Assembly: GCF_001625215.2 (NCBI RefSeq)
Contig: NC_030389.2
Location: forward strand, 33,965,454 to 34,029,453
From: Daucus carota subsp. sativus
Lineage: Eukaryota > Streptophyta > Magnoliopsida > Apiales > Apiaceae
Length of the DNA stretch: 64,000 bases
Reading direction: 5' to 3'
A program made the position numbers and the translations under genes. The notes under the pieces were generated by a model. It did not search any database and was not told where the DNA came from. It saw nothing but the letters and a program-made list of their open reading frames with translations. Positions 1 to 64,000 of the stretch are shown one piece after another. Position 1 is the first letter of the stretch; each line of letters starts with the position of its first letter.

Positions 1-784
1 GAGTGCAACTGCGAAGAAGTTCAAGACTACAACGTTGTAACACAACCTTCAGCAATACAATAAACGATCCAATTAACCTTGAAGAATCTCCAGTTGATAG
101 GACTATGGAACAAGACCAGCAAACCAGTACTCCTAACAAATCTGAAGGAAGTGCACGAAAAAAATTTAAGCGATTACGGCACAAAGTGACAGCTGGAAAA
201 CTATTTCACTCTGATGTATATATCTCTACTCTGTAATTTGTCTTTTCTGATTATTATGAATACACTTGTTGCTTCCATATTATAAATTTGTTAATTATTA
301 TAAAGTGACATGAGAGATTGTCTACCTCTTGTTTTCATATTCACTAAATTAAAAACATTGGCTGATTTTAAGTTGTTATTTTTGTGACAGGAGGATGAGC
401 AAGAGTCATATTCAATTCTAGAATTATATAGGACTGAATATGAAGATGCACAACTTGAAAATCAAGCTGCACAAACTCAACCACAAGATCAAGCTGCACA
501 AACTCAACCACATGATCAAGGTCCACATGATCAAGCTCCACAAGATCAAGCTCCACAAGATCAAGATACAGAACCACAAGATGAAGCTGCACAAGATCAA
601 AATACAGAACCACAAGATCACAATCAAGCTGAAGATGATCGAGATCACAATCAAAATGAACAGGAATCTCAAGAAGAAGCTCAAAATGAACATGAATCTC
701 AAAATGAACAAAAAGCTGACAATATAAAAGTTAGAAAGTGGAAATGAAAAAAGACTGAAGAGGTACATACTTTATTTCAATTTA

Positions 785-1062
785 GTATCTTATACTTTTA
801 GTATATTTAGATTTTGTGATATATTAGTGATCTCATACTTTTGATATTGTATACTTTTAGTATATTTACTAAAAGTATACTAAAAGTATATTATACTTTT
901 AGTATATTAAGATTTCTTGATATATCTGTGATGTCATACTTTTAGTATATTAGTGATCACCAATATACTAAAAATATGATACATTAACTACACTTTTTCG
1001 TAATCACTAATATATCATTAACGATCTACTAAAAATATGATACATTAACTACACTTTTTTGA
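785..1062. repeat. Intronic AT-rich tandem/inverted repeats
   Basis: Repeated TACTTTTAGTATATT and its reverse complement alternate here. A segment starting CTAAAAATATGATACATTAA occurs twice, about 60 bp apart (near 968 and 1028). It lies in the intron between exons 2 and 3 of the Ulp1-type gene. Confidence 0.7.
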
Positions 1063-2820
1063 TACCTGAATTAGTTCTTCACTTAATTTTTGTATTTATA
1101 GGAGGATACACACAATGCTCATGATCATCCTGTAACAAAAAGGCCAAACATTAAGCTGCCAACAAAGAAACAGGCACAAGAAAATTATGAGGTACATTAC
1201 ATTCTCTTATTATGAGGTACATTACATTACCACTATGATTTCCATAGTGGTAAAACCCACACATATTCATATTCAAATTTCATATTCTCTAATTTCAAAA
1301 TCTTTAAACTGTGAAGGATCAGCGCGCTGAAGGTGCAAAACATTTACACAGAGCAAAAGACGAATTGAGACTCAGAAATTCACCAAGACTCTTTAGTCAA
1401 ATGGTGTATGATCTCACTGAAGAACAGAAAAACTGGGTGCGAAGCACTGGATTGGGACCTCTTCTTGATTTCTCCTTGGAGATGATTCCTGGGAATTTAG
1501 CATATAATATCTTTCAGATATTTGACCCAAACACCGTTTCCCTCAATCTCAAGAACCAAATAGTATACATCACTGAAGAAGATGTGTATGAGGTCCTCGG
1601 GTTGCCATGTGGAGGTCAGACAATAACACTTGGATCATATGATTACTACCGTGATAGAACTCAGCAGTGGTCATCTCAGTTCGAAACAATAGCAGAAAGT
1701 AATCATGTGACTGTTGCCAAACTTGTTCAGATGATCAAAAAACAAGGCGTCTCTGATAATTTCAAAATTAATTTTTTAATTATGATGTCAAACGTTCTCA
1801 TAGGAACGCCTACGTACTCATACATTGACAGACAACTCCTCAGATTACATGGCAATTTTGATGAGTGTTACAAGTACAACTGGGCAGAGTTCTTGATTGG
1901 TTACCTTGTCAATGCCACTCAAACTTGGAATGAAACTGCATCTACATTTTTTAGGGGTTCATCCATCTTCTTAATGGTAAAAACATCATAAATTATCTCT
2001 CTAAATTTCTTATTCTAACAAATAATAATAATTCTTTCAAATTTATCTTGTAGATGTTTTATGTCGACCGAGTAAGACATAAAGGAATTAAGCTTGTTGA
2101 GAGGCGCTTCCCTTCTTTTAGAGGCTGGACAGAAGATAAGTTGAAAGAAAGACAGGCAATTGATGTATACGGCGGACCTTTTGGATTGGGCTATGTTATG
2201 GTTCCATTAAGGGAGGTGCCATCACAGACTCCAAAACAGGTATATCTGTAGTTATTGTCAGATGTTGTCTGTAGTTATATGCATCATATAATACTTACTT
2301 ACATTTTTCATTTCTCTCTTCAACTTTCAGTATGCAAAAGCAAGTAACCAAAATAAAGAAGCTCCTATGCAAAATCCAGACTGGGATGATTGGAATGCTC
2401 ATCAGAATGATGACGTCCTATGGGAAGAATATGAAAATAGGCATAAACAAACAACTGCAAATGGATGTGAAACATTTAATGAGGTAAATAGTAATTTTAT
2501 ATCTTCCTATTCCTCTGCAATTTCTCATAAATTCAAACTCTGGTCCATACTAATTTGAAGTTTAAATAAAATTAGAACAATGACCCTAAAGATATGCCTG
2601 GTGCTGGTGAACAAGAAGAACCAGATATTGAAGTTGATAAAGAAAATGGTAATCCACAGGCATCAGGAGCAAAGGTATGTATAATCATAGAAAAAAATAA
2701 CAGTGTTTTGTTATATACATAAATTTTATGTACAAAATACATAATTATGTATAACCGGTAAAAAAAATACCTACTAATTACACTTCAAAAACCATGCTTA
2801 GAGCAATATATGAAAAAAAA

Positions 2821-2880
2821 TCACTATAATATATATATAGTAATCACTATAATATATAATATATATATATAGTAATCATT
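2821..2880. repeat. AT microsatellite in intron
   Basis: Imperfect (AT)n with a repeated AGTAATCACTATAATATA motif, in the intron before the 2949 exon. Confidence 0.7.
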
Positions 2881-3716
2881 AATTAGAATATCTACTAATT
2901 ACTAAACTATTATTTGTTAACCACTTTGATTCTGAACTTCTTTAACAGGATGTGGTTGAAAACCTCCGGGAAATGGCTCAAGATTTGATTGAAACAAAGC
3001 TCTTGTTTGACACAGAGCTGAAGTTGGCATTGGAAAAAGAGCCGGCTAATATAGGTCTTCTGGATATCCAACAGCTCATCAATGATTTATTTGGTCAACA
3101 GAAAACAAGTAACATCCCCAGAAACTCCTCGCCAGATACAGTCTTGGAAGATGATTTTAAATTGAGACGAGAAGAAGTCCAACAAATTGATCTTATTCAT
3201 TTTGTCCAATCAGCAAAATCAACTGTCAAGACGACCACCTTATTTGGTGAGGATGACAAAAAGGATGAATACCCATCCTTTTCACTTGGGATAGATGAAG
3301 ACATCAATGGAAATCAGGCAGAACAAGCTGCTATGATAGAAGAAGCTGTTCCGGTAGAAGAAAATGTGCCAATTCCAGCAACTGAAATTACTCCAAAACC
3401 AGCATTAAGAGAGAAGAGTACAAGAGCCTTGAAGATGGGTCGATACGGAAAATCTCCATTTCTTGAAAGAGTGATTGACATCTCTTCAAAAATAACAAAT
3501 CAAGAATTTGGCATTTGGAGATTTATGATTCAAAACAAAAATCCAATGTAAGTTTCTTCTTTCTTATAACTCAAGCTTCAATTTTTATTTTTTATAGTTA
3601 ATTTTTCTCCTGATAATAACTCCAAAAAATTTGACAGTGAACAATTGTTCGTCTTCAATGATTATTATTGCATAAGGGAAGACATGCTAATAACAAAACT
3701 ATACTATAGGCATTGA

Positions 3717-4190
3717 ATTTTATATGGCTTGCATTGCGACAAATATTCCGAATGAGTGACAAATTCTGTCCCAAAAAAAAAATTGAGTGACAACTGAAAT
3801 CAGTATTGAGAATATGTGCTAGAAAGGGTCTAGCTGCCTTAATTTCTCAACAATTAAATGTCACAAAAAGAAAAGAAAAAGGTAGGCATCAGCTTGTTTT
3901 GTTCAAGTATTTTCCCCACTAGTTATCTATCTGCAGCTTTTCTAAGCTACCTTCTAAAATGTCAAAAAATACGTGGGAAACCATGGATATATAACCAGCT
4001 ACTGGAAATCTATATGGTTACATCCAGAATTACAATTATCATGTCAAGAAGCCCAGAAGTGCATTGAATTGGAAACTAAACAGTAAAGTGCAGGGTTTGT
4101 TATGTAAACATAATATAGGCATTGGATTCAAATCAAATACAATCTGACCAAAAAGCACTCTAAATCATTATAATTAATCAACAAAATTTG
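3717..4190. other. Gap between two convergent broken transposon genes
   Basis: No coding sequence recognised. An 11-bp direct repeat TATAGGCATTG occurs at 3705-3715 and 4114-4124, which could be a target-site duplication, but no terminal inverted repeat is visible. Neither the missing Ulp1 domain nor the missing transposase C-terminal part is found here. Confidence 0.5.
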
Positions 4191-6001
4191 ACTTACTTAT
4201 TTGTATCGAACGTTGCATCAAATGAAACCGCATCCCCATACACCTCGAAATTCCTCCGACAAATTGCATCAGCCCAAAAAAGCTTCGTCAAATGCCCTGT
4301 CTCATCAAGCTCATATGCATAATAGAAAGAACTCGACCCCTCTTGCAACACTTTAAACTTTTCAATTAACATTTGTCCATCTCCTTCTCCAATGTAGCAT
4401 TTCAAGTCCCGATTAAAGTTCCTAAAATCTCTCACTGTAGCTCCAACATTAGAATACCCACCAACCATTTCTTTCATCAAACCGTAAGCTTTACTACAGC
4501 CAATGTTAACTTTTGCAGCATCAAACACAAAATTCCTCGAACTTATAGTCATTTGACGACTAGATCGCAAAAATTGTCTTCCAGATTCATCAACCAAGGG
4601 GTGATTATGCACCTCATCAAACTTAAACACAAAATATTCTCTATCCTTATTAAGTTTTAATACTATCTTTGCTTTGCAACAACACCTAATAGAAGCAGTC
4701 CGCCTTCGCTTAACTTTACTCAAATTACTATCCAAAGTACTACGAAAATCATTACACCCTTCTTTACTGCATGTATAATGTTTAATACTAACTATACCAG
4801 ATTCATCCCTCTTTTCAGTTCCCTTCCTCACATCAAAACCACCTAAACGACCATACTCCTTGTAAAATATGAAACCTTGGTCCAAACTCTGAAAGCATTG
4901 ATTAATAGTTGGCTTCGAAACGTCGGGAACATTCAAAGGAATATACGTCTTTTGAGCAGCAGATGAAATAGAATGACTTGTACCAGATTCTTCATTGCAG
5001 TTTGAAGATAAAATAGAACCACCAACAGAAGTCACATCATCAACTCCACGATTAACAACAGATGAATCCCCATAACTTGAACCTATTACACATGATAAAT
5101 AATCAGTAATGACAATAGATAATCACAACCAAAACTAATTATTTATCACATAATCACATATAATTATAATAGTTATCACTAATCACAACAATAAACTCAC
5201 TTTTAATCATGCTCTTAAGTTATATTAAGTATTAAGTATTAACAATAATCGTATCCTCCAAGTCTATACCCCTTGTGATACCACAGAGCTCCTGGTTTTA
5301 TATATTTTACTCAAGAGCAACCACTAGCAAGATTGACATATATTAACTCAGGAGCTACCACTCCTATTAGTCACAATAGGCCAGAATCACCTTAATTTTG
5401 CTCAAGTAACATTTGCCTCATAATAAATATAACTTATGGCGAAGCAATGTAGTAGTATCAGCTGATGATAGACCGGAAATTATGTTATGTTGCACAGACA
5501 CACTAGAAAAGTTAAGCATATAGTAAAGTATCATTACAATTGCAAACATCCAATTCCAAATTAAGAGTATAGCCAGCATCAAGACTATCAGCAACCAAAT
5601 TAAGAGTATATATGTCCTGCTGCATCAACATGAGTACCACGACTCCAGGAGGCAGTAGTAACATTTAAACTTGAATCATGAGAAGTGATGTAATAGAAGC
5701 TCATTTATAATTTATGGACGAGGAAACACAGAACTAGAGCAAAGATCATTGTATGCAAAGCAGGTCAGAGAACAGAAAAATGATTTAGTTCCAGAGCAAA
5801 ATATCAAATTTCTCTCAATATATACCAACTCTACAAGAAACTAACATCAAGACTGAATCAAACAACAATAATCACAATAAACTAACATCGATAATCACAA
5901 ACAGTTGCAATAATTACATTAACTACCTCACTACAAATCAAAGTAATCAACTAATATTTACCTTGATTGTGACTAATCTTCGCTAAGTCTGAAGTAATCA
6001 T
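4191..6001 (-). pseudogene. FAR1/FHY3-type Mutator-like transposase gene, truncated
   Basis: Exon 1 is 6001-5962 (start ATG 6001-5999) and exon 2 is 5082-4197. The junction is phase 1 (CAAG|GTAAAT donor, TAATAG acceptor). The product begins MITSDLAKISHNQGSSYGDS. It has the FAR1 DNA-binding zinc-finger domain (GFDVRKGTEK, YTCSKEGCNDF, then RCCCKAKI and VHNHPL, giving the Cys and His ligands) and the start of the MULE transposase core (LFWADAICRRNFEVYGDAVSFDATF, with the first catalytic Asp). At DTN the coding sequence runs into a perfect donor GTAAGT at 4196-4191, but no following exon with the other catalytic residues is visible downstream. About 300 residues remain of the 650-800 usual for the family. 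It converges with the Ulp1-type gene, as the two genes of Mutator elements often do. It could be a domesticated FRS gene fragment rather than a transposase; the break argues against function. Confidence 0.7.
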
Positions 6002-6195
6002 CGTCTAAACACGGTAAAACTTAAGAAAAAAACCTGAAAGCTGAACAAATCAACAAAGGTAAAAAAAATTGTTAAGCAATTAAACATCAGCTTCCAAAAT
6101 AATGAAAATTTTACATAGTTCGATAGAGAAGAAAAATCAAGTAAAACACAGCTCCAGAACAATTGCAACAATTCATGATATATACATCCTCGAAA

Positions 6196-6440
6196 CTAAA
6201 CAGAGAGATACAGCGATAAACAGAGAAAAATAAACGGAGATAAACAGAGAGAGATAAACAGAGAGAAGATGATTACAAGATATCACAAGCTTAATCTTTA
6301 AAAAGCTCGATCGAACCAGATGCGAATTATGCGCGAGAGATACAGCGAGAGATGCGAATTATGCGCGAATTATGCGCGAGAGATGAAGCTCAGCGGGAGA
6401 GATGAAGCTTAGCGCCATGAAAGAGAGAGAGCGTAGCATC
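6196..6440. repeat. GA-rich and GCGCGAGAGA tandem repeats upstream of the FAR1-type gene
   Basis: 6196-6270 repeats AACAGAGAGATA. 6316-6400 repeats GATGCGAATTATGCGCGAGA two to three times. The tract sits in the presumed promoter or 5' leader of the minus-strand FAR1-type gene; GA-rich leaders are common in plants. From 6440 to 6620 nothing else is recognised. Confidence 0.6.
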
Positions 6441-6621
6441 AGTTAGAGAGAGAAAGTCATGAGAGAAAGACCGCGCTGCAACTGTAGGAAATTAATGTGT
6501 AAAAAACCTGTTTTTATATTTAATTCAGCAACGGACAGGATTAATTGAAGGATAAAATAAATGAATGGCTATGATTTAGTTTGTAGTTTGTACAATAAAT
6601 TAGTTTGTATTTGAGCAAAAA

Positions 6622-6675
<54 letters not shown>
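6622..6675. repeat. (AT)n microsatellite
   Basis: About 50 bp of uninterrupted AT dinucleotide directly abutting the left end of the next element. Confidence 0.9.
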
Positions 6676-6677
<2 letters not shown>

Positions 6678-7085
6678 AGTTAAGTTCAATGGAGACCATA
6701 TTTTTTTTTTTGGAGACCTGGAGACCACATATGTTCTGCAAGTAAAATATTCCATAAAAACATTGCAAAACGTCTAATTTGGCAAATCATGTTCTACGAA
6801 ATCATTATTTCATTTAAAATCTTGAATATCATATAAGTTTTACATGTGGAACATTACAAAATGTTTTGTTCTATGAAATATGTTTAGTTTGCAGAACATT
6901 TGTTCAACTTGCAGAACATACATTATCTACTTATTAAACATAGATGATCTTCAACAATTGTAATGAATACATGATATTTGTAGAACATATTTTACAAATT
7001 AACATATTTTATAATGTTTTGATTGCAGAACATACGTGGTCTCCGAGGTTTCCGATGAAATAGCGGTCTCCATAGAAATTTCCTC
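6676..7085. mobile_element. Non-autonomous DNA element with GGAGACC-type inverted ends
   Basis: The left end GGAGTTAAGTTCAATGGAGACC pairs imperfectly with the right end, whose reverse complement is GAGGAAATTTCTATGGAGACC. The interior repeats GCAGAACAT / AGAACATATTTTACAAA and has no coding frame. About 320 bp of the same sequence recur at 63642-63960, which shows it is a dispersed family. The flanks TATA/TATA suggest a short AT target duplication. The superfamily is not assigned. Confidence 0.65.
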
Positions 7086-7486
7086 TATAGATTGTCTTAT
7101 GATTTGTTTCAACTGTTGACTATAACTGCTATTTTAAATAAGATCAGATGGTTAATGTAATGAAGAAGACATTGTTTTATATATTTTATACTTTATAATT
7201 TTGTTAGAAAATAGATAAGTCATTTAATGAATATACATTAAAAATAAAACTATACAATTATAATGCACCGCCATAAAATAAATGGGTTATTATTTAAAAA
7301 TACTCACACAAAAAGCGCTCGCAAAATCCTGGTATGAGTAGAATTCAATTGCACTCTAAAAAAAGATATTTTTTAGAGAGATATAATTCTTAATGTTTCG
7401 TGAACTAATGCAATGTATCATTTTTTTTGTAATCTTTACATGGAAATGAAAGAATCCGGGGTGATTAATAAAGAAAATATTGCTAG
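7086..7486. other. AT-rich intergenic, nothing recognised
   Basis: No open frame with plausible coding content and no repeat I can name. Confidence 0.5.
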
Positions 7487-7644
7487 GTGCATGTAATTGC
7501 ATACAAAAAATTTGTACATAATGATGTAGAAATTGATGCAGAATGTTTTAATTGGAATTGTTTATGTAAATACAGTAGGTCCATTCCAATTAAAACCCAC
7601 CACATGTCATAATGTACAAATTTTTGTACATAATTATACACACA
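7487..7644. mobile_element. Small hairpin MITE
   Basis: The left arm 7487-7560 and right arm 7580-7644 are inverted copies: TACAAAAAATTTGTACATAA on the left against GTACAAATTTTTGTACATAA on the right, and both arms carry TTTTAATTGGAAT. The loop is about 20 bp. The open frame on the minus strand here is just the hairpin. Confidence 0.65.
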
Positions 7645-8072
7645 AAAGCGACTGACGAAGTGATCTTGCATTTGTTATCATGACTAATTATATCATATAC
7701 TCACTCCCAACGAATTGTATATTTTATTTTCTAGCATCTTTTTTAAGACTCTTTTAAAGTATAGATTTTTATTTTTATAAAAAAAATTCTTTTTCTAAAT
7801 TAAATTTGATGTTTAAATTTTTATTTAAAAAAACATGATGAAACTATATTTTATTTGAGCCTCCATGTACATCCCACTGGGATGGGGAGCAAATCTAATA
7901 GGTTATATAAATGACCCTCCATGTATGTGAAGGTCAAAAAATGCGATGTTATTATGTTCGTAAGTGATTTAGGTTGGATTATTAAAGATTTGATCGTAAT
8001 ACTATTTAGATGCTAGTATGTTCACAACTGATGCTATTAGTTCATTTTTTTTGTTTCATAATCAGATTGTAA
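7645..8072. other. AT-rich intergenic, nothing recognised
   Basis: No gene or repeat recognised on either strand. Confidence 0.5.
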
Positions 8073-8100
8073 CTAGTTGAGAAGCCGCGCGTTGCGGCGG
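8073..8100 (-). mobile_element. Helitron 3' terminus (minus orientation)
   Basis: Read on the minus strand: a hairpin GCCGCAACGCGCGGC, the spacer TTCTCAA, then CTAG followed by host T. This is the standard plant Helitron 3' end (GC-rich hairpin, then CTRR, inserted between A and T). The element body extends to higher coordinates; its 5' TC end is not located. The repeats at 8450-9480 are probably inside it. Confidence 0.65.
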
Positions 8101-8449
8101 CCTATAAAATTATATTAACGATCTAATATTAATATTTGTAGAATGCAATAATTTTGTGGTTGTATATAAAAAATAAAAAATATATTAATGATTAAAAATT
8201 ATATTTGTAGGATAAATTAAATTTTATATTATAAAAATCTTGAAGTAATGCCAATACTAATATATAAAATTGCAAAATTAGACTATAATTCATGTTGAAA
8301 ATATGAAAATAAATTTCTACACGTAATTAACAAAAAGCACGAAAAATCTTAATTTTATTTGTGCTTTTTTTTTTGAAAAGTAATCATGTTCTTACATTGT
8401 CACCTTCCTCCAATTTTTTTGGATTGATTGTGCACAAAAACATCTAACT

Positions 8450-8850
8450 TAAATCCGTGCGATAACGGTCTATGACTACCCTTACTTGCAACAACCTTTA
8501 TTTTTTAATACTGTATGAACAGTCTTCACTTAAAAGTTGTTTGAACGGAACAAACAGATAATGCATAAACAGATAATGCATGAATAATATTTTCTTGTGT
8601 GCAAAGTAAATCATATAAAAATTATTAACAACAACAAACATGTCCGATGAACAAAACAAATTTTATAAAAGAATAACCAACAAACATACATCACTAATAG
8701 TTAATTTATTGATATCATCCATCAATATCATGTCAAAACTATATTCTTCACCCGTGTTTGGATTTGTCGACTCCCACATAGCGGCCTATAACTACCTTTG
8801 CTTACAACAACTTTTTTTTTTAATACTGTATAAACAGCCTTCACCAGAAG
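8450..8850. repeat. Direct repeat, about 315 bp apart
   Basis: A segment around 8470-8530 (CAACAACCTTTATTTTTTAA, TACTGTATGAACAGTCTTCA) recurs in diverged form at 8785-8845. No coding sequence is supported, although a short frame runs through it. Confidence 0.6.
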
Positions 8851-9015
8851 AACGGCAACGCCGAGTTAGAAATCGAGCAATAGAACTATTGCCAGAGAGA
8901 ATTAGGGTTGTGATACTGAGAGAGAAGGTTGTGTTAAGATGATCCAAAACCCTACAATCTATAGGGGTATTTATAGGTGTAAAGAGACTTGTGTGCTACT
9001 CTTTCCCATAATTAA

Positions 9016-9480
9016 ATAATCTGAAACAAAATCAGATTAAAACTTTCAAGCTGCTATATTCCATAAATAATCTGAAACAAAATCAGATTCTGAAACTTGC
9101 TTCTAATATATCCGAAACTAAAAAAGGCAGGAGCGATGTGAGAGGCGCCACCTACACGCCCCTCGCTCCTCCTTTATATAGAAACAAAATCAAATTAAAA
9201 CTTTCAAGCTAATATATTCCATAAATAATCTGAAACAAAATCTCTGAAACAAAATCAGATTATATAGAAACAAAATTAAATTAAAATTTTCATGCTACTA
9301 TATTCCATAAATAATCTGAAACAAAATCAGATTCTGAAACTTGCTTCTAATATATCCGAAACTAAAAAAGGTAGTTCTAATTTTTGGTATTTTTCATCCA
9401 AAAATTCCAGAAAATTAGAAAAATAGAACGGAACGATGTGAGAGGCGCCACCTACACGCCCCTCGCTTCTCCTTTATATA
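9016..9480. repeat. Tandem duplication with a GC-richer box
   Basis: ATTCCATAAATAATCTGAAA through AAAAAAGG occurs at 9058-9128 and 9301-9372. GATGTGAGAGGCGCCACCTA through TTTATATA occurs at 9134-9180 and 9434-9480. The second copy carries about 57 extra bp between the two modules. A partial third copy starts at 9019. Likely internal tandem repeats of the Helitron whose end is at 8073. Confidence 0.7.
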
Positions 9481-9717
9481 AGTATATTGATTGACAGTCC
9501 AAGGGTTTGCCTCGGTTGGTTTCAATAATTTATTAAATACTTCGTTTTTCGTAAAAAAAATAGATTATCTAAATCATTAAGATTCACTAACATTCATTAT
9601 TTTATATTATTAATATTATTAATAAATAATGAGAAAAATAACCTATCAAAGTTGCTCTAGAACCGGGAAAAGAATCAGACAAGTCATCTAAAAATAATGG
9701 CAGTTAGATATAACAAT

Positions 9718-9980
9718 TACTCCCTCCGTTCCAAATTACATGTCTCTTTTGATTTTCAATAAGTCAAATTGATCAATCTTTGACCATATATTAAAAATTA
9801 TTTATTTATTGTTTTAGAAAATAAAAAGTTACATTTTAAAATAGATTAAATGTACTTTCCAATTATATAATCTTTTTTATTTTTTTTTTCATTATTTAAT
9901 ATATAAAAAATTAAATCAAAATATAGTCAATTTGATTGGTCAAAAGTCAAAAAGACATGTGTTATGAGACAGAGAGAGTA
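9718..9980. mobile_element. Stowaway-type MITE
   Basis: It starts TACTCCCTCCGTTCCAAATT and ends with AGAGAGAGTA, an eroded inverse of the start. Subterminal regions pair (CAAATTACATGTCTCTTTTG against CAAAAAGACATGTGTTATGA). The TA at each end is the Stowaway target duplication. Confidence 0.75.
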
Positions 9981-10017
9981 CTACTTGTATATCATTACTA
10001 CTGTATTTTTTTTGTAA

Positions 10018-10110
10018 GCTGTCAAGTAACTGTGCAAGTGGTCGTTGACCGGGAGACTTTTGATTTTGAGTGCTTGCAACGGCTGACTTGGAGACTCATT
10101 AGTCATTCAC
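10018..10110 (+). promoter_or_regulatory. RLP promoter module, RLP1 copy
   Basis: GTCAAGTAACTG, GGGAGACTTTTGAT, GCAACGGCTGACT and GGAGACT appear in this order, as in the upstream regions of RLP4, RLP5, RLP6 and RLP7. Only this copy contains a W-box core TTGACC (10045-10050), the binding site class of WRKY factors. About 430 bp of extra DNA (10132-10560) now separate it from the TATA region; in the other genes the gap is 100-145 bp. Confidence 0.55.
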
Positions 10111-10560
10111 TCATTCCATTGGACGCGCTTCATACTTCATCCTTCCCGTGAACCGTAATACGGTTACCCTATGCGTTGACGGCTTGCATGTACTGTATGT
10201 GGAGAAATCTATAAATTATAATTTTATACTATTTTTTTTTTAAAAAAATTCTGAATAAAAATTTGCAAAAAGAAATAACAAAAAAATATTATAGAACTAT
10301 ATGTACTTTAAAAGAGTCTTCAAACCGTGCTAAAAGGTAATGTATACAATTGAACGGGAAGGAGGGAATTTCAATCAGCGGAGCCGGTTTTGCTAATCTT
10401 ATGTGACTTATAATTTAATCATGATTTAATATAATAACGATTTAAAATGTAAATTATTAGAAAAATATCATAAACTAATTTCTGGTTTAAGTTAGTTGAT
10501 AACTTATTTCGATTTTAAACCGGAGTTGCAACTCATTACACAGACATCCAGGCAAACATG

Positions 10561-10570
10561 CTTATAAATA
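10561..10570 (+). promoter_or_regulatory. Candidate TATA box of RLP1
   Basis: CTTATAAATATG lies about 70 bp upstream of the RLP1 start, in sequence conserved with the leaders of RLP4 and RLP7 (ATGCAGATnACATTTAAGTA follows). Confidence 0.4.
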
Positions 10571-10634
10571 TGTTTATACACATGCAGATGACATTTAAGT
10601 AGATCGATTCTGCAACTCTCTTTCAATTCTAGCT

Positions 10635-13037
10635 ATGGAAATACAAAAACATATGAGTTTACTTCTACTTGTATATGCTACATGTTTAACATTTTGTTGC
10701 GGTAGCATAGTCGGAGGCCCCCTGAATGGAAGCTGCATTCACAGCGAGAAACAAGCTTTGCTGCTTCTTAGGAAAAGCCTTCTTGTTGTAAACGACTCTT
10801 GGTTACCGTGGGATGGAGATGATTGTTGTTCATGGGACGGTATTTATTGCAACAGCATAACAGGCCAGGTCATCGAACTTGATCTCGAAATGTGTTGTCA
10901 CGAAGGTCATTAGAATATCAGATATCTTGTTTCTAAATTATAAAATTTTCTTTTTCAATTATTTCATATAAGATTTCATTAAATATTATTGTATTTATAA
11001 AATCAAGCATGATTAACCGGAAGTTGAAGACGTTTTTTGTTGGTTTTTTTGGCCTTGCAAAGTAATTTAATATTTGTCCCAATGCAGTAGTACTCATTTT
11101 CTCAGTTTACTGAATGACCAAACTATTTTAATTAATTATTTCCAGGTTCGATATCTCAATCCATCGGGAACTTGACTGCTCTTACTCGAGTATATCTATC
11201 TGGTAATTCCATTGAAGGCATTATACCAGAATCCATAGGAGCTTTAAAATCTCTTACTTATCTTGATCTTTCTTCCAATAATCTCGGTGGTTTCTTTCCT
11301 CAATCTTTCAGAAATTTGACATCTCTCAATTGCCTTAATCTTGATTACAACATATTTACTGATTCAATTCCGGTTGAGATTGGCAATCTTACCAAACTTT
11401 CAGACCTCAGGTTGAGTAAGAATTGGTTTAGTGGTTGTCTACCAGAATCACTTTGCCAACTAAGGGATTTAATCGGACTGGTGGTTGATGATAATCAACT
11501 GGGAGGAAGCATTCCTAAATGCATCGGAAAACTATCAAATCTATATTTTTTGGATCTTGATTCCAATTCATGGGACGGTATTATATCTGAGCATCACTTT
11601 GTCAACCTCACCAAGCTTCATTCATTTCGAATTTCTTCAAACTCCAACTTCATGGTTAATATCAGTTCTAGATGGGTTCCTCCATTTCAGCTTCATGATA
11701 TATACATGGACTCCATAAAAGTGCCCCAGTTTCCCAAATGGCTTATAACACAGAGAACACTTGTTGACATCACAATGACAAACACGAGCATATCAGACAC
11801 CACGTTAGCAATTCCAAATAGTGTGACTCATTTAGACCTCTCAAATAACCACTTGTTTGGTAATATCCCTGCTCTTTTATGCAATAATACGTCCTTGAGG
11901 ACTATGCTTCTCTCTGATAATAAATTTTCAGGAGCGCTGCCCCCGTGCCTAGGAAATTTGACAGGCTTGAATGATTTTTCCATTATGAATAACAACCTCA
12001 GTGGAGATATTCCTATTTCTTTAGGTTCTTTAAGGTTTCTCAGGTATTTAAACTTGCACAATAATAATTTTCAAGGCAAACTTCCACTGTCCTTCCAAAA
12101 TTTGTCATCTATAATCGGACTTGATGTGGGAAAGAACAATTTAAGCGATATCCTTCCTCGTTGGACTTCGAAGTTGCTGGATCTCAGGTATTTAATACTA
12201 CGGTCCAACAATTTCTACGGTGAAATTCCCACGGATATTTGTCATCCATCAATTCAAGTTCTAAACCTGGCAAAAAATGACATAACGGGAAATATTCCTC
12301 TTTGCTTCGGCAATTTTACTGCCATAATTACAGGTTATAACAGCGGAAAAGAAGAAGGTCCATCATACTCAAGTCTGAGTTATGAAGATATCATTATGGA
12401 TGATCCAAAAGGATATGAAGTAACATATTCCTCTACACTCGATTTTCTTTATTCCATTGATTTATCAAATAACAACATCAGTGGCGAGATTCCAGAGGAG
12501 TTGATGAACCTCCATGGTTTGTTGAGTTTAAACATAGCTGGTAACCGACTATCCGGAAGGATCCCTGACACGATAGGGAAATTGGATTTACTGGAATTTC
12601 TTGATCTGTCCAGAAATGAACTTGATGGTCATATTCCACAGAGTCTGTCAAATCTGAGCTTTTTAAGCGGTTTAAACCTCTCCTTTAATGATTTTTCGGG
12701 GAGAATACCAACGGGAAACCAACTCCGAACCCTAGATGATCCTTCCATTTATGTTGGAAACAATCAGCTCTGTGGTCCATCCATCCTGAAGCCATGTCCT
12801 GGTGACACCGATTCACATGATTTTCACAACAACAATGAAGCTGAATTTTATTCGGATGACGAGCACGTGTGGTTTTATGCAGGGATAGGACCTGGTCTCT
12901 TGGTTGGCTTTCTGGGATTCTGCGCTTCTTTGCATTTCATTCCAACATGGAGGTACTTCTACTTTCACTCTGTTGAAAGATTCTCTGACAAGATAGCGCT
13001 TTCCATTGCTTTGTGGCGGAGAAGGTTCCAGAACTAA
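10635..13037 (+). CDS. RLP1: LRR receptor-like protein, intact
   Basis: Exon 1 is 10635-10905 and exon 2 is 11146-13037 (phase-1 intron, acceptor TTTCCAG); together 720 residues. Residues 1 to about 25 are a signal peptide (MEIQKHMSLLLLVYATCLTF), then the LRR N-terminal cap with EKQALLLLRKSL and the CC...C pattern of DDCCSWDGIYC. Exon 2 gives an array of 24-residue plant LRRs (LxxLxxLxLxxNxxxGxIP), an island with KGYEVTYSSTLDFLYSIDLS, four last LRRs, NQLCGPSILKPCPGD, an acidic stretch, one membrane helix with GxxxG (AGIGPGLLVGFLGFCASLHF) and a tail of about 30 residues. No kinase. By family knowledge (Cf, EIX, Ve type) it would sit in the plasma membrane and signal through a partner kinase such as SOBIR1. 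It is about two LRRs shorter than RLP4 and RLP7. A 3'-UTR intron starting at 13041 is likely. It is the only plus-strand RLP. Confidence 0.88.
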
Positions 13038-13379
13038 GAGGTGAACTCCTATCTATTACACACACTTTTGTTATTTTCTCTTCTCCTCTGTTCTTGTACT
13101 TGTTAGACTACTAAATATGAGTTGACATTATTTCTAATTTTTTAGTGGATTCAGGTTCTTCATCAAGCTGTAGCCTTGGACAAGAAAGATGTTGGGATTT
13201 CTTGCATCATATGACTCCATCTTTACCAATATATATACTTTCATGTTCCTATATTCTCTGTTTCTGCTTCTTGTATTCTCTTCTGTACCTTGTTATTGTA
13301 CGTTCCTGGTCATTTTAACAATAATACTGCTAAAGTTTATCTTGGTTGAGAATGGAACATGCTGTTAGTCTTAACTAAA

Positions 13380-13773
13380 GGATGATATATACAGTTAAGG
13401 GTCCGGAGGTCCTTGACAAGCGATTGATGCTACCATCTTTGAGTGGTTCTTTATCGTTGCAAGGCTTCTAACCTTTAAATTTTTTATGTGAATACAGGGG
13501 CTATGTCACCCTACCAGCACTTTATCATCTATTAAATGTTGCTTTATCAATCAATTAGAGTTTATTAATTAATAATATGAAATTTATATTCGAATCAATT
13601 TAAGGGAAACGAATTCAGATCACATCGGCTAAGATCAAGAACGAATGGATCGAAGATCAGGTCTGACTACTTAAAAAAACTTGGCTCAGTTTAACGGCCT
13701 ACACAATACTGAAAGTATATAATGCATGCAAATGCTAACACAAAAACAATGTCTGAACTTTAAACACCAGAGA
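13380..13773. repeat. RLP 3'-flank duplication, copy 1
   Basis: About 390 bp (GATATATACAGTTAAGGGTC to AACTTTAAACACCAG) that recur at 24222-24613 in the same orientation. Both copies lie just downstream of the 3' end of a minus-strand RLP (RLP2 and RLP3), so they are remains of one ancestral gene unit. Confidence 0.75.
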
Positions 13774-14179
13774 CCAGGTCCTATCCCAGCATATTAAGCA
13801 ATACTACTACTACTATGAAAAAGGGTAACAAGGTAATGCATGAGATGATAAGTTACAGACAAAACAGAAACATATGTGCGTCGCTTTATTAACATATGCT
13901 ATATATAATAAAACCAGACATATTCTTCCTCGAGCTTCACTCATATACTGCAAATTCTTTAAGGTTACTTCTTGATGAAGAACTTGCATCTGCTGAAAGA
14001 AATATACAGGCAGAATCGTCATAACATATTATAGTAACTTTAGAAATTTAATTAGCAATTGATGTTAAAAGCATTAAGAATGCAGGATAAAATATATATA
14101 CAGGACAGAAGTATGACATTTCTGTAAGAGTTCTCGTGTGTGTGTGTGACAAGGAGGGAGGTTGATGGTAGTACACCTT
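13774..14179 (-). other. 3' flank of RLP2 with a micro-remnant of an RLP
   Basis: 13772-13793 (AGAGACCAGGTCCTATCCCA) matches the minus-strand code for the RLP membrane helix (LGPG motif region), so a scrap of an older RLP is present. 13965-13990 resembles the 3'-UTR exon of the other RLPs (CTTGATGAAGAACTTGCATC). No gene otherwise. Confidence 0.5.
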
Positions 14180-14229
14180 TTAGTTCTGGAGCTTTCTGCG
14201 CAACAAAGAAACATCAACCGCTATCTTGT

Positions 14230-14568
14230 TGAAAACATTTAAAAGTTTAAGACACTTTCATTGAGAACTCTCTTTTCTCATTCCTTTCATCTCAAACTGA
14301 AGTTCAGATCTACTTCTATTACATATAGAGCATGCTGCTAACTTAGGACCACATGTCCTTTTCAGCCAGAACTAGCAGGAGACAAAATAGCAAAACAGCC
14401 GACATAAACAAAAGGACAGACAGACTATCAAACGGCTATCAAACTGGGATCTTGTGCACTACCTTGACTACACAATAATGACTCCTAACATATTATACTA
14501 GACTGGACTTTTACTAGGCAGCAAGCATAGAAGATATATTATATAGAATAACTACTTGGGCTCCAATA
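14230..14568 (-). repeat. 3' LTR of the copia element
   Basis: 339 bp. Read on the minus strand it starts TATTGGAGCCCAAG and ends TTTTCA. It starts TA where TG is canonical; the other LTR has the same change, so the parent element already had it. Confidence 0.93.
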
Positions 14569-14579
14569 CTCCCCCTCAA
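14569..14579 (-). promoter_or_regulatory. Polypurine tract
   Basis: The minus strand reads TTGAGGGGGAG directly before the 3' LTR start TATTGGAG, the expected plus-strand primer site for reverse transcription. Confidence 0.8.
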
Positions 14580-15769
14580 GCTGAGTGTGATGGAACATGA
14601 ACGCCAAGCTTGTCGAGCAGAATTTTATGCTGTCCTACAGTGAGGATTTTGGTAAAGACATCAGCCACTTGCTCGGATGTAGGGATATATGTAGGAGAAA
14701 TTTGATCACTCACTGCTTTCTCTCGAATAAAATTGCAATCAATCTCCACATGCTTTGTCTTCTCATGATGGACTGGGTTGGCAGAAATTGCTAGAGCTGC
14801 TTTGTTGTCACAGAAAATAGGAGTAGAACCCAGGTGAGTGAGGCCGAGATCCTTCAGCAATTGTTTCACCCACAAAACTTCACAAACTGTCATAGCTAAT
14901 GACCTGTATTCTGCCTCAGCCGTTGACCGAGCCACAACTGATTGTTTTTTAGACTTCCATGCTATAGGAGAATTGCCCAAGATAAGGCAGAAACCAGATG
15001 TTGATCGTCTGGTATTAGGGCAACCAGCCCAATCACTATCACAGTATGCTTGGAGTTCAGCTGCTGAGTTAGAAGCAAGTAATATGCCTTGATCCTTTGA
15101 GCCAGATAAATACCTCAGTACCCTCTTAGCAGCTTGAAAATGAACAGAGGTAGGTGAGTGCATGAACTGACTAAGAACATGAACTGTAAAAGCAATGTCA
15201 GGTCTAGTGATTGTAAGATAGATTAATTTACCTATCAACTTTTGATAATTCTCAGGGTGAGGAAGTAACTCTCCTGCAGTTGAGAGAAGCTTCACATGAG
15301 TGTCCATGGGAAGTTTTAATGGTTTGCAGCCAGACATTTTATACTCCTCAAGAATGTCTGTAATGTATTTCTTCTGAGATAGGAAAATCCCCTTTTCACT
15401 CCTGTCTACCTCAATGCCCAAGAAGTATCTGAGCTCCCCCAGATCTGTCATTTTAAATTGAGAGTTAAGGAATTTCTTTGTGTCATTGACAGCCTCCATA
15501 TTGTTGCCAGTAATTAGAAGATCATCAACATAAGCAAGGACTGCAGTGAAAGAATTAGTACCTTGCTTAGTAAACAGAGTAGAATCAGCTTTAGATTGAG
15601 AGAATCCATACTCTATAAGGGCTTTGCTTAGCTTATCAAACCACAACCGGGGTGATTGCTTGAGACCATATAGGGTCTTAAGCAACCTGCATACTTTGGT
15701 CTGTAGATTATGATTTTTTTTCATGCTCCCCCTGTGCTGCAGTGTTAAATCTGAAGCCTTTACCCTCAT
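14576..15769 (-). CDS. Copia pol, downstream frame: RT C-terminal half and RNase H
   Basis: Frame B of pol. It picks up at [20 protein letters not shown], contains the RT active site [10 protein letters not shown], then RNase H ([31 protein letters not shown]) and ends in the usual copia C terminus [13 protein letters not shown] ... HVPSHSA, stop at 14576. The residues before about 15715 in this frame are out-of-frame noise. It would be joined to the upstream frame but for one extra A in the A8 run at 15714-15721. Confidence 0.9.
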
Positions 15770-18700
15770 ATCCTGGAGGGAACTTCATATACACAATGTC
15801 TTCAAGCTCTCCATGTAGGAAAGCGTTCTTCACATCCATCTGGTGAGTAATCCAGCCTTTAAGGGAAGCCACAGCAAGCAAAGATCTCACTGTAGTGAGT
15901 TTAGCCACAGGTGCAAAAGTTTGGTCATAGTCAATCCCATACTTCTGTCTATTCCCAAGAACCACCAATCTTGATTTGTATCTCATACTGTTCCTTTGAG
16001 GGTCATACTTAGTTGTGTATATCCATTTGCAACCGATAGCTATTTTCCCTGGTGGCAAGTCAGTTATCTCCCAAGTTTGATTGGTTTCAAGGGCATCCAA
16101 TTCCTCATTCATAGCTTGTAACCAGTGACTGTGCTGAGCAGCTTCTGTAAAATTTTTAGGGTCTGGTGTTTTTGTTACTTTGTTCATAAAGCAACTAAAC
16201 TGAGGGCTCACTTCTGTGTCAGTGCATTTTTTAACACAGTTAGCACTTACTTGATAATCATCATGCCAAGCTGGTGCTCTGTGATTTCTATTTGATCTCC
16301 TTACAGGTGGAGAGGGAACAGCTTCACTTGCTTGTTGTTCTTCTTGTTCCTCTATGTTAGTTGCAGTGACTGTGTGGTTATCCATCTCACTTTCAACCCA
16401 TACAGACTGATCAGCTCTTTCTTCAGTCCCATTTTCTTCTGCCTCCTTGCTTGTTTGAAATACTTGGTAAGGATATATAGTTTCATAAAACCTCACATCT
16501 CTTGATACAAATGTCACACCAGTGAGTAAATTATGCACCCTGTAGCCCTTCTGTGAGGGTGAGTACCCAATAAACACACAGGGTACTCCCCTTGGTTGAA
16601 ACTTATCCTTACTCCTGGAAGGGTTGTAAGCAAATGCCAGGCATCCAAATGATCTCAGATGGCCATATTCTGCAGGTTTATTATATAAAAGCTCATAGGG
16701 AGTCTTCCCTTTTAGCACACCAGTAGGCAATCTGTTAGTGATGTGTGTAGCAGCCAATACACAATCACCCCAAAAATGAAGAGGTAAGGATGCTTGAAAC
16801 CTCAGAGCTCTGGCCATCTCCAGGATATTTCTATGCTTTCTCTCTGCCCTTCCATTCTGCTGAGGACGATCAACACAAGATGTTTGGTGTAAAATACCAA
16901 ATTTCTCAAAGAAAGCTTTACATCTGTAATCATCAAACTCCAAAGCATTATCTGATCTGATGACTTTAACAGTCTTTTTGAACTGATTCATAGCCATCTT
17001 CACAAAGCTCTTTATTGCCCTTATTGCATCAGATTTTAGAACAAGCAGATGAACCCATGTAACCCTTGAAAAATCATCTACAAATGTCAGGAAATACCTA
17101 AATCTTCCCCTGTAACTTACTTTGTAGGGTCCCCATGTGTCAATATGGACTAGCTCAAATAACTCACTTGCTCTTGATTCACTCTGATTAAAGGGAAGTT
17201 TTGTGAACTTGGCTAAGGGACAAGCAAGGCAGACATCTTGGCTCTCATTCTTAATATCAATTTTCTGGATCAATTTTATTCTCTTCATTGGGGCATGCCC
17301 TAATCTCTGGTGCCACAGAGTTTCTTTGCTGATCTTAGGAACATTTGTTATTACAGTTGGGATCCTGTCTTTAACATTCACAGACATGGCCACCTTACTA
17401 CTCATATGACATCTAGATTTCTTAGTCACATTCAAGGTTTGAGCAGTAAGATCCTTTAAAATTTTCTTCATTGGCTCATTAATTAAGTAATACAATCCAT
17501 TTTCACCCTTGCCTATGCCCCTGACCTCATTAGTGTTCTTATCTTGGATGATACAGTAGTTTTCATGAAATACTACACTGCACTTCTCATCATGACACAA
17601 TTTGTTCACAGACAACAAGTTATGCTTAAATGCAGGGATACATAGCACATTTTTAAGCTGTATACCATTTTTCAGTTCTACATTTCCACTATGTGTTATC
17701 TGAGAGGTCTCTCCAGTTGGCAAGTTGATTCTATGATTATTCTGACATACTTCCAGGTTTTTTAATACACTAATCATGCCAGTCATATGATCAGATGCAC
17801 CTGAATCTATAATCCATTCATCATTTTTCACAGAATCAACAAAATAGCATGAGACCATACCTACATAATGACCATCTATTTCATCATCTGTATCTCCTCC
17901 TTTAGAGCCATTTGGTATTAGCCTTAACAGCTGTTCCAGCTGCTGTGTTGTTATTCCAGTGCTGCTACTTGTGACAGATCTATTATCAGGGTAGACCTGA
18001 CCTTGGACATTAGCTGCAACTCTGGTTCCATTGCCTTGTCTCCCTTTGTTCCACCTCTGTTGGTTAAAACTGTTGTTTCCCCTTCCTTTTGTTCTCTGAG
18101 GGGGTTGGTTAATTGGCTTTGCTTTTGCATGCCAAGCTGGATATCCAACCACAGTCCAACACTTCTCTGTATTATGCCCACTCTTTCCACAAGCACCACA
18201 TTGAACAGTGGAGGTTAATTGAACATTTGGTGCAGCTACTGGACCTCCTTTGCTGAACATTGCCAAGCCATCTGGTTCTTCTTTGCTTTGACCAAGTACT
18301 TCCCTCTGAGCTTCTTCTTGTTCCAGATAACTGCAAGCTATCTCAACAGATGGTAGAACAGCCATCATGAGCAGTTGACTTCTCTGAGCTCCATAAATGT
18401 CATCAAGACCATTTAAAAATTGGAACAGTTTTTGTTCCTCTTTTTGTTGATTTAGAGCTGTAAGAAGATTTGCCACTTCTTCATTCACCAATTTAATTTC
18501 TGGGAGAGAGGTGAGGGACTCCAGTTCTTCCCACAATGCTCTCATTAGAGTATAATACTCACTAACAGCCTTGCCTTGCTGTTTAGTTTCATACAACTCT
18601 CTGTTGATTTTGTATTTTCTGGAGCCATTTGTGAGAGCAAATCTTTGCTCAAGCAGCTTCCAGATCTGATATGCACTGTTTACAAACATAATGGATTTCT

Positions 18701-18971
18701 TGATGGACTCAGAAACTGATCCCAAGATCCATGATATAATCATGTTATTACATGTATCCCAAGCTTCACTCTTGACTGTATCACTCACATCTTTAGTCAA
18801 GGTGCCATTTACAAATCCCAGTTTTCTTTTTGAAGAAAGAGCAATCTCCATTGATCTTTTCCAAGACCTGTAATTAGCAGAACCCTGGAGTTTTTCTATG
18901 ACCATAAAATTATTCCCATCAGAGGGATGCAAATACAGAGGGCTTGACACATCTATTGATGTGGTAGACAT
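15708..18971 (-). CDS. Copia gag-protease-integrase-RT (upstream frame)
   Basis: Start ATG at 18971 ([20 protein letters not shown]), 1,087 residues. The gag domain is N-terminal. The CCHC zinc knuckle [14 protein letters not shown] is at about residue 260. The aspartic protease [13 protein letters not shown] is at about 385. The integrase zinc region LWHQRLGHA is at about 550, then the integrase core ([44 protein letters not shown]) and the RT N-terminal half ([60 protein letters not shown]). It then leaves frame at GEHEKKS in the A8 run (15714-15721). Except for this frameshift, I see no stop codon in gag-pol. It could be a real inactivating indel, a sequencing error, or a programmed shift, the last being unlikely because copia elements usually use a single frame. 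Confidence 0.93.
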
Positions 18972-19015
18972 CTTTCCTATGTAACTGTTTGAAACCTATA
19001 CTAATGAGCAACCTC

Positions 19016-19027
19016 GCTCTGATACCA
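19016..19027 (-). promoter_or_regulatory. Primer binding site (tRNA-iMet type)
   Basis: The minus strand reads TGGTATCAGAGC immediately after the 5' LTR end TTTTCA, complementary to the 3' end of initiator tRNA-Met. Confidence 0.9.
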
Positions 19028-19367
19028 TGAAAACATTTAAAAGTTTAAGACACTTTCATTGAGAACTCTCTTTTCTCATTCCTTTCATCTCAAACTGAAG
19101 TTCAGATCTACTTCTATTACATATAGAGCATGCTGCTAACTTAGGACCACATGTCCTTTTCAGCCAGAACTAGCAGGAGACAAAATAGCAAAACAGCCGA
19201 CATAAACAAAAGGACAGACAGACTATCAAACGGCTATCAAACTGGGATCTTGTGCACTACCTTGACTACACAATAATGACTCCTAACATATTATACTAGA
19301 CTGGACTTTTACTTAGGCAGCAAGCATAGAAGATATATTATATAGAATAACTACTTGGGCTCCAATA
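19028..19367 (-). repeat. 5' LTR of the copia element
   Basis: 340 bp, identical to the 3' LTR except one extra T (ACTTAGGC here, ACTAGGC there). Its outer end provides the false C terminus of RLP2. Confidence 0.93.
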
Positions 19368-21761
19368 CTTGTCAAAGACTTTTTCCACAGATTGGAAATA
19401 TAAATACCTCCAGGACTTGATAAAATGTAAAGAACCGCAGAATCCCAAAAAGCCAACCAAGAGACCAGGTCCTATTCCAGCATAAAACCACAATCGCTCA
19501 GTATCTGACTCAGGTTCATTATAATCGTGAACATTATTTGGTTCTGTTTCATCTTCACATGGCTGCAATACAGGTCGACCACAGAGATGCCTGTTGCCAG
19601 CATAGATGGAGGGATCATTTAAGGTTTGGAGTTGGTTTCCCGTCGGTATTCTCCCTGATAAGTCATTGAAAGAGAGATTCAAGTGGCTTAAAGAATTTAT
19701 ATCCGATAGACTCTGTGGAATTGAACCATGAAGTCTATTTTCAGAGAGATCAAGAGATTCCAGATTATTCAAATTTCCAATCTTGTTAGGAATCCTTCCA
19801 ACTAGCTGATTACATGCTAAATTCAAATTAGTTAACTGATGAAGATCCATCAACTCCCGCGGAACCTCTCCACTGATGTTATTATATGATAGATCAAAAG
19901 AAATCAAATAATCGAGCGTAGAGGTGTAATTTAACTCATATCCTTTTGGATCATCTATTATCGCTTCACCATCCCTCAATGATGAGTGGGGTTCATATGG
20001 ATCATAAAAGTAATCACTTGCCGCAATCATGGCAGTAAAATTGCCAAAACAAGGAGGAATATTTCCTGTGATTTGATTCCGTGCCAAGTTCAAAACTTGA
20101 ATTGATGGGAGGCTGCAAAGCTGCGTAGGAATTGTACCGTAAAAATTGTTGGATCTGAGTATTAAGTACTTAAGATTAGGTAATTGTTCTCCTGTCCAAC
20201 GGGGAAGAGTATCGCTAAAATTATTCCTTCCCACATCAAGTGTCTCGAGATCTTTCAAATCCTGGAAGGACAAAGGGAGTTTCCCTTGAAATTTGTTGTT
20301 ATGCAAGTTTAAATAAATGAGATTTCCTAGAGAACCGAAAGACGCAGGAAGTACTCCTGAGAGATTGTTATTCATCACATCAAAATCCCGCAGTTCCAGT
20401 AAGTTCCCTAAGCACAGGGGGAGCTCTCCTGAGAAGTTATTGTTGGAGAAGAGTAATGAAGTCAAGGACGTTATATTGCATAGAACTGAAGGAAAATCAC
20501 CTGACAAGCGGTTATTTGAAAGTGCCAAACGTTGCAAACCACTTGGAGCTGCTAAAATCAATGACATTTCCCCGTTGATGTCATTGTTTGATAAATCAAC
20601 ATCCTCCACGCTAGACATGAAGAGCAAACTCGCAAACCAGTCAGCTAATATGCTTTCTGAAATGCCTGTATCTTGCAACGTAATAATATGAATCCGTCTC
20701 TGTGTTAACAGCCAGCGAGGAAATCTTGGCCCCACTTCAAGGACTCCAAATAAATCCTTCCTAGTTGAAACGGAGGAACCCAATCAGAACTTATATTCCA
20801 AATTAAGTTGGACTTTGAAGATATTTCCAAGACAGCCAGCCTCGCAAGGTTAAGAAAGTGATGCTCTGATAAAAAACCCTCCCATGAATTAGAATAAAGA
20901 CTCAATGATTCTATATTTGATAATTGTCCAATGCATTTGGGAATGTCTCCGGTCAGTTTATTGTCACTGACGTCTAAGTGTTGCAACTTAAACAGTTGGC
21001 AGAAAGATTCTGATAAACAACCCCCAAATTCGTTTGAGCTTATATCAAGGTATGTAAGCTCGGAGAGATTTCTGATCTCTGCTGGAATTTCACCACTTAA
21101 ATTATTGCTAAAAACATCGAGTACAGAAAGTGATGTCAAATTTCCAATAGATTGTGGAATTAAACCTCGAAAACTATTAAAATATAACACAAGCACAGTG
21201 AGAGATTTTAAATTTCCAATAGTCAGGAATGTAACCATGAAAGTAATTGTATGAAAGATCAAGTTCAGAAAGAGCAGTTAAATTTTTGATAGATTCAAAA
21301 ATCAAACCATGGAATTGATTGACGGAAAGATCAAGTTTAGAAAGTGACGACAAATTTCCAATAGACTGAGGAATTGAACCATTAAAATTATTCTCACGAA
21401 TATCAAGTATTGAAAGTGATGCTAAATTTCCAATAGATTCAGGAATCAAACCATCAAAACCACTTCCCCAAAGAATAAGTCTAGAAAGTGCTGTCAAATT
21501 TCCGATAGATTGAGGAATTGGACCGGAAAAATAATTGGCATGAAGATCAAGAACAGTAAGAGATGTCAAAGCCCCTATAGAATCTGGAATCTGGCCTCGC
21601 AAACCATTGTAGGAAAGATAAAGTTCAGAGAGGTAAGTCAAATTTCCGATTGATGGAGCAATCACACCTGACAATTACACAGGATAGATGGGAATGAGGA
21701 ATTAGTCCACTGCACTTGATAGTTAGGCCAAACTTTCTGTTCAGGTCGATGGTAATAATAA

Positions 21762-21965
21762 TACTCTCTCCGTCCCTCTCATTTCTTTACAGTTTTTTAT
21801 ACTGCTCGACACGCATTTTAATTCGCATATAAATCATAATTCTATGATATTCGGAAGAAAAAAATGTTCAAAATTATTTATCAAACTACGTTTTATGAGA
21901 GCATTAGAATGCGTGCCGAGCCCCTCGTCCCCCAATATAAACAAATGAGGGGGACGGAGTGAGTA
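21762..21965. mobile_element. Stowaway-type MITE
   Basis: It starts TACTCTCTCCGTCCCTCTCA and ends with the inverse GAGGGGGACGGAGTGAGTA, with TA at both ends. It lies in the RLP2 intron, between exon 2 (from 21667) and exon 1 (to 22263). Confidence 0.85.
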
Positions 21966-22521
21966 AAGCTTAGCGAACATTCTCTGCAGAAAGGACTGGA
22001 ATGAATTACTATACCAGTTGCCTCTTAGTTCAATGGTATAACCTTTCTTTATGTTTCACAAGGTCAAGGTCAAGGCCATCCAACAAATAATAAGTCATCT
22101 ATTTCTGAAAAAAAATATGAAAAATATGCGCTTTTTTCCTGAAAATAAGTATTTATTTCTACGGATAATGAATGTTAAACGCTTTCTAAATACTTAATTC
22201 CGAAACACTTTAACCACAGCCTTTAACCTTGTAATAATAAAACACTGAAATCACATTATCACCTGATAAACCACAGCCTTGGAGATCAAGTTTGATGACA
22301 TGTCCGGTTATGTTGTTGCAACCAATTCCTTGCCATGAACAACAATCATCTCCAATCCATGAAGGCAAGCCATTCCGATCTTCGACAAAACTTTTCTTAA
22401 GGAGCAATAAGGCTTGTTTCTCGCTCTGTATACAGTTTCCGACTCTGCTTCCACAAACAAATTCTAGACTAGCCAGAAAAACTAATGCAGATACTAGTAT
22501 AAACTTCATGGGTCTTTTCAT

Positions 22522-24221
22522 TTCAATATATAGGAGGACATGAATATAGTTAAATGCATACTAATATAAGCAGCAAAAGCATTATCAGGACTTAGGACAT
22601 AGTATCATCCGAGTCAACGGAGACTTGGTGAGTATTGTTTCAAATTGTTCGGCAACTTTCATGATGATAAATAGTTTCTGGTCAAAAATTAGAATCCTCC
22701 TTTGTGAATTATGTTTTTCTTAACATTATTTTAAAAATCAAATATAAAAATATATATAAATAATTAAAAACAATTTTAAAAGTCACTAGAAAAAATATAT
22801 AAATAATTAAAGAATCGAGCCTTCTTAACTCTAATGTCTTCAATTTCAAAATAAAGAGGAAGTCATCATGTTATTGATACAAGAAAAAAATATCATTTAT
22901 TTAATTAATAAAAAATGAAAAATATGAGAAATATAATTTATAATTAGTTAAGAAATAAAAAGAAAAAATAAAACTACCATCAATAACATATATTAATATT
23001 AAGCAATATTTAATGATAAATGAAAAAAATATATAAAAAAAAGTGTGGAAATTTAATCTTAAATAGAAAACATAATTAATCGGTTAATAATACTTAATCA
23101 AGCTTTGATACATTATAATAAAATTTCTCGTATATTAAAAAATATAATGACATTATAAACTAAACTATAAATAAGAAATTCTAAATTATATTTTCTCTTA
23201 TATTTCGGGTCAAGAGTAGCTATATAAACAAATCTCACCGCATCAACTTATCTATATTAAAAATTATAATTATTTTTTAATTTTTTTAAATGTAAATTGT
23301 ATTTGTCCATAATTGTAAATTCCTATATTCTCACCAAGTACATGCTCTAAGAGCTCATTTGTTAACCTCTGGATAATGGAACTTAAACAGCTGGATGAGA
23401 TAGACGAGATAAAATTTGTCAATAGGTCTTTAATACTGGACACAAAAATCATCTGGACGACACATATAACAAAACTGAGCCTCTGTCGTCCAGACCATGG
23501 TCCTTTGTAATTTACCTGGCATAACCTTTAATGCAGTTATAATTTTTCTTTTTGAGAGAAATATAATTATAGTTATAATGTTCTTAACTTTTTCCGTATC
23601 TATATAAAAAATTTAATATACGCTAGGTCTTATTTTGATTTATAATTTTTATCAAATTCTATAATAAAGTATTTTGAATCGTTAACACGAATTTATGTGT
23701 ATACTTGGGGAATAATAACATAAAAAATTCATCAAATAATAAATAATTTATCTACATAAAAAATGTGTTGTATAATTTTAAGTTTTATTTAATTAATATT
23801 CATATTCAAAAATTGTATTTTCTTATCTATAATAATTAATGTGTATGTATATAATTAATTAAATCAAAAATAATATATAAATGATTTTTTTTTGTAGATT
23901 TCAAAAACAAAATTTTTAACATTATATTATTATTAAATCCTGATATAATTATATTTTATTTTTAAAGTAGAAATTCATTAATATTCATAAAAAATTATTG
24001 TTATTTATAAGCCTACAACGTACTCTATATAGACAAAATATTTATATTAAATGATAAATGTTTTATGTAATCATTAATAAATCAAATTTATCTCACAAGA
24101 AAATAACAAAACTCATGAAGTTTGTTATTCAGATAAAGTAGATAACAAACAACAATTCTAGTTCACCATCCAGATTATGCCATTCATTCAGATCTCAGAT
24201 TTAACAATTGATAATTTAAAA
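22522..24221. other. AT-rich intergenic between RLP2 and RLP3, no gene
   Basis: Very AT-rich, frames short and non-coding in look. A 10-bp inverted repeat CTGGACGACA / TGTCGTCCAG lies at 23453-23462 and 23484-23493. No conserved promoter module is found upstream of RLP2 exon 1. Confidence 0.5.
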
Positions 24222-24613
24222 AATGATATATACAGTTGAGAGTCCGGAGGTCCTTGACAACGACTGATGCAACCATCAATTAAATGGTTCTTTATCGTTG
24301 TAAGGCTTCTAACCTTTAAATTTTTTATGCGAATACAAGGGCTATGTCACCCTGCCCACACTTTATCATCTATTTAATATTGCTTATCAATCAAGTTGAG
24401 TTTTATTCATAAATAATATGAAATTTATATTCGAATCAATTTAAGTGAAACGAATTCACATCACATCGGCCAAGATCAAGCATGAATGGATCCAAGATAA
24501 CTACTAAAAAAAACAAACTTGGCTCAGTTTAACGGCCTACACAATACTAAACAATTATATAATGCATGGAAATGCTAACACAAAAACAATGTCTGAACTT
24601 TAAACACCAGAAC
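24222..24613. repeat. RLP 3'-flank duplication, copy 2
   Basis: Matches 13380-13773 over its length (shared TCCGGAGGTCCTTGACAA, CTTGGCTCAGTTTAACGGCC). Between 24614 and 25022 I see only the 3' flank of RLP3. Confidence 0.75.
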
Positions 24614-25022
24614 TTTGAATTACAAACTCTAAAATATTTTTAGAAGTTTAAACACAAACATCAAACTGAAGTTTATTGAAATAACGATAATAATAACTTT
24701 GTGACTAAACTCCAAATGTGCATCACAGCAAAGATGCTTCTGCAAAGACTGGAATGGAACCTCGAGCAATTGGGACTGAGCACCAACATATAGATTTGCA
24801 CCATCTTCTGTTGAAACAAATTATAAATTATTTTAGTAAGCATACTATAAAAACCTGATGTTGATGACAGAATGGTTAAGGTTTATGTAGAAATAGTTCA
24901 AATGTGTTATGCGTTAATGCATATTACATTTGAACTATCATGAAAGCAAACGGATAAAAATATATCTGTTTAGTTCAAGATGACATTTTGACAAGGTTTT
25001 ACAGTAAAACAGAGTTTACCTG

Positions 25023-28000
25023 TTAGTTAAGGAATCTTCTCCACAACAAAATCATGGAAACTGCAATCTTGTCAAACGCTTGTTCGACATAATGAAAGTA
25101 AAAATACCTCCAAGACTTGATAAAATGCAAAGAAGCGCAGAATCCCAAAAAGCCAACCAAGAGACCAGGTCCTATCCCAGCTTTAAACCACATGCGCTCT
25201 TCATCTGAATCAGTATCAGATCCGTTGTGGTCATGGAATTTATTTGATTCTGTGTCGCCAATACAGGGTTTCAGGATAGGTTCCCCACAGAGCTGATTGT
25301 TGCCAGCATAGATAGAGGGATCAATGACTCCAAGGGTCTGGAGTTGGCTTCCAGTTGGTATTTTCCCTGATAAATCATTGAAGGAGAGGTTCAAGCGGCT
25401 TAAAAAAATTAAATCCGCTAGACTTTGTGGAATAGGACCACTAAATTTGTTCCTTGAAAGATCAAGAAATTCCAGTTTTTCCAGTTTAATTTCCAATTCT
25501 GTCTGGGATCCTTCCAGTTAGATGATTCCCTGCTAAATTCAAATTTAATAAGCTATAGAGTCCCATCAACTGTTCTGGAATCTCTCCACTGATATTGTTA
25601 TTTGATATATCAATGGAAAACATAAAACGCAGTGTAGATGTAAATTTCAGCTCATATCCTTTTGCATCATCTGATATCGCTTCACCATTCCCCAGCCCGA
25701 AGTCAAAATAGTCATCATTGTTTTCACCAGTAATCATGGCACTGAAATTACTGAAACATGGAGGAATGGTTCCTGTAATTTGATTTCGTGCCAAGTTTAA
25801 AACTTTGATGTATGAATTGTTGCAAAGCTGTACAGGAATATCACCATAAAAATAGTTGGACCGCAGAATCAAATACTCAAGATCAGGTAATTTTTCTGCG
25901 GTCCAAGGAGGTATGGTATCGCTCAAATTGTTATTTCCCACATCAAGCGCGACAATAAATGTCAAATTTTGAAAGGACAGAGGGAGTTTTCCTTGAAACT
26001 TGTTGTTGTGCAAGTTTAAGTAAAGGAGCAACTGTAGAGAACCCAAAGAAGAAGGAATATCCCCAGAGAGACTATTACTCATCACATCAAGTTCTTTCAA
26101 ATTTTTTAAGTTTCCTAAACAGCGGGGGAGTGGTCCTGAAAAGTTATTGCTGGAGAGAACTAAAACAGTCAAATATTTTAGACTGCATAAAAATTGAGGT
26201 ATATCACCCGACAAACTGTTATTGGATAGTGCCAAGACAGACAAACCATGTGTTCGAGCTGCTGAAACTAATGAGAGTTGTTTCCCGTTGAGGTCGTTGT
26301 CAGATATATCAACAGTAGAGGCCTGAGATAAGAGTACATTCACAAACCAATCTGCTGGGATGATATCTGATATGCTCGTATTTGCCATTGTAATGTCACT
26401 TATTTGTCTCTGTGTTTGGAGCCAATGGGGAAATTTAGGCCCAACTTTCAAGGACTTCATGTATAAATATTGAAGCTGAAATGGAGGAATCCACTTGCAA
26501 CTAATATTCAACACTAAGTTAGATTCCGAAGATATTTCCAAGGTGGTCAGCCTCGTGAGGTTGACAAAATGATGCTCAGATACAAAACCCTCCCACAAAT
26601 TAGACAAAAGACTCAAATCTGTTAAATTTGATAGCTGGCCGATGCATTTAGGAATGGAAGTCAGTTGATTATCGCTGGCATCCAACGCTGTCAACTCTAA
26701 CGACTGACAAAATGTTTGTGGCAGAGAACCCCTAAATGCATTTGAGCTTATACTGAGGTATTGAAGTTCCGTAAAATTTCCCATCTCGAGTGGAAAGTCA
26801 CTTAGTTTATTATTTGAAAGAAGAAGTATAGAAAGTGACGTCAAATTTCTAATAGACCGGGGAATTATACCCTGCAACTTATTGTCACTAAGATCAAGAT
26901 AAGTAAGAGATGTCAAAGTTCCAAGAGATTCTGGGATCAAACCGTACAAAGAATTGGATGAAAGCTTTAGCTCAAGAACTGATGTCAAATTTCCAAGAGA
27001 CCGAGGAATATTACCCTGCAAATGATTGCTTGAAAGATCAAGAATAGTTAGAGATCTCATTGTCCCTATAGATTCGGGGATCAAACCTTGAAAACTAGGG
27101 CCAGATAGATCAAGTTCAGATAGGGAAGTCAAACTTCCAATCGATTTAGGAATCAAACCTTCTAAGCTATTTCTAAGTAGACCAAGATTGATTAAAGATG
27201 TCAAACTTCCGATAGAGTGAGGAATTGGGCCTATAAAATCGTTGTCTGAGAGATCAAGTTCAAGAAGAGATGTTAAACTTCCTATAGATTGAGGAAGTAG
27301 ACCACTGAAAAAATTAAACCGAAGATTTAGATGTGCAAGACCACTATTGTTAAGAACCCATAAAGGGAAAGAAGAGTTAAGTTGGTTGGAACTAAGATCC
27401 AGAAAAACAAGAGATGTTAAATTCAGAACGGGGAGATGATGAGGCATTTTGTTGGGTAGGAAAGAATCGTGCAAACGTAGTACTAATATTGAATTGGGAA
27501 GCATGTTAATGGCCGGAAACCAATCAGTGGCCCTGGAAAGATTCATATCAGAGAGATCCAAGTGTTCCAACAAAGAAAGCCTAGAAAACCACCCCATGCT
27601 ATCGATGCTTAATAGGAAATTACCATTTAAATCAAGGTACTTTAAGCTCGAAAGGTTCCCTAATTGATGAGGAACTAAACCTATAAAGTTGGAGTGAGAG
27701 AGGTTGAGATATGTTAGATCCTTAAAGGACCCCAAGAATTTTGGAATTCGTATCCCATGAAAACTGTTGTTGCTCAGGTCCAAGTAAGTCAAATATCTCA
27801 AATTACGCAAGGAATGGTTTATGTGGCCACCTCTTAAATAACCACTTTGCAGATCAAGTTTCATGACATGGCCGGTCTGTTTGTTGCAGCCAATTCCATG
27901 CCATGCACAACAATCATCTCCAACCCATGACGACAAGTAGTTTGTGTCGTCAGAGAGACTTTCTTTAAAGCTTAGCAAAGCTTGTTTGTCCCTCTCGTTG

Positions 28001-28107
28001 CAGCTCTGATTCCAATTGCTTCCAACTCTGCTCCCGCAATTCAACTTTACCAGAAAACCTATTGCATAAGCAAGAATTAGTAAACTCATACGTTTCTGCA
28101 TTCCCAT
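25023..28107 (-). pseudogene. RLP3: long-form LRR receptor-like protein with one frameshift
   Basis: The start is placed at ATG 28107 (MGMQKRMSLLILAYAIGFLV) because the leader aligns there with the other RLPs; an upstream in-frame ATG is at 28116. No intron: LDLQSGYLRGGHINHSLRNL runs straight through the site where six relatives have one. The N-terminal cap has ERDKQALLSFKESL and DDCCAWHGIGC, then about 30 LRRs, the island (KGYELKFTSTLRFMFSIDIS), membrane helix AGIGPGLLVGFLGFCASLHF and tail ending LLWRRFLN. Total about 1,020 residues, the normal size for Cf/EIX/HcrVf-type RLPs. After GRIPDRIG the frame hits TAA; a 4-nt insertion (TTAA-like) at about 25486-25492 separates it from EKLEFLDLSRN in the next frame. 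Without the last LRRs and the helix the product would be secreted or lost. Sequence error is possible. Confidence 0.85.
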
Positions 28108-28234
28108 AGCTAGCATTCGCCAGTAAATATCAAAGAGACTTATTTGCCAGTTCTATATTTATGAACATTAATAATTTGATTGAGTGTCTGTAGCTGGTAT
28201 AAATATGAGCAGGTACATAAATTAAAGTGATTCA

Positions 28235-28349
28235 TACTCCCCCCTCCAAAATAATAGTCGCTCTGACTTTTTGCACGTAATTTGAGGTGCAAAACAAGTC
28301 AAATTACATGCAAAAAATCAAAGCGAATATAATTTGAAAGGAGGGAATA
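28235..28349. mobile_element. Short Stowaway-type MITE
   Basis: TACTCCCCCCTCCAAAATAA at the start and AATTTGAAAGGAGGGAATA at the end. The middle is near-palindromic (TTTTTGCACGTAATTTGAGG against CAAATTACATGCAAAAAATC). It lies about 130 bp upstream of RLP3. Confidence 0.8.
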
Positions 28350-29603
28350 TCATCCATGACAAACAGGTCTTTGCTGTCAACTTCTACTCTCAGTTGGTCC
28401 CAAAGATCCATGATAAACAAGTCAGATCTTCTATCTCTTTCAACTTCCGTCTTAGTTGCTTCCCCTTAAACAATTTAAGTACGTTCCTGGCAAATACTTG
28501 GTGTACAGAAGTGCAGCAAACTTGGGTGAATTGTATTATATTTTCAAATTTTTTTATGATAATCCTTTTATCAGAAGAGGAAAGAATAAAGTTCCTTAAA
28601 TATATACACCCAAGTAGGCTTGCTTACTTAACAAATCATTTTCAAATAAAACTCTTCTTTCTAAATTTTGTTGGGTACATATAGGAGTATCCACCAGTCC
28701 ACCACTCTGATGGGAATTAAGCTCATCTCAGTTTGTCACATTAATTCGGAGAAAAAAACTAGGAATTTTGTTGAAGCATTTAGCAGTTTTTGTAGAATAA
28801 ATGAAATTTGTATATATTACTGTAATAGTTAATACTCTTAGTTTACTTTGCTGTTTCATTCCCTTTCAGCCACTAGTCGTGTATGAAATTTTCTGGTAAT
28901 CCTGTATTTTCTTTAAATCTATGTGAAAATATCGTGTTATCCAAGGAGGTCATCATCACCCGTGTGAATGAGATTGTTCTTGTGTGTGTTGAAATTTGAA
29001 ATATGAAGCCTTCATGCTCTTATCAGTAGGGTAGGGGGACTACCACCAAGTGGCTGCAGTTCATTGTTCCGGTAATCAGGTTGACACTGCTTTTCTGCAA
29101 GTAGTACTTGCACTGCATTATCATTTTCTCTGAGATTTTACTCTTTTAAACTTAAATCTAACTATAAAGACACACATGCACTTATTCACACATATTTCTA
29201 AGAGGTGATTAATTTACAGTTAAGTCGATTCAGCTCCGATCATAATATACAATAACGGACTAATTAAACCGATTCAAGCTCCCTGACATTCCACCAGAGC
29301 TTTTCTTTGAAGTTATTATTGTGAAGACTAATAACTTTGTTTTTTATTAATATTTTCTGATACATTTTGCTCCAAAATTGTGCTAGTATTTCTTATCATG
29401 GGAAGTACTTAGTGTTCTTCGGTCAATTTCTTCATCTTTTCCCTCAATCTTGCCAGCTTGATATCTCTATTGTATATCCAATTTTACTTAGTTTAGTAGA
29501 TCCTTCTTTTGCTTGAATATTTCCTTTTACCTGATTATCTCTAAGGCCTTCACCCTAAAATTATCATTAACACATTTGGAATATATAAAAAAACAAGCAT
29601 GTC
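28350..29603. other. Intergenic, nothing recognised
   Basis: Open frames are short and lack coding character. The motif CACCAAGTGG near 29045 resembles one at 44675 (CACTAAGTGG) in another RLP flank. Confidence 0.5.
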
Positions 29604-29750
29604 ACTGTCCTATATGTTTCTTCAAGTACGAAAGAAACATAACTTCACTAAATGAAAATGAAGCAAGATTTCTGTACTGTCCTATCTATGTTTCTTTAAG
29701 TACGAAAGAAACGTAACTTCACTGAATGAAAATGAAACAAGATTTCTGTA
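29604..29750. repeat. Tandem repeat, 2 copies of about 72 bp
   Basis: Both units start ACTGTCCTAT and contain AAGTACGAAAGAAAC and GATTTCTGTA; the second starts at 29676. Confidence 0.85.
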
Positions 29751-29994
29751 AGAGGATACGGTAGGTAATATGTTCACGCTCAAGTAAAAGTTGAATTCTT
29801 TATTAATATTAGGTTATTCCATGCATAAACATTTATGTAGCCAATTTTATGTGCCTAGCATTATTCTTTAAGTAAAATGGTATATATATAAGATTTAATT
29901 GCAAATTGCATCCCTACATTTAAGCCCAAACACACTTTAGTATACATACTTTAGAAAATTTAAAACACAAACCCACTTCAAAACCCTTATTACC

Positions 29995-30120
29995 CATAAG
30001 GACCTTGATAAAGATTCTGCCCCTTATTATCATAAAGCAGTGAAGTTCTATGAAGGATTTTCAAAGCAGCTCATACATCAAGGGCATGTTCTTGATGATT
30101 TTGCTTGTGCTCTTGACCAG
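29995..30120 (+). pseudogene. SEC23 exon fragment (COPII coat)
   Basis: One frame reads [20 protein letters not shown] then [20 protein letters not shown] and DQ, followed by a donor-like GTAATG at 30121. This matches my knowledge of a conserved SEC23 segment (the GTPase-activating COPII subunit of ER-derived vesicles). Only about 42 residues are present, with no other exon around, so it is a captured or stranded fragment. In block B the corresponding place lacks it. Confidence 0.7.
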
Positions 30121-30655
30121 GTAATGTCATAGCCAGTAAAGCTCAGTACTATGAAAGAATATTTATCAAGAGAAGAAAGCTATTCACATGTTCAAAAATT
30201 AAGTAGAATAATGTCATCCATATAATGGAACTCCATGGAACTTTTGCATTTGCGTTAATGCCATTCTTTACCAAGATAAAATTCAGCAGTATTATTGTTA
30301 AAATGACTAGCAATAACAACGTATAATAACAAGGTGCAGAAGAGAATACAAGAAGCAGAAACAGAACATAGGAACTTGGAAGTATGTATATTTTACGTAA
30401 ATTATGTATAATATAACTGGATATATATTGCTAAAGATGGAGTCATGATGCAAGAAATTCCAACATCTTTTTGTCCAAGGCTACAGCTTATGCTTGATGA
30501 AGAACCTGAATCCACTAAAAAATTAGGAATAGTGTCAACGCATATTTAGAGGTCTAACAAATACGAGAACTCAGCTGTAGAAGGCAAAACCATTAAGAAA
30601 AACAGAGGAGAAGAAAAAATAACAAAAGTGTGTGTAATGGATATGATTTCACCTA

Positions 30656-33219
30656 TTAGTTCTGGAACCTTCTCCGCCACAAAGCAATGGAAAGCGCTAT
30701 CTTGTCAGAGAATCTTTCAACAGAGTGAAAGTAGAAGTACCTCCATGTTGGAATGAAATGCAGAGAAGCACAGAATCCCAGAAAGCCGACCAAGAGACCA
30801 GGTCCTATCCCTGCATAAAACCACACGTGCTCGTCATCCGAATAAAATTCAACTTCATTGTTGTTGTGAAAATCATGTGAATCGGTGTCACCAGGACAGG
30901 GCTTTAGGATGGGTGGACCACAGAGCTGATTGTTTCCAACATAAATGGAGGGATCGTCTAGGGTTCTGAGTTGGTTTCCCGTTGGTATTCTCCCCGAAAA
31001 ATCATTAAAGGAGAGGTTTAAATGGCTTAAAAAGCTCAGATTTGACAGACTCTGTGGAATATGACCAGCAAGTTCATTTCTGGACAGATCAAGAAATTCC
31101 AGTTTATCCAATTTCCCAATCGTGTCAGGGATCCTTCCGGATAGACGGTTACCAGCTATGTTTAAACTCAACAAACCATGGAGGTTCATCAACTCCTTTG
31201 GAATCTCCCCACTGATATTGTTATTTGATAAATCAATGGAATAAAGAAAATCAAGTGTAGAGGAATATGTTAGTTCATATCCTTTTGGATCATCAATGAT
31301 TATATCTTCATAACTCAGTCCCCCGTATATTGGACCTTCTTCTTTTCCGCTGTTATAACTTGTAATTATGGCAGTAAAATTGCCGAAGCAAGGAGGTATG
31401 TTTCCCGTTATGTCATTTTTTGCCAGGTTTAGAACTTGAATTGATGGATGACATATATCGGTGGGAATTTTACCGTAAAAATTGTTGGACCGTAGTATCA
31501 AATACCTGAGATCCAGCAACTTCGAAGTCCAACCAGGAAGAATATCGCTTAAATTGTTCTTTCCCACATCAAGTCCGATTATAGATGACAAATTTTGGAA
31601 GGACAGTGGAAGTTTGCCTTGAAAATTATTATTGTGCAAGTTTAAATACCAAAGAAACCTTAGAAAACCTAAAGAAATCGGAATATCCCCACCGAGGTTG
31701 TTATTCATAACAGAAAAGTCATTCAAGTCTGTCAAATTTCCTAGGCACGGGGGTAGCGCTCCTGAAAATTTATTATCAGAGAGGAGCATAGTACTCAAGG
31801 ACGTTAGATTGCATAAAAGAGCAGGGATATTACCAAACATGTGGTTATTTGAGAGGTCTAAATATCTCACACTATTTGGAATTGCTAATATGGTATCTGA
31901 TATGCTCGTGTTTCTCATCCTGATGTCAGCAAGTGATCTCTGTGTTATAAGCCATTTGGGAAATTTGGGCACTTTTATGGAGTCCATGTATATATCATTA
32001 AGCTGCTGAAATGGAGGAACCCATCTAGAACTGATATTAACCATTAAGTTAGATTTTGAAGAAATTCGAAAGGAATAAAGGTTGGTGAGGTTGACAAAGT
32101 GATGCTCAGATATAATACCGTCCCATGAATTGGAAGCCAGATCCATGATTACTAGATTTGATAGTTTTCCGATGCATTTAGGAATGCTTCCTCCCAGCTG
32201 ATTATCATCAACCAACAGTGCACTTAAATTGTTTAGTTGACAAAGTGATTCTGGTAGAGAACCACTAAACCGATTCCCACTCACAGTGAGGTCTGAAAGT
32301 TTGGTAAGATTGCCAATCTCAGCCGGAATTGAACCACTAAATCTGTTGTATTTAAGATAAAGGTCAAAAAGTGATATCAAGTTGCCAATAGACGGAGGAA
32401 TCAGACCATGTAAATAATTTAGAGAAAGATCAAGTCTAGTGAGAGATGTCAAAGCCCCTATAGATTCCGGGATCAAACCTCTAATTTGGTTATTATATAG
32501 GTCAAGAATAATTAGGGATGTCAAATTTCCGATAGATTGAGGAATGAAACCCCCGTGATTATTGAAAGAAAGATCAAGATAAGTAAGAGATTTTAGAGCT
32601 CCTATGGATTCTGGTATAATGCCTTCAATGGAATTATCGGATAGATATACTTGAGTAAGAGCAGTCAAGTTCCCGATGGATTGGGAAATCGAACCTGGAA
32701 TAATCACATAAAATAGTTTGGCCATTCAGTAAACTTAGAGAGTGAGTACCATAATGAGACTGCATTTGGACAAAAATTAGATTACATTACAAGGCCAAAA
32801 AACCAACAGTAAACGTGTTCAACTTGCGGGTTAATCCTGCTTGATTTTATAAATATTATAATAGTATTAATTATTTCTTATTTAAAATAAATGAAACAGA
32901 AATCTTTCTAATTTAAGAAGAAGGTATTTGAGATTTAATCACCTTTATCACAACAATTTTGGAGATCAAGTTTGATGACCTGGCCTGTTATGTTGTTGCA
33001 ATAAACTCCGGACCATGAACAACAATCATCTCCATCCCACGGTGACAACCAAGAGTCGTTGTTTCTAACAAGAAGGCTTTTTCTGAGAAGCAGCAAAGCT
33101 TGTTTCTCGCTGTGAATGCAGCTTCCGTTCTGGTGGCCTCCGTCTATGCTACCGCAACTAAATGTTAAGCTTATAGCATATACAAGTAGAAGTGAACTCA
33201 TATATTTTTGTATTTCCAT
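30656..33219 (-). CDS. RLP4: LRR receptor-like protein, intact
   Basis: Exon 1 is 33219-32943 (MEIQKYMSSLLLVYAISLTF, EKQALLLLRKSL, DDCCSWSGVYC) and exon 2 is 32694-30656; phase-1 intron with acceptor TTATTCCAG; 771 residues. The start is chosen at MEIQKYM because the leader upstream is promoter sequence shared with relatives. The LRR array starts GSISQSIGNLTALTQVYLSD. Then come the island (KGYELTYSSTLDFLYSIDLS), NQLCGPPILKPCPGD, acidic FHNNNEVEFYSDDEHVWFY, membrane helix with GxxxG, and a tail ending IALWRRRFQN. Many N-x-S/T sites fit a glycosylated ectodomain. Nearly identical to RLP7 and close to RLP1. The 3' flank has a probable 3'-UTR intron as in RLP1. Ligand unknown. Confidence 0.9.
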
Positions 33220-33360
33220 AACTAGAATTAAAAGATAGTTGCAGAATCTACTTAAATGTGATCTGCATGTATATGATTTATGAACATATTTATGTAGCCT
33301 GATGGGATAAAATATAAGCGCGTAGAAGAATTCAAAAGTCGAAACTATCATTCACAATGG

Positions 33361-33451
33361 AATTAGTCTCCTAGTCAGCCGTTGCCAGCACTCTCAGTTC
33401 TCAACATCAAAAGTCTCCCACTCAGCGAGCACTTGCCAGTTACTTGATAGC
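33361..33451 (-). promoter_or_regulatory. RLP promoter module, RLP4 copy
   Basis: The minus strand carries GGGAGACTTTTGATGTTGAG and GGCAACGGCTGACTAGGAGA, about 145 bp from the start codon. A TATATTTTA TATA-like box lies between. The W-box of the RLP1 copy is replaced by CTGAGT. Confidence 0.55.
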
Positions 33452-33619
33452 TTACTTTTTTAGATGATTTTTCTAATTCTTCCCTCCCGGTCCTTAATTG
33501 CTTATGGAATATATGTTCTAATTCCATGGTTTGAAAGCTTGCCGTGTTACATCAAGATGATCTCCATCATTACTTGAAGAAATATCAGTGGTTGAATGGA
33601 ATTTTAAAAATTCCATCGA

Positions 33620-33811
33620 CAGGGGCCGGCTCAACTAAATTTGAGGCCTAAGCAGACTTGAACATGAGGCCTCCCTATGTAAAAAATATTTACAAACAAA
33701 AATTTAATTATTATAATTATCTCAATATATATTTTTATAAAATTCTGAGGCCCTTTTAGGGTTTGGGCCCTAAGCAACCGCTTAGTTGGCCTTACTGTTG
33801 AGCCGGCCCTG
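33620..33811. mobile_element. hAT-type MITE, 192 bp
   Basis: Inverted ends CAGGGGCCGGCTCAAC and GTTGAGCCGGCCCTG, with an exact 8-bp target duplication TCCATCGA (33612-33619 and 33812-33819). Block B keeps the empty site (TCCATCGAGAGTGG near 56742). The open frame across it is not a gene. Confidence 0.92.
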
Positions 33812-33931
33812 TCCATCGAGAGTTGTAAGTTTGATCTTTTGTGGGTGTTGGATAGACCACTGAGGCCATGCGGTCCTCTCCTCGACTCGTCGTGATGACC
33901 TGCAAAAAATTCATTTCAACTCAGTCTCTTT

Positions 33932-35134
33932 TTTTTTCTTTTTTTTTTGAAAATGAGAATAAATCTCAACGAATATAGATCGGCAATTCACCGTGATAAT
34001 TATTTCATTCAAGAAAGCTTATTATCTAACCGTCGGACATGCAAGATGATCGGGGAAATTTAGACAATAAAATTTTAATGTCCGAAAAGAAAACCGGTCT
34101 TCTTCCGAGAATCCTGAAAATAAAACAAAGAAAATAAGAAAAATATAAGTCGATATACGTAATAGATAATATATATTCAATATATAATTATTATTAAAAA
34201 CACGTGATCAAAATATTCCCACAATCATGCTAACTCATAATTGAGACAATTAAACTCTTAATTAAGGCACAATTAATAAAATATTAATACACTTAATTAA
34301 GACACAATTAAGGCACAATTAACGTCCTCAATTAGGAGGCACAATTCACGCTCTTAATTAAGAGGCACAATTAACCCCCTCAATTAGGAGGCACAGTTAA
34401 CGCCTCAATTAAGTCACAATTAACGTCTTCCTATCTGAAACCGCATCACATATTGATCCTGGAACCGCCATCGACGCCGCCGCCCTCGGTCAGCGCCGCT
34501 ACGCTATCTTGCTTTTGCTGCAAAACTTGAAAACATGATACGTTATGGTACTGTTGCTGTCTTCCTCCCCATTGTCTTTCATGCCCATCTCTTTCTTCTG
34601 TCAACTCAAACCCACATGCAAACAGGGCCCCTATGCTCCCGTTACCATGTTGTAGCTGCTCTGCTCATATGAGGGAAGATCTATGGACAAAACAAATGGA
34701 ACATGACAAATACACAAAGACTGTATAGTACATCATTATTATTAATGGAGTAAAGAAAGAGTATTGGGGACGGGGTTGAGAAGAAAAGAAAACAGAAGGA
34801 AAAGACACTTCCCTGTATTTGAAATCTCGGTCACTCTATTTCAGGTTCGTGAATTCCATCACCAACTCGAGGGCAGAGAATCATCACAATTCACAAGGGA
34901 TTAGAGAGAGAACAAAAAGTGTTTTTCTACATAACATAATAAAATGTTTTCATCATGATACTCAATGGCCGGCCTCAAAAATTACACGGAGTATATGTTA
35001 GGAATGAAACAATATGCTCAACCCTCAACGATAATTTCTTCGGAGGTTGAATGTGTGAACTAGACTTTAACAAACATAAAGTCATCAAAAGTTCCGATTC
35101 ACAAAAACAAGATTAATATATTTATCGTATTCAC
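33932..35134 (-). mobile_element. Retroposon-like insertion, about 1.2 kb
   Basis: Flanked by an 18-bp direct repeat ATTTCAACTCGTCTCTTT (35135-35152; the left copy 33913-33931 has one extra A). The T-rich end (T9 C T10) at 33932 reads as an A-rich tail on the minus strand, directly next to the repeat. Block B has the empty site near 56840. This is the mark of target-primed retroposition, so it is a LINE/SINE-derived or processed-RNA copy. Inside are AATTAAGGCACAATTAA repeats and a GC-rich stretch. No protein is recognised. Confidence 0.65.
34240..34425. repeat. Minisatellite, about 25-bp unit
   Basis: About seven units like AGGAGGCACAATTAACGCCT, alternating with AATTAAGGCACAATTAA, inside the retroposon-like insert. 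Confidence 0.75.
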
Positions 35135-35270
35135 ATTTCAACTCGTCTCTTTAACTACATTAAATTTGGATTTCTACTTAATCTACTAAGTACAGGGTCT
35201 TCATTAATTGAGAAAGAAATTCTTAAAAATGATATTAAAGCTGAAATACTCAAGTACTTGGTATATAATC

Positions 35271-36286
35271 AGGTTAAATGGCGTTTTGATCACTAAACTG
35301 ACCTATAACTTTCATTTGGATCATCGTACTCAAAAAACTGTCAATCAGGTCACTTAACTAGTAAAAATATACAACTTAATCATCGAAGACGATGAAACTT
35401 TCACGGCCGTTAAATCCCATTGACTATAGACGGTGCTCCGTTAAATCTTTCCACATATGCTGCCACATTAGCTTATTAGTCCACCCATCAATAAAACCAC
35501 CCGGCTGAGTTAGGACCCGACCCAGGTAACTCACCCACAACTCATTATATTTTCCTATTTCTTTCATTTCACCCATCTGTATAAACCCAATAGCTTCGAC
35601 TTATACAACGAGTCCGCCGCAATCTCCATGCGCCTCATCTTCGTCATATCATAAAAGAACGTCATCAGCTCGGCGGCGGAAGTCTCGATGGAGCGTGACG
35701 GCGGTCGCTATTGTGATTGGTGAATGGAATCGAGGTCTCGACAGTGAATGTCGTTGAGTCGGTGAAGAACGAACATGAGAGGTGTATGGGCGTGGGGAGA
35801 GGCTTCGGGAGATTCCAACTCCGACGCGATAAAGTCACCGTCGATTAGAGAGATGGGGTTTGGTGGAGACTAGAGAGAGACGAGATTTGAAAAATGAGAT
35901 TTATATGTCTGTGTATACACTTTTGGTTTTATGAGTTTTAAAGAACAAGATGATGAGCTCTTTTTAAAAAATGGACATGAAAGAGAGTTGTTGAAGAAAA
36001 ATGGTGGATAAGAAATGAGGAAGGAGATCTGGAAATGGATAATGATGTTGGGTTATAAGATGTGGAACGGGTCTAACGATCCAATGACGTGGAGCAGCCA
36101 CATAGGTTGCCAATCTGCCATGTAAGCCTGCCAACTCATTTTTCCATCCAAGAGTTAACAGCAGTAACGGCAAGTGATGTGATTGAAAGTTTTTATTAGT
36201 TCAATTATTTGACTGAAAGCTTTTTGAGTTTGATGACCCAAGTGAAAATTCGTAGTCAGTTGAGTGACGAAAACGCCATTTAACCC
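35271..36286. mobile_element. Mutator-like element, 1,016 bp, non-autonomous
   Basis: An exact 10-bp target duplication GTATATAATC (35261-35270 and 36287-36296). Long imperfect inverted ends of at least 100 bp: GGTTAAATGGCGTTTTGATC at left against GGTTAAATGGCGTTTTCGTC read from the right. The interior (35600-35880) is GC-richer than the surroundings and could be captured gene DNA, but I recognise no protein. Block B retains the empty site (TTAGTATATAATCTGTACAC near 56960). Confidence 0.88.
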
Positions 36287-36492
36287 GTATATAATCTGTA
36301 CACTTTATGAATGTCACAACTACACTGGAATTGTTAATCTCGTCATATTTACGAGCAGATCTATACTTATTATTAGCGCTCAATTGATCTCTACAGCATA
36401 TATGGCACTCCCATCATCTTTCAACTTGTGAATGATATGATCGTTAGGGTTCAGAGTTGGTTACTGGTTGGTATTCTCCCTGAAAAATCATT

Positions 36493-36509
36493 GGGGGGGG
36501 GGGGGGGGG
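36493..36509. repeat. G17 homopolymer
   Basis: Seventeen consecutive G on the plus strand. Block B has G8 at the same place (57172-57179). Confidence 0.9.
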
Positions 36510-36516
36510 TTTAGAA

Positions 36517-37134
36517 GAGGGCTGAGCAAACTGTCGGTTCGGTCGAAACCGAACCGCACCAAACCAAAATAACCGAAAAGACTTTTTGCTTTGTGGAATT
36601 AACTTCCTCCGAAATTTTATATTTTTGAAACTGAACCGAACTTGTCTTTCAAACCGAACCGAACCGAACCGAAAATATTTCGGTTTTTCCAGTTTGGTTG
36701 AAGAAAAACCGAATTATATAAAAAGTTATAGGTGGTGTTTTCGTGGTTATTCTGCAGACTGAATGTTAGTCTATTTATCCTCACTGTCTGTTATATTTGA
36801 ACTGCAGATGACTTGCATGTTGTAATCTTTAATTGAAGGTTGTTTGATAATGGGACTGTATGTTATTTATATACAGAATGCATGATTCACTTGTGGATTG
36901 ACAGATATGAAGAAATGTAAATTTTTAACGTATTATATATCACATATGTATTTTAATGTATTATTATTATTATATATATATAATTAAAAAAATAATATAT
37001 ATTAATAAAAACTTCGATTATTTCGGTTAAATCGAAATTTTGTTCGGTTATGACCGAACTAACCGCAATTTCAAAAAATTTCAAACCTGACTGGACTGAA
37101 TTTATAAGGTTCGCTTCGGTTTTGCTCAGCCCTA
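36517..37134. mobile_element. hAT-type non-autonomous element, copy in block A (618 bp)
   Basis: Inverted ends GAGGGCTGAGCAAAC and TTTGCTCAGCCCTA, with 8-bp flanks GTTTAGAA / GCTTAGAG (eroded target duplication). The interior repeats CCGAACCGAA and its inverse. The same insertion is present in block B, so it predates the duplication. Confidence 0.8.
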
Positions 37135-37623
37135 GCTTAGAGGGTTTTAATAGTTCAAACTTGATAGACTCCATGAAATGGGACCATAAAATTCATGTCG
37201 AGAGATATCAAGAAATTCCGGTCGGTCCTGTTTCCCAATCCTGTCACGGATCCTCCTGGATAAATGGTAAGCGGCTAAGTTTATACTTAAGAAACCACGA
37301 AGATCAGTCATCTCCTTTGGAATCTCTCCACTCTGTTGTTACTTGCTAAATCAATTTAGTACAAAAAATCTGTATGTTGTGATATATGTTTGTTTAGTTC
37401 CTTTTGGATCATCCACAATTATTTAAGTACAACTCAGTCTGGAGTATGGCGGACCATCATTAGTTTCACTGTTATAATTTGTAATTATGGCGGTAAAATT
37501 GCCCAAGCAAAGAGAAATAGACCCCCTGATGTCATTTCTTGCCATGTTTAAAACTTGAATCATCGGATTTTGACAACTTTGAGGGAATTTCATCACAGAA
37601 ATTGTTGGACCGCAGTATTAAGG

Positions 37624-37996
37624 AACTTATTTGCAGAAATAAGTGTACTAATTATGATCTTGATTATATATAAAAGAAAGTATAGGAATAACACGCGACA
37701 TGGCACCACTGAGTTGACAGGTTGACAACGACAACAAAGAATCAGATCAGACAGAACATAAGGAACAAATGACAAGTAAATAAAACAGAAAATATTAACA
37801 TACAAAAATGCATCTGAATTGAAATTTGTAGTACAACTCGAAATACAGAATTTGAGAAATCCACCTTCCTCCAAGCTATATGCGAATAACATCAGCACAT
37901 TAATACATTATAGCGTTTTACAACTTTGAGAAACTCACTCAAGAAAACAAAGAAAAAATTGACAAGCAGAAATGCATGGCATTTATGTTTAGACAT
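37624..37996. other. 3' flank of RLP5
   Basis: No gene. The sequence (CAAATCCACCTTCCTCCAAG-like, CATTTATGTTTAGACATTTA) recurs before the stop codon of RLP6 and at the end of block B. Confidence 0.6.
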
Positions 37997-40923
37997 TTAG
38001 TCATGGAGTTTCCTCTGTAACAAACAAACGGCAACCACTATCTTGTCAAAGACTTGTTCGACATAGTGAAAATAAGAATACCTCCAAGACTTGATGAAAT
38101 GCAGAGAAGCGCAGAATTTTATGGTCCTATCCTGCGTAAAACCACAGGTGCTCGTCATCCGAATAAAATTCAGCTTCATTGTTGTTCTGACAATCATGTG
38201 AATCTGTGTGACTAGGACAGGGCTTCAGGATGGGTGGACCACAGAGCTGATTGTTTCCAACATAAATGGAGGGATCGTCTAGGGTTCGGAGTTGGTTTCC
38301 GGTTGGTATTCTCCCCGAAAAATCATTAAAGGAGAGGTTTAAACGGCTTAAAAAGCTCAGATTTGACAGACTCTGTGGAATATGACCAGCAAGTTCATTT
38401 CTGGACAGATCAAGAAATTCCAGTTTATCCAATTTCCCAATCGTGTCAGGGATCCTTCCGGATAGACGGTTACCGGCTATGTTTAAACTCAACAAACCAT
38501 GGAGGTTCATCAACTCCTTTGGAATCTCTCCACTGATGTTGTAATTTGATAAATCATTGAAATAAAGAAAATCGAGTGTAGAGGAATATGTTAGTTCATA
38601 TCCTTTTGGAACATCAATAATTATATCTTCATCACTCAGTCTCGAGTATGGGGGACCATCTTCTTTTCTGCTGTTATAACTTGTAATTATGGCAGTAAAA
38701 TTGCCGAAGCAAAGAGGAATGTTTCCTGTTATGTCATTTTTTGCCAGGTTTAGAACTTGAATTGATGGATGACACATATCCGTGGGAATTTTACCGTAGA
38801 ACTTGTTGGACCGTAGTATTAAATACCTGAGAAACTGCAATTCTGAAGTCCAAGCAGGAAGAATATCACTCAAATTGTTCTTTCCCACGTCAAGTCCTGT
38901 TATAGATGTCAAATTTTGGAAGGACCGCGGGAGTTTGCCTTGAAAATTATTTGTGCAAGTTTAAATACGAGAGAAACCTTAGAAAACCTAAAGAGATCGA
39001 AATATCCCCACTGAGGTTGTTATTCATAACGGAAAAATCATTCAAGTCTGTCAAATTTCCTAGGCACGGGGGCAGCGCTCCTGAAAATTTATTATCAAAG
39101 AGAAGCATAGTCTTCAAGGACGTTAGATTGCATAAAAGATCAGGGATATTACCAAACATGTGGTTATTTTAGAGGTCTAAATAACGCACACTATTTTGAA
39201 TTGCTAATATGGTATCTGATATGCCTGTGTTTGTCATCCTGATGTCGGCAAGTGTTCTCTGTGTTATAAGCCATTTGGGAAATTTGGGCACTTTTATGGA
39301 GTCCATGTATATATCATGAAGCTGAAATGGAGGAACCCATCTAGAACTGATATTAACCATTAAGTTAGATTTTGAAGAAATTGAAAATGAATAAATGTTG
39401 GTGAGGTTGACAAAGTGATGCTCAGATATAATACCATCCCATGAATTGGAAGCAAGATCCAACCATGCTATATTTGATAGTTTTCCAATGCATTTAGGAA
39501 TGCTTCCTCCTAGTTGATTATCATCAACGAACAGTGTGGTTAAATTCCTTAGTTTGCAAAGTGATTCTTGCAGAGAACTAGGGGTGTAAACTAACCAAAC
39601 TATTCGTGAGCTACTCGAGTTCGGCTCGGAGAATATTCGAATTTGATTCAGTAATAATCAAGCCGAGATCGAGCTCGAGCTATTTGGATGTTTTACTGAG
39701 CCGAGCTCGAGCTTCAAATTACTCGGCTCGTAAGGTTCGCGAGCCTTATCGAGTCTCTATTATTATTTAATTTTTTATTATAAATATATTTTTACAAATA
39801 TATTTAATATTTTATTTATAATTATATATATTTAGTCGAATCGAACTCGAGTCGAAACGATCATATTTCAAGTTTTTGTCAATATTCGTTGACTCAATTC
39901 GAGCTTTAGAGCCGAACTCGAGCCTATCGAACTATTTACGAGCCGAGTTTCGAACTTGAAATTCAAGGCTCGGTCGAACTCGAACTCGAACTCGAGCCCC
40001 GAACTTTTCAGTCGAGTTCGAGCCGAGCCTCATAGTGTTCGACTCGACTCGGCTCGGCTCGTTTACACCCCTGTAGAGAACCACTAAACCGATTCTCACT
40101 CAACCTGAGGTCTGAAAGTTTGGTAAGATTGCCAATCTCAGCCGGAATTGAACCACTAAATCTGTTGTTGGCAAGACTAAGGTAAGAAAGTGATGTCAGA
40201 TTGCCAATAGACTCCGGGATCAAACCGCTTATTTGGTTCCTAGATAGTTCGAGAATAATTAGGGATGTCAAATTTCTGAAAGATTGAGGAATGAAACCGC
40301 CGAGATTATTGGAAGAAAGATAGAGAAAAATAAGAGATTTCAAAGCTCCTATAGATTCTGGTATATAATGCCTTCAATGGAATTATCGTTTAGATCTACT
40401 TCAGTAAGAGCAGTCAAGTTCCCGATGGATTGAGATATCGAACCTGGAAATAATCAAATAAATAGTTTGGCCATTCAGTAAAGTGAGAGAATGAGTACCA
40501 TAATGAGACTGCATTTGGACACAAATTAAATTACATTACAAGGCCAAAAAACCAACAGTATTCAACTTGCTGTTAGTCCTGCTTGATTTTATAAATATTA
40601 TAATGGAGTAGTATTAATTATTTCTTATAGAAAATAATCGAAACAGAAATCTTTCAAATTTAGGAAGAAGGTATGTGATATTCTAATCACCTTTATAACA
40701 ACAACTTTGGAGATCATGAACAACAATCATCTCCATCCCAGGGTGACACTGACAAGAAAGAGTCTTTTCTAACAAGAAGGCTTTTCCTGAGAAGCAGCAA
40801 AGCTTGTTTCTCGCTGTGAATGCAGCTTCCATTCAGGTGGCCTCCGACTATGCTACCGCAACTAAATGTTAAACTTATAGCATATACAAGTAGAAGTGAA
40901 CTCATATATTTTTGTATTTCCAT
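37997..40923 (-). pseudogene. RLP5: mosaic, multiply broken RLP
   Basis: Exon 1 runs 40923 down to about 40690 and has lost about 50 bp after DDCCS, removing the end of the LRR cap. Exon 2 starts at 40443. Lesions in order: a 2-bp TA insertion near 40364, an hAT insertion at 39579-40073, a stop in DLSNN near 39168 (TCA to TAA), 2 nt lost near 38948 (LHNNN), and about 30 bp lost in the membrane-helix code near 38115. Before the helix the sequence is RLP4-like (PNSVRYLDL, NLAKNDITGNIP). After it, VEQVFDKIVVAVCLLQRKLH is RLP6-like. It cannot give a receptor. Confidence 0.9.
39579..40073. mobile_element. hAT-type MITE in RLP5 (495 bp)
   Basis: Inverted ends TAGGGGTGTAAAC and GTTTACACCCCTG, with 8-bp flanks CAGAGAAC / TAGAGAAC (39571-39578, 40074-40081; one mismatch). 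The ends carry many GAGCCGAGC / GCTCGGCTC repeats. The uninterrupted site is seen in RLP4 near 32255. Confidence 0.9.
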
Positions 40924-41019
40924 AACTAGAACTAAAAGATAGTTGCAGAATCTACTTAATGTGATCTGCATGTATATGAACATATTTATGTAGCCTGATG
41001 GATTGATATAAGCGCGTAC

Positions 41020-41110
41020 AATGGAATTAGTCTCTCAGTCGGCCGTTTTCAGCACTCACAACAGCAAAGTCTCCCACTCAACAAGCACTAGCCCAGTTAC
41101 TTGACAGCTT
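41020..41110 (-). promoter_or_regulatory. RLP promoter module, RLP5 copy
   Basis: Diverged copy (AGTCTCCCACTCAACAAGCA on the plus strand), about 100 bp from the dead gene's start. Confidence 0.5.
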
Positions 41111-41540
41111 ACTTTTTAGATGATTTTTCAAATTCTTCCCTCCCGGTCCTTAATTGCTTAAGGAATATATGTTATAATTCCATGGTTTGAAAGCTTGCCG
41201 TGTTACATCAACATGATCATCATCATTACTTGAAGAATTATCAGTGGTTGAATGGAAAGTTTGATCTTTTGTGGGAGTTGGATAGACCACTCAGGCCATG
41301 CGGTCCTCTCCTCATGATGACCTGCAAAAATTCCATTTAAACTCGTCTCTTTAACTACATAAAATTATTTTTCTACTTTATCTACTACTCGCAGGGTCTT
41401 GATTAATGAAGAAACAAATATTCTTTAAAATGATATTAAAGCTGAAATACTCAAGTACCTGGTATATAATCTGTACAGATTATGACTGTCACAATGCCAT
41501 AGGAAGTTTTAATCTCTTATATTTATGAGCAGATCTATAC

Positions 41541-41696
41541 TTATACTTAAGAAACCACGGAGATCCATCATCTCCTTTGTAAATCTGTCACAGATCCTCC
41601 CGGATAAATGGTAACCGGCTAAGTTTATACTTAAGAAACCACGGAGATCCATCATCTCCTTTGGAACCTCTCCACTAAGCTGTTATTTGATAAATT
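41541..41696 (-). pseudogene. Eroded RLP 3'-region fragment (shortest copy)
   Basis: Code for the LRR after the island (AAGAAACCACGGAGATCCAT) occurs twice in tandem, about 85 bp apart, followed by island-side TCTCCACTAAGCTGTTATTT. It corresponds to the remnants at 36445 and 57122. Between 41111 and 41540 and from 41697 to 41910 there is only RLP flank. Confidence 0.7.
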
Positions 41697-41910
41697 AATA
41701 TAGTACAAAAAACAGATAATATTAACATACAAAGATGCTCTTAATCGAAACTTGTAGTACAACTAGAAATGCGGAATTTGACAAATCCACCTTCCTCCAA
41801 GCTATGCGAATAACATGAGCACATTATAGCGTTTTACAAGTTTGAGAAACTAACTCAAGAACAAATGGAGAAAAAATTGACAAGCAGAAATGGCATTTAT
41901 GTTTAGACAT

Positions 41911-44312
41911 TTAGTCATGGAGTTTCCTCTGTAACAAAGCAACAGCAACCACTATCCTGTCAAAGACTTGTTCGACATAGTGAAAATAAGAATACCTCCA
42001 AGACTTGATGAAATGCAGGCAAGCACAGAATCCCAAAAAGCCAACTAAGAGACAAGGTCCTATCCCTGCGTAAAACCACATGTGCTCATCATCCGAATAA
42101 GAATCAGCTTCATCGTTGTCTTGAAAATCATGTGAATCTGTGTCACTAGGACAGGGCTTCAGGATAGGTCCACCACAGAGCTGACTGTTGCCAACATAAA
42201 TGGAGGGATCATTGAGGGTTTGTAGTTGGTTTCCGGTTGGTATTCTCCCTGAAAAATCATTGTAGGAGAGGTTTAAACGGCTTAAGAAGTTCAAATTTGA
42301 CAGATTCTGTGGAATAAGACCAGAAAGTTCATTTCTAGAGAGATCAAGAAATTCCAGTTTATCCAGTTGCCCAATTCTGTCAGGGATCCTTCCGGATAGA
42401 CGGTTACCGGCTAAGTTTAAACTCAACAAACCACGGAGATCCATCAACTCTTCAGGAATCCCTCCGGTGATGTTGTTATTTGATAAATCAATGGAAAACA
42501 GAAGCCCGAGTGTAGATGTATATGCTAACTCGGATCCTTTTGCATCATCCATGATCGGATCATATATATCCGTGTATGGATAATGATCATCACTGTAGTT
42601 GTTACTTGTGATTATGGAGGTCAGATTTCCCAAACAATGAGGAATGTTTCCTGTAATGTGATTTCCCGCGAAATTTAAAATTTGAATTGAAACATGGTGG
42701 CAAAGTTCTGTGGGGATTGTACCAAAGAAATTGTTGGACCGTAGTATTAAGTACCTGAGACGCGATGTAAAATTACTCTTCCAAGACGGAAGAACATCAC
42801 TTAAACTATTCTTCCCCACATCAAGTCCAACTAGCCCTGTCAAATTTTCAAAGGACAAAGGAAGTCTGCCTTGAAACTTGTTATTGTGCAAGTTCAAATT
42901 ACGGAGAAGCCCCAAAGAACCTAAAGGAGGAATATTACCGGAGAGATTGTTATTCATCACATCAAGAACCTCCAGAAACGTCAAGTTACCTAAGCACTGG
43001 GGCAGCTCTCCTGAAAGATTATTGTCGGGCAGATGTATCTCCTTCAAGCTCTCTCCTAAATTGCTAACAAAATTGCATAAATATGCAGGAAATTTACCAA
43101 ACAAGTGATTATTTGAGAGGTCTAAATACATCACACTATTTGGAAGTGCTAATAGTTTATCTGATATGCTCGTATTTGTCATCACAAGTTCCTTGATATT
43201 CCTTTGTGTACAGAGCCATCTAGGAAATTTAGGCCCCAGTTTCAAGGAGTCCATCCATATATCTTCGAGCTGAAAAGGGGGGACCCATTTATCGCTAACA
43301 TTCATCACTAAGCCAGACTTTGAAGAAAGTTTCAACTCAGTCAGCATGGCGAGTTCAGCAAAATGACGCTCTGATACGAAGCCCTCCCATGAATTTAAGG
43401 AAAGACCCAATGATACTAGTTTTGATAGTTCCCCAATGCATACAGGAATGCTTCCACTCAGCTGGTTTTCTACAACTGATAGCACCTCTAACTTTGACAA
43501 GTTGCAAACTGCTTCGGTTAGTAAACCGCTGAATTTATTTGTGCTTAAAGATAGGAACCTGAGTTCCTTGAGATTGCCAATTTCAGGTGGAATTGAACTA
43601 TTGAATTCATTAAAGGAAAGATGAAACAGGGAAAGTGATGTCAAGTTTCGAATAGATTGAGGAATTGGTCCTCGTAAATTATTGCTTGACATATGAAGTT
43701 CTGTGACAGATGTCAAAGCCCCTATAGATTCCGGGATCAAACCTCCAATCTTATTTTGAGATAGATCAAGAATGGTTAATGATGTCAAACTTCCTATAGA
43801 CTGAGGAATGAAACCTTGGAGATTATTGACAGAGAGATCGAGGATAGTAAGAGATTTCAAAGATCCTATGGATTCAGGTATGATGCCTTCAAGAAAATTA
43901 TAGTTTAGATCAACTACAGTAAGAGCAGTCAAATTGCCAATGGATGCAGAAATTGAACCTGGAAAGTGAAATACATAATTAGCCCAAGATTAATAACCAA
44001 AAATTTCATCCAAAAACAATTACAGGAATGATCACCTTTAAGACCGGAAGCTCCATGATAAAGTTTGGTAACCTGGCCAGTAAGGTTGTCGCACTCAATT
44101 CCATACCATGAACAACAATCATCCCCGACCCACGATGACAAGAGTTTCCAGTCATCTATAAAACTTTTTTTAATCAGCAACAAAGCTTGTTTCTCATTCT
44201 CAATGCAGCTTAAATTGCTACGGCCTCCAGTTATGCTCCCGCAACCAAACTTTGAATATGTGAGAACACATAAACAAGTAATAAACTCATATGTTTTCGT
44301 ATTTAATTTCAT
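41911..44312 (-). CDS. RLP6: LRR receptor-like protein, intact
   Basis: Exon 1 is 44312-44036 (MKLNTKTYEFITCLCVLTYS, EKQALLLIKKSF, DDCCSWYGIEC) and exon 2 is 43958-41911; phase-1 intron of only 77 bp; 774 residues. Signal peptide, LRR cap, LRR array starting GSISASIGNLTALTVVDLNY, island (KGSELAYTSTLGLLFSIDLS), last LRRs (GIPEELMDLRGLLSLNLAGN), NSQLCGGPILKPCPSD, acidic YSDDEHMWFY, membrane helix AGIGPCLLVGFLGFCACLHF (one Gly of the usual GPGL is Cys) and tail ending LLQRKLHD. The most diverged of the intact two-exon genes, so the best candidate for a distinct specificity. Same fold and presumed role as RLP1. Confidence 0.9.
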
Positions 44313-44440
44313 AGCTAGAAATGAACACAATAAAAGTAATTGGAGAATCTACTTGCCTCCGATCAAATGTATATGAACATATTCTGATGGTATGGATATA
44401 AATGGGTACAAGAATTCAAAGTCATGAACAAGTATCAAAA

Positions 44441-44506
44441 GTCAGTCGTCTCCAGCACTCTCAACATCAAAAGTCTCCCACCCACCGAGCACTTGCTCAG
44501 TTACTG
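44441..44506 (-). promoter_or_regulatory. RLP promoter module, RLP6 copy
   Basis: Plus strand CTCTCAACATCAAAAGTCTC then CCGAGCACTTGCTCAGTTAC, the core of the shared module, about 130 bp from the start codon. Confidence 0.55.
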
Positions 44507-45088
44507 TACTAAATTAGTATTCATGAAGTTTATATTGGAAGATCGAGATGATAAGACATTGTTAAACTTTATTTAATGCAACTCTTTAATCCTCATTTGT
44601 TTGTTTGTGTTTGTATTATGCTTGCTTCATGCTCAACTCTTCCTTGTCGTCGTCATTGACTGAGTGGTCTACCACTAAGTGGTCGCAAGTCATTTCCTAC
44701 ACTGAATACATTACAGATACGCCATAGGGATTAGCTCTAATCCATAACTGTTCTTTAAGTAGCACATCAAGATATAACAGAACGCGTCTACAAGATAATG
44801 CATATTAATCATGATGCATATGTTGGAATTGGATGATATTTTTTACTTAATAATACATTTATACTTGTCCATGTAACTATTCTCTTGTATCAGGGCAACA
44901 AACACATCTAAAGAAATTATTTTCTTAAATTGAAAGACGGTTCTTAGTTAGGTCTGGCCGTCTGGGTCCCCGGCTAGAGATACAACATCCTATTCAATTG
45001 TCTGAAACATGGATTGGTGTGCCATTGTTTTTTGACAAGAGCCACGCGTAATAATGAATATGACGCAATTTCCGTCCAGATACATCAA
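44507..45088. other. Intergenic, nothing recognised
   Basis: No gene or repeat recognised between the RLP6 promoter and the Helitron-like array. Confidence 0.5.
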
Positions 45089-46540
45089 TCTAGCCTGCTA
45101 TAACTCATATGTAAATAGGGAAAAGTAGTTAAAATATATTTGATTTTCAATGATTTTGGCATTTATTATTACAATCCTTTTTTATATAATGTGTAGTGGT
45201 TTCCATATTCACTATATTCAATTTTCAAATCTAGACTTTTTGTTATAATTTCAAATTAATGGATTCTTTTTTCACTCCCTAATTTAAGCTCTTAATAAGA
45301 AGTTTTACATATATTAGATTTTTAAATATTCGGATACATGGATCTAGACTATTATAGCTCATATGCAAATAGGGATCGGAAGTCAAACTTTATTTGATTT
45401 CTACTGATTTTGACATTAATTACTAAAAAGATTATTTATTTATTTTTTGCAGTTTTCATGTTCATTATATTCAATTTTCAAATCAAGACTTTTGGTCATA
45501 ATTTCAAATTGATAGAGTACTTTTTCACTCCATAATTTTAGCTCTTGATAAGGAAGTTTTTATATATTCGACTTTTTAATATTTGGATGTATGGGTCTAG
45601 CCTGCTATAACCCATATGTAAGTAAGGAAAAATAGTCAAAGTTTATTTAATTTAACTGATTTTGGTCGTTATTATTACAATCCTTTTTTGTGTAATATAT
45701 ACCGGTTTCCATATTCGATACATTCAATTTCCAAATCAAGACTTTTTGTTATGATTCCTAATCAATGAAACACTTTTTAACACCAAAATTTTAGCTCTTG
45801 ATAATGAAGTTTTTATATATCAATTTTTTTTATACTTTCCAATACATGGGTATAGACTGCTATAACTCATAGCAAATAAGGATACGTAGTAAAATATAAT
45901 TTAATTTCAACTTCAATATGTTTTCGTATAATTTGTGCGGTTTCTATTTTCACTATATTCAATTTTCAAATCAACTTTTTGTTATAATTTCCGATTAATG
46001 GAGTATTTTTTCACTCCACAATTTTAAATCTTGATAACGAAGTTTCTATATATCAGAATTTTTAAATTTTCCGATACATGAATCTAGCCTGCTATAACTT
46101 ATATGTAAATAAGGAAACATAATCAAAGTTTATTTGATTTTCAATGATTTTGACATTTATTATTACAATCCATTTTTGTATAAAACGTAGTGGCTTCCAT
46201 ATACACTATATTCAATAAGCAAATCAAGACTTTTTGTTATAATTTCAAATTAATGGAGTCTTTTTTCACTCCATAATTTCAGCTCTTGATATACAAGATT
46301 TTTCAAATTTCCGATACATGGATCTGGACTGTTATAGCTTATATGCGAATAGGGAAGTCAAACTTCATTTGATTTCCACTGATTTGACATTTATTACTAC
46401 AATGCTTTTTGTTATACTTTCATTATTTATAGTCACTCCACAATTTTAGCTCTTGATAAGTAAGTTTTTATTTATTTGACTTTTTAAATTTTCAGATAAA
46501 TAGGTCTAGCATGCTATAACCCATATGTAAATATGGAAAG
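45089..46540 (+). repeat. Tandem array, seven units of about 250 bp
   Basis: Units start near 45089, 45343, 45596, 45851, 46083, 46323 and 46505 with TCTAGnCTGCTATAACnCAT, and share ATTCAATTTTCAAATCAAGA and TTAGCTCTTGATAA. Diverged, no open frame. Confidence 0.85.
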
Positions 46541-48611
46541 GTAGTCAATGAAAATTATATGTTTTACATTGTCAAAGTTGGTAAATATGATAACGATTTA
46601 TATGTTTTAAATGTGCAATGCCCTTTCAAAAGTATAGCACGTATAAAATCAATTCGCACTCTATTTTTTAATTATTTGTTAATATATCTCATATATAATA
46701 TTCGTACATGTATTAATTTTTTTCACCAAGCCCTTCCTTATCATATCTTTAACATTTACAACGTACTGATGGCCAATAACATAACTCGAATATTTTGACT
46801 CTTACATATGTTGTCTTTCATAACTTATATCTCATATCATACTGTTTGTTAATAAAAAATGTATAGGTTAACTAGATAAAAAAAACAAAAAATTCATACT
46901 CGTGTGCGTCGCACGGGCCAAAATACTATGAACATATTTTAATTTAAAAAAAACTTTGATAAATGAGCATATTTCCGTAAATAACTTAACCATAAATTTT
47001 TTACATACAGTGTATTATATTTTTTTTTTGTTATTTTATTTAAGATACAGGGGTCGCCGTAAGACGACGCCAAAAAATTTTAATTATATAGTCATTACTA
47101 TTTTCATGTCTTTTATAAATATTTTAGAAATAATTACCTAATATTTTTTTTAATATTTTAACTATACAAATAATGATTTGAAATAGATCCATCAACTTAT
47201 AAATTTTTATTCCAAACATGAAATATTATTATTATATTAAATATTTGGTTATAATAATGATACTAATGAAAAATCTATTCAGTTATAAAATCAATACAGG
47301 ATATATTCGATTATAGATATTTATCACGTATATCTTCTCATTATCAATTTTCAATATAGACAATAATTGTAGCATACAATTTTAGTAATGTAACTGAATT
47401 ATGACTATATATGTATTCTTTTTTTTTTTGATGTGTTCCTTTAATGTTAATTATTACTTAGCCTATTTATCAATTTTTATTAAGGACGGGAGGACACTCT
47501 ATCATCAGCATATTCACCTTAATCTTATAATTAAGGAATGGATGGAAACTTTATAATCTGCATAATCAGGTTAAGTTTATAATTATTTATGTTTCTAGAT
47601 GCAAAGATTTATATAGTCCGCGTCGTTATAATTACTGTTGCGTGATTTTATTTTTTTCAATCGACATTCGTTTATATTATCCTTAACATCTACAACATAC
47701 TGATCGTCAATAACATAACTCAAGTATTTTGACTCTTACATACGCTGTTTTTAATAACTCATATCTCATATCATATACTGTTTGTTAATAAAAAATATAT
47801 AGGTTAACTAGATAAAAAAACAAAAAGTGATGTGTGGGCGTAGCACGAGCCAAAATGCTATGAGTATATTTTCATTTAAATAACTTAACAAAAAACTTTT
47901 TTACATACAGTTTATTATAAGTTTTGGTTATTTTATTTAAGATACGAGGGGTTACTCCAATACAGTTTATTATAAGTTTTTTACATACAGTTTATTATAA
48001 GTTTTGGTTATTTTATGTAAGATACGAGGGATATTTATGATGACTTGATGTAAAAAGACTTTTTTACATACAGTTTTTTAGATTTTCTTAATTTAACTGA
48101 ATTATGACTATATATGTATTTTTTTTTGATATATTCCTTTAAGGTTAATTATTTCTTAGCCTATTATCAGTTTTTTATTAAGGACGGGAGGAAACTCTAT
48201 CATCAGCATATTCACCTTAATTTTAAATGATTAAGGAATGGATGGAAGTTTTGTAATCTGCATAATCCAGTGTTACGAAAATCGGTAATCGGACAAGATC
48301 GGTCACATGACCTTGCAAGGATTAATCGTCAAATCGGGGATTTATCGGAAGGATTAATCGGTACATAAATCGGAAGAATTTAATATTAATATTTTATTAT
48401 ATATAATTATTTAATAAATATGAAAATCAGAATGAGGAAATTTTAATCCATTCTCTTAATCAACTTCCATAATACACTTGCATTCCTAGACATACAATAA
48501 AAGGCATTGTCCCAGTAAATCTACATTCAAAATAATTACAAGTTACAACTGAAGCAATGTTAACTTTAACATCAGGCTCTCTGTTTCTATTCAGAGCACT
48601 AGCAAAAATAA

Positions 48612-49274
48612 TTAAAATCCCTTTTGGATTTTGATACCAGCTAAAGGCTCTCTCAATTGGTACTGAGTTGCAGGTTTATATCCAGGACCAAATTGGCCAA
48701 CAGCTTCAACAAATCTACGAAAACTATCATTATTGATCGAACTAAATGAAACTCCAGATTCATGTACCCAACGAGCCATATAAGTATGCACCTCATTTGT
48801 CCTGCTCTTGAACAATGTTTCATTAATATTTTGTTGTCTCTTTTTTTCAGATGAAGATATTGCTCTTGCAAATTGATCAATCGGACCAACTGTTCGTGCT
48901 TTCCTGCTAACACCATCAATCTCAACACAATCAGCCTCTTTATTCTCAATGATATTAACCTCCATTCTATTTTCTTCAAGTGCCTTTCTCTTTTTATCTT
49001 TGCTTCGTTTAACCTCCTCCAGCGCCTGTTTGCACTTTAGTTGATCTATCGGAGTAGACTTTTTACAAGATGACACATTACCTTTAATTCGAGCTACATG
49101 CTGCTTTAGACGAAACACTCCTCCAGTAACTATTTTGTTACACAATTTACATTTCACCTTCCGATTATTTCTAGGATCTACTAATTCACAATAATCCCAT
49201 CCAATATCATCAGAGTTAGCCTTTAATATATCTTCTGAAGCGCACTGGGTATCATTAGATGATGTATTTTGCAT
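48612..49274 (-). CDS. hAT transposase N-terminal fragment with BED finger
   Basis: The start is set at ATG 49274 because a splice acceptor (CTACAG) lies just upstream and the residues before it are not conserved in look. 220 residues. The BED zinc finger has C42, C45 (CKLCNK), H59 and C70 (VFRLKQHVARIKGNVSSC), then a basic stretch (RSKDKKRKA), then the start of the hAT core (INNDSFRRFVEAVGQFGPGY, KPATQYQLREPLAG). The full transposase (650-750 residues, DDE and dimerisation domain) is missing, so it is inactive as an enzyme; it could still bind the element ends. An upstream leader exon to about 49640 is likely. Confidence 0.8.
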   Translation of the reverse strand: MQNTSSNDTQCASEDILKANSDDIGWDYCELVDPRNNRKVKCKLCNKIVTGGVFRLKQHVARIKGNVSSCKKSTPIDQLKCKQALEEVKRSKDKKRKALEENRMEVNIIENKEADCVEIDGVSRKARTVGPIDQFARAISSSEKKRQQNINETLFKSRTNEVHTYMARWVHESGVSFSSINNDSFRRFVEAVGQFGPGYKPATQYQLREPLAGIKIQKGF

Positions 49275-49662
49275 TCTGTAGCAGCACCAAACAAGTATAA
49301 TAAACAAGTAAAAAAATTGTTCATCGGAGCATCAGGATAACTATGTTAAATACAAAGCAAGGGGGTTATACTCTTTAGACTCCAAACACTCAATCATAAA
49401 CATCGATTGTTATTTAACCTATGAACTACCCATTATAATTCAAAATCATACAAATGCTACAACCCAAAACTAAAACAAACCATGAGAAAAGAAACTGAAA
49501 TCTAAATCATTAAGATGACAAATCTAATTGTATTGTAGCTAGCAACGAACCTGTGTAGATGAATTGATTTGTGATTTTGTTCTCTAATGTCCCCTCTTCG
49601 ATGCTTGAGCAGCAGAGCAGTGAAAGGAACAAGATTGATTTTTGTTGTTTGTTTAATATATA

Positions 49663-49966
49663 CTAGCCTTTAACCCGTGCGAAGCACGGACGGGTATAGA
49701 ATCGTAATTTATTAATTATAATTTAAGTTTTAACATCATCTTATTAGTATTTTAGTAACGATGGATTGGATTTTAACCAAATTATATTGACCAACTGATT
49801 ATATTTTTTGGACGATTACAAATTATACTAATGTCGATTTATTATAATATAGTTTGTACGACTACCAATTATACCTATGTTGGCTTATTATATTATAGTA
49901 TAGATATCATGGATAGCTGGACTTTTTAACCCGCTTTGACCCGGGTTTTGACCGGGTTTGACCAGA
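49663..49966 (-). mobile_element. Mini-Helitron nested in the hAT element
   Basis: On the minus strand it starts TCTGGTCAAACCCGGTC (49966, preceded by A) and ends with hairpin CCGTGCTTCGCACGG, spacer GTTAAAGG and CTAG (49663), then host T. 304 bp, no coding sequence. It lies in the leader side of the BED gene. Confidence 0.75.
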
Positions 49967-51461
49967 TATTATATAAACCGTGTAATGAAAGGATTCAGGC
50001 TACTAAGATCGTGAGCGTGAGTTTTGCCGATATATCGGCCGATTTATCGGCTGCACGGCCGATTTCCACAACACTGGCATAATCAGGTTAAGTTTATAAT
50101 TATTTATGATTCTAAATACAAATATTTATATAGTCTGCGTCCTTATAATTACTGTTGCGTGATTTTATTTTTTAATCGACATTTGTATATATTATCTTTA
50201 ACATCTACAACATACTGATCGCCAATAACATAACTCGAGTATTTTGACTCTTACATACGTTGCCTTTCATAACTTATATCTCATATCATGTACTGTTTGT
50301 TTATATAAAATGTATAGGTTAACTAGGAAAAAAACAAAAAATTCATATATACCCATGTGCGTAGCAAGGGTCAAAATGCTATGGACATATTTTAATTTAA
50401 ATAAAATTTTGATAAATGAACATATTTCCATAAATATCTTTACAATAAATTTTTTACATACAGTTTTTATAATTTTTTGTTATTTTATTTAAGATACGAG
50501 GGGTCGCCGTTAGGCGACGCCGAGAAATTTTAATTATATAGTCATTAATATTTTCATGTCTTTTATAAATATTTTAGAAATAATTACCTAATTTTTTATT
50601 ATTATTTTAACTATACAAATAATGATTTGATGATAGATCCATAAACTTACAAATTTTTTCCAAACATGAAATATTATTATTATATTAAATATTTGGTTAT
50701 ATTAATGATACTAATGAAAAATCTATTTCGTTATAAATCAATACAAAATCTATTCTATTATAGATATTTGTCACGTATAGCTTCTTATTATAAATTTTCA
50801 ATATATGCAATAATTGTAGCATATATATAATTTTAGTAATGTAACTGAATTATGACTACATATGTATTCCTTTATTGATGTATTCCTTTAAGGTTAATTA
50901 TTTCTTAACCTATTTATCAATATTTATTAAGGACGGGAGGAAACTCTATTATCAGCATATTCACCTTAATTTTATAATTAAGGAATGGATAAAAGTTTTA
51001 TAATCTGCATAATCAGGTTAAATTTATAATTATTTATGTTTTCAAATACAAAGAATTATATAGTCCACGTCGTTATAATTTCTGTTGCATGATTTTATTT
51101 TTTTCAATCGACATTCGTATATATTATCTTTAACATCTAGAACGTACTGATCGCCAATAACATAACTCGAGTATTCTGACTCTTACGCACGCTGTCTTCC
51201 ATAACTTATATTTCATATAATACTGTTTATTAATAAAATATTTGTAGGTTAATCAGATAAAAAAAATCATACCTGTGTACGTAGCACGAGCCAAAATGTA
51301 GATAAACACGTAAAATTTAATAACTTTAAACTCATAATAAATAGTTTGACTGCGTTGATTACCCGTCAGATTTGAGATTAATCACAACAGAAAGTATAGG
51401 TTTAGTTGATAAAAAATCAGAGAATCAATACCGTGTGCGTAGCACGGGCCAAAAAAGCTAG

Positions 51462-52089
51462 TATATCTAACGCCCCGTACTTGAAACTGGTATTCAGACT
51501 ATAATTAGTGTTTTACTTTTTTTGCTCTCTATCACTGAATTTAGGAAATATCATATAAGATGATGACAGTAGAAACAGAAAAACAAAATACAGAGCATGT
51601 ATCTCTGTTGACAATATATAACAAGAAATCTTTATAAATAAAAAAGACTGCAAGCACAATCCTAATATAATATATATAATAGATTAATTCTAACTTTTTC
51701 TAGTGATTTATGTTTATTTTTGAAATTTGATTTTACAAAGGTATAAAATCATTATAAAAGATATTTATAATATTTTATTATAATAATAATTTTTATACCT
51801 GATAAATTATAAATGTCGAAAAAATTATCCGCACGCATAAATTAAAATTTTATTTTTTACTTATAATTAACATTTTATATTTAAATAATAATACGTTTTT
51901 GAGTTAATCCAAACGGTCCACGTCATAATATACCTTCAAATTAATATTGTTTTCATAATAAAATAAGGGGAATTTGACAAAAAAATACTCCTTTTATTAT
52001 TAACCGCAAACCAACCGTTTCTCTACTTCTATTGCAAATATACGGTGATGTTAAAAAAATTAATTTAAATGCTTGCAAACAAACTGTAC
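51462..52089. other. AT-rich intergenic, nothing recognised
   Basis: No gene or named repeat. Confidence 0.5.
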
Positions 52090-52606
52090 TTGTTGTGCTC
52101 ACAGCTCAGGGTTTCTCTACCATCGTCTTCATTCTCTTCGATCATCGCGTTATCTTTCTTCTTTACCGAGTTAAGGTTAGCTTACTCTTTCTTTCGATTT
52201 TGACATCTCTTTGTACTGATTATTAGCAGGGTTTGGTTTCATTATAAGTTCCTTCTATTTTAATTCGATTTTCTTAGTTGTTGCATGCATAAACTCTAGA
52301 ATATGAATGTTAATTTTCGCGTTAGTTGTTATGAAACCTAGCTTTTTATGTGATTTTTTGAGAATGGCTATGATTTTTGTTAGTCCCCTGTTTGCTGGTA
52401 ATAATATAGACGTGTTATATGTTTTTTTGTGTATAGGATCAATGGTTCAGACAAGAAGGTGCTTTGCTTCCCGTTCTCCTTCAGGTTGCCTCTGCTTCGT
52501 GTTTGAAATCGAAAGTAAAGAAGCTGAAACTAAGGAAATTAAATTTAGCAATGAAATCGAAAAATCGAAGTTCAGTTTACACGATGATTTTCGTCCTCCA
52601 CCTCAG
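52090..52606 (+). pseudogene. 5' end of an unknown gene
   Basis: The layout fits a plant gene start: pyrimidine-rich leader exon to 52175 (donor AAG|GTTAGC), intron of about 260 bp, acceptor TATAG at 52436, then ATG 52442 and 55 codons (MVQTRRCFASRSPSGCLCFV ... FSLHDDFRPPPQ) to a donor CAG|GTATAT at 52607. No next exon is found before block B starts at 52757. The MVxTRR start resembles some plant AAA-ATPase proteins, but this is too weak to name it. Likely a gene cut off by the duplication breakpoint, or a captured fragment. Confidence 0.45.
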
Positions 52607-52863
52607 GTATATTTCTTGTGTTGAGAATATTTTGGATTTTGTGGAGTTTTGCAAAGATGTGGTATATTTTGTGAACAATTTTGTTAATTTTGCTGATCAG
52701 TTATTATGATGTGAGTTTGCTGATTATTAGAGTACTCTTGCCAGAATAAACGCTGAAGTAAATAGTTCACGCTCGAGTAAAAAGTTGAATTCTGTATTAA
52801 TATTAGGTTATTATGATAGCGGAAGAAATTAGTTTGTGTAATGGTATTTTATATTATAAAAAT

Positions 52864-52941
52864 TTACTACCTTTGGAATGTATACAATTGGTGGGATGTC
52901 CCTAAAAAAACTGTATACAAATGAATGGGATGGAGGGAGTA
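52864..52941. mobile_element. Very short MITE remnant
   Basis: The right end ATGGGATGGAGGGAGTA and inner GTATACAATT / TGTATACAAAT pair as an inverted repeat of about 78 bp. The left end is eroded. Confidence 0.5.
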
Positions 52942-53137
52942 ATAGGCAACTCGAAATAAAAGAATAATCTCTCTTTGACAATTTCACAAACATATAAAAG
53001 TATAATAAACTTATTTTATTCATTAGCAAAATGCAACAAATGAGACAACTTTGGAAAACAGATGAAGAGCACAAGTGCACAACCATCATTTGTATAAGCT
53101 GACCAAAAAAAAAAAAAAAAATTCTTTTTTTAAAATA

Positions 53138-53161
53138 ATGGTGTGTCACGTGACACACCAT
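53138..53161. repeat. Perfect 24-bp palindrome with G-box
   Basis: Centred on CACGTG with GGTGTGT / ACACACC arms, just after an A/T-homopolymer tract. It may be a transposon end or hairpin; bZIP/bHLH binding is possible but unsupported. Confidence 0.7.
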
Positions 53162-53828
53162 GCACTGCACTGCATCCGCCACTGTGCCTAGCCTCATTCT
53201 TTAACTAAATGGTATATTTATATGTAAACACTCTATTCCACCCATTTTACAAAATGTACATTTTGGTATGGTGTTTAAATTATTAGAGTATGCTTGACAG
53301 AGTATTAATGGGACTCCTTTATGTTATTATATGCCTTGTAACATTTTTTGCTTACACAATTTGCACAACATAAGTAGAAATGTAGACAATGTCATCCATA
53401 TAATAAAACTCCATGGAACTTTTGCATTTGCGTTAATGCCATTCTTTACCAAGATAAAATTTAGCAGTATTATTGTTAAAATGACTGGCAATAACAAGGT
53501 ACAGAAGAGAATACAAGAAGCAGAAACAGAACATAGGAACATGGGACTATGTATATCTTACGTAAATTATGTATAATATAACTGGATATATATTGCTAAT
53601 TAAGATAGAATTATGATGCAAGAAATTCCAACATCTTTTTTGTCCAAGGCTACCGCTTATGCTTGATGAAGAACCTGAATCCACTAAAAAAAAATTAGGA
53701 ATAGTGTTAACGCATATTTAGTGATCTAACAAATACGAGAACTCAGCGGTAGAAGGCAAAACCATTAAGAAAAACAGAGGAGAAGAATAAAATAACAAAA
53801 GTGTGTGTAATAGATATGATTTCACCTA

Positions 53829-56386
53829 TTAGTTCTGGAACCTTCTCCACCACAAAGCAATGGAAAGCGCTATCTTGTCAGAGAATCGTTCAACAGAGTG
53901 AAAGTAGAAGTACCTCCATGTTGGAATAAAATGAAAAGAAGCACAGAATCCCAGAAAGCCGACCAAGAGACCAGGTCCTATCCCTGCATAAAACCACACG
54001 TGCTCGTCATCCGAATAAAATTCATTTTCATTGTTGTTGTGAAAATCATGTGAATCGGTGTCACCAGGACAGGGCTTCAGGATGGGTGGACCACAGAGCT
54101 GATTGTTTCCAACATAAATGGAGGGATCGTCTAGGGTTCGGAGTTGGTTTCCCGTTGGTATTCTCCCCGAAAAATCATTAAAGGAGAGGTTTAAATGGCT
54201 TAAAAAGCTCAGATTTGACAGACTCTGTGGAATATGACCAGCAAGTTCATTTCTGGACAGATCAAGAAATTCCAGTTTATCCAATTTCCCAATCGTGTCA
54301 GGGATCCTTCCGGATAGACGGTTACCAGCTATGTTTAAACTCAACAAACCATGGAGGTTCGTCAACTCCTTTGGAATCTCCCCACTGATATTGTTATTTG
54401 ATAAATCAATGGAATAAAGAAAATCAAGTGTAGAGGAATATGTTAGTTCATATCCTTTTGGATCATCAATGATTATATCTTCATAACTCAGTCCCCCATA
54501 TATTGGACCTTCTTCTTTTCCGCTGTTATAACTTGTAATTATGGCAGTAAAATTGCCGAAGCAAGGAGGTATGTTTCCCGTTATGTCATTTTTTGCCAGG
54601 TTTAGAACTTGAATTGATGGATGACATATATCGGTGGGAATTTCACCGTAAAAATTGTTGGACCTTAGTATTAAATACCTGAGATCCAGCAACTTCGAAG
54701 TCCAACCAGGAAGAATATCGCTTAAATTGTTCTTTCCCACATCAAGTCCGATTATAGATGACAAATTTTGGAAGGACAGTGGAAGTTTGCCTTGAAAATT
54801 ATTATTGTGCAAGTTTAAATACCAAAGAAACCTTAAAAAACCTAAAGAAATCGGAATATCCCCACCGAGGTTGTTATTCATAACAGAAAAGTCATGCAAG
54901 TCTGTCAAATTTCCTAGGCACGGGGGTAGCGCTCCTGAAAATTTATTATCAGAGACAAGCATAGTCTTCAAGGACGTTAGATTGCATAAAAGAGCAGGGA
55001 TATTACCAAACATGTGGTTATTTGAGAGGTCTAAATATCTCACACTATTTGGAATTGCTAATATGGTATCGGATATGCTCGTGTTTCTCACCGTGATGTC
55101 AGCAAGTGATCTCTGTGTTATAAGCCATTTGGGAAATTTGGGCACTTTTATGTAGTCCATGTATATATCATTAAGCTGAAATGGAGGAACCCATCTAGAA
55201 CTGATATTAACCATTAAGTTAGATCTTGAAGAAATTCGAAAGGAAAAAAGGTTGGTGAGGTTGACAAAGTGATGCTCAGATATAATACCGTCCCATGAAT
55301 TGGAAACAAGATCCATGATTTCTAGATTTGATAGTTTTCCGATGCATTTAGGAATGCTTCCTCCCAGCTGATTATCATCAACCAACAGCGCGCTTAAATT
55401 GTTTAGTTGGCAAAGTGATTCTGGTAGAGAACCAGTAAACCGATTCGCACTCACAGTGAGGTCTGAAAGTTTGGTAAGATTGCCAATCTCAGCCGGAATT
55501 GAACCACTAAATCTGTTGTATTTAAGATAAAGGTCAAAAAGTGATATCAAGTTTCCAATAGACGGAGGAATCAGACCATGTAAATAATTTAGAGAAAGAT
55601 CAAGTCTAGTGAGAGATGTCAAAGCCCCTATAGATTCCGGGATCAAACCTCTAATTTGGTTATTATATAGGTCAAGAATAATTAGGGATGTTAAATTTCC
55701 GATAGATTGAGGAATGAAACCCCCGTGATTATTGAAAGAAAGATCAAGATAAGTAAGAGATTTTAGAGCTCCTATGGATTCTGGTATAATGCCTTCAATG
55801 GAACTATCGGATAGATATACTTGAGTAAGAGCAGTCAAGTTCCCGATGGATTGAGAAATCGAACCTGGAATAATCACATAAAATAGTTTGGCCATTCAGT
55901 AAACTTAGAGAGTGAGTACCATAATGAGACTGCATTTGGACAAAAATTAAATTACATTACAAGGCCAAAAAACCAACAGTAAACATGTTCAACTTGCGGG
56001 TTAATCCTGCTTGATTTTATAAATATTATAATAGTATTAATTATTTCTTATTTAAAATAATTGAAACAGAAATCTTTCTAATTTAAGAAGAAGGTATTTG
56101 AGATTTAATCACCTTTATCACAGCAATTTCGGAGATCAAGTTTGATGACCTGGCCTGTTATGTTGTTGCAATAAACTCCGGACCATGAACAACAATCATC
56201 TCCATCCCACGGTAACAACCAGGAGTCATTTCTAGCATGAAGGCTTTTCCTCAGAAGCAGCAAAGCTTGTTTCTCGCTGTGAATGCAGCTTCCATTCAGG
56301 TGGCCTCCGACTATGCTACCGCAACAAAATGTTAAACATGTAGCATATACAAGTAGAAGTGAACTCATATATTTTTGTATTTCCAT
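53829..56386 (-). CDS. RLP7: LRR receptor-like protein, intact sister of RLP4
   Basis: Exon 1 is 56386-56113 (MEIQKYMSSLLLVYATCLTF, EKQALLLLRKSL, DDCCSWSGVYC) and exon 2 is 55864-53829; phase-1 intron; 769 residues. Same domain order as RLP4 and almost the same protein. Differences are scattered in the LRR face and island flank (YMDYIKV for YMDSIKV, SLADITVRNTSI for SLADIRMRNTSI, NENEFYSDD for NNEVEFYSDD). The exon 1 signal peptide is closer to RLP1 than to RLP4 (CLTFCCGSIVGG), which suggests gene conversion or separate exchange of exon 1. Expected at the plasma membrane, without a kinase of its own. Confidence 0.9.
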
Positions 56387-56519
56387 AACTAGAACTAAAA
56401 GATAGTTGCAGAATCTACTTAATGTGATCTGCATGTATATGGACATATTTATGTAGCCTGATGGGATAAAATATAAGCGCGTAGAAGAATTCAAAAGTCG
56501 AATCTATCATTCACAATGG

Positions 56520-56611
56520 AATTAGTCTCCTAGTCAGCCGTTGCCAGCACTCTCAATTCTCAACATCATGAAGTCTCCCACTCAGCGAGCACTTGCCAGT
56601 TACTTGATAGC
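56520..56611 (-). promoter_or_regulatory. RLP promoter module, RLP7 copy
   Basis: Nearly identical to the RLP4 copy (TAGTCAGCCGTTGCCAGCAC on the plus strand), about 135 bp from the start. Confidence 0.55.
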
Positions 56612-57121
56612 TTACTTTTTTAGATGATTTTTCTAATTCTTCCCTCCCGGTCCGTAATTGCTTATGGAATATATGTTATATGAAGATGATCACCATCATT
56701 ACTTGAAGAAATATCAGTGGTTGAATGGAATTTTAAAAATTCCATCGAGAGTGGTAAGTTTGATCTTTTGTGGGTGTTGGATAGACCACTGAGGCCATGC
56801 GGTCCTCTCCTCGTGATGACCTGCAAAAATTTCATTTAAACTCGTCTTTTTAACTACATTAAATTTAGATTTCTACTTAATCTACTAAGTGCTGCAGGGT
56901 CTTGATTAATTGAGAAAGAAATTCTTAAAAATGATATTAAAGCTGAAATACTTAAGTATTTAGTATATAATCTGTACACTTTATGAATGTCACAACTACA
57001 CTGGAAATGTTAATCTCATTCATATTTACGAGCAGATCTATACTTATTATTAGCGCTTAATTGATCTCTACAGCATATATGGCACTCCCATCATCTTTCA
57101 ACTTGTGAATGATATGATCGT

Positions 57122-58129
57122 TAGGGTTCAGAGTTGGTTTCTGGTTGGTGTTCTCCCTGAAAAATCATTAAGGGGGGGGTTTAGAGGTGGGCTGAGCAAA
57201 CGGTCGGTTCGGTCGAAACCGAACCGCACCGAACCAAAATAACCGAAAAGACCTTTTGCTTTGTGGAATTAACCTCCTGCGAAATTTTATATTTTTGAAG
57301 CCGAACTAAACTTGTCTTTCAAACCGAACAGAAAATACTTCGGTTTTTCCGGTTCGGTTGAAGAAAAACCGAATTATATAAAAAGTTATAGGTGGTGTTT
57401 TCGTGGTTATTCTGCAGACTGAATGTTAGTCTATTTATCCTCACTGTCTGTTATATTTAAACTGCAGATGACTTGCATGTTGTTGTAATCTTTAATTGAA
57501 GGTTGTTTGATAATGGGACTGTATGTTATTTATATAAAGAATGCATGATTCACTTGTGGATTGACAGATATGAAGAAATGTAAAAAATTTCAAACCGGAC
57601 AGGGCCGAATTTATAAGGTTCGCTTCGGTTTTGCTCAGCCCTAGCTTAGAGGGTTTTAATAGTTCAAACTTGATAGACTCCATGATATGGGACCATAAAA
57701 TTCATGTCTAGAGATATCAAGAAATTCCGGTCGGTCCTGTTTCCCAATCTTGTCACGGATCCTCCTGGATAAATGGTAACCGGCTAAGTGTATACTTAAG
57801 AAACCACGAAGATCAGTCATCTCCTTTGGAATCACTCCACTATGTTGTTACTTGATAAATCAATTTAGTACAAAAAATCTGTATGTTGCTATATATGTTT
57901 GTTTAGTTCCTTTTTAATCATCCACAATTCTTTCAGTACAACTCAGTCTGGAGTATGGTGGAGCATCATTAGTTTCAGTGTTATAATTTGTAATTATGGC
58001 CCAAGCAAAGAGAAATAGACCTCCTGATGTCATTTCTTGCCATGTTTAAAACTTGAATCATCGGATTTTGACAAAAATTTGAGGGAATTTCATCACAGAA
58101 ATTGTTGGACCGCAGTATTAAGGAACTTA
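57122..58129 (-). pseudogene. Eroded RLP 3'-region fragment (copy in block B)
   Basis: Same order of last-LRR and island code as at 36445-37623, with stops and indels, interrupted by the hAT-type insert at 57187-57643. Confidence 0.8.
57187..57643. mobile_element. hAT-type non-autonomous element, copy in block B (457 bp)
   Basis: Ends GGGCTGAGCAAAC and TTTGCTCAGCCCTA; flanks GTTTAGAG / GCTTAGAG. About 160 bp shorter than the block A copy because of an internal deletion. Confidence 0.8.
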
Positions 58130-58483
58130 TTTGCAGAAATAAGTGTACTAATTATGATCTTGATTCTATATTAAAAAAAGGTATAGGGATAACACGCAAC
58201 ACGGCACCACTAAGTTGACAGATTGACAATGACAACAAAGAATTAAATCAGACAGAATATAAGAAATAAATGACAAGTAAAAACGGATAATATTATCATA
58301 CAAAAATGCATCTTAATTGAAATTTGTAGTACAACTTGAAATACAGAATTTGACAAATCCACCTTCCTCCAAGCTATGTGAATAACATGAGCACATTATA
58401 GCAACCACTACTTATGAGACACCAACCTCAAGAACAAATGGAGAAAAAAATGACAAGAAGAAATAGCATTTATGTTTAGACAT

Positions 58484-58500
58484 TTAGTCATGGAGTTTCC
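58484..58500 (-). pseudogene. Last codons of a lost RLP at the block B breakpoint
   Basis: The minus strand reads GGAAACTCCATGACTAA, the KLHD-stop end shared with RLP5 and RLP6. The sequence at 58501 and beyond is unrelated, so the rest of the gene was removed here. Confidence 0.75.
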
Positions 58501-59168
58501 GCTACTTCATCAAGAAAGAAGAGATTACCGCTACTTCTATGGATTAATTTTGTGATTGTCAGCATCTTTTGCAATCATGAGAAGGTATATTCTTCTCCTC
58601 AATGTCTTTCCCCATTTCTATATTTGTGGAATTTTTAGGTGAATCTCTTCATTTTATTAGCACGGGAATTGTTTGATAGAAGTCCAAACACAAGTTTCTG
58701 TCTTTTTGCAGATTTAATGTTTTGCGAGGTTAGTTATGATATTGATCTTTAGATTTATTTTAGTTATGTATAATTGTGAAATGATTTGATATGATTTTTC
58801 ATTATATTAGTATGTTTTTGTATGATTTTGAAATTTGTATTAACGATTCAGTCTTCATATGAGAATATTGTCCAAGTATATGTAGATTTATGTAGTAGAT
58901 TAGTTATGATTGTTATTTTAAATTACACTGCATTGCTGTTTTCCAGGTTGTAGTAATGGAGCCACAATAAGTGATAAGTGGAGAGATTCTTGAAGGCAAG
59001 TTTTTTGACATATTGTAATGCATCTCATTTGATCGAGATTAGACTATAGAGATTTTTGTGTGGGCCTGATGTTTTTATTTGCATTATGTAACAGAAAAAG
59101 TTTTACAATGTATCTGCACAAGTCCTGAAGATGAGGATTTTTGATTTTCTTGATTTTTGTAATTGTAG
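58501..59168 (+). other. Possible leader and exon fragments of unknown origin
   Basis: Exon-like and intron-like composition with an acceptor TTTTCCAG near 58945 followed by VISGEILEGK in one frame. No family recognised. Confidence 0.3.
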
Positions 59169-59218
59169 ATGTGGCCTGATCTTTGATCTTATACAAAAAG
59201 CTAAAGATGGAGGCTTGG
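59169..59218 (+). pseudogene. Beta-galactosidase (GH35) exon fragment
   Basis: After an AG the frame reads MWPDL, then a 7-bp direct duplication (TGATCTT), then IQKAKDGGL. Together this is the conserved plant beta-galactosidase motif that opens its second exon, by my knowledge of the family. The duplication shifts frame and the similarity stops at GGL. A captured, dead piece. Confidence 0.7.
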
Positions 59219-59462
59219 AAATGAATGTGTTGCAACCTGCAAGAGAAGCAGGACACCATATAGTCACAGCTTTTGGTGATAAATTGACCTCAGGACCTTC
59301 GTTAACTTAAGTGATGGGTTTTACTTAATTGATACTCCTATCTCCAGACTTTAATTATAGGTTTTATAATTACAAGTTTTAAATATTCAGACTTTAATTG
59401 CAGGTCTTTATAGTTACCAGTTTATAATACTATATGGTTTAGGATCAATTTTTGTAATATAA
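59219..59462 (+). repeat. Internal duplication, copy 1
   Basis: TTGCAACCTGCAAGAGAAGC through TATGGTTTAGGAT recurs at 60611-60751 and 61881-61962, where a CACTA-type insert splits it. One frame gives LQPAREAGHHIVTAFGDKLT, family unknown. Confidence 0.8.
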
Positions 59463-60610
59463 TGGTCAAATGAGGAGGAAGATGCGTGTGAAAGCTCAAA
59501 ACAAAATCCTAAAAAGAAAGAAGGTATGGTACGACTGCATTCAAATTGTAGTTTTATTTATCCTTTTGTGTGTTGTCAGCATTATATCTTTAATTGTCCT
59601 GTCCTTAGGTTTACGTTGACAGATTTTAGTCATTCATCTCTGGTGATTAAATATTTATTTTGAGTTACTTTATTAAGTGAAGAATTATATATTAAAGCAT
59701 ACGAAATGATTGGATATGAAGTCATTCTATAATTTTGACATGTAAATCTTTGTAATTTTTTTCGATTTGCAGGTGATGGTTTGTACAACAAGTGCACTCC
59801 AGTATCTGAAGAATGATCAAAGGGGAGCCTCGATATGCAATTACAGACTATGTGAAAGCAAGTTGTAAAAAACTGTCAGTATGTTTGTTCAATCTTTTAC
59901 CCCTCGCAAAATTATTATAATTACATATTTATCTATTTTAAAAACAGTATTCATTTATTACGAAAACTTGGTGTTATCCATAGTTGCCGACCATGATCTT
60001 ATTCCAGATTTATGAGTTCGTTTTAGGACAAATCTAATGACATTTTATTCAGTTTTTCTGGCATCATCTTTAAGAAATTTTTATAGGTGGGAATATCTTT
60101 TGGTGGTGCAACTCCTATTAAAATCTTAAAAGAGGCCAGAAAGTACATAAAAATTGATTATTGTAAGTTTGTTTCTTTTCAAATGTCTACTTTATATACA
60201 TGAAACCATCTGGAAGGGAAAGACGTAATTAGTTTAGGAATATATGTTAAGTAACAATTTATTATCACTAAAATATTTTAGTATGCTTTTGATGGTTAGA
60301 TATTCTTTTTATAGTTATTAATAATGTCTGAGATTGGTCTGAATTTCAACTTTCTTATAAATTTTACAGATAGATTAAACTTTATTCCAAGAACAAACAA
60401 ATTCAAAATATGAACATGACTATTGTGATGATTTAATGTGCTTTGAACTTTATATTGTTTTAGGCAACCTTCTTACTACATACATTTGTTTAAGTTCAGG
60501 GTTAGGAACATAAACCGATGCCATACTACATTGGGATTTGACTCCATGGTACTAAAAACTAAAAGTTACACGTAGTCTGCAAGTTATAAAGCTTAATATG
60601 TTGTATATTC
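59463..60610 (+). other. Exon-like fragments, family unknown
   Basis: Candidates are 59464-59523 (WSNEEEDACESSKQNPKKKE), 59774-59870 (a frame with KGEPRYAITDYVKASCKKL) and 60087-60167 (VGISFGGATPIKILKEARKY), each with plausible acceptors (GCAG, TATAG). They cannot be joined in one clean frame, so they look like decayed or captured exons. Confidence 0.35.
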
Positions 60611-60751
60611 AGGAATGTATTGCAACCTGCAAGAGAAGCAGGACACCATATAGTCACAGCTTTTGGTTATATATTGATCTCAGGACCTTCGTTAACTTAA
60701 GTGATGGGTTTTACTTAATTGATACTCTTATCTCCAGACTTGAATTATAGG

Positions 60752-61880
60752 CACTACTACAAATATAGGAAAAGAAACCACTGCTAAGAAATCTTCTGAT
60801 TTGAATAAGTGGTTTCTTAATTAAAGGAAGCTTATTTTTTTTAAGAATGATCACTTATGATGAAAGTGAAAGAACCTATTTTTTTAAATAAATAGTTCCT
60901 TTTCATAAGGTACCTCTTTCCCTTAAGAAGAGGTCTCTTATCATTGAAGAGAAAGAAACCATTTTTTTTAAATAGATGATTCATTTTTATAAGGTACCTC
61001 TTTTCTTTTAGAAAAGGTCTCTTATAATGCTAGGAAAAGAAATCACTTTTTTAAAATAAATGATTCATTTTTATGAGGTACCACTTTTCCTTCATAAGGG
61101 TCTCTAAAAAAAAGAAACCTCTTTTTTTAAATAAATGATTCTTTTCATAACAGTATCTCTTTTCCTTGAGAAGAGATCTCTTTTAATAACCGGAAAAAAA
61201 ATTAGTTATTCAAATTAAGCTTACTTTTCTAAAAAAAAAAATTTAAAAAAAAACCTTCTTTATTCATAACATCTTTCATTAAAAGAATTTCTTTCATGTA
61301 TTAATATTTTGATGATCTGAATGTGGCCATAAACATATAAAAATATTTTGAATAGAAATTTTTATACTACTAGTTCATTAATCTATTAATTGAAATTTTG
61401 ATAAAAGAATTATTAATTGAAATTAAAATTTTAATTGTAAAATAAGTATATTGTATTAAATATGAATAAAATAATATATATATATATATATAATACATTT
61501 AAAATAAAATAAACATTATTTTAGTAACTTTAATTACAGGTAAGAAATTAAACTATCCCTTATAAATTTTTCTTGGTGATTTCTAAAATTTTATAGAAGA
61601 TTTAGCATGAGTATTTTTAATATTTTAATATATATTATAATGATCAACTAAAAACTGTGGTACGATAAATGTGAGTTATTGTAGTAAAGTAAATTAATAT
61701 TATATTAAAAATTATATTTTACATGTAATATTATTTTCTATTGCACAATTAAAATCCATATAAAAAATAATTTTTTATATCTATTATTCAAATAAATTTA
61801 TTTTATATTTGGAGTTAGCAAATTTATTATATCGAGTTTGAAAAAAATATTTTTATTATATCTTTTACGGTTTCTTTTTG
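60752..61880. mobile_element. CACTA-type element, one end visible
   Basis: It starts CACTACTACAAATATAGG right at the point where the duplicated host sequence (TTAATTATAGG|TTTTATAATTACAAG) is split. The first 450 bp hold about four subterminal repeats of about 95 bp (GGTACCTCTT, AGGTCTCTTA, AAAGAAACC, AAATAAATGATTC). The right border is set by the resumption of host sequence; the expected GTAGTG end is missing, so the element is truncated or the end is eroded. No transposase. Confidence 0.65.
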
Positions 61881-61968
61881 TTTTATTACAAGTTTAAAAT
61901 ATTCAGACTTTAACTGCGGGTCTTTATAGTTACCAGTTTATAATACTATATGGTTTAGGATTATTTTA

Positions 61969-62421
61969 CGGGGGTGTATTCGATTGGATTTTAATGCATT
62001 GTTTTTAGTCTATGGATTTTAATAGATTGTATGGGATTTTGATTTTTTGCGGATTCTTGATGAAATGTCGCAGAGTTGATAGGATTTAGGTACAATGCTT
62101 CAAAATCCCATTGAATTTGGTGGTATTTAATAAAACTTAAAATACATTGAAGAATGCCACAAAATCCATCATTTTATGAAATGAAAAAAAATCCATCAGC
62201 ATTTGAATACCATCAGATTTTAATGGATTTTAAACAATCCCAATTGAATACCATCGGATTTTAAAGCATAATTTAAAATCCCAATTGAATACTACTAGAT
62301 TTTGTAGCATAGTTTAAAATCCCAGTTGAATACCTCAAGATTTTAATGGATTTCAAACAATCCCAATCGAATACCCTCGGATTTCATGAATGCTTTAAAA
62401 TCTCAATACAATACACCCCTG
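61969..62421. mobile_element. Tourist/Harbinger-type MITE
   Basis: Ends CGGGGGTGTATTCGATTGGA and, inverted, CAGGGGTGTATTGTATTGAG; target duplication TTA at 61966-61968 and 62422-62424. Contains about five tandem units of about 40 bp (CAATTGAATACCATCGGATT). Confidence 0.88.
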
Positions 62422-62424
62422 TTA

Positions 62425-62742
62425 GTATATTATCATGAGGTTGCAGTTTTAGAGTTGGTGAAATACCGATAACTAAAAAAAATTATAAAGACCTGATTGC
62501 ACCTCATAGACATATATTATTGAGTTAATCCTTTACTTGCTGCATAATCATTTTACAGGACTACAATGTTACATATTTGGTTACTTGCTCATTTTGACTA
62601 ATGTATATGTGTATTTAGTGAAATGGGAGAGCATCAATATTAAGTAGTCCTATATAAAGCTTTATTTAAAATTTTGTTGATAAGTTATTTAAACTAATAA
62701 AGTTTTAATATATGGATTTTGAAAGTTCAACGTTAAATTTAG
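62425..62742. other. AT-rich intergenic, nothing recognised
   Basis: No gene or repeat recognised. Confidence 0.5.
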
Positions 62743-62981
62743 TACTCCCTCCGGTCCTTTTTATAAGTCACTTAGACTTTTTGCACACAATTCTATGTGC
62801 TTTGACCACCTATTTAAAATAATTTTTTCTGAAATTTTCTTTTTCTGAATTAAAATATGAGACATATATTTTTATTCAGAAAAAGAAAATTTTAGGAAAA
62901 ATAATTTTAAGTGGGTGGTCAAAGCACATAGAATTGTGTGCAAAAAATCCAAGTGACTTATAAAAAGGACGAGAGGGAGTA
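62743..62981. mobile_element. Stowaway-type MITE forming a near-perfect hairpin
   Basis: It starts TACTCCCTCCGGTCCTTTTT and ends with the inverse (AAAAAGGACGAGAGGGAGTA). The arms of about 110 bp pair almost throughout (ATTCTATGTGCTTTGACCAC against GTGGTCAAAGCACATAGAAT). Confidence 0.92.
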
Positions 62982-63423
62982 GTGAGATTCATGTTTTAGT
63001 TGTCTTTATGTTTTTGAAAAGATTATTAAATTATGTTTAAGTTTTGAGATATTCAATTGGAATACAATGGTGGTTTTATTATAATCACACATCTTCATTT
63101 CCGTCTTTCTTCAGTATTATATGTTTTAAGAAAATTGTAACTGTAAGTTCCTCGTGCAAGTTTACTTGGTGTCATTTGTTTTTACTTATATCTCATTCAT
63201 AGATCAGTTGGTATAGATTTGACTAACAAATGCTAAAAAACAAGACTGTTCTTTATCAGATAATTTGAGTAAGATATTGATTCTTACCTCATTGTTTTCT
63301 CTTCACCTTATAATTGTCCATCCCATAGTAAGATATTGCTAGCTGTATCCTAGAATTTGATTAAGGTTTATTAAGTGGTGTATTTTCTGACTTTTTGGTA
63401 TGATATTTCTGTGCCCCGTGCAG

Positions 63424-63636
63424 GTGTAACCCAACCATTGTGTGGGTTACTATTGTACTCTCAAGGAAGAGGACCTGTATTGGTCGCGCAAAGCCATCCA
63501 GTTGAGAAGCTTATTAAAAATTATATATCATTCTACAAGAACAGTCATACTTCTCTAGATCTACCGAGGAAGATGTGCTCTATAAGTGTGATACTCATGC
63601 ATCCAAGTTCAGTTGTCTGTAACAGGAACTTAAGTT
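63424..63636 (+). pseudogene. Possible exon, family unknown
   Basis: After acceptor GTGCAG an open frame reads VTQPLCGLLLYSQGRGPVLV, AQSHPVEKLIKNYISFYKNS and on to VVCNRNLS, then runs into the repeat at 63642. Composition is coding-like. It lacks a start and a recognised domain, and 62982-63423 holds no gene. Confidence 0.35.
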
Positions 63637-63641
63637 TTTTA

Positions 63642-63960
63642 AGAGTTAAGTTCAATGGAGACCACATTTTTTCTGGAGACCTGAAGACCACATATGTTCT
63701 GCAAGTAAAATATTTCATAAAACCATTGCAAAACGTATAGTTTTACAAATCATGTTCTACGAAATCATTATTTCATTTAAAATCTTGAATATCATATAAG
63801 ATTTACATGTGGAACATTACAAAATGTTTTGTTCTATGAAATATGTTTAGTTTGCAGAACATTTGTTCAACTTGCAGAACATACATTATCTACTTATTAA
63901 ATAGAGATGATCTTCAACAATTTTAATGAATACATGATATTTGTAGAACATATTTTACAA
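63642..63960. mobile_element. Second copy of the GGAGACC-type element, right part missing
   Basis: AGAGTTAAGTTCAATGGAGA through AGAACATATTTTACAAA matches 6677 onward at high identity. It stops at 63960, where copia sequence begins, without its right inverted end. Confidence 0.8.
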
Positions 63961-63961
63961 A

Positions 63962-64000
63962 ACTGGTGAACAACTAGCGGATGTCTTCACTAAGGCGTTG
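63962..64000 (+). pseudogene. Ty1-copia RNase H C-terminal fragment
   Basis: In frame TGEQLADVFTKAL, the hallmark near the C terminus of copia RNase H (compare [13 protein letters not shown] of the 14-19 kb element). The rest lies beyond the window; upstream RNase H code is absent. Confidence 0.8.

What the first reader, a model, noticed from the sequence alone, without database searches (positions are those of the whole stretch)
14180..19400. A recent copia insertion splits an RLP gene and strands its last 16 codons 5 kb away
The RLP2 frame runs into LTR sequence at VEKVFDK, and the expected tail code continues on the other side of the element after the CTTGT target duplication. The LTRs differ by one indel only, so the insertion is very young and may be polymorphic in the species.
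Basis: partly seen in the sequence, partly recalled or inferred. Interest (0 to 1): 0.7.

Follow-up and report, generated by a model that had tools for sequence, protein, structure and literature searches.

The report
Young Copia insertion in RLP pseudogene
A recently arrived jumping gene (a Copia-type retrotransposon) sits inside the last codons of a plant immune-receptor-like gene that is already broken in two other places in this assembly; such insertions are ordinary in plants, though this one has unusual ends and no parent copy was found elsewhere in the assembly.

Summary
A 5,138-bp Copia element (14230-19367, minus strand, same orientation as the gene) has LTRs differing by one indel and no substitution, and is flanked by CTTGT. 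The joined flanks read ...VEKVFDK|IAVDVSLLRRKLQN-stop and align across the junction with six other places in the window that lack the insertion. The LTR replaces the last 14 codons with YWSPSSYSI-stop.

Added here: (1) RLP2 has two further frame breaks in its LRR exon (near 21218 and 20737), so in this assembly it cannot encode a full receptor with or without the insertion. Which damage came first is unknown. (2) The LTR ends are TA..CA, as in tomato TARE1; relatives at about 74-76% identity in the same genome have TG..CA. (3) Searches of the 441-Mb genome (lower bounds) found one other family copy, truncated and about 95% identical, and no solo LTR or parent. Changes on this element's lineage are mostly at third codon positions (5/5/34), unlike the dead copy's (25/27/20), so its parent line stayed functional until recently. 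The element's own pol frame is broken.

Polymorphism and RNA effects could not be tested. This is a new member of a known kind.

The parts
14230..14568 (-). 3' LTR of the Copia element (339 bp), ends TA..CA on the element strand
19028..19367 (-). 5' LTR (340 bp); supplies the codons YWSPSSYSI-stop to the interrupted RLP frame
14225..14229 (.). target-site duplication CTTGT, copy 1
19368..19372 (.). target-site duplication CTTGT, copy 2
19016..19027 (-). primer-binding site next to the 5' LTR (TGGTATCAGAGC on the element strand; the initiator tRNA-Met match is recalled)
14569..14580 (-). polypurine tract next to the 3' LTR
15708..18971 (-). gag to first half of RT, open frame of 1087 aa
   Evidence: Retrotran_gag_3, Pol_BBD, rve, SH3_retrovirus, RVT_2 positions 1-106; gag_pre-integrs just below its cut-off
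14576..15769 (-). second half of RT and downstream part (RNase H by position, recalled), 397 aa, in another frame: the pol frame of this copy is broken in the RT region
   Evidence: RVT_2 positions 105-242
14180..14224 (-). stranded last 14 codons plus stop of RLP2 (IAVDVSLLRRKLQN)
19373..20783 (-). RLP2 exon 2, third segment: LRRs, transmembrane stretch, start of cytoplasmic tail (the ORF runs 20783-19338)
20705..21262 (-). RLP2 exon 2, second segment in another frame; frame break to the third segment near 20737
21177..21667 (-). RLP2 exon 2, first segment; frame break near 21218 leads to a stop at 21177
21668..22262 (-). RLP2 intron (GT donor at 22262, AG acceptor before 21667; inferred from paralogues, no RNA), containing a dispersed MITE-like repeat at about 21762-21965
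22263..22521 (-). RLP2 exon 1: signal-peptide-like start and LRRNT_2 domain

Best explanation
A low-copy Copia LTR retrotransposon of a TA..CA-ended family integrated recently, in sense orientation, into the last codons of a receptor-like-protein gene in a tandem RLP cluster, duplicating CTTGT. Shown: boundaries, TSD, near-identical LTRs, in-frame joining of the flanks as in paralogues, and two other frame breaks in the same RLP as assembled. Inferred: a transcript of RLP2 would read into the 5' LTR, gain nine LTR-coded residues and a stop, and probably end at LTR signals; RLP2 is a recently dying pseudogene and the insertion is one of at least three lesions whose order is unknown. The element came from a source lineage that was still functional, but no such source was found in this assembly, so it was probably lost or lies on another haplotype.
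For: (LTR pair, TSD, joined and chimeric reading). (joined flanks align through the junction with copies at 12591-13053, 25018-25478, 30650-31111, 37996-38432, 41910-42365 and 53823-54284). (two frame breaks in exon 2). (segment after the second break, 416-420 codons: dN/dS 0.25-0.35 against the four paralogues compared; the six paralogue pairs give 0.29-0.34; so constraint until recently). (LTR, gag half and 3' pol part against the own genome: one other same-family copy, on C1). (the C1 copy is truncated, carries an insertion, and shows no 3' LTR). (polarised differences at codon positions 1/2/3: this element 5/5/34, C1 copy 25/27/20; Fisher p = 3e-7 for third versus other positions).
Against: The two RLP2 frame breaks, the single LTR indel and the pol frame break are all small indels, so some could be assembly errors; if those in RLP2 were, the insertion would be its only lesion. 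No RNA, reads or second accession were available. Genome-search counts are lower bounds. The outgroup for polarising changes is only about 74-76% identical. The closest neighbouring RLP (25023-28116) was left out of the dN/dS comparison.
Confidence: 0.75

Rival explanations
1. RLP2 was an intact working receptor until the Copia insertion; the other frame breaks are consensus errors of the assembly.
For: The other lesions are small indels. dN/dS is not raised. Apart from the two breaks, the stretches that match the neighbouring RLP are open.
Against: Two related elements in the same assembly show uninterrupted 1475-aa frames, and their LTR pairs have no gaps (2 mismatches in 360, 0 in 359), so indel errors are not rampant. 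Other RLP copies in the cluster also look broken (25486/25496; about 37996-39579).
Confidence: 0.2
2. RLP2 with the LTR-coded tail is expressed as a functional shortened receptor, using the LTR as a terminator.
For: Same orientation of gene and element; the transmembrane stretch is retained; a stop occurs nine codons into the LTR.
Against: As assembled, translation ends at 21177, before the transmembrane stretch. No RNA data.
Confidence: 0.03
3. The LTRs look identical because of gene conversion, and the insertion is old.
For: Identity of LTRs alone cannot exclude conversion.
Against: The TSD is perfect, the codon-position pattern shows constraint on the source line, and the only other same-family LTR found is 92% identical.
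Confidence: 0.05

Closest known systems
TARE1 of tomato (Copia, Ale lineage; PMC3701649: abstract, outline, sections 6 and 16 read)
   Same: LTRs begin TA and end CA; its authors propose origin by a G-to-A change at the second base of the 3' LTR of a TG..CA ancestor. Here too TG..CA relatives at about 74-76% identity exist in the same genome.
   Different: TARE1 has 354 copies and 194-bp LTRs; here one complete and one truncated copy were found, and LTRs are 339-340 bp. Lineage and sequence similarity to TARE1 were not tested.
Other non-TGCA LTR families: Tos17 (TG..GA), AcCOPIA1 (TG..TA), pear TGTT and AACA subfamilies (PMC5659011: abstract fragments and passages seen)
   Same: Non-canonical LTR ends
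   Different: Different dinucleotides and hosts
LRR receptor-like proteins (RLPs); with the neighbouring RLP (25486-28116) as query the best solved structures are the receptor kinase GSO1 (6s6q) and 7drb, 'Membrane-localized LRR receptor-like protein' (that 7drb is RXEG1 is recalled)
   Same: LRRNT_2, long LRR array, transmembrane stretch, short tail without kinase
   Different: RLP2 is broken at three places in this assembly

Membership tests
Copia LTR retrotransposon | Direct LTRs with target-site duplication of about 5 bp | tested here: met
Copia LTR retrotransposon | Copia-type gag, integrase before reverse transcriptase, RVT_2 | tested here: met
Copia LTR retrotransposon | PBS next to the 5' LTR and PPT next to the 3' LTR | tested here: met
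   by reading; identity of the tRNA recalled
Canonical TG..CA LTR-RT | LTRs start TG and end CA | tested here: not met
   TA..CA; in the C1 copy the similarity stops at the same TA end
TARE1 | TA..CA LTR ends | tested here: met
   PMC3701649 abstract and section 16
TARE1 | 194-bp LTR, high copy number | tested here: not met
   339/340 bp; two copies found
TARE1 / Ale lineage | Phylogenetic placement of RT | not tested
   no reference set fetched
LRR-RLP | LRR N-terminal domain and LRR array | tested here: met
LRR-RLP | Transmembrane stretch, short cytoplasmic tail, no kinase | tested here: inconclusive
   read by eye in the joined C-terminus and its paralogues; Pfam listed no kinase in the third segment; no TM predictor was run
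Functional RLP gene | Open coding frame from start to stop | tested here: not met
   two frame breaks plus the insertion, if the assembly is right

The most novel reading that the evidence does not exclude
The element belongs to a TA..CA-ended Copia family that lived on in this species through a functional source lineage of very low copy number. The source is absent from the assembled haplotype, either because it segregates or because the element came in recently by introgression or horizontal transfer; the RLP2 insertion would be its only recent trace.
Probability: 0.15. Interest if true: 0.45.

Novelty: new member of a known kind. Interest (0 to 1): 0.22.

Why it matters
It is a clear, datable case of a retrotransposon landing in a plant immune-receptor-like cluster; that such insertions drive gene loss and turnover in these clusters is established knowledge (recalled). 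The insertion is a ready presence/absence marker. The family adds another example of a TA..CA Copia lineage beside TG..CA relatives, here at very low copy number, in contrast to the mass amplification of TARE1.

Tried and rejected
'16 codons stranded' was changed to 14 codons plus stop beyond the TSD. The C1 copy (L026) as parent was rejected: it is truncated, shows no 3' LTR, is about 5-6% diverged, and its own changes are spread evenly over codon positions. A close uninterrupted duplicate of RLP2 to date the frame breaks was sought in the own genome: apart from itself the long matches are 70-75% identical, with 40 of 1583 candidates scored, so the breaks could not be dated that way. Neighbouring DNA (L029) holds a further RLP, matched in one tblastn piece over residues 1-875 of the query, and a 125-base fragment at 84%. 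Paper searches listed no paper whose title or shown start of abstract describes a Copia insertion at the end of an RLP gene; full texts were not read for this.

Full report
Observation. Two direct repeats frame a 5,138-bp element at 14230-19367. The repeats are 339 and 340 bp and differ by one single-base indel, with no substitution in 339 aligned sites. The 5-bp sequence CTTGT stands outside both ends; at this base composition such a match at fixed positions has a chance of about 0.0016. The element lies on the minus strand: PBS-like sequence adjoins the 5' LTR at 19016-19027 and a purine tract adjoins the 3' LTR at 14569. Pfam finds Copia-type gag, integrase core and the two halves of RVT_2 in two overlapping ORFs, 18971-15708 and 15769-14576.

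The gene. The RLP2 frame on the minus strand reads YFQSVEKVFDK and then, in LTR sequence, YWSPSSYSI and stop. Beyond the other LTR, 14224-14180 reads IAVDVSLLRRKLQN and stop. With the element left out and one CTTGT kept, the two sides form one open C-terminus. The joined flanks align through the junction in single HSPs (1 to 4 gap openings) with six other places in the window, at 71-77% identity, which are paralogues without an insertion there.

RLP2 has an exon 1 (22521-22263, LRRNT_2), an intron with a dispersed MITE-like repeat and a long LRR exon. That exon is open only in three pieces, 21674-21177, 21262-20705 and 20783-19338, in frames 2, 1, 2. The homology to the neighbouring RLP passes from one piece to the next near 21218 and near 20737. 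Translation would stop at 21177, before the transmembrane stretch. RLP2 is therefore a pseudogene in this assembly apart from the insertion. For the last piece, dN/dS against the four paralogues compared (B53, C41, D30, E11) is 0.25-0.35, close to the 0.29-0.34 of the six pairs among them, so loss of constraint is recent or absent. The closest neighbour (25023-28116, itself frame-broken) was not in that comparison. Whether the breaks came before or after the insertion cannot be told: the long relatives found in the genome are only 70-75% identical, with 40 of 1583 candidates scored. Assembly error is a live alternative for small indels, though the LTR pairs of two related elements show no gap and their 1475-aa frames are open.

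Age. With no substitution in 339 sites the 95% upper bound is 0.34-0.68 My for rates of 1.3e-8 to 6.5e-9 per site per year (rates recalled). Polymorphism was not testable.

The family. On the element strand the LTRs begin TA and end CA. In the only other same-family copy found, on C1, the similarity stops at the same TA end of its 5' LTR. Two relatives at about 74-76% identity (L027, L028) begin TG and end CA, with LTR pairs 99.4% and 100% identical. This parallels tomato TARE1, for which the authors propose a G-to-A change in the 3' LTR of a TG..CA ancestor (PMC3701649, abstract, outline and sections 6 and 16 read). PMC5659011 passages name TARE1, Tos17 and AcCOPIA1 as non-TGCA elements.

Copy number and source. 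The LTR search of the own genome (441 Mb, 11 contigs) gave 5 matches: the two LTRs here, one on C1 at 92%, and two 44-base pieces in the LTRs of L027. It did not list the similar 44-base pieces that one search shows in L028, so weak matches are missed. The gag-half search gave 44 matches: this copy, C1 at 95%, five long matches at 70-74%, and 37 shorter or weaker ones. The 3' pol search gave 41 matches (40 of 68 candidates scored): this copy, C1 in two pieces (95% and 97%), six at 72-76%, and 32 at most 70%. Counts are lower bounds by the tool's own warning. The C1 copy is 3'-truncated, has an insertion of about 0.47 kb, and shows no second LTR in the 1.9 kb beyond. No solo LTR or parent copy was found.

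Which copy changed. Of 218 differences between the two copies over 4,481 aligned sites, with L028 as outgroup, 105 are derived on C1, 64 on this copy, 47 match neither, and 2 lie at outgroup gaps. In the first ORF the changes at codon positions 1/2/3 are 25/27/20 for C1, 5/5/34 for this copy and 10/3/23 unassigned; Fisher p = 3e-7 for third versus other positions. The line leading to this element was thus under purifying selection, that is, kept functional, after the split from the C1 copy. The outgroup is distant, so single assignments are uncertain, but such bias should act on both copies alike. The present copy's own pol frame is broken in the RT region.

Reading. Ordinary retrotransposition into a decaying member of an RLP cluster is the best account. 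The missing source copy is the one odd point; a segregating or lost source is the plain explanation, introgression or horizontal transfer the bold one, and neither could be tested here.

Noticed in passing
21762-21965: A MITE-like repeat with CTCCGTCCC/GGGACGGAG ends sits in the RLP2 intron; pieces of it match several other contigs at up to 95% identity.
   Followed up: partly
25023-28116: The neighbouring RLP also has a frame break (ORFs 28116-25486 and 25496-25023), and another RLP at about 37996-39579 is in pieces.
   Followed up: partly
13630-13771 and 24472-24611: An 88% identical stretch (144 aligned columns) lies downstream of both RLP2 and the neighbouring RLP, a sign of tandem duplication.
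   Followed up: partly
30656-32725 and 53829-55895: Two RLP copies are nearly identical (dS 0.037 over the last 459 codons compared), a recent duplication within the cluster.
   Followed up: no
L028 (G000:C1:45711500-45721400): A related TG..CA Copia element with identical 359-bp LTRs: another recent insertion, of a sister family.
   Followed up: partly
1311-5035 and 48612-49307: ORFs with matches to DUF1985 and plant mobile domain (both below Pfam's cut-off), FAR1 and zf-BED, perhaps remains of DNA transposons.
   Followed up: no
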